Shown here: positions 1 through 64,000 of the stretch, one piece after another
Numbering within the stretch: position 1 is the stretch's first letter
Layout of the letters: each line of letters begins with the position of its first letter
From: Odiellus spinosus
Lineage: Eukaryota > Arthropoda > Arachnida > Opiliones > Phalangiidae
Assembly: GCA_963920705.1 (NCBI GenBank)
Contig: OY987232.1
Coordinates: 13,703,726 to 13,767,725 of the forward strand
Reading direction: 5' to 3'
DNA: 64,000 nt
The notes under the pieces: model-generated
Seen by the model: the letters and a program-made list of their open reading frames with translations, nothing else
The model's database searches: none
What the model was told of the DNA's origin: nothing
Program-made: the position numbers and the translations under genes

Positions 1-415
1 ATTTGCGTACATAATTATCTCACGATCTAATGTCGCTAGATTCTGCAACTTTACTTCTGACGAAACATAAAAGTCTGACGTAGTTCGTGGTATAATTTGT
101 CAATTTTAAGTTAAATTTGTCTCTAGTTTCGATAATAAATGTATATTATAACGGTGTTTTACGGATAACCTCGAAGATGTCGCCACGATAAAGCATATTA
201 TTCGAGACCCGTCACCGTCTGGCCTACAGCGTGCCCACCCGCCTCCGCGAGAGACGGGATATAAGGGAAGATATTTAAGAGAGAGTTTAGTAGACTGGGA
301 AATAAATCATTCCAAAACAACCCTTACCCCAGAAAAACTGAGACGCCTATTATGAAAATCAGTATTAATTATCCCATTACTACTATACCGCGTGATTAGC
401 ATGGGGTGTTTGAAT
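1..415. mobile_element. Repeat family I, copy 1 (cut by window edge)
   Basis: This stretch is repeated at about 22600-23070 and 24930-25420, and inverted at about 9424-9745. Shared blocks include TATCTCACG, the ACTTTACTTC run and a GCCCACCCGC-rich part followed by GACTGGGAAATAAATCATTCC-like sequence. No coding capacity was seen, so this is probably a non-autonomous element or an old duplication. Its left end lies outside the window. Confidence 0.6.
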
Positions 416-485
416 CACGTTCAGCATTTTTGCTGCCTAAGCCTATGGGAAAATGGCTGGTTACGTTCAATATTTATCTAATAAC

Positions 486-744
486 CTTCTTTAACATAGT
501 TGTAATCGTATTCCGTGGTGAAATTAGTTGAATTTGACCAATCAGTTTCATTCCAATCTTCTTCCCAGTCATTCGTCATCAGCCATGATTTGTTAGATCG
601 AAATTCAAATTTAAGGAATAATAGTCCAATCCAAATTAGGCTCGGAATCCAAGTTTTTAAATTAAAAAGAATTCTGTTCTTCGACAATGGAAATATTCCT
701 ATAACCATTAATAAGACGTTGAACAAGTTGTATCCGACAGGCAT
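486..744 (-). CDS. GR-like receptor cassette GRa, exon 1 (partial gene)
   Basis: This is the first exon of a gustatory-receptor-like membrane protein, read leftward from ATG at 744. It encodes 86 residues plus one base and starts MPVGYNLFNVLL, like the other cassettes. A hydrophobic stretch (about residues 33-48) is followed by an Asn/Thr-rich segment with possible N-glycosylation sites. It ends at a donor, G|GTTATT, in the same position and phase (1) as exon 1 of the cassette starting at 17195, which is its closest relative here. The remaining exons must lie left of base 1. Read without splicing, the ORF stops two codons later, so splicing is inferred from the paralogue. The role as a chemoreceptor is inferred from family resemblance. 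Confidence 0.6.
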
Positions 745-995
745 CGTTGTAAAGTACTTGGCATAAGAATTAAAATACGCGAAAACTCAACACGAAGAAT
801 GAAACTGCTCCTATGAAAGTCTAAGTGGGTAATGAAATAATTGTTTCTGTGTTATGGGTGATGAGGATGATTACGTGTTAGTCTAGTGAGAAGGTTGAAG
901 GGTGTGGTCGGATGCATTGTTTATGTGTTAGAAACTATATTAATTAGCTTTTAGGTTATAACAAATGCCTGACATATTTTTTATATATGAAATAT

Positions 996-1314
996 CAGAA
1001 GCCGATGAAACCCTCCTTTGAAGTCTATTACTCCCGGGTCTTGTCTACCCCTCTCTGTATGGGTTTGTATCAAAATTCGCGATTCGTACGCCTCCTAACG
1101 GTAGATATTTTCGGAGCGGGAGTTCGTCCAGAGAATATCTCTAGCAGCCTTGGAGTTCGTCCACCAAACGTCGTCGTATGTGGAAAGAGAGAGAATTTCA
1201 AATTTTCCGTAGACAGGGGGTATGAAGTAGGACCCCTTCGATCTCGTAAAATTGGGAATTTTGCTCATACAGAGAGGAGTAGTAGACTTCAAAGGAGGGT
1301 TTCATCGGCTTCTG
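996..1314 (+). mobile_element. MITE family A, copy 1
   Basis: Short foldback element with inverted ends CAGAAGCCGATGAAACCCTC. A 7-bp target duplication, GAAATAT, lies directly on both sides. This copy lacks about 20 bp near its right arm compared with the usual 337 bp. Its small ORFs are by-products of the sequence and not genes. Confidence 0.9.
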
Positions 1315-1431
1315 GAAATATGTAGGCCTACATTTATTAATTGCTTTCAACACAGTCGAAGAATAGCGGCGAAGCCTGGTGGTAATCCGATAATCGATTT
1401 GCACTCTACCACAAGTTTTTGGGGTCCAATT

Positions 1432-1560
1432 AAAGGGAGAATGCAACCTAAATCGATTCCTTATCGTTTAAATAGGCATAATACAACAGAATTGTTTTTT
1501 TTTTGTAATTTAAAATTTACAGTCAAAATAGGCTTAGCTATATTCATGGAGATATCCTTT
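1432..1560. mobile_element. Family D foldback element, partial copy
   Basis: It begins with the family's outer end, AAGGGAGAATGCAACC. It carries the GTTTAAATAGGC and AATAGGCTTAGCT blocks seen in the copies at 10.7, 11.6, 13.4, 35.8 and 56.2 kb. It ends about 33 bp downstream (in the gene's direction) of the exon 2 donor of receptor GRe. Confidence 0.6.
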
Positions 1561-1592
1561 AACGTTTGAGTTTCGTCTTTATAAATTTTTAC

Positions 1593-4500
1593 CTCATTGT
1601 ATGGGTAGTCTCCAACACAAATGATGATGAGTTTAATTAGGCTGATGATCAGTTTTAGAACTATCCTGTTGAGAAAATCTTCGCTTTCCATCTCATTTGT
1701 GGTGCTTGCCTTGTCGATGTAAAATATGGAAAAGCACGCTGTTAACAGACTATCAAAAACGCTGATAGCTAACATCACCGATGTAATTGATACGGTTTTC
1801 TCGAACATCGAGTTTATGTCAACGAGACGTAATCTTAATTCTTGAAGCCGTTCCAAAATTTTTTTAGAATCACTGTTTTCTTTAAATCAAAATAACACTT
1901 ATTAAGTAATTTTAACTTGTAACAGAAGTCAATGAAACCGACCTTTGAAATCCATATTTCACCCTAGTTTGACCATGAATTAATGTGTATTAAGGTTAGA
2001 CAACTCATCAGAAAGGAAGCTAAACCTATTCGTACGGAATTCCTAAGCTCTATGTATACCTCTCAGTAAAATAAATCTTAGAGATAACGGTGAGCGTAGC
2101 TTTGCACGCACTGCAAAATTAAGGTGGATTACAGTAATAGGTTTTTGCCACCTGCTCACAAATTTTCTACTACGTAAATGGATCGGGGCATCTAGAAACG
2201 ACTTGTGTTTGAGTTCGCTAGTCTCTCCTTTCTCTTCATTAACGACTGTGCTGACCGCGTGACGTCATATGCCGCCATGGTCGATAAGTTCTAGGTTTAC
2301 GCCGTCACTCGGGAGAAAGCTCGGCCTTCGAAACTCGTAAAATACACTGTGACGCCACTACGTCGGGGTCTACTTTCGAGCTAGCAACAGAGGGAAATTA
2401 CCCATTAGACGAAAGCCCTTTATGGGACGTTAGAATAATTTACTTGAAAGGACTGTTTCATTGACTTCTACTGAAGATGACAAGCATATCTCAAAACCTA
2501 AGAAACCTTAAAATAGAGACTGAAGGAAATCGTGTGTAATACGCCATAACTTAATTTTTTTGGATTTCTTAGACCATAAAATATATGTTATTTAGTACAA
2601 AAAAGTAAATAAAATAAATAAATTGCGAAGAAACAGTATTTAAAGAAGTACTTAGAAATTTCAAATTTACAGGTCGACCACCATTTTGTTTCTTGCTCGG
2701 AGGGAAAGAGATACAAGCCAATCAAATCTCGTATTTTTATTCCAATATTATATGCAAAAGGCAAGCCCCCAAAAGGTGGCGCCACATTTCCAATAAAATC
2801 GATATAAATACACCTCTTGCATTTATTTTGACCCCCTCCAAAGGGGTAGGCAGCCCACAGAATCAGACACGCAAAGGGGATGAAACATCGCCGTCACTGC
2901 GCATGAGCTCATCATTCCCCTTTACAGGTCTGATTCAGTGGGTTGCCTACCCCCTTTGGAGGAAGTCAAAATAAACGTTAACAGTTTGGTTTTTCGAAAC
3001 CTTGTTGGAAACCGTGACGCCATCTAACAAAACGCGTAAGATTTTCCCAGAGTAATATTATGATTGGCTGGTATCCTTTTTTCTACATGGAACAAGATGG
3101 TGGACGATTTAAATAAGTCGGAAGGGTAAAACGCTTACTTTATACCTTAATTTTGGAGCAATTAAGCGGAGTAAAAATTTTTGACTATAGCAAGGGACCT
3201 TTCATTACTGTTTTATCTGTTTTTCCTTCAGGCTCCCTTTAATTTTTTCATTTTACATTAATTATTTTAATTGTTACTACCGAATTTGTTTAACATTTTA
3301 TAACCAGTGACTTGTGTACCGAATTAACACTCTGACAGGGCGAAGTACGGCGTCAACTAGCCAATTAGAGTAGGAGACGTTTTTTTATCGCCCTTATACA
3401 TTATTAAAGAATTAACGCAAATTGAAATAATTAAAGGATGACGAGTTGTAAAATATAAGTACAAATGTGTGAAGTGTGACCGAAAAAACGCCTATACAAA
3501 ATTTCAATCAAAAATATTCAATCGTTTTCTCGTAAAGACGCTTTGAAATTTGCCTTTTTGATGACGCCCTTCTCGTGAAACTATTTAGCTGCGTTCATAC
3601 TAAGCCTTGGAATCGATTTAAACCGTTTCAGAACGTTTTCATGGAAACCGTCTTCTTCGTATCGATTTCATTTGATTTCTCGAAACTGCTTCGGGAACCA
3701 GTTTCGTACCGATTCGGTTTCAATAGATGAAGCTACAATAAATCGATTTATAAAGATAGTGCTTGAACACGTGACGCTTAAAACCATTATTAGCGATTTG
3801 AATATCGGTTTGATTTTGCCGTTTCAAATCGATTAATGAATGCTAGTGTGACCGTAGCTACAGTAATAGACCCTCACAGAATTTGGACCGGCAGTTTCCG
3901 ATTTGTAAAATTATTGTTTTGAAATTTTATGAATAGACGACGTGTTTTTAAATGTACTAAAACTATTTAGCTACTGTCACACTAACATTTCTTAATCGGT
4001 TTGATATGGTAAAGTCTAACCGATATTGGAATCGCCAGGAATCGTTTTAAGCGTCACGTGTTCACGCGTTATCTTTATAAATCGATTTGTTATAGCTTCA
4101 TCTATCGGTTGTTGAAACCGAATCGGTACGAAACTGGTTCCCGAAGTAGTTTCGAGGAATCGAATCAAATCGATTCGAGAAAAGAAAATCCATTCGAAGG
4201 CCTAGTATGAACGCGGCTTAAGTATAATCAGAGGTATATAATAACCCCCTTCGGGGGGAAATATGAAAGGTAGGCAAAATCGACGAACAACAAGTGCCCG
4301 GCGTAAATCGCGGCGGATCGACACACCGCTTTACTCCCAAAAAATAGTTACACCATTTTGAACCTCACAAAATTTTCCCTACGCACACTTCCGGAACTCG
4401 CGAGCTGAAGTCAACCTTCGACTCCATTTTAACAGACAGCCTGACTCCTGAGGCAGGAAGTTCTAAACACAAATCGAGCCGTCTTGTTTATACAAAGACC

Positions 4501-5473
4501 ATTTACTAGAGTAGCGACATTGAGAAGTCCAGCGCGAGCTAGTGGCCTAGATAGTCAGCAGCGAGCTCTTGTTGTTCGTGATTTTTAGCATTGGTAGTAT
4601 AGGGGCTTTCATACTTCCCCCCGAGGGGGGTTATTATATACCTCTGGTATAATGTATTATTAATTTTTAGACTTAGCGGTGTCACCCTTCAATGGTACTG
4701 TATCTATTAACACGCTCTTTAAGAATATAATTACCTTCTTCCAGTAAAGTATCGAAAAATTCCTTCAAATCTTCGGTGTATTCTTTAATGACGAATTTGA
4801 AGAACAAACTGTAATAAATCAATAAACCTTCGACTGCAAAAGTCCCTATAGTTTCGATAATAGCTGACAGTATATCTATAGTAAAAGATATCACGAATCG
4901 CGTGACGGATTTAAAAATTTGCACTTCGTCATAGAGATCCATTCCAAAAAAGGACACAAAGACGACGACATTGAGAACCAAAAACCAGCAACCACATTTC
5001 ATCATACGACGATTAAAAATTCTCTGATGCGTTAGATTATTTTCACTCTCTCGTATTTCTAATTTCAATCCGGCAATTAAGAACCGACGTCTAAAGCTAA
5101 AAACTAATATCAAGGCTCGATAGATATAATCTTTGGAAAGGAAGAATAATAGTATTGTTAACACTTTGACGGACCCTACACCTACTTCTTCTTCCTGATG
5201 GTCAGATGGCACTTTGTTCGATTGAAATCTTCCATTCGCGTCACTCGTGGTGAAGTTGAAAGCATTCTCAGTTTTATTCCATGGAATAGGATCAATTGTG
5301 TCACCGCCGAAGGCATCTTGGTCCAAATCAGCGCACAATTTTATTATCAAAATAATTAACCAAAAAATATTCGGCATCCAGGTTTTTAGATGAAAACGCA
5401 ATTTATGTTTTGAAACTGGATAAACTCCCATTGCGTAAAGCAATACGGTAAATAATTTGTACGAAACAGGCAT
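1593..5473 (-). CDS. GR-like receptor cassette GRe (two exons seen)
   Basis: Seven-transmembrane gustatory-receptor-like gene, minus strand. Exon 1 is 4735-5473 (ATG at 5473, start MPVSYKLFTVLL, 246 codons plus one base) and ends at the donor G|GTAATT. Exon 2 is 1593-1879, with acceptor TTTAAAG and donor GAG|GTAAAA. The join restores the sequence LLEE-ENSDSKK, matching paralogues, and exon 2 has exactly the length of GRd exon 2 (287 bp). Hydrophobic segments follow the same order as in GRc. The visible product ends at ...GDYPYNE, before the last transmembrane segment. Only about 550 bp of non-element DNA lies between this donor and the next cassette, and no exon for that segment was seen there. 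The 2.9-kb intron holds elements J, K, C and B. The family call is from sequence pattern; ligand and cell type are unknown. Confidence 0.65.
1923..1960 (+). mobile_element. Fragment of MITE family A end
   Basis: A diverged single end, CAGAAGTCAATGAAACC followed by CTTTGAAATC, matches the family A terminus. No second end or target duplication was found. It is a relic or a chance partial match. Confidence 0.4.
2655..3125. mobile_element. Repeat family J, copy 1, interrupted by element K
   Basis: It shares long blocks with 29180-29490: GGTCGACCACCATTTTG, GATGGCGCC-like, GACGCCATCTAACAAAAC and AACAAGATGGTGGA. The outer blocks are roughly inverted (CGACCACCAT versus ATGGTGGACG), as in a MITE. Element K lies inside this copy and is absent from copy 2. 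Confidence 0.65.
2822..2975. mobile_element. Element K: 154-bp hairpin MITE nested in J
   Basis: The ends are inverted over about 45 bp: TTTATTTTGACCCCCTCC on the left and GGAGGAAGTCAAAATAAA on the right. Inner arms carry GGGGTAGGCAGCC and GGTTGCCTACCCC. It is absent from the sister copy of J at 29.2 kb, which indicates insertion. Confidence 0.7.
3585..3860. mobile_element. MITE family C, copy 1
   Basis: It has diverged inverted ends: TTAGCTGCGTTCATACTA on the left and GTGTGACCGTAGCTA on the right. The interior is rich in ATCGATTT. It is paired head to head with copy 2, 105 bp away, so the two form a large inverted repeat. Another copy is at 34.0 kb. Confidence 0.6.
3967..4221. mobile_element. 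MITE family C, copy 2 (inverted)
   Basis: Opposite orientation to copy 1: it begins TTAGCTACTGTCACACTA and ends AGTATGAACGCGGCTTAA. Element B copy 1 was inserted at its right border. Confidence 0.6.
4229..4646 (+). mobile_element. MITE family B, copy 1
   Basis: 418-bp element with ends CAGAGGTATATAATAACCCC / rightward inverse, flanked by the 7-bp duplication GTATAAT on both sides. The interior is nearly identical to copy 2 at 7396, which has the same length. No coding capacity was seen. Confidence 0.9.
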
Positions 5474-5559
5474 TTTAATTGTACGTGATCGCCGGATGAC
5501 TCGCGTCTTCTAGCTGTAATCCAAAATGGTCCAATATAATAGTCACTCTGGGAAATGAG

Positions 5560-5604
5560 ATTTTCTATATATAGACTTCAGGGCGTTGTTACGTTATGAT
5601 TAAA
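5560..5604 (-). promoter_or_regulatory. Putative promoter of GRe
   Basis: On the gene strand, an AACAACGCCC block is followed by a TATATATAG box, about 85-130 bp before the ATG. The same TTA..A..AACGCCC block lies 102-126 bp upstream of GRc and GRd. This is comparison by eye; the start of transcription is not known. Confidence 0.45.
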
Positions 5605-7027
5605 CGATTTTTTTTCAGTGCTCGCGTGTACTCTTCAAGTGTGTGTATAACAGCTCTGGTATATTTTGGATCGATTGGATTATGTCTATGTTAATATATT
5701 TTTACAAAACGTACTGTAGTGTCAAGAGACTGGATTCGGTCGAGTAGTTTTAATGTCAATTAGTATGCAATGAGAATTTCAAACTCCACGTTCTGATTGG
5801 ATAAAGTTAAAGCAAGAATTCATACAGGTTTTATTAATTAAAACTAAAAATCCTCATTTTTAATTAATAAAACCCAGATTTTACTTAAATATCCATGAAG
5901 TAGCAGTTATTTTTCTAAAAATAATCTAGCATTTTCGTGATAACAGTTATATTGACGACTTTCATTTCAAAATAACCGAAAATAGTTAATTTTTATCTTA
6001 ATTGGGGCACCATTACTATTGTTTTTATTTATTATACCACCTTATCCAAACGCCGAGCCCTACAAACCGAGGGATATTTAACAGTGGGCACCTACCTTAA
6101 AGATGAATAATACCCGAAAATTACCCGAAAGGTACTCGGGTAAACAAGTAAACAAATGAACGAGATATATATTTCATTTCAACTTGTAATTTTTTCGTAT
6201 TAATTAATTAATAATTATTAATTAATGCTTACCTTTTATAGTATATCAATTAATGTTTCAGTCAAAACAAAAACTCGGTAATTGGATAGCGAAGTGTCAA
6301 CTTAATCTATACTAACCTTCAAAGGAAACGACCGAGAAGAAATGAACTTTTAAGTTTAGTTATTCGCGTAATATGCTATTTCATAACCCTCTCCCCCTAG
6401 CGACCTAGAAAGAGTGAGACAAGTTTTAGCTATAAGACGCTGACCGAGTTGCGCGCGCATCTGCTAAAGAATTCTTAAAGGAAAAGTGAAATAAAAGCAT
6501 TATTTTTTAGGAAAAGATTTTCAAATCATGCCCGGGCGTGTTTAGGAGGTCTAGGGGATCGTCAAGTTCGCTGGGTTGTGTTAAATCACCTTTTATTGGA
6601 GTATTATACTAATCTAATAGTGCAAAACCATCGGATGCTTGAAAAATGGAGATATAATGATCATTCTCTCAGTTACTAGTAGTTGTAATTTATAATTATT
6701 TTTCACTTATTTTACATCATTTAAATTTCTTTTACTACACAAATCAAATTACCCGAATATTCGACAGAGATTTAGATACCCGATCCGATAGGAAAATCTT
6801 CAATTACCCGATACTCAAAATTCATTGGATGCTGTAGCTTATTTGTAGTACAGCTAATTGGATGTAATGAGCATTAATTGGTTAATTGTAAAACTCTTTG
6901 TGTTATTTTAACACAAATATTCCTGCCCCGATTACTAACTTTAAAAAGAAAGATGAATTAACTCTGTAATTAATTTTAATCAAAGATGACATGAGTAAAA
7001 CTGTTTATAATTAAAGAAACCCCAGAC

Positions 7028-7145
7028 CAGATGCCGATGAAACTCTCCTTTGGGGCTTTGTTTAACCATGTCTAAAGCGGTTATGTTTCAAAAATCCCTA
7101 TTTATACGCCTCCTAACGGTAGATATTTTGGGGTGGAAGTTGAGG
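7028..7145 (+). mobile_element. Degraded MITE family A piece
   Basis: It starts CAGATGCCGATGAAACTCTC and includes the family A block CGCCTCCTAACGGTAGATAT. It then loses similarity, and no right end was found. Confidence 0.6.
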
Positions 7146-7395
7146 TTCAACTGCCACGCCAAAAGTAGCCCTAGAGGGGAAATTGTTTGTGGGCGGAGTT
7201 TTATTTCACTCGTTTCCGTGAAAAATAAATACACTGATTTTTTTTTCTTATTTGATGGATAAAAAAAGACCGGTGGTTCTCACGGTCTCACCAGCCGCTT
7301 TTTCCGAAGTTCAAGAAAAGTTAGCAAAAATAGGGAAAAGCTGAGATGGTTTTACACAAAAAGTCACCCAACTTTCACTTGAATATAAATATAAC

Positions 7396-7813
7396 CAGAG
7401 GTATATAATTACCCCCTTCGGGAGGAAGTATGAAAGGTAGGCAAAATCGACGAACAACAAGTGCCCGGCGTAAATCGCGTCGGATCGACACACCGCTTTA
7501 CTCCCAAAAAATAGTTACACCATTTTGAACATCACTAAATTTTCTCTACGCACACTTCCGGAACTTGCGAGCTGAAGTCAACCTTCGACTCCAATTTAAC
7601 AGACAGCCTGACTCCTGAGACAGGAAGTTCTAAACACAAATCGAACCGTCTTGTTTATACAAAGACCATTTACTAGAGTAGCGACATTGAGAAGTCCAGC
7701 GCGAGCTAGTGGCCTAGATAGTCAGCAGCGGGCTCTTGTTGTTCGTGATTTTTAGCATTGGTAGTATAGGGGCTTTCATACTTCCCTCCGAAGGGGGTTA
7801 TTATATACCTCTG
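7396..7813 (+). mobile_element. MITE family B, copy 2
   Basis: 418 bp, the same length and orientation as copy 1. Ends CAGAGGTATATAATTACCCC / inverse, with the 7-bp target duplication ATATAAC on both sides. The close similarity to copy 1 suggests recent activity. Confidence 0.9.
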
Positions 7814-8205
7814 ATATAACCCATTATCCAGAAATTTAAGGGAGCTGAAACCATCTAAAAGATCATAAATTACAAATTTGCCCTTGAGAGCATCTGAACA
7901 AAGAGTACGCGTGGGAACGTTAGAGCTGGGGATCCTTCGTACATTTGCTGGGAATGAATCACGTAAAACATTTTTTGTCACGAAGCTCCTAGCCCGGAAA
8001 AGATATCTGGTACCAATATCGAGTATTGGGGAAAAAAAGGGGACATCGACATTTTTACGAAAAGTTATTTTTTAGGCTGTATATGTACGGAGAAAGAGCC
8101 TTTAGAAACTTCCATATATAAACCGTGTAATTGTTTTTAGGAATGTATTTATTTGCTCCTACTCCTACACTTTCGCTAAAAATAATTACACGCTCTCTTA
8201 TTTAT

Positions 8206-8542
8206 CAGAAGCCGATGAAACAATCCTTTGAAGTCTACTACTCTAATGTTCGATATAGCGCGCCTCTCTGTATGGGTAAAATTCCCAATTTTACGAGATC
8301 GGAGGGGTCCTACTTCATACCCCCTGTCTACGGAAAATTGGAAATTCTCTCTCTCCACAAACGACGACGTTTTTTTGACGAACTCCAAGGCTGCTAGAGA
8401 TATTCGCTGGACGAACTCCCGCTCCGAAAATATCTACCGTTAGGAGGCGTACGAATCGCGCTTTTTGAAACTAAGCCATACAGAGAGGGGTAGACAAGAC
8501 CCGGGAGTAATAGACTTCAAAGGAGGGTTTCATCGGCTTCTG
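8206..8542 (-). mobile_element. MITE family A, copy 2
   Basis: Full-length 337-bp copy in the opposite orientation to copy 1. Inverted ends CAGAAGCCGATGAAAC, and 7-bp duplication TATTTAT on both sides. Confidence 0.92.
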
Positions 8543-9040
8543 TATTTATGTATTAAGATCATTCCTTAGATGGAACCTTGGAATTCTTTCTTTTGGCTGT
8601 TCATGAGAAATCGGGACTAAAACAACATATTGTACACTTAAGAATTCGACTGTTTTTGGGCTCTATAAGTGCTCTAGTTTTGGTGACTACTTCAAGAGTC
8701 CGGAAACTGCAAATCGACTGTTTTTAAAACGAATCATTTAGTAGCGAAAACCCGTGAAAAATCACGGGAGTTTTTTAGAATTTTTAAAGAACTTTCAAGC
8801 ACTTTTAAGAATTTTCTAGACTTATCCAGACTTCTCTGGAAGCTTCTAGAACAATGTGGGAAAGGTTACGGATTTACTCACGTACGGACATTGAAAATTA
8901 GTGTTTGATTAAACTAATTAGCTTAAACTAATTTCATAAAGGTTTATAAAATGGTCGGTTTCCCTTTTTTAATTATAGAAAAAATTAAGAAAATTTATTT
9001 GCCATAACTTATACAATTATGTACCACACTCTAAAACAGC

Positions 9041-9064
9041 AAAAAAAAAAAAAAAAAAAAAAAA
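9041..9064 (+). repeat. Poly-A tract
   Basis: A run of about 24 A residues. No retroposed gene or target duplication was recognised beside it. Confidence 0.8.
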
Positions 9065-9423
9065 GAGGTGACGTAATAGGATGGGATACCCAAAGAAACA
9101 CAATATCAAACCTCATAGTCTTTTTCAACAGCTGGTATTATAAAATAACCTTGGAACCATTAAACAGGGTCGTTAAAAAGATGCTGTTTCAATGGAAAAT
9201 GTTGCTTTTTTGAAGATTGGAGCAATGTATAGGATTATCTATTGTTTTCTCAACCTTGAAACCAAGAAAAAGAGCCGTTATATACAACTTGTTTCTATGT
9301 AAAATATTCCTTTTTTTTCAAGATTGAAACAATGTTAAGATTTTTAATACTATCAATTCTTGAATACAACCAGATGCTTTAAATTCCTTTAACAAATAAA
9401 CCAAGGCATGGAAGATCTGACTA

Positions 9424-9745
9424 AGCTTAGTTCACACGTAACGAAAAATACTCTACCTTTATAATATACATTTCTTATCGTAACTAGAGAAAAATTAAAC
9501 TTAAAATTGTCAAATTTTTCCACGAACTACGTCTGACTTCTATGGTTCGTCGGTAGTAAAGTTGAAGAATCTAGCGATATTAGAACGTGAGATAATAGGT
9601 ACGGAAATTAACAAATTTCGATTAGTTATTTTAAAACAAGATTCGTTAATCTCTCGCGTTATAATTATCAAAATTACATCATGAACTGAAGAAGATTTTA
9701 ATTGAAATTTAAGTGAAAACCGCTAATGGTTATACATCCAATTGA
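9424..9745. mobile_element. Repeat family I, inverted copy
   Basis: Reverse complement of blocks shared with 1-415, 22.6 kb and 24.9 kb: CGAACTACGTCTGAC, AACGTGAGATAATAGGTACG and AATTACATCATGAACTGAAG. No ORF was seen. Confidence 0.6.
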
Positions 9746-9914
9746 AGTCTGAATATTCTTATCTAATGAGTAGGTTTGCCACCTTTTGGTTTCGTACTAA
9801 AATTATTACAAAGCTGCACTATAGGGGAGAATAGCGAGTTTGAGATGGGTAGCGCCATCTGCTAGACGGGAATAATCCATATAAAGATTCTATCATTCTT
9901 ACTGTCAATTATTC

Positions 9915-10251
9915 CAGAAGCCGATGAAACCTTCCTTTGATGTCTATTACTCCCGGGCCTTGTCTACCCCTCTCTGTATGGGTTAGTTTCAAAAAGCGCG
10001 ATTCGTACGCCTGCTAACGGTGGATATTTTCGGAGCGGGAGTTCGTCGAGCAAATATCTCTAGCAGCCTTGGAGTTCGTCAAAAAAACGTCGTCGTTTGT
10101 GGAGAGAGAGAATTTCCAATTTTCCGTAGACAGGGGGTATGAAGTAGGACCCCTCCGATCTCGTAAAATTGTGAATTTTACCCATACAGAGAGGAGCGCT
10201 AAATGGAACATTAGAGTAGTAGACTTCAAAGGAGGGTTTCATCGGCTTCTG
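9915..10251 (+). mobile_element. MITE family A, copy 3
   Basis: Full-length 337-bp copy with CAGAAG inverted ends and the 7-bp duplication ATTATTC on both sides. Confidence 0.92.
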
Positions 10252-10689
10252 ATTATTCGCAAAGCTGGCCGGCCCCATCTACAAAAATTAGTAATCGGCC
10301 ACAAATAGATGTTTTTCAAGGCTTAAGAGATTTCAAAATCGGGTCTTTTTTAAATATTCGCTGAATACGTCATATTTTAACAAATTAAACCAATTTTTAG
10401 AAACCAAGTACGCGAATTGAAAGTATTTGTAGTTCGCTTGATAATAAGTACGGCAAAATACCCTTTTTGGTGAGTTACCCATTGACTACACCCTTAATAT
10501 TTTTTTCATCGTTATGTATCTTTTTTCTATGACATTTTGAAGGCTTTACTAAATCCTAAAATTAGCAAGCGTACATAAGCGTTTTGATATCAAGAATTTT
10601 TTAACAATAAACACGTGGTTACTATATTTAATAAATACATTATTTCTATATTTTCAAAGATTTCGCTTAAACAAATTCATTAACTTTCT

Positions 10690-11106
10690 TTAAACCTAAA
10701 CTGATTTTTTTATTGGTTCTTTATTGTTTAAATAGATATAATCCACCAATAAAAAGTTTACGAACATATATTAAACTAGAAATAAATTTAAAACTTAACG
10801 GGAAAATAGGCTTAGCGGGATTCGTGGAGATCCTGAATTGCTTACGTGTAATGTCTAGTGACCAATGAGCAAAGGGTAATCGTTCACGCAAGATCTCCAT
10901 GAGACTTACAATCGCGTTCGATTGGTCGCTAGACCTTATACGCGAGGAAATCAGTATCTCCATGAATCCCGCTAAGCCTGTTTTCCAAGTAAGTTTTAAA
11001 TTTATTTCTAGTTTAATATTTGTTTGTATTTTTTTTTAACAGTGGAATAGGCCTATTTAAACGACAAGGAACCGATAAAAAGTCACTTGTTTTTAGGTTG
11101 CATTTC
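10690..11106. mobile_element. Family D foldback element, copy 1
   Basis: Nearly palindromic element. The left arm has TAAACTAGAAATAAATTTAA and ATAGGCTTAGCGGGATTC. The right arm has the inverse, ending AGGTTGCATT. Central ACCAATGAGC and ATTGGTCGCTAG are also inverted. A transcript would fold into a long hairpin. Borders are approximate. Confidence 0.65.
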
Positions 11107-11599
11107 CAAATTTTCTCAAAGCATTTGTTGTTCAGCTGTATATTCGAAAATAGCGATTTCTAAGAACAGTTTAAAAAGCCTGGACTGATTACGATATATC
11201 ATAGAGCCGCTGATATCTAACCACGACAATCGATCGTTAACTTTATAATCATCCTGCGCATGCGTTACAGGCATTATGAATATAACAAAAGTTATTTGCG
11301 TTATTCCTGTGTGAATATGTTTGGTGGTTTCCGACAACAGTTTGTTTTAAGAAACATGAGTCATACGATGAATCTGTGAAATCGCTATAAAGCAGGTCTT
11401 CCTTCTTCGAAATATTCAGCTTTCATGGTTTGGTCCCAAACTGTATGGCGATTGGCGTGTAGCTTTCAATGCTGGGCTTGTAGAAGCATTTTACGATTGA
11501 ATGTTGTTAATCTTGGCACAATATCACTGTGTAAGTTATTACAGCACCAGCTATCTGTAACGAAATATCATAAAATATTAACAAATGATTTTTTATCCA

Positions 11600-11920
11600 T
11601 TACCTAGCTTTTAAATAGGCCTAATTCACCAGTAAAAAAATACAAACAAGTTTTAAATCTAAAAATAACCCTGAAAAAAGGCTTAGCTGGATTCATGGAG
11701 ATCACTTGAATTCCCCGTATAAGGACTAGTGACCAATAACATTTATCGATGGCTCTTATATCGGGAATGCAGGATCTCCATGATCAATGTCATTGGTTGC
11801 TAGGCCTTATAGGTGGAGTTAAAGGATATCTCCATGAATCCAGCTAAGCCAATTTTGATGGTAAGTTTTAAATTTATTAATAGTTCAATATTTGTTTGTA
11901 AATTTTGTTAAGTTGAATTC
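11600..11920. mobile_element. Family D foldback element, copy 2
   Basis: It shares the AAATAGGCCTAATTCACC start, the GGCTTAGCTGGATTCATGG block and its inverse CCATGAATCCAGCTAAGCC. The outer ends are less complete than in copy 1. Confidence 0.65.
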
Positions 11921-11966
11921 TCTCTTTAAACTGAAACAACTTGGCCAAATTCATGTTGTGTTATAC

Positions 11967-12303
11967 CAGAAGTAGATGAAACACTCCTTTGAAGTCTACT
12001 ACTCTAATGTTCGATATAGCGCTCCTCTCTGTATGGGTAAAATTCCCAATTTTACGAGATCGGAGGGGTCCTACTTCATACCCCCTGTCTACGGAAAATT
12101 GGAAATTCTCTCTCTCCACAAACGACGACGTTTTTTTGACGAACTTCAAGGCTGCTAGAGATATTCGCTCGACGAACTCCCGTTCCGAAAATATCTACCG
12201 TTAGGAGGCGTACGAATCGCGCTTTGTGAAACTAACCCATACAGAGAGGGGTAGACAAGACCAGGGAGTAATAGACTTCAAAGGAGGGTTTCATCGGCTT
12301 CTG
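11967..12303 (-). mobile_element. MITE family A, copy 4
   Basis: Full-length 337-bp copy. The left end is slightly changed (CAGAAGTAGATGAAACACTC). The 7-bp duplication GTTATAC lies on both sides. Confidence 0.92.
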
Positions 12304-12639
12304 GTTATACCTTTCAAATATACACAGGAATTACTTTTCTTAATAATTAACATACCGTTGGAAGCAGGGATTTCTTAAGGTCACAGAAACCACCCACTGT
12401 AAATCGAAACGATACTGAATTTTTCGTAAGATGAAGGAGAATCATCTGTAATTTCAGGAAATATTTTATTCATTAGTATTATACTTCATGTATATTTATA
12501 ATGAACCTTTGCTTGGACAAACTATTGCTTAAAAACTAACATTTGCTTCGGACTTCAATCTGGCATGATAATAAATTTATACTATCGATTAATCCCATAA
12601 TTCAACCTCGCCATATTTAGGCTTTAGAATGATTGGCTC

Positions 12640-12990
12640 TTATGACTATTTAGACGAATTCGAAATTGAAGAGGAACTTGCAGCGCGCCATTGGGGTACA
12701 CTCTGTACACGCCGATCTGTTAAGAGATGTCGCTATCATAGTTCTCATTCGGATCTTATTCTGATTGGCTAAGCTATGACGAGAAAGACAAACTAGGCGG
12801 CAATCCTTCCCCTCGCGCTTCGAGACTTGACGTGTAATACGTGGATAGGTACGAGAGCGAGAGAGTGAGGCGAGGCGCCATCTATTATGGTAGTTAATCA
12901 TTATATTTGTACCCCAATGTCCGTAGCCCCTGGATCAGTTGGTTTATGAGTAAGGAAATTTCGAATTCGTCTAATACAGCCTTGTTTGTC
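12640..12990. mobile_element. Repeat family F, copy 1
   Basis: The reverse complement of this stretch matches 27890-28460: AATAGATGGCGC, CTCTCGCTCTCGTACCTATC, CACGTATTACAC, CGCCTAGTTTGTCT and TAGCTTAGCCAATCAGAAT. Copy 2 is interrupted by MITE E. No gene was seen. Confidence 0.6.
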
Positions 12991-13421
12991 GTATAATTTA
13001 AATTCACCCCAATAAAAAGGTTCAATCTTAATGAAATTATTACGACAAGCATGGTTGTGTTCTGGCAAAGCCCAAAATATTTGTATTGGAGACCTCGAAA
13101 GGTATTCGAGTTACCCCTTATCTTCTTTATTATAAAAACCTGCTTCAATTGAATCTAAAAATCCTTTAAAACACAATACCTCTTCCTTGACTGAGTTGTC
13201 CGTCGATCTTGGTAACTTGACGCCGGACAGTAATCGATACGTTTTGTTAGCCTATTTAATGAGAAAACATTTTGTATATAGAATTCAATTTCTAACTTAA
13301 ATATTTATCAAACTTTCTGTAGGACATGTCTTAACTGAAGAGTAGAATAACTTGTGCTAAGCTAAACTCATAAAGGGTGAATCCAACCTAAAAACGAGTG
13401 ATTGGCGTTTAAATTCAATCA

Positions 13422-13737
13422 AATATTAAACTAGAAATAAATTTAAAGCTTACCCGAAAAATAGGGTTAGCTGGATTCATGGAGATCCTGAATTTGTTGG
13501 CGTTGATGGGTCAGCGACCAATGAGCATAAGGCCTGTCGTAAAGGCGAGATCTCAATGATACTTCCAATGAAATTCGATTGGTTGCTGACTCATCAATGC
13601 GGAGAAATGTCGGATCTCCATGAATCCAGGTAAAAGGTTTTATTATTTCTAGTTTTATATTTGTTTGTAAAAAAATTGGCTGGTGGATTAGGCCTATTTA
13701 ACGATAAGTAATCGATAAAAAAATCACGTGTATAGAG
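13422..13737. mobile_element. Family D foldback element, copy 3
   Basis: Arms carry AAACTAGAAATAAATTTAAA and the inverse. The centre carries GACCAATGAGC and the inverted GATTGGTTGCTGA. It lies just downstream of the last GRb exon seen. Confidence 0.65.
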
Positions 13738-13853
13738 AAAATACAGATCCTGGTGTAAAATTGGTGGGACTCGTCTCTATATAGTTAAGAAGCGACCTAT
13801 CAAACCAGTACACGTGAGCCTTGGCAACCTTAATTTGTAAATAACCAACTTAC

Positions 13854-16800
13854 TTCGGTGTTAGGATATTCACTAACGTTGCACATTATCAAAATTCTTA
13901 AAAGACTGAGGAATATCCTGAGAAGAGCTCGGGTAAAAAATTCTGAAGAAACCTCTGTGAAGGCCCTAATCGTTCTAGTTTTACCAACGAAGAATAATCC
14001 GAATGTTATGGTTAACAGACTGTCAAGTAAGCTAGTTGCTAACAGTGGAGACATGCTGTTGCTTCCTTCTTCGAACGTAGAGTGTAACGAAATCAACCAT
14101 ATCCTTTTCTCTTGGAGACACTTTTCAATTTTTGAACTTGAAACTTTCAATTCTCGCCATGTTTCGAAAGTTTCCGTTAGGTGTTTGTTGTATTCTCTCA
14201 TGACGTATTGAAAAAACACGCAATAGTAAATTAGCATTCCTTCGACGGCAAAATTGGTAATTGTTTCAACTGTTGACAATGTTATGTTCACAATCAATAG
14301 CAATGCTATTCCTTTCGAATAATAATAGGGGTAATATACATTCGTTTTAACATCGAGTACATCAACGGTGATATCTGCTAGTAACACGACAAGGTTCAGT
14401 ACCAAAAACCAACATCCAGATCTGATCATATGACGGTTAAAGCGAGGGCGTGTTGTTAAGTTATCTTCAATGTCTGAAATTTTGTTTTTTAAGTCTTGAA
14501 GAATGAAACGTCGCCTGAAGCGGATAACCAGTATTATGGTGCGATACACAAAATCTTCAAATAGGAAGAAAAATATCACCGTGACGGATTTAACTGCTGA
14601 TGTTCTTGGTCTGTTTTGGTAATAACTGGAGTCCCCTAAAACATAGTAACAAAAAGGATATGATGACAGTAGAAAGCGTATGACAGCTAAATATACAACC
14701 ATTTTCCTTAGCAACAACGTTTGTGTAAAACATAAACGACTGTATTACAGTATTTTTTATAAAGAATTGTTATTGGCTTGTATCGTAAATTTGACAAATA
14801 GCAAACTTATTTTTCTGGGCTGCTTCGAGACATAGCTCTTGGGCAACTTCGAGACGTAAAGCTCTTGGGTCACTTCGAGACGTAAAGCTCTTGGGTCACT
14901 TCGAGACGTAAAGCTCTTGGGTCACTTCGAGACGTAAAGCTCTTGGGTCACTTCGAGACGTAAAGCTCTTGGGTCACTTCGAGACGTAAAGCTCTTGGGC
15001 CACTTCGAGACGTAAAGCTCTTGGGCCACTTCGAGACGTAAAGCTCTTGGGCCACTTCGAGACGTAAAGCTCTTGGGCCACTTCGAGACGTAAAGCTCTT
15101 GGGCCACTTCGAGACGTAAAGCTCTTGGGCCACTTCGAGACATAAAGCTCTTGGGCCACTTCGAGACATAAAGCTCTTGGGTCACTTCGAGACATAAAGC
15201 TCTTGGGCCACTTCGAGACATAAAGCTCTTGGGCCACTTCGAGACATAAAGCTCTTGGGTCACTTCGAGACATAAAGCTCTTGGGTCACTTCGAGACATA
15301 AAGCTCTTGGGTCACTTCGAGACATAAAGCTCTTGGGCCACATCGAGACATAAAGCTCTTGGGCCACTTCGAGACATAAAGCTCTTGGGTCACTTCGAGA
15401 CATAAAGCTCTTGGGCCACTTCGAGACATAAAGCTCTTGGGCCACTTCGAGACATAAAGCTCTTGGGCCACTTCGAGACATAAAGCTCTTGGGCCACTTC
15501 GAGACATAAAGCTCTTGGGTCACTTCGAGACATAAAGCTCTTGGGCCACATCGAGACATAAAGCTCTTGGGCCACTTCGAGACATAAAGCTCTTGGGCCA
15601 CTTCGAGACATAAAGCTCTTGGGTCACTTCGAGACATAAAGCTCTTGGGTCACTTCGAGACATAAAGCTCTTGGGTCACTTCGAGACATAAAGCTCTTGG
15701 GCCACATCGAGACATAAAGCTCTTGGGCCACTTCGAGACATAAAGCTCTTGGGTCACTTCGAGACATAAAGCTCTTGGGCCACTTCGAGACATAAAGCTC
15801 TTGGGCCACTTCGAGACATAAAGCTCTTGGGCCACTTCGAGACATAAAGCTCTTGGGTCACTTCGAGACATAAAGCTCTTGGGCCACTTCGAGACATAAA
15901 GCTCTTGGGCCACTTCGAGACATAAAGCTCTTGGGCCACTTCGAGACGTATAGCTCTTGGGCCACTTCAAGACGTATAGCTCTTGGGCCACTTCGAGACA
16001 TAAAGCTCTTGGGCCACTTCGAGACATAAAGCTCTTGGGCCACTTCGAGACATAAAGCTCTTGGGCCACTTCGAGACATAAAGCTCTTGGGCCACATCGA
16101 GACATAAAGCTCTTGGGCCACATCGAGACATAAAGCTCTTGGGCCACATCGAGACATAAAGCTCTTGGGCCACATCGAGACATAAAGCTCTTGGGCCACT
16201 TCGAGACATAAAGCTCTTGGGCCACTTCGAGACATAAAGCTCTTGGGCCACTTCGAGACGTATAGCTCTTGGGCCACATCGAGACATAAAGCTCTTGGGC
16301 CACATCGAGACATAAAGCTCTTGGGCCACATCGAGACATAAAGCTCTTGGGCCACATCGAGACATAAAGCTCTTGGGCCAGTTCGAGACATAAAGCTCTT
16401 GGGCCAGTTCGAGACATAAAGCTCTTGGGCCAGTTCGAGACATAAAGCTCTTGGGCCAGTTCGAGACATAAAGCTCTTGGGCCAGTTCGAGACATAAAGC
16501 TCTTGGGCCAGTTCGAGACATAAAGCTCTTGGGCCAGTTCGAGACATAAAGCTCTTGGGCCAGTTCGAGACATAAAGCTCTTGGGCCAGTTCGAGACATA
16601 AAGCTCTTGGGCCAGTTCGAGACATAAAGCTCTTGGGCCAGTTCGAGACATAAAGCTCTTGGGCCAGTTCGAGACATCTCTCGGGGCGATTTCGCGTCAT
16701 GGCATGGCTCTTAGGTCACTTGGAGACGAATCTAATTTCTAAGTAGCTCGTTATCTAACTCACACCAAAACAGACGTTGAAAACTAAAATTGTATCTATA

Positions 16801-17195
16801 AGTGAAGTTAAGATACTTAACTCTAAAGTTTTGTGTACTATTTAAACCAACATTACATTCAGCATTTGTTGCTAAGGGCAGATAGTTGTTTACAAAATAT
16901 TATCATCATTAATTTTCTAATAACCTTGTTCATCATCATTATATTCAATTTCCATGGTGACATTAGTTGAGTATGAATCGTTGATCTCCCTCATATTCCA
17001 ATTCTCACGTACATACCTGTCAAAATCAATCAATAACCTGTCGTGAACTCTAATGGCAAATTTGGCCAATAATAGTCCAAACCAAAATAGGTTCGGAGTC
17101 CATGTCTTTAAATGAAAACAAATTTTGTTCTTCGACAAAGGAACTATTCCTATGACAATTAACAATGCTGTGAATAATTTGTATCCGACTGGCAT
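13854..17195 (-). CDS. GR-like receptor cassette GRb (two exons seen)
   Basis: Gustatory-receptor-like membrane protein, minus strand. Exon 1 is 16925-17195 (ATG at 17195, start MPVGYKLFTALL) and ends at the donor CAAG|GTTATT, phase 1. Exon 2 is 13854-14635, with acceptor TTTTAG. The join gives EQ-GDSSYYQNR in frame, and exon 2 ends at the donor GAA|GTAAGT, phase 0. The visible product is 351 residues and ends ...EYPNTE, aligning with the N-E end of its paralogues. Exon 2 opens with a hydrophobic FFFLFEDFVYR segment, then an Arg-rich loop and further membrane segments. Intron 1 is about 2.3 kb and consists mostly of the 26-bp minisatellite. GRb lacks the intron that splits GRd and GRe after their fifth hydrophobic region. 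No exon for the last membrane segment was found downstream. Confidence 0.65.
14816..16676. repeat. 26-bp minisatellite, about 71 copies, inside GRb intron 1
   Basis: Head-to-tail repeats with core AAAGCTCTTGGGCCAC, period 26 bp. Variants are clustered: GACGTAAAGC units at the left end (14.87-15.13 kb), a mixed centre of GTCAC and GCCAC forms, CACATCGAG runs near 16.1 and 16.3 kb, and a uniform block of about 12 CCAGTTCGAG units at the right end. Three units make 78 bp, so the reverse strand stays open in several frames (MSRSGPRALCLEV and similar). These are not believed to be proteins. Block-wise variants point to amplification of local groups of units. Confidence 0.97.
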
Positions 17196-17334
17196 CCTAC
17201 GAGATGTGGTAAGGAGACTCGAAGAATTAAACTTGGCTTTACTTTCGAGGTCTAGATGAATAATGAAGTAAAGTTGCGGTGCGTTTTGAATAGGCGAGGA
17301 AGATGATAATGATCGTAAGGGTACTTTGTAGAAG

Positions 17335-17342
17335 GGCGTGGT
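17335..17342 (-). promoter_or_regulatory. Putative promoter element of GRb (CCACGCCC)
   Basis: GGGCGTGG on the plus strand, about 140 bp upstream of the GRb start. The upstream 200 bp resembles that of GRa, where GGGTGTGG is at about 900-907. The AT-rich TTAATTAGCTTTT block is shared by both. The CGCCC core also precedes GRc, GRd and GRe. Confidence 0.35.
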
Positions 17343-17585
17343 CCACTTATTATTGATATGTTTGTGTTAAAAGCGAAAATTAATTAGCTTTTTTTCTCTT
17401 CCCACTTGTTATTCTTATGTTTGACCTATTTTGTATATGGAATATGCATTTATAAAGTGCTTTGGTAAACTATACGTTTCAGTAGGCATTGGCAACTACT
17501 TTTTTCTAAATATGAGGCTCTACATTGTGTATCAATACGCCTCAGCTTTCCCCATAATGCAGAAAAGTGGCCATTTGCTTTAACA

Positions 17586-19070
17586 GCGGAAAAGCGACGA
17601 CCATTTTGTTTGAATAGCTGAAAAGCGACGACCATTTTGTTTGAATAGCGGAAAAGCGACGACTATTTTGCTTGAGCAACGGAAGAGAGACGGCTATTTG
17701 CTTGAACAGCGGAAAAGCGACGGCTATTTGCTTGAGCAACGGAAGAACGACGACCAATTGCTTGAGCAACGGAAGAACGACGACCAATTGCTTGAGCAAC
17801 GGAAGAACGACGACCAATTGCTTGAGCAACGGAAGAACGACGACCAATTGCTTGAGCAACGGAAGAACGACGACCAATTGCTTGAGCAACGGAAGAACGA
17901 CGACCAATTGCTTGAGCAACGGAAGAACGACGACCAATTGCTTGAGCAACGGAAGAACGACGACCAATTGCTTGAGCAACGGAAGAACGACGACCAATTG
18001 CTTGAGCAACGGAAGAGGGACGACCAATTGCTTGAGCAACGGAAGAGGGACGACCAATTGCTTGAACAGCGGAAGAGGGACGACCAATTGCTTGAACAGC
18101 GGAAGAGGGACGACCAATTGCTTGAACAGCGGAAGAGGGACGACCAATTGCTTGAACAGCGGAAGAGGGACGACCAATTGCTTGAACAGCGGAAGAGGGA
18201 CGACCAATTGCTTGAACAGCGGAAGAGGGACGACCAATTGCTTGAACAGCGGAAGAGGGACGACCAATTGCTTGAACAGCGGAAGAGGGACGACCAATTG
18301 CTTGAACAGCGGAAGAGGGACGACCAATTGCTTGAACAGCGGAAGAGGGACGACCAATTGCTTGAACAGCGGAAGAGGGACGACCAATTGCTTGAACAGC
18401 GGAAGAGGGACGACCAATTGCTTGAACAGCGGAAGAGGGACGACCAATTGCTTGAACAGCGGAAGAGGGACGACCAATTGCTTGAACAGCGGAAGAGGGA
18501 CGACCAATTGCTTGAACAGCGGAAGAGGGACGACCAATTGCTTGAACAGCGGAAGAGGGACGACCAATTGCTTGAACAGCGGAAGAGGGACGACCAATTG
18601 CTTGAACAGCGGAAGAGGGACGACCAATTGCTGAACAGCGGAAGAGGGACGACCAATTGCTTGAACAGCGGAAGAGGGACGACCAATTGCTCGAGCAACG
18701 GAAGAGGGACGACCAATTGCTCGAGCAACGGAAGAGGGACGACCAATTGCTCGAGCAACGGAAGAGGGACGACCAATTGCTCGAGCAACGGAAGAGGGAC
18801 GACCAATTGCTCGAGCAACGGAAGAGGGACGACCAATTGCTCGAGCAACGGAAGAGGGACGACCAATTGCTCGAGCAACGGAAGAGGGACGACCAATTGC
18901 TCGAGCAACGGAAGAGGGACGACCAATTGCTCGAGCAACGGAAGAGGGACGACCAATTGCTCGAGCAACGGAAGAGGGACGACCAATTGCTCGAGCAACG
19001 GAAGAGGGACGACCAATTGCTCGAGCAACGGAAGAGGGACGACCATTTGCTCGAGCAAGGGAAGATCTAC
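17586..19070. repeat. 30-bp minisatellite, about 48 copies
   Basis: Head-to-tail units with core GACGACCAATTGCTTGA. Homogeneous blocks follow one another: imperfect starters, about 9 units with GAAGAACGACG, 2 units of the same with GAAGAGGGACG, about 20 units with GAACAGCGGAAGAGGG, and about 12 units with CTCGAGCAACGG. One unit near 18631 has a 1-bp loss. Because 30 is a multiple of 3, frames stay open on both strands for hundreds of codons (for example LLEQRKRDDQ repeated). These follow from the period and are not annotated as genes. Confidence 0.97.
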
Positions 19071-19381
19071 TTAAGCCTTGAATAGTTTCAGATTTTCGTA
19101 AATTTATTATGGAAACTTTATTTTTAAGTAGTGTAGCTCCTAATCCTCCTCCATAGATAAGATAAATCTTAAATTGTGGTACCATTGGATTACCATTGGA
19201 TTACCAAAACACCATGCACTACTTGGAATCAACAGCACGTTCGATTTTATTATTGATTGCTATGCTCATACGTATTGTGTTACTTATGGTATAATGTTGT
19301 CCCTTATTTTTTTGGCCATCCATACGCAAGAGATTAACCTTTCAACTTAGTAGGAATATATATTGTAAAACAAATACTAAC

Positions 19382-20428
19382 CTCATTAGACGGGTAATCT
19401 CCAATAATACATAGAATGATAAGTTTAAGTTTGCTGATCAACATTTTTAGAAATACCCTGCTCGTGGCGTCTTCGTATTTCATGTGGATTATTCTGGACT
19501 TGTCGATGTAAAATATACCAAAGCATGCCATTAACAAACTGTCCAATACGCTCATAGCTATCAGGACCGACATAATTGTACAAGCTTTCTGAAACAACGA
19601 GTTGATTTCAATGAGACGCAATCTCAATTTTTGAATTCCTTCGAAATAAAATTTAGAATCCAAATTTTCTTCTTCGAAAAAAACAGTTAAAGCTTCGTTG
19701 TATTCTTTGATGACGTATTTGAAGAACAAACTGTAATATATTAGCAATCCTTCTATGGCAAAACTCACGATTGTTTCGATGAGTGATGACAGGAAATTTA
19801 CTGTTAAACATATCGCGAAACCATTCAAGTTATAGTACGAAATATATCCGTAATAATTACTGACGTCAATCGCGCAAAACGAAACCAAAACAATGACGTT
19901 CAGAACCAAAAACCAAAATCCAGATTTCGTCATACGACGGTTAAAACGACTTGGATAAGTAAGATTATTTTCAATGTCTCGTATCTTTAATTTCAAGCCG
20001 GAGATTAAAAAACGACGTCTATAACTGAAAATGAATGTCAAAGCTTGATATACGAAATCTTCGAAGAAGAAAAAACCTATCACGGTGAACAGTTTGGCTC
20101 GCGACACTTCTTCGAAACGGTGAATATATTGTTCCCGTGATTTTCCATCTTCATCGGCTTCTTCAGTTTCGTTTGCCGTGGTCATGTCGATAGTCGTCAA
20201 GGTGCTACTATAGTTCAGAGTATTATTAGGTGAAATAAAACCGTCACCGTAGCGGTAAAGGTTGAAGGGGTTTTCCATTGCGTAAATTAACAATTTCAGT
20301 ATCAGAACAACAAACCAGAAGATATTCGGTAGCCAGGTTTTAAGATGAAAACTTAGTTTTCGATTCGACACTGGGTAAATTCCCATAACGTGAAGTAAAA
20401 CTGTAAATAATTTGTAAGAAACAGGCAT
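19382..20428 (-). CDS. GR-like receptor cassette GRc (one large exon)
   Basis: The most complete single-exon member: 349 codons from ATG at 20428 to the donor GAG|GTTAGT at 19382, phase 0. Hydrophobic segments lie at about residues 7-20, 33-50, 111-136, 169-187, 203-238, 284-308 and 327-345. Between the second and third is a Ser/Thr/Asn-rich stretch with NNT, NYS and NET sites. A conserved NLTYPSRFNRRM motif is at 155-166, and the exon ends GDYPSNE. The pattern LRLRLIEINSLF followed by a membrane segment and a final acidic E is what I expect of arthropod GRs, whose last 60-80 residues (last membrane segment, TYhhhhhQF) would lie in a further exon. None was found before the next cassette. It has neither of the introns seen in GRb or GRd/GRe. 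Confidence 0.7.
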
Positions 20429-20531
20429 CTTATCTTTCTTTAATCAGGTAAATTTAGTAGTAACTTGTCCCTATCACTTACAAACACGAAATGGTACAAA
20501 TGTAGAAGAAAAAATGCACTGACATTTATAT

Positions 20532-20554
20532 GGGCGTTGTTGTGTTAGGATTAA
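20532..20554 (-). promoter_or_regulatory. Putative promoter of GRc
   Basis: On the gene strand, TTAATCCTAACACAACAACG is followed by CCC and an ATATAAAT box. It sits 104-126 bp before the ATG, matching the position of the same block upstream of GRe and GRd. Confidence 0.45.
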
Positions 20555-20746
20555 TAAGTTTTGTTGTATGACAAGTTGATGTTTGTATCGAAAATATTTC
20601 GATCGGATAGTATATATATATATACGCTTTTACGTAATTAAAATAAAACCTTGACCCCAAGAGCCGCTATTCGGCCGAAAAAGTATAATACGCAATTTCA
20701 CTAACTCTCTAGAGTGACTGGTGGATATCCAAGTTATACATTTAGG

Positions 20747-21083
20747 CAGAAGCCGATGAAACCCTCCTTTGAAGTCTATTACTCCCGGGTCTTGTCTACC
20801 CCTCTCTGTATGGGTTAGTTTCAAAAATCGCGATTCGTACGCCTCCTAACGGTAGATATTTTCGGAGCGGGAGTTCGTCGAGCGAATATCTCTAGCAGCC
20901 TTGGAGTTCGTCAAACAAAATGTCGTCGTTTGTGGAGAGAGAGACTTTCCAATTTTCCGTAGACAGGGGGTGTGAAGTATGACCACTCCGATCTCGTAAA
21001 ATTGGGATTTTACCCATACAGAGAGGAGCGCTATATCGAACATTAGAGTAGTAGACTTCAAAGGAGGGTTTCATCGACTTCTG
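20747..21083 (+). mobile_element. MITE family A, copy 5
   Basis: 337 bp, with inverted CAGAAG ends and the 7-bp duplication ATTTAGG on both sides. It lies between GRc and the second exon of GRd. Confidence 0.92.
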
Positions 21084-21613
21084 ATTTAGGTATATGAAAC
21101 ACTCCCACCACAAAAATAATATTTTCTTTCTTATAATGTAATTAAATTAATTAGGACTTCTACTTTATAGTATTGTTCGAAATTCGTATGATTATTTATT
21201 GATCGAATGTCAATCAGGTATTATGGTAATATTCTAAAAATCTTAAATTTATCTTTCAAGACAATTCATATGTGTTGATAATGAAACATGTTGAAAATTA
21301 AAGAACATGACAGGTTCGTTCCGTTTTCAGGAGGTAGTACCTTTGAATCTGTATTTTCAATTGAGTTGATTGCAAATCAGTAAATGATACGATTTGTACG
21401 TTTTCAGGGAAAATTTGTATTGAACTATAATTTGTAGTATAATGTGAGTTCACATTTTGTTCTCTTAATTGAACTCGACTTTTCACGACTCGTTAAGAAT
21501 ACTCGCCGGTTATTGGTTCTTTCTTAGCTATGCTAATCTTTGCTTTGAGTTTAAAATGAGTGGAGTCACGATTGGAAAAATATAGGCCATGGAATCCAGA
21601 ATATAAATGTTAT

Positions 21614-21929
21614 CAGAAACCGATGAAACCCTCCTTTGTCTACCCCTCTCTGTGTGGGTTAGTTTCTAAAAGCACGATTCGTACGCCTCCTAACGGTAGA
21701 TATTTTGGGAGAGGGAGTTCGTCGAGCGAATATCTCTAGCAGCCTTGGAGTTCGTCAAAAAAAACGTCGTCGTTTGTGGAGAGAGAGAATTTCCAATTTT
21801 CCGTAGACAGGGGGTATGAAGTAGGACCCCCTACGATTTTGTAAAATTGTGAATTTTACCCATACAGAGAGGAGCGCTATATGAAACATTAGAGTAGTAG
21901 ACTTCAAAGGAGGGTGTCATCGGCTTCTG
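21614..21929 (+). mobile_element. MITE family A, copy 6 (internal deletion)
   Basis: 316 bp, lacking about 20 bp inside the left arm. The left end reads CAGAAACCGATGAAACCC. Flanks ATGTTAT and ATGATAT are an imperfect 7-bp duplication, so this copy is probably older. Confidence 0.85.
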
Positions 21930-22028
21930 ATGATATTCGTTAAAAAATTCAGGTATACGCGACTTCGAAAAGACATATAATTTTGATTTTCATAATTTTG
22001 TTTGCGTTGAAAATTAATAAAAACTTAC

Positions 22029-24654
22029 CTCATTAAACGGATAATCTCCAATAATACATAAAATGAAAAGTTTAAGCATTCCAATAGACATTTTTAGGAC
22101 TATTCGGTTCAGGGCTTCGGCGTTATGCATCGCAGATACGCTGTATTTTTCGATGTAAAATATGCCAAAACATGCCGTGAGCAAACTATCTATAACGCTC
22201 ATGCTTAACAAATTCGACATAATTGATACAGATTTCTCAAACGAAGAATTTATCTCAACGAGACGCAATCTCCATTCTTGAAGTTCTTCCAAATTTCTTT
22301 TACAATCGTAGTTTTCTTTAAAGGAAAAAGAGTAATCAAGACAAAATTTTGGCTTAGTTATAATTGAAAATCGTTCAGTTTTTCATTTTACGTTAATTAT
22401 TTTAAATGGTATACAAGAAAAGGTTTGTAAAACTAACTGACGGCTTTATTTATCAGCACGAGTATATGAAAACTCTCAATAAAAGTATCCATCTGTTATG
22501 CTATGTACACGGACCCGCATCCGTCAGCAATTAAAGAGGCGAGTATGGCCGGAGGCGAAAAAATATCGCGGGAATGGAAATTTTTCAATGGGCAACTCGC
22601 CTAAATGGTGATTTGTCGCACCTATTATCAAGCGAACCATAAACGCTATCAGGTCACGGTTTTCATTTAAATTTGAATTGAAATCTTCTTTGGTTCATGA
22701 TGCAATTTTGATAATTATAGCACGTGAGATTAGCGAATCTTGTTTAAAAATAACTTATCATGATTTGATCATTTCCGTACCAATTATCTCACGTTCTAAT
22801 ATCGCTAAATTCTTCAACTTTACTTCCGACGAACAGTAAAAATCAGACAAATTTCGTGGTATAATTTGACCAAGTTTAAGTTAAATTTTTCTCTAGTTAT
22901 GATAAGAAACTTATATTATAACGATGTTTTACGCGTAAACTCGAAGATGTCGCCACGATAGGCTATTATCCGAGAAGCGTCACCGTCTGGCCTACATCTT
23001 GGCCACCTGCCTCGAGTGGTGGGACACTGGGGAAAGGAGTAAGAAAGAGTTCAGTAGACTGAGAAGTAAATCATATCATTTGCTAATTAACTATAACAAC
23101 AATCGCCAACGATATCGGTTTCTTTTTGTGAATCCAGACTTCTACAAATTCTTCCACATTCAATCGTCTTGCCATTTAAAATTTAAATAACAAATGAACG
23201 TGGTCAAACTCAAAGATAAAAAACTGCAGCTTTGTAACCACTTAGATCACGAGGTCAGCTCTATGACCTCTAGATCTAATTCTTTCCTCGTTGGTCAAGG
23301 CTTCCGTTTTCCCCGTAAATTGGCGGAAAGTTCCCTCTCAAAAAGCTTGGCAATCAGGCCCAACCCTCGCTTGTTCTGGCCAATGAAAACCAGCCTTAAC
23401 TTGTATCGCTACTAAACTTGGGCCACACGTGAAGAAACTAAATTTTAGTGTGTAAAAATACTTCTTTAATCTATCCCCTATTTTTAAAATCTCCCTGCTT
23501 CCTAGATAATACATTTTAGGAAGCAGATGTGTTTATGAGTCTGTAATTTTGTCTTTCTGCGCTTGAAGCAAAAAGGCTCGTTTAAATTCTTCCCGCTTCG
23601 TTGGAGGAATGATGTTAGTCGTCTGCTTAAAGTGATTACTTTGTCGACAGCAGTGTTATAAATTTAAAGAGGTCGAGAATTTTACCGCTTCTAAATCACC
23701 CTTTTATTCCCAGTTGGTGCTGACAGTCATTCGGGTTAAAAATACAAACATTACATGACCACATCCAAGCAAGGATTTTTATGGTCGATAATGTATTAAA
23801 TTAATAACCTTATTATAACGTAAATTGAAAAATTGAAAACGAGCTATTGTAATTAGTTTTAACAATGAAATACCTTTAAGTAATGAGTCGAAAAACCCCA
23901 TCAAATTTTCGTTGTAGTCACTGATGACGTATTTGAAAAACAAACTGTAATATATTAACAAACCTTCTACGGCAAAACTCCCGATTGTTTCGATAATTAA
24001 AGATAAACAAGTCACAGTCAAGTAGATCACGACACGATGGACGGGCATGTATTTAAAATCCATACTTTCTTGAAAGGCATCACCGATCTCAAAGCCGAAA
24101 AACAAGCCGAAGACGATGACATTCATAGCCAAAAACAAAATACCGCATTTCATCATTCGACGATTAAAACGACTGGGATAAGTTAAATTTCTTTCAATGT
24201 CTCTGATTTCTAATTTCAACGCGGATATTACGAAACGACATCTATAACCAAAAATGAAGATCATAGCTCTATAAACGTAATCTTCTAAGAAAAAGAACAG
24301 AATCGCGGTGTATATTTTCGCTGTCGATATACGATGTTCGTTACGGTGATGTTGAAGTTCATCGTATTCGTCTTCGCGTGATTCCATTCCATTTGCATCG
24401 TAATCTTTTGTAGGTACGGTGGTGTTCGTGACAAACACGACATTTGTATTGTTCGCCGTATTGTTCGGAGTGATGTGCGTGTAATCAAAGAAACCAAAAA
24501 ATTGTATATCAACGAAAACTTTGAGTATCACAATACCTAACCAGAAGATATTAATTATCCACGTTCTAAGATAAAAATATAATTTGTGATTCGACACGGG
24601 ATAAATGCCCATTAAATGTAATAAAACCGTAAATAGTTTGTAAGACACCGGCAT
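22029..24654 (-). CDS. GR-like receptor cassette GRd (two exons seen)
   Basis: Gustatory-receptor-like protein, minus strand. Exon 1 is 23874-24654 (ATG at 24654, MPVSYKLFTVLLHLMG, 260 codons plus one base) and ends AAAG|GTATTT. Exon 2 is 22029-22315, with acceptor CCTTTAAAG and donor GAG|GTAAGT. The join gives SLLK-ENYDCKRN, matching the unsplit GRc sequence at the same place (FFEEENLDSKF). The visible product is 355 residues and ends GDYPFNE. Read through, exon 1 stays open about 30 codons past the donor, so the paralogue and the acceptor decide the boundary. The intron (about 1.6 kb) contains a family I copy. The last transmembrane exon was not found between here and GRc. Confidence 0.67.
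22600..23070. mobile_element. Repeat family I, copy in GRd intron
   Basis: Shares TATCAAGCGAACCA, CATGATGCAATTTTGATAAT, CGTACCAATTATCTCACG and CGAAGATGTCGCCACGATA with the copies at 1 and 24.9 kb. No coding capacity. Borders are approximate. Confidence 0.6.
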
Positions 24655-24755
24655 CTTTAATGTGTTATCTCGTGAATTTCGCCCGTTACACTAAAACTTG
24701 CCGCTTTCAGTTAGAAAGACGAAATGTGTCAAGGGAAGAGGAAGTGTTATTGAAT

Positions 24756-24780
24756 GGGCGTTACTATGTATTTAAGCATA
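24756..24780 (-). promoter_or_regulatory. Putative promoter of GRd
   Basis: AACGCCC on the gene strand, 102 bp before the ATG, preceded by a TTAA-containing block as in GRc and GRe. No clear TATA box was seen downstream of it. Confidence 0.35.
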
Positions 24781-24929
24781 AGTTAATAATTTACTAGTTC
24801 CCTATAGGTTAAACAATCTTTTTAAATTAAGAGGTTTTTGGTTCCGTTATTTGCATACGATTGTGACAGCGTAAAAACTAAGACTTGACGTTCATCCCCG
24901 TTGAAGTGTTTAGCTTACAGCTATTAAGG

Positions 24930-25420
24930 TGGTAGTCATTTGCTGTACCTATTAGCAAGCGAACCACAAATGATATCAGTTCGCGGTTTTCACTTAAATT
25001 TCAATTCAAATCTTCTTTAGTTCATGATGTAATTTTGATAATTTTAGCACCAGAGACTATCGAATCTGGTTTAAAAATAACTTACCGAAATTTTATCATT
25101 TCCGTACCTAGTATCTCACGTTCTAATATCACTAGATTCTTCAACTTTACTTCCAACGAACCGTAAAAGTCAGACGTAGTTCGTGGATAGGCATAAATTC
25201 GACAATTTTAACTCCAATTTTTCACTAGTTACGATAAGAAATGTATTTTATAACGGCCTACAGCGTGCCCACCCGCTTCCGCGAGATGCGGGATACTGGG
25301 GGAAAGAGTTAAGATAAGAGAGAGTTCAGCAGACTGGGAAATAAATCATTCCCAAACAATCCTTACCCCCAGAACAATTGATACACTTATTATGAAAATC
25401 AGTGCCATCTCGTGTTTTTT
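24930..25420. mobile_element. Repeat family I, copy upstream of GRd
   Basis: Matches 22.6-23.07 kb and 1-415, including TTCATGATGTAATTTTGATA, CGTAAAAGTCAGACGTAGTT and GCCTACAGCGTGCCCACCCG. It places the same element upstream or inside of three cassettes. Confidence 0.6.
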
Positions 25421-25880
25421 TCCTCGTACTAAATAACCCTTTACTACCGCCTTAATATAGCCATGGGGAGTGTTCTTATTTGCATACGATTCTGACAGCA
25501 AAAGACTAAGACAGATCACTTCCCGTTTAACAATGTGTCAGTTAACATTAGACACCTATCGTAATAGATGAATGATGAATAAAAAACCTGGCGTTCATAA
25601 GCGTTCTCTAACAGCAAATAGTTTCAAAACCACGTGCTCTTCTGCCTATTCTTTATCCACTACTTTTGCCACGGTTTGCCGGTAGAGGACGCTAATGAAC
25701 TCCAAATTTAGTTAATTATCTTTATCTATTAAGATAGGTGTTTATTGTTAATAGGCCTATGTTTAGCCAATGGAAGAGGTTCCATTAGAAACAATGTTCA
25801 AGATTATCAAGAAAAACTAAGATAGGAAAACCCCTTTTTTATCTTGGAAGAAATCGCTGGGTAAGTTATTGAAGTAGTAG

Positions 25881-26219
25881 CAGAAGCCGAGAAACCCTCC
25901 TTTGAAGTCTACTAATCTAATGTTCCATATGGCGCTCCTCTCTGTATGGGTAAAATTCCCAATTTTATGAGATCGGAGGGGTGATACTTCATCCCCCCCT
26001 GTCTACGGAAAATTGGAAATTCTTTCTCTCCACATACGACAACGTTTTTCGTTGACGAACTAAAAGGCTGCTAGATATATTCGCTGGACGAACTCCCACC
26101 CCGAAAATATCTACCGTTATGAGGCGTACGAATCGCGATTTTTTAGACTAACCCATACAGAGAGGGGTAGACAAGACCCGGGAGTAATAGACTTCAAAGG
26201 AGGGTTTCATCGGCTTCTG
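25881..26219 (-). mobile_element. MITE family A, copy 7
   Basis: 339 bp. The left end has lost one base (CAGAAGCCGAGAAACCCTCC). Flanks GTAGTAG and GTAGTAA are a 7-bp duplication with one difference. Confidence 0.88.
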
Positions 26220-26982
26220 GTAGTAACTTAGAGAAGTTTCACTTTTAATTAAAGTAAATACATGTTTTTCAAGGTATGTTTTTTTTTTTTTTTTCAATTA
26301 GACACACCTGTCTCTTAATTAATATAAACATTTTCACGAAATGAAAAACATTATAGTTTTTCTGTTTGAAGGCACCATTCGACCAAATAGGTGTATTACT
26401 TTAAAACAGCCGGAAGACTATAAATAACCCACTTCGGGGAGAAGGTTATAACTAGACGAGTTTCAATCAAACATCGAAGTTTCGCCTTGCGAAGCTTAAT
26501 TGCAATTTTACATTTTTTTTTTGTTACGTTCACTCTATATATATATATACCTCGAAATTCGCGAGACATTCAAAAGAGGTCCTTCCTAACATCTAACCCT
26601 TAAAATATCTTTCCTCGGTTCCACCTAATTAGTGAGTCTTTCGGGATTAACGCTTCTAGAAAGGAAAAGCGTCACGTAAAATCCGATTATATGATGCATT
26701 AATCAAGTATGTACAGTGCTTGTTCTATCTTTTTACGATTGGAGGGTGGCGTGGGTGAAATCTAAAAATTATCTATGGCGTTTTTTAGTATTCGCGCATC
26801 TGCCAAAGTTATATTTGTAAGTAGTTTTGAATGCACCCAACATTTTTGCCTCTCTAAGTGAAATATGTTCACGGACTGGTTTTGCATTCGTTGTGGACGG
26901 GGGTGTAAACTGGTGCAAATTGTTAGCTTCATTCGCAGTTACGCGTTCGTTCGAAGCAAATGTTTTATTGCATTTCCAGAAG
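26220..26982. other. Gene-free spacer
   Basis: AT-rich DNA with a poly-T run near 26279, a short TATATATATA run near 26540, and a CACTTCGGGG stretch near 26430 that faintly resembles a family B end. No gene was recognised. Confidence 0.5.
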
Positions 26983-27325
26983 CAGAAGCCGATGAAACCC
27001 TCCTTTGAAGTCTATTACTCCCTGGTCTTGTCTACCCCTCTCTGTATGGGTTAGTTTCAAAAAGCGCGATTCGTACGCCTCCTAATGGTAGATATCTTCG
27101 GAGCGGGAGTTCGTCCAGCGAATATCTCTAGCAACCTTGGAGTTTGTCAACCAAATATCGTCGTATGTAAAGAGAGAGAATTTCCAATTTTCCGTAGACA
27201 ATCACAGGGGGGTATGAAGAGGACCCCTCCGATCTCGTAAAATTGGGAATTTTACCCATACACAGAGGAGCGCCATATGGAACATTAGATTAGTAGACTT
27301 CGAAGGAGGGTCTCATCGGCTTCTG
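26983..27325 (+). mobile_element. MITE family A, copy 8
   Basis: 343 bp with CAGAAG ends and the 7-bp duplication CCAGAAG on both sides. The duplication itself resembles the element's end. Confidence 0.9.
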
Positions 27326-27889
27326 CCAGAAGCTAGAACAACGATGAAATGAACTTCACCAGTTTTTCCCAGTCTGACACGCCTATGATTAAAAATAGTC
27401 TTGAGGTTTTTACAAAAACGTATTTTCTGAATCTTCTCTTGGATTTAAAATAATTTATCCTCGCGGCATATTTAAAATCACTTTGAGTATAAGCCTGGTG
27501 TTGGACAAAACAAATTTAGTCGAGAATTTATATTCAGGGAACTTAGCCGTTTCTTTAAAATTTCATGATTACCAATTTCGCTCAGTAGGCCTATAGTCTG
27601 TTAATTCGCAAACCAAGAAGTCCAAATGTTCTACAAAATATCGAAAATTCTTGGAAAATTGTTATACCATCGACTATCACAAAAATGAAGAGACCAATTA
27701 GTTCTTTGACCAGAAGTATACGAGACCATTCAGAAGAATTCAAAGCCCAATTACTTCGACTCGAAGGACCCGATCAGAATTTTTCGAAAGACCAGGTTCT
27801 AAACGAGTTTGCTACTTATCGTCTGCTGTTTTGATGGGATATGATTAAGGCCGTATTCCTTAAGGTTTACCAGCCTACGTCATGATAGA

Positions 27890-28460
27890 AATTAAGGCAA
27901 ATAATGCACAGTGGCTTGACTAATTCGAAATATCCATGAAACCAAGTTTCAGGGGCTACGGCCATTGGCCTACAAATATAATGATGAATTATCGCAATAG
28001 ATGGCGCACCTCGCCTCTATCTCTCGCTCTCGTACCTATCCACGTATTACACCCGTTGCTATAGGCAAGAAGGATCAGACAAGGAGAGGAAAAGTGGGAA
28101 CGGCCCGGTTCCTACTGCGTCAGCCTAAACTCCCACTCTGGGAGAACGGGGGACAGACGGGGGTAGAGATGCTTCGTGGTAAATTGTTGTCACGTGGGTA
28201 AAACGAATCCTTTATGAGACGCGTAGTAGCCGACGACGTTAGCGACCACGTGACAACAGTTTACCTCGAGAATTTCCTATCCTCCCTTTCCACCCGAGGG
28301 GGAGGTTGGCTCTTCTCTCTCTAACTCAACGCACCCCCACTTTTCCTCTCCTTGTCTGATCCTTCTTGCTATAGGAAACGCGTCAAGTCTCGAAGCGATA
28401 GGGGAGGGGTTACCGCCTAGTTTGTCTCCTCGTCATAGCTTAGCCAATCAGAATGGGAAC
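27890..28460. mobile_element. Repeat family F, copy 2, split by MITE E
   Basis: The parts left of 28066 and right of 28368 together match family F copy 1 (12.64 kb, inverted). The interruption is exactly MITE E1 plus one 7-bp target duplication, apart from a small length difference. Confidence 0.65.
28066..28368 (-). mobile_element. MITE family E, copy 1
   Basis: 303 bp with inverted ends CAAGAAGGATCAGACAAGGA and the 7-bp duplication CTATAGG. The interior has two inverted GTCACGTGG / CCACGTGAC sites. It lies about 350 bp past the protease stop codon. Confidence 0.93.
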
Positions 28461-28720
28461 TGATTTTCAAATCACAAAACTTAAAGAAAATTTTACTTTC
28501 CCTTTCAGAGTACGTGTCGAGTTTTCACAGTAACTATAGAATACTAGACCAAGATTGATGTCATTGTTCGATTTTCCAGTCCCTTATAGTGACAAAACTT
28601 AAATTTAAATAATCTTGATGTATCTAAGGAAGTTGATAATACGAGTAATTTGATGTTTAATTATAAATGTTACAAACTATATATGATGTGTTTATAAAAT
28701 ATTGATATCTTTAACAATAT

Positions 28721-36431
<7,711 letters not shown>

Positions 36432-36564
36432 TCTGAGTCCCGAATATCTCTTGGCAGACGATCGAATGTAGGCGTTTGAAGTGATGAAGGAAATGTCTTT
36501 TATTACATCGGGTAGAGGCCTGCGAGAGACACAGAGAGAGAGAGAGAAGTCATATGACAGAGAC

Positions 36565-36570
36565 CACGTG
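36565..36570. promoter_or_regulatory. CACGTG E-box upstream of the protease (CLEAR-like)
   Basis: CACGTG within CCACGTGATC, 134 bp upstream of the protease ATG. The CLEAR site bound by TFEB/MITF-type factors at lysosomal genes is GTCACGTGAC, so this is a partial match in a suitable place. Function is inferred. A GAGAGAGA run at about 36530-36546 lies between it and the start. Confidence 0.35.
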
Positions 36571-38067
36571 ATCAGTTTCTAAGGCGATTTAAGCGTGACA
36601 GTGAATCAAGATAATCTCCCGATTTTTTCCTAGAAGCAGTCTGTCAATGCTGTTATCTATGAACGTTTTGGGATGAAGAGAGGCAGATTGAACTCTCCTT
36701 GTTGATTGCTAACTAAGATAATCTACAAACAATTTTAAAACTTTTAATTTGCATATCTATCCTGCCTCTTCAATATTGGTTATTGTTCCAAAGATTGTTT
36801 TTAATATAAAACTTCAATCAAACGAAGTTGATACGATTCGACCAACTAAATTCATGTTCTCATGTTTGACTGTGAAGCCACTTTAAAGTTCATAGGGTAT
36901 AAACTGAGACAACTGTTTAAAGATATAGTATCACAATGAACTCAAAATATCCATTGATAACTAGGCTTTTTTCAGATATTTTAATCTCGGATAAATTGTG
37001 TGTTAATATAAACACCACAAATTATATAAACAGACGCGTATTAAATGGATACGAATTAGACCCGGAGATAAAATTTTAAGCTCGATTAATAAACTAATTA
37101 CGCGTTTATTCAAACGGATAATGCGAAGATAAAAATATGACGTTACTCGAAATCCGTGTAGAATGAAATATAATAATTATATTTTAATCTAAATTGAAAG
37201 GAACAGCGACTAAATTACTACATTCTAGCTTCGAGATCTCAATTTGGGTTAAAATCGAGTTTCAAATGTTTCTTATCGGCGAATGAATAACTCGTATAAT
37301 AATGAGTACGAAAAGTTTGCCTTGCATTCGGCTACGTTAACTCGAATAAGAATATGTTTTCGCGAACGGATAATGTCTGATTGACATTAACGATGGTCTT
37401 ATTCAATTAACAAAAGTTATACGAATTCAAACTCTAATCTTTTCTTACATTCCAACATAAGCAAACTTTAGAAAACTTAAACATCATAATCATGTCGAAT
37501 AATTGTGAAACATTTCTCGAATACGTTTTTGGCATGGTGATTCCGAAAATAAATTCAAAATATGTTCAGTTTTTAGTTCATAGTTTCCCTTTAAAACATT
37601 ATAAAGATTTAATGATAGTTATTGACCATATAGGCTTAGTTACAACAAGTATGTTAGTGAAGAATAGATAAAAATTAACAAAGCAATTGAAAGCTTATAA
37701 TCTTCTGATAATTCTATCCCATTGTTAACAATCAAATCGAAAATTCATTATCACACAGTCACACCCATTACATAAATAAGAGGTCATGGTCGTTGGCTTG
37801 TGCCCGGAATAAAAACATTTTTGTAGGGATAGTTATTCGCTTATCCACATGTATTATTAAACTATAATAATAATTTTCATTTGAAAAATCGTTATAAAAC
37901 TAATTTTCTCTTGGTTTTTTGTATTTACCAATGAATTATTAAACCATGGATGTATAAAGAACTATCCATGGTTAAACAGTCCTCAACTGCTGTGTACTAA
38001 AAAAATGTTTGGGCCTTGGCACAGACCAAAATACCCTCAAAATCATGACAAAATTCGTAAGCTTGAA

Positions 38068-38359
38068 CAAGAAGGATCAGATAAGGAGAGGAAAAGTGGG
38101 GCTGCGTTGAGTTAGAGAGAGAAGAGCCAACCTCCCACTCGGGTGGAAAGGGGGGATAGGAAATTCTCGAGGTAAACTGTTGTCACGTGGTCACTAGTTA
38201 GCGCGTCTCATAAAGGATTCCTTTTACCCACGTGACAACAATTTACCATGAAGCATCTCTACCCCCGTCTGTCCCCCGTTCTCCCAGAGTGGGAGTTTAG
38301 GCCGACGCAGTAGGAGCCGCGCCGTTCCCACTTTTCCTCTCCTTATCTGATCCTTCTTG
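38068..38359 (+). mobile_element. MITE family E, copy 2
   Basis: 292 bp, inverted ends CAAGAAGGATCAGATAAGGA, and the 7-bp duplication GCTTGAA on both sides. Almost identical to copy 3, 0.9 kb away and in the same orientation. Confidence 0.95.
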
Positions 38360-38921
38360 GCTTGAATAACCGCGCGGGAACATTTATATTTATCTTTTGG
38401 AGGTAGTAAATCGGATTTAGTAGACATCTATGGGTGCGAAAACCAAAAGGGACTAAATAATTTGACCAAATAGCAAACTTTCAAAATTTGACCTTTACTC
38501 ATTTCATAATATTTACCTACTTCCTTAAATGAAAGTTTGATCTACTTTTGAACTATCAATTTTTTTAACTTTTTAATTGACGAAAATTAATTATTATAAT
38601 TATACCTCTGGCGTCTGCCCTATTTGGTTCGCGTTCAGCGACTCCTAAAGAATCATACCCAAGATACGTGTACCACAGGCGTCTCTTAGTGCTAATCGAT
38701 TTTCCCGCCAAAATCTTAGGGAAATCTAAATCTCTCCACTTTAGCTTTATACATAGTAGGTTCCACCTATTTTTAAGATATATGATAGACTTTTACATAT
38801 AAAACCATAACGCCCACGTCAAGTCAATTACTTGACCACACTATTTTATAGAAAATAGAAATGCAATGAAATGTATTGCTTATTTCCGTCTCTGATGATA
38901 ACCCCCTTTGTATACCCTTAT

Positions 38922-39213
38922 CAAGAAGGATCAGATAAGGAGAGGAAAAGTGGGGCTGCTTTGAGTTAGAGAGAGAAGAGCCAACCTCCCACTCGGGTGG
39001 AAAGGGAGGATAGGAAATTCTCGAGGTAAACTGTTGTCACGTGGTCGCTAGCTAGCGCGTCTCATAAAGGATTCGTTTTACCCACGTGACAACAATTTAC
39101 CACGAACCATCTCTACCCCCGTCTGTCCCCCGTTCTCCCAGAGTGGGAGTTTAGGCCGACGCAGTAGGAGCCGCGCCGTTCCCACTTTTCCTCTCCTTAT
39201 CTGATCCTTCTTG
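38922..39213 (+). mobile_element. MITE family E, copy 3
   Basis: 292 bp with the 7-bp duplication CCCTTAT. Only a few bases differ from copy 2, which suggests recent movement of this family. Confidence 0.95.
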
Positions 39214-40171
39214 CCCTTATAAATGGGCCCGGAAGATATAGGTCTGCTTATACTCTGTCGTCTGATACAAAATAAGTACGTGAATTTGTGAGAGATCTTT
39301 TTTGGGCATTAATACACTTACATTTCATCGATAATGAATAATTCAAATAAATGCAGGTTAGGTTAAAATATTTGTTATTGAATTTAAAACTGAGTTCGTA
39401 TTACATATAACAAAATCTTTAATTTGAGCTGGTCCCAAATCCTTAGGAAAGTATAAGCCTGTAGACAGTTCATACAATTATTCACCTTCGTTGGCCATGT
39501 CTTAAAATCTGGAAAGTCGGCCAGTATGGAAGTTGGATGGCAAGCCATGGCTTAAGTCCTTCACTCCTTCATGAAATAAAATCGACGTTCTGATGTTCAG
39601 AATTTAACTTTAAACCTTAATCTGGATTCAATTTGTTCTAAACGATGTAAGTTTGAATGTAATCTAGACTAATAATAATTATTTCCTTGTGATTATTAAG
39701 GCTTAAAGCATACAATAATTGGTTGGTTGGCTAGCTCTTTTAAATGAGAGAGATTTGGCATTTGGGAGATTTCAGTAGAAGGACTACTGAGTTACAAATT
39801 TCGTTAAAACTATTGTGGTCTTGCATATAGGACTAGAATGAATTATAAGCACTTGGCAATTCGGCCTGACCCATCGAGTATAAGGTGAAATTAGACCTAA
39901 TATAATTTAAACTAGTACCACAGGTTTGAAATGTCTCTCTCGCACATAATCTCTAGCCATTCCGTATTTGCCTCTTAAAAAGGTATGGGATAGTCTCGTG
40001 TTTGGTGACACACTACGGTTAGCTTCTGGATAGTTCTGACTTAAAATGACAGTTTTCGAATCACTTTGTTTTACAGACAGCCCTAGGAAAGTCCTTACAG
40101 TTTGAATACAGTGTACATGTTACTGTTATAAATCTAATTGGATTAAATTGGTTTCTTAAAATCATAATTCT

Positions 40172-40366
40172 CCCTTACGGAAAAAAGTTAGTCCCACTCT
40201 GATCTGAAGAGGTCTTCAAGAACACTACATAAGTCTTAGGGAAGTCCTTAACACTTCCCCAAGACTTCTTTACATATGGAAGATTTCCCCAAGACCTCTT
40301 AAGACTGCATAAGACACCCGAAAGACTTCCCCAAGACCTCTTTAGACCAACTTTTTTTGGTAAGGG
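40172..40366 (+). mobile_element. Family G element, copy 1
   Basis: 195 bp with ends CCCTTACGG / GGTAAGGG and a 2-bp duplication, CT. The interior is built from inverted copies of CTTCCCCAAGAC and GTCTTGGGGAAG-like units. Confidence 0.85.
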
Positions 40367-42571
40367 CTGTAACTTGGTGGTTTAGTTATTTAGCAATAGA
40401 CAAAAAAAGTCATGCTTAGTTATAGTCCATGCAATTGTGATTAGTCCCAAGTAAAAATTCATATCTAGGCATAGTAGCATTCCAACTAAAACTCGGTTAT
40501 CGAATGTCCTGTACCAACCTAAACATCTATATAAGACTTTCCCATGGGTTCGCAAACTGAGCTACCATATTAAATTACCTTCCCAATAAACCCTTAATTA
40601 CAATAACTAAAAATAAACTATTGAACTAGGAACAGGATCCTCAGTGAAGATATTAAAATATCACGACACGATGTTAGTAGGAATTAATGTCAAATCAGAA
40701 CCCGTTAAAATATTAATAACAAATTGAGCTTAAAGCAATTACGTTTTCCCACTGGTACTAGACTTTTAGTCGCATCTTGTTCTTCTATCCATCCTCCTTC
40801 CCCCAGACCATGTTCTTATTATCGTAATCCCTGATTCTCTGGCGACTGAAAGATAAATTAAGCAGCTAAAACTTAGGGCCCAGTTTGGGAATCTATCAAT
40901 TAGATTGACGACTGAGCGGAAAACACCTAGACGGTCTGTTATTTCTGTAGGGAACTGCTTGTTCAGTGCATAAAGCAATCCATTTTTTGTTGAAATCTAT
41001 GAGCTTGACCTTAGAAACTTATTTGCTCGGAAATCTTAAAAATCATCCGCAACACATTTTGACCTCTTGCAATACGAATAATGATTTAGGCATTTCCAAT
41101 ACGAAGGTATCTTCTTATATGGTGTCACAACTGAATGTCATTGTTATGTATTTATTTCCATAGGTAAAACACCTTAGCAAAAGACGTTTGGGTCGCGAAT
41201 TTAATTTTTGATAATCATAAAGGAACATTCTTATTCTTCAGTTATGGAATGTCCTGACCCATATTGTCGTTATCCGCGATTAAAATTAACAGGTTAACCT
41301 CGTAATAACCTTCCACTTAGTGCGAGATTAGATAGCGCATCTAAAAAAGCGGTAATCTTTTTGCCCTAATTGCTATTAATATTAAGTCCTCGGTATCAAC
41401 GGTTTAAGGTTGAAGGGGAAGGGAAGATTTGTAAAAAGAATTAAATAGAAAATTGGTTGCCAATTTTTACTATACGCTAAGAGGCAAGATTTGTATGAGA
41501 AATGAACAAAGAAATTTAAAAAAGGTAGCCTATCTTTGCTGCACCTTCGGGGAACAATCAAGGATTTTTAAGAGTAATAGTGAAGAAAATAAATGGCGAT
41601 TTCAGCTGCATGTTCTAAAATTTTTGGTCTTCTTAAGTGGGTTGTAGGCCCAAATTAGGCTTAGCTTAAAATAAACCAGAAAGCGCTTTTGAAAGGTGGA
41701 AAAAACAGAAAAAACTCACTAAAAGTGGTAAAAACTATTAATCAAGTGTACAATGTCGTGAAAGAATTTTGAATTGCATATTTAGGTTGTTGCGAAGTAA
41801 AAGTGAAGATTAAAATGTTAAAGACAAAGATATACAACTATAACTCAAATTGTTTGTTTCCTATTTAGCATATGATAACAATTAAGGCCCAGTTTTGTTT
41901 TTAAATCTGTTTTGTAGTTTGACAAGTTTTTACAAAGTCCACGTAGTTATTGGTTTATATATTTTAAATGACAGAAACATTTTCTCCCCACGTGCAAGGT
42001 CATCCTGTTTTCATTTTCATTTTGAACTGGCCTACACTAGCTATGCGCATCCCTTTTTTCCACTTTTAGGGGAACCTTTGAACAAATTATTGGGCTCTTG
42101 GATCGTACGGAGTAAGATTTTAGTCGTGTTCGGGGATGGTGAGAGTAGAAAACCCAAAAGTTGGGGTCGGGTTTATTAAATATTATTTAAAATCAAGAAT
42201 TTTAAATGTTTTTACATTTATTTAAAATATCAAAAAATATACAGAAACATTGTTTTTGCTGCTTAAATCGTAATGAAATTTAAAAATTCTTGATTGAATA
42301 CAACAGAGATAAAATTTTAACCTTGAACATTGACACTAGACATCAACATTAATAATAAATGATAGGTGGCTATAGTGTAAGGGTCAATAGACACAAGGTG
42401 TCGTCTGTTTTAATATTGTCACCCTCCCTCTCTGATTCCCAGCTGGTCCAGTTATACGTTTCTACTATTTAATTTATTAAACCTTTGATTAATGTGTTAA
42501 ACAATTAATTAATATATTAATGTATTGCAACCACACGTAGCAAACAGTTATAAATTCAGATTTAGATCTTT

Positions 42572-42760
42572 GCCTTGCCTAAAAAAGTTGGTCTGATAGG
42601 AATAGGTCGTCAAGAACACTAAATTTGTCTTGGGGAAGTCTTTAAAACTTCCCCAAGACTTCTTGACTTAATGAAAGACTTCCCCAAGACCTCTTAAGAC
42701 TACATTAGATGTCCGAAAGGCTTCCCCATGACCTCTCAAGACTAACTTTTTTGGTATGGG
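42572..42760 (+). mobile_element. Family G element, copy 2
   Basis: 189 bp, more diverged, with ends GCCTTGCCT / GGTATGGG. The interior AAGACTTCCCCAAGACCTCT is conserved. No certain target duplication. Confidence 0.75.
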
Positions 42761-43378
42761 CTTCTTATTTTCCAAGGGTTGAATTTTTAATCCTTGCTTT
42801 CCTTGGAAAGCCAGACTCAAAAATTGGCTGACTTGAGTTGGGTAAGGAATAAAAACCCGAGGATCCCTGAATTACCAGGTTGCTGTCCCCGTATTAACCC
42901 TAAAACGTAATGCAATTCACACAAGTGTTGGGGTTATTTATTCAGATACAAGAGTTTTGAAGTCTTTGAAAGAGAAATTTCATGTTTAAAAACACAAAAA
43001 AATGCGAATACAAATCATTTTGTGAATACTGATAAATTAAAACTTCTTAGATAACGGTAATTTTAGAACTCTAGTAACAAAATGAAAAATTTTTTGGTAC
43101 TCAATAATTGAATTGATACGGAATAAGTGATACTTAATTGCTCTGGTAATCCCAAAGATTCAACTTATACACTTTTGAAAAGGGGTTAAAAGACTAAAAG
43201 CTTGCAGATAAATATATATACGTATCTGTAAAGATTAAAAATATCCAGGACTGTTAAATCTTAGGGTAAGTTATGCCAATTTGTGCCCAATTCGCAAGTT
43301 TCCTTGTTTAAATTATAACACGGATGTGATCGTAATATCCAATTTTTATTTTTTATAGAATACTTGAATTTGGAAATC

Positions 43379-44179
43379 ATGTTCAACTCGGACAACGAAT
43401 GCGAAGACCTTGAAATGACTGTGACACAGATTGTAAATTTCGCTGGTGGTGGTCCAAGTACTTCAAAGAGCGAAAACTCTGATCCCGAGACTGATAAAGA
43501 CGAAAATGATGATGTTGAAGATGATAATGAAGATAACGAAGATTGCCCGAACGATGAAGAAGTTCCGAATGATGAGGAAGCTCCAAATGAAGAGGGAGAA
43601 GCTATAAATGAAGAGGAACCAGCTGAAAATAGTGAAGAAGCGAAAGGATCAAAACCTTTCAAGTGTTTATTCTGCGAATACACGGCGCCTAATTATTCTA
43701 CGATTAAAAATCACGAGGTTATTCATTCGGACTTGAGACCTTTCAAGTGTGATCAATGCGCCGATGAATTCAAGAGCAAATATCATTTGAAAAGTCATCG
43801 ACAACACGTACATTCCATCGATAGACCATTCGAATGCAGTCGTTGCAACAGCACTTTCAAATGCAAAGCTCATTTAACGGAACACTTTCAGATTAAGCAC
43901 ACGGTTAAGAGGCCATATAGATGTTTGTTACCTATTTGTAGACGCGGTTTTAAAACTAGAGGAGCTCTGAGAAAACATCAACAATACGTGCACTCGCAAG
44001 AAAGACCGTTTAAATGTAGTCAATGCGATTTTTCAGCAAAGTTAAAAGGAAATCTCGAACAACACGAGGCGCGTCATTCGGGATTCAAGCCCTTCAAGTG
44101 TGAACAATGCGAATACGCTTCTTTCACAAAATATAGTTTGGCTAAACATGTCACTACTCATTCTAAAAAAAAATCTTAA
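43379..44179 (+). CDS. C2H2 zinc-finger protein, six fingers (ZNF1)
   Basis: Probable nuclear DNA-binding protein of 266 residues. The N-terminal third is very acidic (repeats of PNDEE and PNEEGEA). Six C2H2 fingers follow, joined by short (S/E)RPFKC-type linkers, in order: FKCLFCEYTAP, FKCDQCADEF, FECSRCNSTF, YRCLLPICRRGF (wider Cys spacing, C-x4-C), FKCSQCDFSAK and FKCEQCEYASF. The ATG at 43379 was chosen; the frame is open a little upstream but only with TTG. A TTTTTATAG acceptor lies 20 bp before the ATG, so a 5' untranslated exon probably exists upstream. Finger order and last fingers resemble the half-blocks of the larger zinc-finger gene at 51.8 kb. DNA targets are unknown. Confidence 0.88.
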   Translation: MFNSDNECEDLEMTVTQIVNFAGGGPSTSKSENSDPETDKDENDDVEDDNEDNEDCPNDEEVPNDEEAPNEEGEAINEEEPAENSEEAKGSKPFKCLFCEYTAPNYSTIKNHEVIHSDLRPFKCDQCADEFKSKYHLKSHRQHVHSIDRPFECSRCNSTFKCKAHLTEHFQIKHTVKRPYRCLLPICRRGFKTRGALRKHQQYVHSQERPFKCSQCDFSAKLKGNLEQHEARHSGFKPFKCEQCEYASFTKYSLAKHVTTHSKKKS

Positions 44180-44613
44180 CCATTTATAGTTATTGAATTA
44201 ACATCTGAGGAAACTAGTTGTTTTCAAACTATTTCTATAAAAATATCTGTTAGCTCCCAATCTTTGTCACTATTACTCGTTTCTGGCCTTGTCAAATTGA
44301 TTTCGTTCAAAAATGTGCGTGACGTTGCAGTTACTTTCCATTTTAATGTGCTCTAATTGAATAACGAAAGAAATTGGCTTTCCCAATGACGAAAACTCTT
44401 ATAATTTGGTCAAAGATGATAAAGATTTAACAATTTCAACAAAATTTGACCAAATAGCCGAATAAAATAACCCGAATTTAAAAAAAGTTAGTCTTATGGT
44501 TTTTGACGATCTAGGGCAGTTCCAAAAGGTTATAGAATTATAGTTAAATACATATCAAGTGACATTAAATTTTATGTGTCAATTAAATAAGTGTGTAATT
44601 AGTTATAAAAGTC

Positions 44614-44619
44614 AATAAA
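44614..44619 (+). terminator. Possible polyadenylation signal of ZNF1
   Basis: AATAAA about 435 bp after the stop codon, in an AT-rich 3' region. It is the first canonical hexamer noticed downstream. Confidence 0.4.
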
Positions 44620-44849
44620 CTGGTTATATCTGGAATTCAATTATAAATATTGACAAATTACTGGATTTTTCCTTATTGGAAAGCCAATTTCTTTGGTTAC
44701 TCTATGGAAGCACATTGAAATGAAAAGTAAAACCGATGTCACGCGTACATAAAATCAGGCTCCGTAATTTTAATTTCTAAAGATTAAAATCCCTGGCTTG
44801 GCGCGGGATCTATTTTACAATCCTCGAATCGTTTGCATGTCTACATTAA

Positions 44850-45043
44850 CCCTTACCGACAAAAGTTATTCTGATCTGAAGAGGTCCTCAAGAACACTAC
44901 AAAAGTCTTTGGGAAGTCTTTAAGACTTCCCCAAGACTTCTTGACATAATGAAAGACTTTCCCAATTAAGGCCTCTTAAGACTACATAAGACACCCGAAA
45001 GACTTCCCCAAGACCTATTAAAACAAACTTTTTTTGGTAAGGG
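44850..45043 (+). mobile_element. Family G element, copy 3
   Basis: 194 bp, CCCTTACCGAC ... TTGGTAAGGG, flanked by AA on both sides (2-bp duplication). Confidence 0.85.
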
Positions 45044-45641
45044 AAAGCCCAAATAACCACCTTCAACCAGCATATTTTTTCCCACGAATATAGAAACAAA
45101 ATCATATTCAGTACCAATTCCTTCTTAAAGCTATAATGGCACCTCTGGAAGAAGAACCCATGAGAAAGTCTTTTCCTTGATGCTTGCCAAAGGCATGAAT
45201 CAATGAAAAGTGGTTCTGCCTTTTGTGTATAGAATAGAAGAGGGCTTTTAGGGCTCAACCACAGCCGCTAGTTGTTTTAATCGGTTTTGCATTGTTTAGC
45301 CAAAATTGTTCTAACAATTTGGGCCTTATCAGCAATATCGGCCCAAATTTATAGGTTGTATCTCTTTTGGCCTAAATAGTATGAGTCACGAGTCTTTTAA
45401 TTAAAGAGATGATAAAGATGTAGATTACTATTAAAAATAAGACTTGTTCATGTACTGAAATATTAAATGTCTCTCAGAATTGAGTAAAATTAATTAAGGA
45501 TTGATTTAGGCATTCATAAAATATTCTTGACGTATGATCTTGCGCCTAAAAATAATCAAGAATGAGATTTAGTGTGATTCAAAGAGTGTGGCGTAGCCCA
45601 TGACACTAGGATTTTACTTTGGGATCTTTTGATTAGCCAGA

Positions 45642-45812
45642 CCCTTATGGAAAAAAGTTAGTCTGATCTGAAGAGGTCTTCAAGAACACTACAAAAGTCA
45701 TGGGGACTTCCCCAAGACTTTTCACATAATGGAAGACTTCACTCTTAAGACTACGTAAGACACCCAAAAGATTTCCCCAAGACCTCTTAAGACTAACTTT
45801 TTTTGGTAAGGG
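45642..45812 (+). mobile_element. Family G element, copy 4
   Basis: 171 bp, CCCTTATGG ... GGTAAGGG, shortened inside. Flanks GA and AA do not match exactly. Confidence 0.8.
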
Positions 45813-46442
45813 AATACCTCATTTTAATTGAAAGCTGAAATCAAAGTTTTTGATTTGTGGTACGATTCAGAGGCACTTACTTAATTTTTTTATTAGAACG
45901 TAAACGTGTCTTAATTTTAGATCTGAATCTATAAAAAAAAACTGCGTTTTCCTCTTCACACTCTAAGCCTAAAATGTTTAGACCAATTTTAGGGAGAATG
46001 TAATGCCAACTAGTTTTTTCCTTTCAATTCTTTACCATTTAAATAGGTTTAGTATATTAGTGAAATAATTTAAGAACCAAAAGTGAAACTGACGTCACAA
46101 CGAGCTGAAAATAGCCTGGCGAATTCTGAATTTCTGAAGATTAAATTTGCAAGCTTGGCGCGAGATCAATTTGGCAAGGCCCAAATTGAATAAAAGTTGC
46201 ATGTTTACTTTAAGTTAGGCTTGGAAGGTAGGCTTAGTAGGGTTTCACGGGGAGTTTTGATATCTGGCGAGTAGTTCAGCATTATTCAGGCATTAAAATG
46301 GTTTAAATTAGGCTTAAATGGACTACAAACCATGTTGAAAAATTGGCTACTAACGTGCAATGTCTCTTTTCCTCATTTTAGAGGACATTTGTTAAACGTA
46401 ATGGCAAGATTGGCAAGCTGGCCTGTCCTCCTTGGGCCCATA

Positions 46443-46667
46443 CCCTTCCCAAAAAAAGTTAGTCTTAAGAGGAAAGTCTTTCGGCTGTCTTATGTAGTCT
46501 TAAGAGGTCTTGGGAAAGTCTTTCGGCTGTCTTATGTAGTCTTAAGAGGTCTTGGGGAAGTCTTTCACTATGTCAAGAAGTCTTGGGGAAGTCTTAAAGA
46601 CTTCCCCAAGACTTTTGTAGTGTTCTTGAGGACCTCTTCGGATCAGACTAACCTTTTTTGGTAAGGG
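46443..46667 (-). mobile_element. Family G element, copy 5 (inverted)
   Basis: 225 bp, CCCTTCCC ... GGTAAGGG, with the 2-bp duplication TA. The interior carries an extra GTCTTTCGGCTGTCTTATGT unit, duplicated in tandem. Confidence 0.85.
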
Positions 46668-47700
46668 TAGATTTATACTCCCCGTAAGAGGTGCAATTTT
46701 GCTTGCATAGCATGATATCAAACTGTCCATGGATCATTACTAAGCCTACTTTCAGGGTTCAAGGCAAGTTTAAAATTGCTTCCTATTATAATATCAAAAA
46801 TATATATAAAAACAGAAAATAAATGACTCGCAGTTAGTCGCAGCCTAAACCTTAACATGAAAACTGAGTTCTCCCCTAGTCTTTTCCAGATTTCCGTCCC
46901 CCATACAGAGGAAAGGGAAGAGTTGGTCATTCGCTGCGGCGTAGTTTTATACAAGGTACACGCGTAAGTTGGCTAACAAATTGTAGTTAACTAAACTTAA
47001 CTTATTTCCTTATTTTCGTTTCATCTGCCGGGCTAACGGTTGTGCTCCTGGGACTCTAAAGTAGCCTCTAGCATACCTAACTACTTTCGGCTTGTTATGT
47101 CACGTAAAATGACGTTCCCAATTAGCTCACCTATTTCAAATTCGATTGGTAGTTGGAAATTAGGTGGATCAACCGCCCCTTTGATACCCCCCTTCTCGTT
47201 TTTCACGTTTACCCTAGGAAAAGGTAGGGTCTGAGTAATTCACTTCCTGTTTTCATATATATTTTTGATAATATTTTACTAGTGTATTGAACTTATTTAA
47301 ATGATAAGGAATCAATTGAAAATGTTGCCAGATTGCAGTTTTCTTTTAAACAAATCATTCTCGTCTCATGTATGCAGCGCGCACAAAGTGCTGGTTCCCT
47401 CTCACTCAAACCAATATATCATGGGTAGCCTAACATTGTATGTTCTGTTAACTCTAGGTTGAATTAACTAAAATGTCTAAATATCTACTTTTTTCCCAGA
47501 ATATATGAAAACACATATTACCTGAAAGTAATATAACTATGTTTTCATAGCCTACAAGTTATATCTGATTTGGATATGCTGACAATTCAATATGGATTAG
47601 ATAATAATCAGTGAAATAATATAAAAAGGTTTATCGTACCTTTGTGTCTTGTACAAGTTAATGTCCCTGTTTACTTAGTTTTGTGTTCAGCCCCCCCCCC

Positions 47701-47773
47701 CCCTTACCGAAGAAAGACTTCTTGACATAATGAGAGACTTCCCCAAGACCTCTTAAGACTAACTTGGTAAGGG
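47701..47773 (+). mobile_element. Family G element, copy 6 (short)
   Basis: 73 bp, retaining both ends (CCCTTACCG / GGTAAGGG). It follows a run of about 11 C and is flanked by CC. Confidence 0.75.
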
Positions 47774-48433
47774 CCATGATTAATTGCAGAGTTGTTTATG
47801 ATACCTCGGCATTTTTTGACTAAACATTTAAGCTCAGTTTGTGCATTTCAATATTTTCAATTTGTTTGAATATATTTATAAGAAAAAGTATTCCAGCCCT
47901 AACAGAAATTTCTTAAAAGGGTAGTACCACGTACTGAAATTTTAACTGAGCAAAACACCTCTTTCGGGGTAGGAGATTCTTAGAAGAATAAGAAATCGAA
48001 TAGTTGACCCTAAGACCATTGAACCCCTGTGGATAATGAGATAGACGGTGCTTCTTTGGGTTAAGAGTATCCCAGCATCACCAATGGCAAAATGAATGAA
48101 ATTCTAAACAAAAATACCTAATGGCCCTTCAGAGCTTTTTCTCGTAAGAGTGTTAGTGACATAAAGCAACTTCGCATCGAATTACCAAAGTAAGCGTTGA
48201 AATTGCCCACTTCGCGCCTAGGAGTGGCTTTGAGAGATGAGATACGAGAAAGAAAATCAGAATAACCAAAACCTGAAAAAACTTAACACGGGAGCATAGT
48301 AATTGACGATTTTCTCCACCTGGTGGTGTAGTTGCTCAACACTTTTAACGGCTTGTCCAGGAGTTTAATGAGCGTAGATATTTTCTACTTTCCAAAAAAT
48401 AAACTTATGAAAATTTGGAAAGTGCTATGACGC

Positions 48434-48731
48434 CACAAGGTTGTATCTTGAAGGTTGAAAGTTGTATTCTGGAGTAGAAACCCCTATAGCTATAACAAAG
48501 GGGGGCCTTTCACATTTATTGAAGCTAGAATTACCCGAGCTACCTATGGATTTGGTCAGACACAAGCTTCAACTGCCACCGGGCTTTAGACTTAAAAAGT
48601 TTTTTACCTCTCTCGCCTGTTGAACATGAGTTTTGACTTCGTGACATCAGGGCAAGAAAAGCATGATGGGAAATCTAAGCAACCCCACATTTCCACTCCA
48701 GAATACAACTTTCTTCCTTCAAGGTTGTATG
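48434..48731. mobile_element. Foldback element N
   Basis: Inverted arms of about 45 bp: CAAGGTTGTATCTTGAAGG and AAAGTTGTATTCTGGAGT on the left, ACTCCAGAATACAACTTTC and CCTTCAAGGTTGTATG on the right. About 200 bp lie between them. Single copy in the window. Confidence 0.55.
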
Positions 48732-49208
48732 TCAAAACTGAAGCTCTTTGCTTTCAATAATCAATTGAATATGAAATTAAGCATTGTGTTTATCAGGATA
48801 AGCTTAGTTTAAAGAAAAACAAAAAAGCTTGAAAATGTCGTGTGATAGTGCAATGATGTCATCAAGATGGTAAAATTGGAAATTATTCAGTAGATTTTTG
48901 GTGACAAAAGCTGGAATTTTAATCTTTTTGATCGTCGAAGTGTCTTCTATACAATAAAGATGTTCCCAAAGTAATGTTATACTTTCACCTATTTGATATA
49001 TCGGTCAATTTGGCGCATAAATAGTTCTCCATTGTGAAAAGTTGTTGTGTGTATTGACGCACTGACGCCATCTGGCTGTTACAATTGAGCTAACAATTTT
49101 TTTCAGTGTCTATAATTAATATTCTTATGTTTTGAAGGGACACAAGGATCCACCCTTTTTTAAAAAACGTCACTAATGTCATGAAACTGAATTGAAGTTA
49201 ACTTTAGA

Positions 49209-49398
49209 CCCTTACCGAAAAAAGTTAGTCTTATCTGAAAAGGTCTTCAAGAACGCTACAAAAGTCTTGGGGAAGTCTTTAAGACCTCCCCAAGACTTCT
49301 TGACGTAATGGAAGACTTCCCCAAGACCTCTTAAGACTACATAAGACACCCGAAAGATTTCCCCAAGACCTCTTAAGACTAACTTTTTTTGGTAAGGG
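49209..49398 (+). mobile_element. Family G element, copy 7
   Basis: 190 bp, CCCTTACCGAAAAAAG ... TTTTTTTGGTAAGGG, with the 2-bp duplication GA. It abuts the left end of palindrome L. Confidence 0.88.
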
Positions 49399-49400
49399 GA

Positions 49401-50478
49401 GTCATTCCATCTCAAATCGTCAAACCCATGCTGGTCGAAAACTAGGTATTTTCATGAAACTTTTTTCTAGGGTGTATTACCATCCGTAATGAAGACTCCG
49501 GAAGTTTAGCGATTTTAAATTGAAAATTTTTAAAGTTATGATTTTTTAAAGCTTTTGGCCCATTTTCCAATCTTTTCTTACTTGGCTCACATTTTGTTAT
49601 ATATCTTGGTCGGTAATATTTTAAACATCTGAAATTGGTTAACCTCAGCTAAAACGTGTCCCGAGTCTGAATTTGAAATCTGTTTAGCTCTATACACTCA
49701 AGTTTTTGAGCTAAGCGCTAATTAGGGGGGTAGCAATTAACAATTAATGCTTCTCAAAGGTATACTACCTCTATTCCAGTAACGACGCGTTTTCTGCTTA
49801 AATTATGTACGGTGTAGTATTCCAGGGGTAGGACACTTACCATAATTGTGTAAGTTTTCGGGAGTGATTTTTGGGATTTCAATGTTAATTTCCTATACAG
49901 GGTGGTTCAGATCAAAAAAACTCATTATTCTATGGAAGGATAGTATTAACATTGAGCGCGTGCGTTTTATACTATTTCATTTTATTTTTATCCCTCCATA
50001 GAAGCCACTGTGTGTTTTGATCTGAACCACCTAGGAAATATACATTGAAATACCCAAAATCACTCATTCTGTGAAACCAAATTTTAGGGTTTATTTTAAA
50101 TGTGATTACCTAAAAATTTTATTAAATTTGGAGGTGGACCTTTTTGGACATTCATTGTTAATTGCCACCCCCCTAATAAGAGCTTAACTCAAAAACTTAA
50201 GTGCATAGAGCTAAACAGATTTCAAATTCAGACTCGGGACACGTTTTTAGCTAGGGTTAACCAATTTCAGATGTTTAAAAATAATACCGACCAAGATATA
50301 TAACTAAATGTGAGCCAAGTAAGCAAAGATTGGAAAAATGGGCCACAACCTTCAAAAAATTTTAAAGTCGTTCAACTTCTGGAGTCATTACAGATGGTAA
50401 TGGAGCATAGAACAAAGTTTCATGAAAATCCGTAATTTTCGACCAGCATGGGCTTGACGATTTGAGATGGAATGACCC
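49401..50478. mobile_element. Element L: 1.08-kb near-palindrome with long inverted arms
   Basis: Arms of roughly 440-500 bp are inverted copies: left GTCATTCCATCTCAAATCGT, right ACGATTTGAGATGGAATGAC. Inner blocks such as ATCTGAAATTGGTTAACC and ACGTGTCCCGAGTCTGAATT are mirrored. The centre contains a smaller inverted element, M (about 49902-50030), with arms GGTGGTTCAGATCAAAA. No ORF. A transcript would form a very long hairpin. Confidence 0.8.
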
Positions 50479-50560
50479 TTTATTTATAGTTAAGTGACGG
50501 CACCATGACGTTTTTCACAGTGAAACCTCTGATTGAGTACCTTTTAAAGAAAGCGTATAC

Positions 50561-50740
50561 CAAGAAGGATAAGATGAAATGCTGATTTAACCTAGTCCAT
50601 TTATTTTTGAAACATGGTACCGCTGCCCTCTGGCTACTGTACTATGTAGCTGACATTGGGGACAAAAATACATGAACTAGCAGATGGCAAAATATAATTT
50701 GTAAGAAGACTACCAATCATTATCCTTGTTATCCTTCTTA
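50561..50740. mobile_element. Element H: short inverted-end element
   Basis: Ends CAAGAAGGATAAGATG and, inverted, CTTGTTATCCTTCTTA. The end resembles that of family E (CAAGAAGGATCAGAT). No clear target duplication. Confidence 0.5.
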
Positions 50741-50994
50741 CCATACTTTCCGGCCATATAAGCCTGATATTAATTTAATATTTAATTAGAAAAATAAATT
50801 GTAATCTACTGTGTTAAATACTTCACTAAACAAATCTAAACCTTAAATTAGTGTTAGAAATTGAATATGAAAGGTATACTAAAGGAACATTAGCTTATAA
50901 GAAAGGATGTGACAAAAGTGACATTGTGACAAACTATTAGTAAATAAATTCCTAATACACACGACACTAAAGCTAATATTTTGTATTTAGAGGG

Positions 50995-51076
50995 TCATTT
51001 CATATAACTATCCGGGCCTGGTCATTTCATGTTACTGTCTGGGCCTGATCATTTCGTGTAACAGGCCGGGCCTTCC
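50995..51076 (+). repeat. Triplicated short motif
   Basis: Three neighbouring copies of GGTCATTTCATRT..ACT..C followed by GGGCCT, about 28 bp apart, with several differences. Confidence 0.5.
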
Positions 51077-51836
51077 ACTACTTCGTAATTCCAATTACCT
51101 CCTCCCATGTTCTGTTTAGCCGTGTTAACTACTTGGCCCAGAGGATTGAGTATCTTGGTATGCATCAAATGGAAACCCATGTGGTTTCTGATAACACGGT
51201 AAAGCAAATTCTTTGCTTCACCACAAAAATCTGACTTTTTAAGTCATGAACTGTCTGGTTCTGTACAGTGGACTACTAGTTGACGTGCGGACTGGATTTA
51301 TATGGCCACCCCTCTCTTAATAATATATAACTGGATCCGGGCTGGGTTTCTGGCTTTTTTCAATGGCCCAGGCTCAGATTGGGTCTGAAAAAGCGGTCCT
51401 TGCAAGGGTCTGAACACTGCAGACATCCTTCCATTTTTTCCCCCCTGAATCCACCCCTTCTCGAAGTTCCGAATGCACCACCTAGCGCTTGCCGTGTGAA
51501 ACATTGTACAAACACAGACTAAAAACGGTTATGCCTAAATCGGTGGATGTTTGTAATTAAAGCCAAGAAGGGGTAGAAGTAAATAATTGCAAAATTAGCA
51601 GATAATTTATAATGCCAAATTCTTTTCGGTACTTGAAACCAATAAAACAAATATTTCATAACTTTGAACCTTTAATATCCTATAGACTGATATATTTGGA
51701 GTTTTAGCTACTTACATTAATCGTAGTATTACTTGAAATTTTCGTAACACTTTGAAGCTGATATTTTTGAAAATAAATTTGATTTTACATCTTTTATTAG
51801 CTATACCTTATTCCGGTCTTCCGAAATTTTCCAAAA

Positions 51837-53690
51837 ATGGATGAGATGGACCTTAGCATGACTTGTGTGAAAGAGGAACCGGTTGCCCTTCTCGACTCAA
51901 ATTATACAGAACCGAACAATATATTACCTGTCGTTGTAGACGTCACTGAATCAAGCTACATTATCCCAGATGACTTATGTTTTGTGGAAACAGACAACGC
52001 AACTTCGGAATCTGTTTTAGTCGAAAATGTGAAACAAGAAGATGATAATCCAAAAATCGTGAGCAATGTGAGAAATTTAAAAAATGTGAAGAATGCCAAG
52101 AATGTGATTAATGTGAAGAATGTTAAGAGTAAGAAAAGTTCTAAACAAAATATAAAAAAGACTGGAAAAAAGTCTAGAATGTTTAAATGTACTACATGCA
52201 AGTATTCTACTCAGTATTTAAGAAACTTTCGACGACACGAAAAAATCCATTCAGGCATTGAAAAGCCATTTTCATGCGAACTCTGCGCGAAATCCTTCAT
52301 AAACGAAAAAGTTTTAGAAAAACATATGGTTGCGCATTTAAAAGATAGGCCTTTTAAATGCGAGCAATGTTCTGGATCCTACAAAACGAAAGAGCACTTA
52401 TTGATTCACGAGCGTAATGTTCACGTTGATGGCAGGCCTTTTAAATGTACTCAGTGTGACAAGTGTTACAAGACTAGCGCTAGAATGAAATTCCACCTAA
52501 AGGCGGTGCACACTACCGCTAAGGTTCAATGTGAAATCTGCGGAGATGTTTGCAAAACTAAATATAGTCTAGCCGTACATAAAAAAACTGTACATTCCTC
52601 GGAAAAGCCATTCAAATGTGATTATTGCGATTTTTCGTCGAAGAAAAAATGGACTCTTAAAAATCATTTATCACGTCATGGTACGGTGAAAGAATTTACG
52701 TGCGACCAATGCCCCTATTCCACTTTCACAAAGTTTGAGCTAATCAGACACCAAAAATCACGTCACGAAGGTGACGAAAGTACGAAGAGAAAGCCTGGTC
52801 GTCCGAGTTCTAACGGGGAAACGCCAGGATTACAGAGTAAGCCAACTACTCGCATCTGGCAGAATTTACGCAAGTTTAAGTGTGGTCAGTGCGATTACGC
52901 GGCACCCGTTAACGGTATGTTGAAAGTCCACATGCAAGTACATTCTAATCTACGACCCTTTTTATGCGATCAATGCGCTAAACCTTTTAAAACCAAACAT
53001 TGTTTAAATATACATATGAAAGTAAAACATACGGAAGAAAGGCCTCATAAATGTGATCAGTGTCCCATGGCTTTCAAAACTACAAGCTCTTTAACGTATC
53101 ATAGGATTTTAAAACATACCAGTGAAAGACCTCATACCTGTGATATTTGTACCAACACGTTTAAAACCAAAGGCCTATTGAATATGCACATTAAAAACGT
53201 GCATCCTGATGGTAAACCGTTCAAATGTGATAAATGCGAAAGCGCTTTTAAGGCCAAGTTTTCTTTAAATTTCCATAATCGAACGGTACATTGTTACGCT
53301 AGACCTTATCCTTGTGATCAATGCGAAGGCTCTTTCAAATCAAAAAACAGCCTACGTGCGCATAAGATTCAAATACATTCGACGGAAGTACCTTTTCAAT
53401 GCGAACATTGCGACTACTCCACGAAGAAAAAGTGGAGCTTTAAAAACCATATGTATCGTCATACGGGGCAAAGACCGTTTAAGTGTGACGAATGCAATTA
53501 TTCCGCTATTGAAAAGGCTACCTTAAAAAGACACAAATTAAAGTGGCATAATGACGATCAGCCATCAGAACCATACGCTTCTGAAGATTCCAACACGGAT
53601 GTAGATGAGACCATATACGCTTGTGATCATTGCGACCTTTCTTTTGGCGATGATTCGGAACTGAACTCGCATAAATCACTTCACAGCTAG
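51837..53690 (+). CDS. C2H2 zinc-finger protein, sixteen fingers in two blocks (ZNF2)
   Basis: Probable nuclear DNA-binding regulator, 617 residues in one exon from ATG at 51837 (context CCAAAAATGG) to TAG. The N-terminus is acidic, followed by a Lys/Asn/Val-rich stretch (NVKN repeats, then KSKKSSK). Block 1 has seven fingers, from FKCTTCKYST to FTCDQCPYST. A linker contains KRKPGRPSS, an AT-hook-like motif. Block 2 has nine fingers, from FKCGQCDYAA through FQCEHCDYSTKKKWSFKNH and FKCDECNYSA to a separate last finger, YACDHCDLSF. The near-final fingers of both blocks share CD(Y/F)S(S/T)KKKW, implying internal duplication. It resembles ZNF1, 7.6 kb away on the same strand. A TTTTATTAG acceptor-like site lies about 35 bp upstream. 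Targets are unknown. Confidence 0.9.
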   Translation: MDEMDLSMTCVKEEPVALLDSNYTEPNNILPVVVDVTESSYIIPDDLCFVETDNATSESVLVENVKQEDDNPKIVSNVRNLKNVKNAKNVINVKNVKSKKSSKQNIKKTGKKSRMFKCTTCKYSTQYLRNFRRHEKIHSGIEKPFSCELCAKSFINEKVLEKHMVAHLKDRPFKCEQCSGSYKTKEHLLIHERNVHVDGRPFKCTQCDKCYKTSARMKFHLKAVHTTAKVQCEICGDVCKTKYSLAVHKKTVHSSEKPFKCDYCDFSSKKKWTLKNHLSRHGTVKEFTCDQCPYSTFTKFELIRHQKSRHEGDESTKRKPGRPSSNGETPGLQSKPTTRIWQNLRKFKCGQCDYAAPVNGMLKVHMQVHSNLRPFLCDQCAKPFKTKHCLNIHMKVKHTEERPHKCDQCPMAFKTTSSLTYHRILKHTSERPHTCDICTNTFKTKGLLNMHIKNVHPDGKPFKCDKCESAFKAKFSLNFHNRTVHCYARPYPCDQCEGSFKSKNSLRAHKIQIHSTEVPFQCEHCDYSTKKKWSFKNHMYRHTGQRPFKCDECNYSAIEKATLKRHKLKWHNDDQPSEPYASEDSNTDVDETIYACDHCDLSFGDDSELNSHKSLHS

Positions 53691-53879
53691 ACTCTAATAG
53701 AACGTAATTCGCTTCAACTGAATTGAAGCTTAGGCAGGTTGATTCATGAAAAGGCTGTCTCAATTTTAAATTTGGGGCCTTAATATAAATTTATATGGTA
53801 ATTTTAAACCATACTAAATGCTACACATCATAAGTTAAGATTTCTGTTATATTATGACACATTTTGACTGCCTATCTAA

Positions 53880-53893
53880 CCCCAGTAGCAAAG
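53880..53893 (+). repeat. Left terminal inverted repeat of the transposon
   Basis: CCCCAGTAGCAAAG, followed after two bases by CAGTCGGCCCGACTG and further GTCGG motifs at 53923 and 53948, plus several CCGAC copies up to 54100. Confidence 0.6.
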
Positions 53894-54663
53894 AACAGTC
53901 GGCCCGACTGTATATATTTTGGGTCGGCCCTACTGTCCATCGAAAAAGTCGGGCCGACGGGTACCATGTCCAAGCCCCTGCCCTGTTTATTCATTACCGA
54001 AAATGAAGTTCCCTTTACCACTTGCCGACCTATAAATGACTACTTAAAATACAGTCGGTGCCAGGTCGTTTTTAAGCTTCTGGACTGCTCCCCGACCTTA
54101 AAATGACCAATTATTTTACTAGTGTTTTTGCGGTAGGTAGATAGGCTAGTTTTAGCATAACAACACCCTCTCCAGACTAGTAATTTTACCCTCTATTACT
54201 TAGTTGGTTACAGTTCGTTTGGGTTTATATACAACCCTTTTTGCACTAGCATTTTAACAGGATTTTTGGGGTTTATAAACAGCCCATATTCTTCCAACCC
54301 AACCATATTTTTATTGGTAGTTTTAATACTCATTTGGCAGTCGGTAAACAAGCAATGTTGCCAAAATGTTCCCATTATTAGCTAGTTCATTAGGTGGGTA
54401 AATAACAGAAACAGCTGGTAAACTTTATACCTGATAGCCAGCTGTGGCCTCCAATAATCCTGAAAGAAAAGTCACCCTTTGCTATTTATAATAGGTAAAT
54501 ATATATAATGGCTTGCTCCACTTGTTTCTATGGCGTCACCTGCCTTCTACTACTAGTGACGATTTCGCTAAACTCAACAAGTTGACCAAGCCAAAAAAGC
54601 ATTTTATATATTCACCAATTGAATCAATTCGACAATAATAAAAATTAAAAGATGAAAAATTCA

Positions 54664-54669
54664 TTTATT
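54664..54669 (-). terminator. Polyadenylation signal of the second transposon gene
   Basis: AATAAA on the minus strand, about 23 bp after the TGA stop of the DUF4806-like gene. Confidence 0.6.
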
Positions 54670-54691
54670 TTTGTAAAAAAAAACACGCTTT

Positions 54692-57523
54692 TCATTGCTG
54701 TTGTTTATTTTCGCGTAGTTTGCGCCCCCCATTCTGGTCTGCCTTGTGCTTAACAAACGCTTTCATGACTTTTTCCATTTCAAAATCGGTCGCTTGCGTA
54801 TGCTTTGGCTGTCCTCTTACAGCACCTTTAAGGAGTAAAATACAATTATAAATATAAAAGTTTAAATTTACTGCTAACGATCATGATTAAATTTTTACTT
54901 TTAATGACATTAATCAAAGTCAATTTTCTCAAAGATTCTTTCCCGTTAGCTCCAATCCAATTAAACTGGTCAATGAGTGGCTTTGGTATGACCTCATATA
55001 ATATCCGTCGAGTTGTATTTTTGACATTGTTGCCACCCCATGATGACAATTTTCTGATCTGTGAAAAAATTATTTTATTAGAATTTTATGCAAATACCAA
55101 ACTAGAACAAATGAAATCAGCCTACCATTTGTTTACTAAATTCCTTGTCACTCATACGGTCTTCCAAGTCTTTAAGTTGAGCAAGAGTTTTTAGTGGGAA
55201 TTGAATATCACACATTTCATCATTTTCAAAGGTTTCCTTTTCGAGCAAAACGGAGGAAATATGTCGTACAGAAGTTGAAATATTAGCAACTTGCTGTTTA
55301 AGATCATTTAAAGTATACAGAACTTGTTTCTGGAATTCTATGATTTTCATAAAAAATTTCCATTATTTACTGTTTAACACGTAATTTGCAATGTAACAGA
55401 AAAAGCTAGGCTTACTTTGCTCAGAAATAACCTTATCCGATTTTGAAGTAGAAAATGTATTTCCATTTTTCGAAGAAGATTGTTTTTGTTGGAAGGACCT
55501 TTTACTTTTCAAAAATCTGAAATTTTCTTCATCTTCGCTATCACTATGACTTTGATTGGAAATATCCCTCATACTCAGTTTATTAGTACCTTAAGAGTAA
55601 CATAAATTTAGATATTAAATTATTTCCTAGAAGGACTTTATTTTTACTGTTATCATAAGTATATATTATACGTATGTCCACTTCCGTTGTCAGTCCATAT
55701 CTCATTGTTTAGTTTTTTATGTGGCCTCACCTGGACTTTGCGGAAATCTATACGTTGTTTCACACATACTTGTGATACATACTTATTGATCGTACATTAT
55801 AAACTTATGCTTTCATTAAATTTATATTAATTTTACTTACTGCAATTGCGATGCTTTGAGCTTCCCAAATCAGTTTCAGTATCGCTACTTTCTGTACTAT
55901 TGTTTGTGAAAGTTTTGCTAGTTTCTGTCAGTTTTTTATATGTTGGACTTTTCTTCCTATGTTTTGGGGTACTCTCTCCTCGCTTTTCCTTGTCGTTATC
56001 CCTTTTTCTTGATCTTGAGTCATGTCGCTTATCATTTTCAGGTTGTTTTCTTTTAAAACAGAACGTAGGAGTCTTATTTGATGATGTTGAAGCAGCGTCC
56101 CCTCCAAATTGTTCCAAGCATTTGACACTGGGTTTTCCTGCATGATAAATAACATAAATAATTAATTGGAATAATAGCCCGTTGATTTATATTTTGGTAA
56201 AGTCATTACGTTCATCAAAAAACAATTTACAAATTTTTATTAAACTAGAAATAAATTTTTAACTTAACTTACTCGAAAAGTAGGCTTCGCTGGGATTCAC
56301 CGGGGATTTACATTTTTTTATTAGATGCTCCGAACAATAAGCGATCTCATTGTGCCGAGTAAAGAGGCGCGCTGATTACATGGAGCATCTATTACAAAAT
56401 TTTTTAAATCCCCCGTGAATCCACACTTTTCAAGTAAAATAAAAATAGATTTCTAATTTAATTTTATTTTGTATATTTTTTTAATAATGAAATAGGCCTA
56501 TTAAAGTTTAAGGAATCGATAAAAACACCAGTTGTCAGACTTCATTCTACCTTTAAAAGGAATGTTATTCCTAAACCAAATAGACAATACAATTCCTTCA
56601 AGTCAGTCCAAATGAGGTATTTATCACTCATTATAATGTTTAAACCGTAGAATGTTGAAAAAGGATTTATAAGCTCCCAAATTTTACCTTTTGTAGGAAT
56701 GTCATTAACAGTAGCTTGTTTGGTAAAGTCATCCACAGGAAGTATTTCTTCGTCAAATGAATTTTCTTTGTTATGTACATCAGAAAAATTCTTGCAATTA
56801 TCTTTTAGAAAATCTTCAATATGTTCATTGTGATGTGAATCAATTAATTCGATATTTCCGCCTTCAGCCTCAACTGTGTTATCGTCTAAAAATATATTCT
56901 ATTAAAACCACTTTGTAAAGTAGGCTTAAATTTAATGAGCTTACCATTAAGCACAAGTACAGGAAACATAGGTACAGCTGGCAGTTCATATTCAGGTTTA
57001 TTTTTTCGCCCACTTGTTTTCAAATATTTTTCTGTACCATATAAGTATTCGTCAAGTTGAGAGTCATTATATGGCTTATTTTTGGTTCTACGCTTCTTAT
57101 TGGCCTCTTCATTATCAGTGCTTTTACAAACTTCTATATCCTCGCGGGATCTTTTCGCCTTATCCTGAGCTTTTTCATAATCGTCTGAAATAAATTATAA
57201 ATTAAATTCTTACATTTTACTGCAAAAAGCAATCTACTAGCCAAATAATTACTTGTTGAAAGAAGTACATCACAGTCATACTGTGGCCAAGTATCATCCG
57301 CTGGTATTGAATTTTTCAGAGCTTTGGAGAAAAAAGATGGCCCTCCTTTGTTTGGCAAAAAACATTTTTTTCCGTCTTCTCGCAACCAAATTGAAAGCAC
57401 CACTTCAATTGTATCATCGTCAGTGAAAAAAACAGCGGCATATTTCTGCGAATTCAGAATAAAATCATTAGGCAAGCGCCCCATCAAAAAGTCCTTCATA
57501 AAATCTATACCAAAACTAGTCAT
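54692..57523 (-). CDS. Transposon second gene, DUF4806-like C-terminus, eight exons
   Basis: Complete 561-residue protein. Exons (minus): 57253-57523, 56945-57184, 56688-56885, 55841-56137, 55416-55589, 55126-55337, 54899-55058 and 54692-54825. All borders are GT/AG and the frame holds. The N-terminal part (residues 15-90) has YAAVFFTDDDTIEVV and a tryptophan-containing domain often found in DUF4806 proteins. The middle is charged and Ser/Lys-rich (KKRRTKNK, RSRKRDNDKEKR), probably nuclear and disordered. The end (about 430-515) has FPLKTLAQLKDLEDRM, WGGNN and WIGANGKESLRKL, matching my memory of DUF4806. The start lies 8 bp after the transposase stop. It is probably an accessory protein of the element, but the function is unknown. 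A family D insertion lies in intron 3. Confidence 0.75.
56222..56556. mobile_element. Family D foldback element, copy 5, inside the transposon
   Basis: Arms AAACTAGAAATAAATTTTTA and GTAGGCTTCGCTGGGATTC are mirrored on the right (GTGAATCCACACTTTTC, ATAGGCCTATTAAAG). Central GATGCTCC and GGAGCATC are inverted. It sits between exons 3 and 4 of the second gene and leaves splicing signals intact. Confidence 0.7.
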
Positions 57524-57531
57524 ACCGAAAT

Positions 57532-59643
57532 TTAATGTAACATCGGAATGACGGCCATTCCACCTTTATGTGGTAGGGCAACACACTTTTGGCTAATAAA
57601 TGATAACTCAAAAACACTAATTTTTGAAGCTAAATCTGAAGCCCTAACAATCCCAAGCTGAGATGATTTCATAGGATAATTAAACAAGTCCTTAATTTCT
57701 GTATATTCTTGGCCAAAAAGTAAAATACGTTTGTCCTCGTGTTTAAAAATATTTATAATTTTAACATAATCACCATTTTCTAGTAAGAAAAAACAGTCAC
57801 TAGGGCAGGTAGACACTATGAATCTCTCACACTTAATTTTTTTGAATGATTTGCCATTTTTAGGAAGATTTCTGCGGTGATTGGAGTTGTAATCAAAGTC
57901 ATAGGGGCTTATAAATTGTACTTCATTTTTTGATAATAATAAGGTTAGGTCAAAATTTTCTTTCTCGCTTAATCGTTTGCAAATTTGTTGCAAGGGCTTA
58001 TTTGGAGTCCTTAATTCTCTCTTGATAAAATGAAGTTCGTTTTCAAAGGAAAAGGCACTAAATCCATCAAGAGCCCCGTATTTTAAAACGTCCAAATATA
58101 AATGTAATAAACTATGCACGTTCATAACTACAAATTTTTCACCATATAATTTGGGTATTTCATCCACAAAAATTTTAATTAGATGCGACGCATAACCAGA
58201 ATGTGTTTTGCAGAGTTTGGGACTAGAAAAAATATAAATGGCGCAATGAAACAACCTAAAGTGCTTAAGAACATTTACCCCAAGAACCCCAATCAACACA
58301 ATAGGACTAGTATATAATAAAAACTGCCTTAATTCAGTCCCTTTCCATTTATCAATGTGTTTAAGAGCTCTTGGTTTTCGCGCAAAATCACTTGGGATAT
58401 AAAATCTGGCATTTTTAAGCCTTTCTGATATTGTAGAAATATTTTTCTGACCCAAACGAACAGAAAAAGGTCCTTGTCTCATCCAAAAATATGCTAATCT
58501 GCGCATAACTCCTAAACATACGAGATGCAAATAGTCATATGGGAACTGGCTAACCATCCCAATGTTTAGTTCGACTAACGGACTATGTTCTCCTATAGAG
58601 TGATGATCGTCGTCTAACTTATCGAGAAAAGACTTGTCAGTTCGCCTTTCCGAATCTAAGCCTATGAAAACCATACGATTTTCTCTATACTCTCCTTCAA
58701 TAACGCATTTGTCACAGGAACTATATCCCGTGTGCCCTTTCGTACACTTAATAAATGCTTTTGCAGGGGTGTCTAAAATAAAGGGCCCTTTTAAGTTCAC
58801 GGTATATATTTTTCCATCAAGAGGAAATCCGTTCCGTTCTAAATCTTGGAGCTCGTTTATAAAATCCCCAAGATAATCTTTCAAGGGATATGGTTTGGTT
58901 TCCCCACAAAATAAGGCAACCATAAAGGGCTTTCCCACTAGCCCTTGATCAAAATTAAAAACTGAGACCAAAATTGGCCAAAATTCTCTATTAGCACTTT
59001 TTGATATCGGAACTCCATCAATATTAACCGCTAATGATATTTCCGGTTCGTAAGGGTAATTGCATATGAGAAATTTAGAAAGACCATTTTTTATTCCATA
59101 ATAAACATATTCTCCTGACCCAAAGGTTTTAACTTGAGAAACTGCACTCTTAGTCTTTAAAACTGTTCGACTGTCTTTAGCCACTTCGAAACCATTTTTA
59201 CGTAACAAAGCTAGCAAATCATTCAAAGCAACATGGGTAATGCGATTTTTCAATGCCCAAAGTGCCAATTCGGATTGAAAATCTAGTGATTGTGTTTTAA
59301 ATTCATCTCTTTTACTACTCCCTAAATTTTCATAATTGAATTGAAAGTTATCGTTATCCAGTTCAGATTCTATGTTATCGTTATTTTGTTGAGATTCTAA
59401 GTTATCGTAATCTAGTTCAGATTCTATTTCATTATTATAAAGATCAAATTGTTCTGATATTTCAGTATCACTAGACACTATCTCCAGATTTGGACAGATT
59501 TCATAATTAAGCCCATCGCTATCTATATTTCTATCATTCTCTGCCTGGCTAGATAAATTAGAATCAGTGTTATCATTATCAAGCAGTTGCTCATACAGTT
59601 GTTTGTTAATTCTATTTCGTTGCCTCTTTGAAATTGAATCCAT
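57532..59643 (-). CDS. CACTA-like (tnp2 family) transposase
   Basis: Intact 703-residue ORF from ATG at 59643 to TAA at 57532, predicted to cut and join transposon ends in the nucleus. Residues 1-115 are acidic and Asn/Asp-rich. A helical segment, HVALNDLLALLRKNG, is at 137-151. The core begins with VNIDGVPI (Asp209), then FWPILVSVFN, then a long G..P..L..F..EL pattern and DTPAKAFIKC (Asp291), with Cys300, Cys310 and Cys313 as a likely zinc site. YLHLVCLGV, HSLLHLYLDV and FSAFSFENELHF follow and would supply further conserved acidic and His residues. These match the tnp2/Transposase_21 layout of CACTA elements as I know it. The sequence TCTTACTAG, 8 bp before the ATG, looks like an acceptor, so a 5' untranslated exon is likely, perhaps ending at the donor at 60653. 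Confidence 0.8.
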   Translation of the reverse strand: MDSISKRQRNRINKQLYEQLLDNDNTDSNLSSQAENDRNIDSDGLNYEICPNLEIVSSDTEISEQFDLYNNEIESELDYDNLESQQNNDNIESELDNDNFQFNYENLGSSKRDEFKTQSLDFQSELALWALKNRITHVALNDLLALLRKNGFEVAKDSRTVLKTKSAVSQVKTFGSGEYVYYGIKNGLSKFLICNYPYEPEISLAVNIDGVPISKSANREFWPILVSVFNFDQGLVGKPFMVALFCGETKPYPLKDYLGDFINELQDLERNGFPLDGKIYTVNLKGPFILDTPAKAFIKCTKGHTGYSSCDKCVIEGEYRENRMVFIGLDSERRTDKSFLDKLDDDHHSIGEHSPLVELNIGMVSQFPYDYLHLVCLGVMRRLAYFWMRQGPFSVRLGQKNISTISERLKNARFYIPSDFARKPRALKHIDKWKGTELRQFLLYTSPIVLIGVLGVNVLKHFRLFHCAIYIFSSPKLCKTHSGYASHLIKIFVDEIPKLYGEKFVVMNVHSLLHLYLDVLKYGALDGFSAFSFENELHFIKRELRTPNKPLQQICKRLSEKENFDLTLLLSKNEVQFISPYDFDYNSNHRRNLPKNGKSFKKIKCERFIVSTCPSDCFFLLENGDYVKIINIFKHEDKRILLFGQEYTEIKDLFNYPMKSSQLGIVRASDLASKISVFELSFISQKCVALPHKGGMAVIPMLH

Positions 59644-60652
59644 GTTCAGTCCTAGTAAGACAATGACTATAGGATTAGATTTCTAATAATATTAGAAAAC
59701 GTTCGCATTGTTCACAAAAAATGTTTTGGATTTTCAAGTTTAACTCACTAAAATATGGCTAATTTATAATAAAATCATTGATACCATAAGCAGTTAGAAT
59801 TCGATATTCTGAACCATACAAAAACTCACGCTAACCTAAAATATTTACAAGAAAAAAACAAATATCTGCTAATGTTCTTAGTACATTGAATGCGTGTCAC
59901 GATTTAGTCTTCTAGCTGCTTACGGTATAAATTATTTTATTGTATATTAGCGAAATATGAATGGGCTATATATATAGGGCTTTAGCGACTGCTTTCCTAA
60001 AAATATAATATTCACTTTATCACCTAAACCAGAGAGTGGGAACGTATGGGCATCACCCTCGCGTATGCCTTTCAGTTAGTATACAGTTATTCAAAAACCC
60101 AAAAAAAAAAAAAAAAAATCTCAAATCCCCGCCTCGGCGCCTCGAGAGCAAGGCGACTTCAGACCCGCTCCCCCGAAAAGCAATGTATGTTCAGGCACTT
60201 TTTTCCATATGGCCAAACGTGGGCGTAGTTATACTACATTTTGTACCTCGTAGAAAAAGAAGTAGTCCGGACAAAGTACCTGAGTACAAGTTAAGCCTAT
60301 GCCACCACTAGCTTCTATTATTAATCCAAGGCCTAACACTTAAAGATACTTTTTTTAGAACTCTACGAACTAATTTATTTAAGGTATTTCGAAAACATTG
60401 CGAACGATCTGAGCCACAAAAGATTAAAATTATACAAAAGAAAATACACTTACTTTAAGTGAAGATGAATTCATTCTTAATGATTGTATCCAGTGCAGCC
60501 TCGTACGCCTTACCCAAATTTTTCAATGTTTGGTTAAAGTTTAAAACCACCTGAAGCGCGAGGTACAAATATGTTCGATACGGCTTGACTATTATTAATA
60601 AATCTCGATTAGATTGAGATGTATTTGTAAATATATTAAGATAAAAACTTAC

Positions 60653-60730
60653 CAAAAAAGTCGTATGGGCCAACTATCTAAGTGTATCCGAAGCATAAAA
60701 TGGCGGACTGTATAGCACGGGTGGCTGCTC
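60653..60730 (-). promoter_or_regulatory. Possible 5' untranslated exon of the transposase gene
   Basis: A strong donor, TTTTTTG|GTAAGT, lies at 60652/60653 on the minus strand, and an acceptor lies just before the transposase ATG near 59652. Joining them would give a 1-kb leader intron. Exon start is unknown. This is inference only. Confidence 0.3.
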
Positions 60731-61550
60731 AACAAGTTCAACGATGAAGAAAGGGGGAGAGATTTATTATCTCGTCAAGTGGGGGTATAAAAAAATCTCC
60801 ACGTGGCCGCACCTGGTGGCCGCGAGCATCGAGGAGGAAAAATACCCCCCTCCTTGAACAAATCAACAAACGTGGAAGATAAATACACGGAGAATAAAAG
60901 AGTTGAGTAGCAGCTCCGGCGCAGCTTGTTACGCTTTAGTTTAAAGCTTAGGTTTACCTTCTCGCAATATAAAGAAATTTCGCTCTAGGGTAATGAGCTA
61001 GCCGGAAGCTTGTATTAATTTTTTACGCGAGAGTTTCTACTCCTTCACTTTTATTCTCTATGATAGATATAACTTCCAAAACGAAATCACCCACCGACCT
61101 AATAATTTAAAATAAAAGAATACTACAATCGAATATTGCCGGAAATTTCATTACATACCCAAATTAATTGTCACATAATTAAATGATGTTAATGGATATG
61201 GTGGGTTTACTACGATCAGTTTTGCTATTTCTCGTAAAATAACTATTAAGTGTCATTTAAGTCCCGCCAATAGCAGACGAAAAATAACATCTCTGTCTAA
61301 GCCTTTGTATAAACGAATATAAAATGTGTAATAGTCGGGTTGCACGTAAATATTTTAGGCTGTACAACCACAGTCGGTTAAGAAGTTATTCCCATCTGTC
61401 AACCGGCTGTGACTGCAGTCCCTTTGGACCTACTCTCACCCGACTGTTATGCTCCATGTTATAGCCGGTATTGAGGGTAATTCTGTCCAAGAGCCGACCT
61501 GGACCACCAACCGACTGGTCCGACCTAGCCCCGACCCTTAAACGGACGGC

Positions 61551-61564
61551 CTATGCTACTGGGG
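61551..61564 (-). repeat. Right terminal inverted repeat of the transposon
   Basis: CTATGCTACTGGGG, the inverse of the left end with one difference. Inward lie AACCGACTGGTCCGACC, GAGCCGACC, CACCCGACTG and CACAGTCGG between 61.37 and 61.54 kb. Confidence 0.6.
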
Positions 61565-64000
61565 AAGAACCACGGGAGTTGTATAAAGTTGTTTAAATAA
61601 TTTTGTACTTCTGTAATTTTTTTCGCCACCTTCTCTTAAGCTCCTATAAGGTTAAAGCAACTTGCGTATCTAGAGTATCTACTAAATTCCCACTTTCCTG
61701 CCACACAATTAATTTACCTTACCAAAGACAGAAGGGAGGGATTTATAAGTGTATGTGGACTTCATTGGCTCCTGCGCCAATTGCTTTAATAGGAGTGTGA
61801 CGCAATGAAACAAGTTACTTTTATTTGGTGACGTTTGGGTAAATTCTAAGAGACACAAACTCTCGAATTTCTATTTTTTAAACCAATTATAATCTCACGC
61901 ACAAGGAACGTGCGTGAATAGTCACCAAAAGGAATAAGCACCTAAGAGATCAACATTTGGAACACTTGGAACGCTGGAGTTCGACCATAACGCTCGCCCA
62001 GCTCTACTCTGATTGGCCATCTCAGAAGTGTGGTGTTGGGATGACTTTTTTGCCATAACTATTTCACTGTGGCTACAGCCAAACTTGGGAAGGGCTTACG
62101 TTCCAGACTTCTTATAGTTTCCATCCACTTCTGATACAATTAACATTGAGCGACAGAGTTTTGAAAAAAATGAATTTAATTAGCACGTGCTCTATGGCAA
62201 TTTTATCTAAACCACCCTGTGTATAACGAAAAATGTTAGTCTGATGTGAAGAGGTCCTCAAGAACACTAAAAGGTCTTGGGGAAGTCTTTAAGACTTCCC
62301 AAAGACTTATTGACATAATGGAAGACTTCCCCAAGACCTCTTATGACTACATAAGACACTCAAAGGACTTCCCCAAGACCTCTTAAGACTAACTTTTTTT
62401 GGTAAGGGACATTTTATAACTAAGATACGGAACTAGGCTCTTTTAAACCTAAATTTAATTTGAGGTCAGGGTTTGGATAAAATAATTTGTTTGTTTTATC
62501 ATTATTCATATTTTGAAATTATCCACAGGAAGTCTATGATAAATGCAATGTAATCGCGAATGATTAACTGATTAACCAAATATTTGTGTATAATCTTGTT
62601 CAAACCCCGACCTCTAAATTTAATACTTTAAAAATGCATAAGGAAAAACTAAAATGTCCTGATAAGTTTTATTAATGAATTTAGCCTTATCTTGTTTCAT
62701 TACTTCATGCTCCATTTAAAAATAGATAATGAAAAGTTCATGAATTGTTTTTCAAATGATTAGAAATATTTTTCAAAAAGTGCTTGGAATTTATTTCAAT
62801 CTCAGAAAATATTTCAAAATTAATTGGTTATTAATAAGTTTTACAAAAATATTAATAGTAAATGTAATCAGCATTTCTGGAGAATGATTGTAAAATAGAT
62901 TTAATTGGGAGTTAAATTTGGTGTTGAAAGGTTTTAAAACAATTTTCACTCTTTTCAACCTTAATAGTTGCTATCATAAAAGAGGAGGAGCTTACCTAGG
63001 GCATGTTGCCGACGACGTCATCAGCTACGTAACAGCTTATAAAGCTCATAGCGCTCGTGAGCACCGAGCATTTCTTAAGCTTTTTTTTCTATATCCGTGT
63101 TCAACTCTCAAGGTCGGGTCTCTCCCCAGTGACTCTTGAGCCCTGTGACCCCTAGCGTTTTATGAAAACGGAAATAACTGCCCGGTATAAACTTAACACT
63201 ACGTAGTTAGCAACATTCGAACTAGATGCCGCACCCACACTTCTTTTATAATATCAACTATTTTGAAACTAGCTCGAAATAAGTCATAATTCATTAGTAT
63301 TGTGTGCAATACTACTAGATGGCGCTACTCCCTCACTGTCATTGGCCCTGGAGGTGAGAGGCTTATAGGGAAAGTTTCATTTTAATGTCTTGGAAAGTTT
63401 ACATCGAATATTTTAGGAGACTAACATTTACTAGGATACTACCATATATTTTCTTGATCATGTAAGCACTCCCAGCATATTGAAAGTGTTTTCGTTCAAG
63501 TTACAAGTTCCGAGTTGGAGCTTCGGAATCACCAAGTCGATGAGCCGAACTTAGACCAGTTAGCTTACCATTATTGTATTCGGTTTCAAATTTTAGGTGG
63601 AAAAAAGTGGCTTTAGTTTAGAATTCTTGATTAAAATCTGCCAAGTCTACTGGATCCAAACTGCGAGCGTTATCTCTGTGTACAATTGATTTCTGATCAT
63701 CCCATCTCAAGGTATTCATTCGCACTAATGGAGGTTGATGCCCGTGAAGTACAGAAATCTATCAAAGGTAAAAAAATAAAATCTTGAATGGCTAAATCAG
63801 TTCTGTTATTGTGTAGTTTTCGATAGTGCTCCTTTTATTTGCATACGATAAACATCTGTTTCATGAATCAGATATAGTACAAATACATTACGGGGTATAA
63901 AACTGTTTACATGACCATTTATTTATTCAATCTCTTTAACAAATTGTTATATTTGAATTATCTATCCAAACTAATTCCATTTTGTGAGCAGATATTTACG
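61565..64000. other. Gene-free right end of window
   Basis: No gene was recognised. It contains family G copy 8 and a short piece near 62200 (TCTAAACCACCCTGT) resembling the arm of element M. The rest is AT-rich. The GC-richer part at 63.0-63.2 kb showed no recognisable RNA gene. Confidence 0.5.
62222..62408 (+). mobile_element. Family G element, copy 8
   Basis: About 187 bp. The right end GGTAAGGG is clear and the left end (AACGAAAAATG) is diverged. The interior CTTCCCCAAGACCTCTTA is conserved. Confidence 0.75.

What the first reader, a model, noticed from the sequence alone, without database searches (positions are those of the whole stretch)
53880..61564. Apparently whole CACTA-like element carrying a second, multi-exon DUF4806-like gene
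Matching inverted ends, an AA repeat at both borders, GTCGG-rich subterminal zones at both ends, an uninterrupted tnp2-like transposase and a fully spliceable second gene together suggest a recently active two-gene transposon. The pairing of this transposase type with a DUF4806-like protein, and ends beginning CCCCAGTAGCA, are not an arrangement I recall as described.
Basis: partly seen in the sequence, partly recalled or inferred. Interest (0 to 1): 0.85.

Follow-up and report, generated by a model that had tools for sequence, protein, structure and literature searches.

The report
Two-gene jumping element with DUF4806 partner
This is a recently mobile DNA transposon whose enzyme gene is paired with a second gene for a DUF4806 protein, which probably helps it grip the transposon's ends; the kind of transposon is known from animals, but I found no description of this partner protein.

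Summary
The genome (443 Mb) holds four more full copies with identical borders at other sites (three 99.96%, one 99.0% identical) and one deletion derivative. All six have 2-bp target duplications (five different sequences); two lie in satellite arrays where the empty site can be read. Across relatives 24 of 25 end pairs have 2-bp, none 3-bp, duplications.

Ends and duplication match TRC elements, the animal CACTA-related group of DeMarco 2006; a Tribolium TRC begins CCCTAGTAGCAC. The ends are not new.

Not found in print: a DUF4806 gene lies downstream of the transposase in 15 of 16 relatives read (one by motif only); in six families both proteins diverge in step. Splice signals suggest that the transposase lies inside intron 1 of the DUF4806 gene. 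CCGAC repeats (17) lie only in the outer ~475 bp of each end. DUF4806 is reportedly a BEN-type DNA-binding fold. Most likely it is the counterpart of maize TNPA and binds these repeats; binding is untested. New variant of a known kind.

The parts
53880..61564 (-). complete TRC/CACTA-like transposon, 7,685 bp (both genes read on the minus strand)
   Evidence: window copy plus four others with the same borders
53880..53890 (+). terminal inverted repeat CCCCAGTAGCA (11 bp)
61554..61564 (-). matching terminal inverted repeat (11 bp)
53878..53879 (.). left copy of the 2-bp target duplication, AA
61565..61566 (.). right copy of the 2-bp target duplication, AA
53898..54344 (.). left subterminal zone with 9 GTCGG/CCGAC sites
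61094..61535 (.). right subterminal zone with 8 GTCGG/CCGAC sites
57532..59643 (-). transposase gene, single open frame, 703 aa, tnp2/Transposase_21-related
60454..60474 (-). predicted leader exon of the DUF4806 gene (7 codons) ending at a strong splice donor
   Evidence: similar layout in the 60%-identity family (L013, L028)
57253..57445 (-). DUF4806 gene, exon 2 (conserved N-terminal domain); the alternative start at 57523 would extend it upstream
56945..57184 (-). DUF4806 gene exon
56688..56885 (-). DUF4806 gene exon
55841..56137 (-). DUF4806 gene exon (basic, unconserved middle part)
55416..55589 (-). DUF4806 gene exon
55126..55337 (-). DUF4806 gene exon, first part of the DUF4806 domain
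54899..55058 (-). DUF4806 gene exon of 160 nt, second part of the domain; same length in L013, L016, L017, L020 and L023
54692..54825 (-). DUF4806 gene last exon with stop
57446..60453 (-). proposed intron 1 of the DUF4806 gene, which contains the transposase gene
   Evidence: prediction only

Best explanation
An autonomous cut-and-paste transposon of the TRC (animal CACTA-related) group with two proteins. Shown from sequence: it has moved recently, makes 2-bp target duplications, has an intact transposase with conserved D, D, E and CxxC, and carries a DUF4806 gene that has stayed with this transposase through deep divergence. Inferred: a promoter upstream of the leader exon makes one pre-mRNA; left unspliced over its first intron it gives the transposase, spliced it joins the short leader exon to the DUF4806 exons. 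The DUF4806 (BEN-like) domain binds the CCGAC repeats near both ends, brings the ends together and helps load the transposase on the CCCCAGTAGCA termini, as maize TNPA and TNPD are thought to do. It may also regulate the element's own promoter, because one repeat zone lies on that side.
For: Mobility. Empty sites: a neighbouring satellite unit equals the single-copy junction at 38 of 38 bases (L010) and 37 of 38 (L012), while the two-copy junction has 13 and 10 mismatches; a relative (L020, TG duplication) has its empty site with a single TG beside L018. Transposase kinship: a profile of 8 relatives, L026 left out, finds a Transposase_21-positive frame of the same genome (L046) at 5e-58 over ~360 positions, the best of 200 shuffles at 0.45; at E up to 1, Pfam DUF4218 in 6 of 9 members (best 4e-6) and Transposase_21 in 2 of 9 (best 1e-4). 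Pairing: gene-2 sequence downstream on the same strand in 15 of 16 relatives read, L025 by motif only; 24 of 32 hit groups lie within 12 kb downstream of a transposase hit; distances of the two proteins in six families agree, Mantel r=0.955, 1 of 720 permutations. Splicing: a 3' splice site directly followed by the start codon in L017/L018, L020, L021 and L022; a 7-codon leader exon before a strong donor in the focal and the 60% family. Subterminal motif at both ends. BEN link: passage of PMC11075544 citing Pan et al. 2023, and weak profile matches to three BEND3 chains, E 0.11-0.14.
Against: DNA binding by this DUF4806 protein is not shown. The BEND3 matches are not significant, and the same list holds unrelated chains (Hax3 at 5e-5, a toxin component at 0.25, ribosomal L7 at 0.64). 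Against the more diverged copy L012 the DUF4806 exons show no constraint (11 of 1,686 sites, noncoding 32 of 3,877, p=0.62), unlike the transposase (4 of 2,106, all silent, p=0.0014). The most distant relative read (L026) shows no DUF4806 within the piece held, so the pairing may not be universal. CCAAC and CCAGCA in other families do not beat 95% of shuffles of the ends, and the L021/L023 family also has 6 CCAAC in its interior. No transcripts were seen.
Confidence: 0.65

Rival explanations
1. The transposon is as described, but the DUF4806 protein is a regulator (repressor, activator or chromatin factor) and not part of the transposition complex.
For: BEN proteins are mostly described as transcription or chromatin factors (abstract starts); the gene evolves loosely between close copies.
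Against: The motif is enriched at both ends, not only on the promoter side, and the gene is kept with the transposase in 15 of 16 relatives read.
Confidence: 0.25
2. The DUF4806 gene is a captured host gene or passenger riding in one family by accident.
For: DUF4806 also occurs in ordinary animal genes.
Against: Same position and strand in eight families; the same 160-nt exon in six elements with the focal one counted; congruent divergence in six families down to 34% transposase identity in the alignment (L024).
Confidence: 0.04
3. The copies are segmental duplications or assembly duplicates of an immobile locus.
For: Some relatives do share flanks: L013, L014 and L027 are one insertion, and C1:5886877 repeats L019's flanks.
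Against: The 900-bp flanks of the five full focal copies show no similarity between copies at E 1e-3; the 12-bp flanks of the deletion copy differ too; two copies sit inside satellites with readable empty sites.
Confidence: 0.01

Closest known systems
TRC elements (Transposons Related to CACTA; SmTRC1 and the Tribolium and Aedes elements, DeMarco et al. 2006, PMC1636069)
   Same: CCC-starting inverted ends (Tribolium CCCTAGTAGCAC), 2-bp target duplication, transposase with Transposase_21, spliced transcripts, tandem repeats inside
   Different: No DUF4806 protein is mentioned in the abstract, passages and sections seen; SmTRC1 is about 4.5 kb with 54-bp ends, here 7.7 kb with 11-bp ends
Maize En/Spm (CACTA)
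   Same: Two proteins from one unit by alternative splicing, two reading frames in tandem (as told in PMC1636069); repeated motif near both ends (recalled)
   Different: CACTA ends and 3-bp duplications of the canonical group (recalled) are not seen here; TNPA is not known to me to be a DUF4806/BEN protein
Spongebob (TRC element of Hydra and insects, PMC4298943, passages seen)
   Same: CCC ends, 2-bp duplication, assigned to TRC
   Different: Ends CCCAGCCAACATTGAC; the authors could not define its transposase because of stops or frameshifts
DUF4806/BEN domain proteins of animals
   Same: Pfam DUF4806 over cut-off
   Different: Here encoded by a transposon beside its transposase

Membership tests
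TRC (animal CACTA-related) | inverted ends beginning CCC | tested here: met
   25 of 25 end pairs, but pairs were found by these ends; independent support: the borders of the five focal copies and of L021/L023 were read from where copies stop matching
TRC (animal CACTA-related) | 2-bp target-site duplication | tested here: met
   24 of 25 end pairs, 21 of 22 after removing duplicated insertions; 3-bp 0 of 25; random pairing mean 3.1, maximum 9
TRC (animal CACTA-related) | transposase with or related to Transposase_21 | tested here: met
   by profile, 5e-58 to a Pfam-positive frame; the focal protein alone scores no transposase family in Pfam
canonical CACTA/En-Spm | ends beginning CACTA/CACTG | tested here: not met
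   CCCCAGTAGCA
canonical CACTA/En-Spm | 3-bp target duplication (recalled) | tested here: not met
   0 of 25
canonical CACTA/En-Spm | accessory protein binding subterminal repeats | not testable with these tools
   repeats are present; binding needs a bench test
DUF4806 (PF16064) | Pfam score over cut-off | tested here: met
   35.2 bits against 25; 6 of 6 spliced relatives scanned, of 7 spliced, over cut-off
BEN domain | BEN fold | tested here: inconclusive
   three BEND3 chains at E 0.11-0.14 among unrelated matches; no structure of this domain was predicted
Mirage and Chapaev (relatives of CACTA) | closer kinship of the transposase to these than to Transposase_21 | not tested
   no reference sequences were at hand

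The most novel reading that the evidence does not exclude
DUF4806 is, at root, the TNPA-like end-binding partner of TRC transposons: a BEN-type DNA-binding protein whose gene wraps around the transposase in its first intron and whose recognition motif co-evolves with the element's ends. The many DUF4806 genes reported in Hydra, their enrichment in an ambrosia beetle and the set on zebrafish chromosome 4 would then be mostly transposon genes or their domesticated descendants.
Probability: 0.4. Interest if true: 0.75.

Novelty: new variant of a known kind. Interest (0 to 1): 0.6.

Why it matters
It gives a concrete, testable role to a domain of unknown function that genome papers list without explanation: many copies in Hydra (PMC7642931), enriched in an ambrosia beetle (PMC13270666), four genes in a zebrafish sex-chromosome block (PMC11075544) (passages seen). 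It suggests that animal CACTA-like elements, like the maize ones, use a separate end-binding protein, but of BEN type. Four nearly identical copies with open frames make good candidates for a transposition assay in laboratory cells.

Tried and rejected
Six-frame search of the genome with the DUF4806 family found nothing, nor did its controls, probably because the domain is split by introns; replaced by a search with the spliced protein. Scans of viral and prokaryote contig collections with the transposase profile found no relative, so distribution outside this genome is untested. AlphaFold on the transposase alone gave mean pLDDT 32 and was not searched further; a model with relatives was not tried because the tool does not list these genome loci among allowed inputs. 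A PDB search with the transposase profile found nothing at E up to 1. Short elements with the exact 11-bp end: no excess over the reversed control (60 against 62; 52 against 49). A PDB profile hit to Hax3 at 5e-5 was rejected: no single stretch passes and the match is to its repeats. piggyBac was considered and rejected from recall (TTAA target, not seen).

Full report
What is there. The window is G000:C8:13703726-13767725 of a 443 Mb, 286-contig genome that is held for searching. The element at 53880-61564 is a transposon in the strict sense: three further copies elsewhere in the genome are 99.96% identical over the full length and a fourth is 99.0% identical, and all four alignments start at base 1 and end at the last base. 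The 900-bp flanks of different copies show no similarity to each other at E 1e-3. The five copies have 2-bp direct repeats AA, AT, CT, AC, AT. A search with each 301-bp end found 7 left ends and 6 right ends; the extra pair is a derivative of 4,070 bp in C5 (L042) that lacks about element bases 1127-5799, has taken an insertion of about 1 kb, and has the repeat TA; the extra left end (L043) is a truncated piece.

Empty sites. Two focal copies landed in satellite arrays. For L010 the junction with a single copy of the 2-bp repeat equals a neighbouring repeat unit at 38 of 38 bases, while the junction with both copies has 13 mismatches; for L012 the figures are 1 and 10 mismatches. For the relative L020 the unoccupied site with a single TG is found next to L018. 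Insertion with duplication of 2 bp is therefore shown, not only inferred.

Relatives. The transposase finds 62 scored matches, a lower bound. I fetched the four other focal copies and 16 relatives in about 10-kb pieces. By identity to the focal transposase the relatives form a class near 60% (L013, L014, L015, L027, L028), a class near 41-44% (L016 to L023), and three at 29-32% (L024, L025, L026). Exact CCCCAGTAGCA occurs 60 times and CCCTAGTAGCA 52 times in the genome; the reversed controls give 62 and 49, so there is no sign of many short elements with these ends. But 14 and 9 facing pairs less than 15 kb apart can be counted in those lists. With two pairs of the L021/L023 family, whose right end differs by one base, that makes 25 end pairs, all examined: 24 have a 2-bp duplication, none a 3-bp one, against a mean of 3.1 and a maximum of 9 when ends are paired at random. 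The one without is a 3.1-kb derivative in C6. L013, L014 and L027 have the same flanks and so are one insertion copied with its surroundings, and C1:5886877 repeats L019's flanks; counting each once leaves 21 of 22.

The transposase. The focal protein alone matches no transposase family in Pfam. In the alignment of nine sequences the aspartate of NIDG (missing in L025), that of LDTPA, the CxxC after it and the glutamate of FEN are conserved; that these are the catalytic D, D, E is my reading from recalled knowledge of CACTA-type transposases. At E up to 1, six of nine members match DUF4218 (best 4e-6) and two of nine Transposase_21 (best 1e-4). A profile of eight members, L026 left out, finds a Transposase_21-positive reading frame of the same genome at 5e-58 over about 360 positions; the best of 200 shuffles has 0.45.

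The second gene. On the minus strand, an eight-exon model with GT-AG introns codes for 561 aa; residues 438-512 score DUF4806 at 1.6e-8. For seven relatives I spliced the C-terminal part by alignment; six were scanned and all six pass the DUF4806 cut-off. The exon that holds the second half of the domain is 160 nt in the focal, L013, L016, L017, L020 and L023 elements and 156 nt in L024. Counting either the DUF4806 part or the conserved N-terminal part, 15 of the 16 relatives have the gene downstream on the same strand. Some of these are weaker: in L015, L022 and L027 only the N-terminal part was seen in the piece held, and in L025 only a motif of that part (CYWP with its surroundings). L026 shows nothing within the 9.9 kb held. 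The 15 are not independent; they form eight families. In a genome-wide search with the spliced protein (85 rows) I picked by hand 32 representative exon groups, often two for one element; 24 lie within 12 kb downstream of a transposase hit on the same strand, 8 do not. Held, seven of those eight lie within about 2.5 kb of one of the two terminal motifs, three of them inside facing end pairs, so they look like derivatives or remnants; C18:2760716 does not. The query is the focal protein, so unrelated host DUF4806 genes would be missed. For six families with both proteins (one of them with the transposase of L021 and the DUF4806 of L023; the 60% class left out because its transposases are broken), the two distance matrices agree with r=0.955, and only the true pairing among 720 permutations reaches that.

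Where the second gene starts. My first model began at an ATG 8 bases after the transposase stop. Four of the 41-44% families (L017/L018, L020, L021, L022) instead show a 3' splice site directly followed by the start codon, which implies an upstream leader exon. The focal element has a splice acceptor at the homologous place (exon from 57445), and upstream of the transposase it has a 7-codon exon before the donor AAA|GTAAGTG; the 60% family (L013, L028) has a 7-codon exon before AAA|GTAAGTA. In both, this is the best donor with an open phase by a simple consensus score (8 of 9; the next has 7). I therefore think that the transposase sits in intron 1 of the DUF4806 gene, much as in maize Spm, where one unit is alternatively spliced into tnpA and tnpD and both proteins are needed (as told in PMC1636069). 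This remains a prediction.

Subterminal repeats. CCGAC/GTCGG occurs 17 times in the focal element, 9 in the left and 8 in the right outer zone, and nowhere in the 6.7 kb between; shuffles of the ends give 0.99 on average. As the commonest of all 5-mers it has 15 in the 400-bp ends, above the 95% point of shuffles (11) but below their maximum (17). The 60% family has the same motif at both ends, partly in arrays of 143-148-bp units, with a few in the interior; there its 16 exceed every shuffle (maximum 11). The L021/L023 family has CCAAC instead (6 in the first 500 bp, 10 or 11 in one bin near the other end, but also 6 in an interior bin), and L020 has CCAGCA (4 and 3). Neither beats 95% of shuffles of the ends, so the motif switch is suggestive only. 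That the maize TNPA site also begins CCGAC is recalled and may be coincidence.

Selection and age. Each of the three close copies differs from the window copy at 2 or 3 bases in 7,685. The more diverged copy L012 differs from the majority of the close copies at 4 of 2,106 transposase sites (all silent, plus an in-frame loss of two codons), 11 of 1,686 sites in the DUF4806 exons, and 32 of 3,877 elsewhere; the transposase is slower than the rest (p=0.0014), the DUF4806 gene is not (p=0.62). Compared codon by codon with the window copy, the DUF4806 gene has 5 silent and 7 altered codons, one change being private to the window copy. Over the longer span the two ends of the DUF4806 protein are conserved while its middle is not.

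What is known. DeMarco et al. 2006 (PMC1636069; abstract, passages, sections 5 and 6) described TRC elements of animals with CCC ends and 2-bp duplications; their Tribolium element begins CCCTAGTAGCAC, almost the ends seen here. PMC4298943 (passages) adds Spongebob of Hydra and insects. So the element is a TRC. For DUF4806 the library holds four papers; I saw passages of three and only the listing of the fourth. [quoted passage not shown] 2023, which was not read here. The Hydra paper lists DUF4806 at 69 and 54 in its two Hydra species, in a table with many transposon domains, and names CMC among the largest transposon groups. A profile of the seven DUF4806 parts finds three BEND3 chains in the PDB at E 0.11-0.14, not significant and among unrelated matches. 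Searches for EnSpm with BEN domain gave 0 papers, for CACTA with BEN domain 2, of which the one checked was unrelated; a search for animal CACTA terms gave 0 and another 8 listings. I found no statement that TRC or CACTA elements encode DUF4806 within that library; Repbase was not available.

Verdict. A real, recent, whole transposon of a known kind, with a conserved DUF4806 partner gene that I did not find described, and a clear, testable hypothesis for its role. The DNA-binding role and the intron arrangement are inferred.

Noticed in passing
window 56293-56422: A short palindromic, MITE-like sequence lies in an intron of the DUF4806 gene (arms 56293-56319 and 56396-56422); the five full copies align through it, so it predates their spread.
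   Followed up: partly
L042, between element bases 598 and 584: The deletion derivative carries an insertion of about 1 kb flanked by a roughly 15-bp repeated stretch of element sequence, perhaps another mobile element.
   Followed up: no
G000 C6:4959423-4962518, C8:4781865-4784945, C261:5049395-5052468: Three facing pairs of CCCCAGTAGCA about 3.1 kb apart, two with a match to the last DUF4806 exon: a small, apparently non-autonomous family.
   Followed up: partly
window 14816-16677 and 17571-19065: Two long tandem arrays (26-bp and 30-bp units) are open in several reading frames; the long ORFs there are probably artefacts of the repeats.
   Followed up: no
window 51801-53690: A C2H2 zinc-finger reading frame with about a dozen fingers ends about 190 bp from the transposon's left border.
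   Followed up: partly
window 4682-5509, 13830-14744, 19334-20443, 23779-24690: Four similar membrane-protein-like reading frames without a Pfam match at E<=0.001; they look to me like chemoreceptors of an arthropod.
   Followed up: partly
L013, L017, L020, L022, L023, L028: Relatives carry minisatellites (units of about 23-34, 88, 143-148 or 247 bp) in the interior and near the ends.
   Followed up: partly
G000 C1:6505297, C183:165284, C16:14652671 and five others: Eight Transposase_21 matches in the genome do not coincide with the 62 matches of the focal transposase; whether they also carry DUF4806 was not examined.
   Followed up: no
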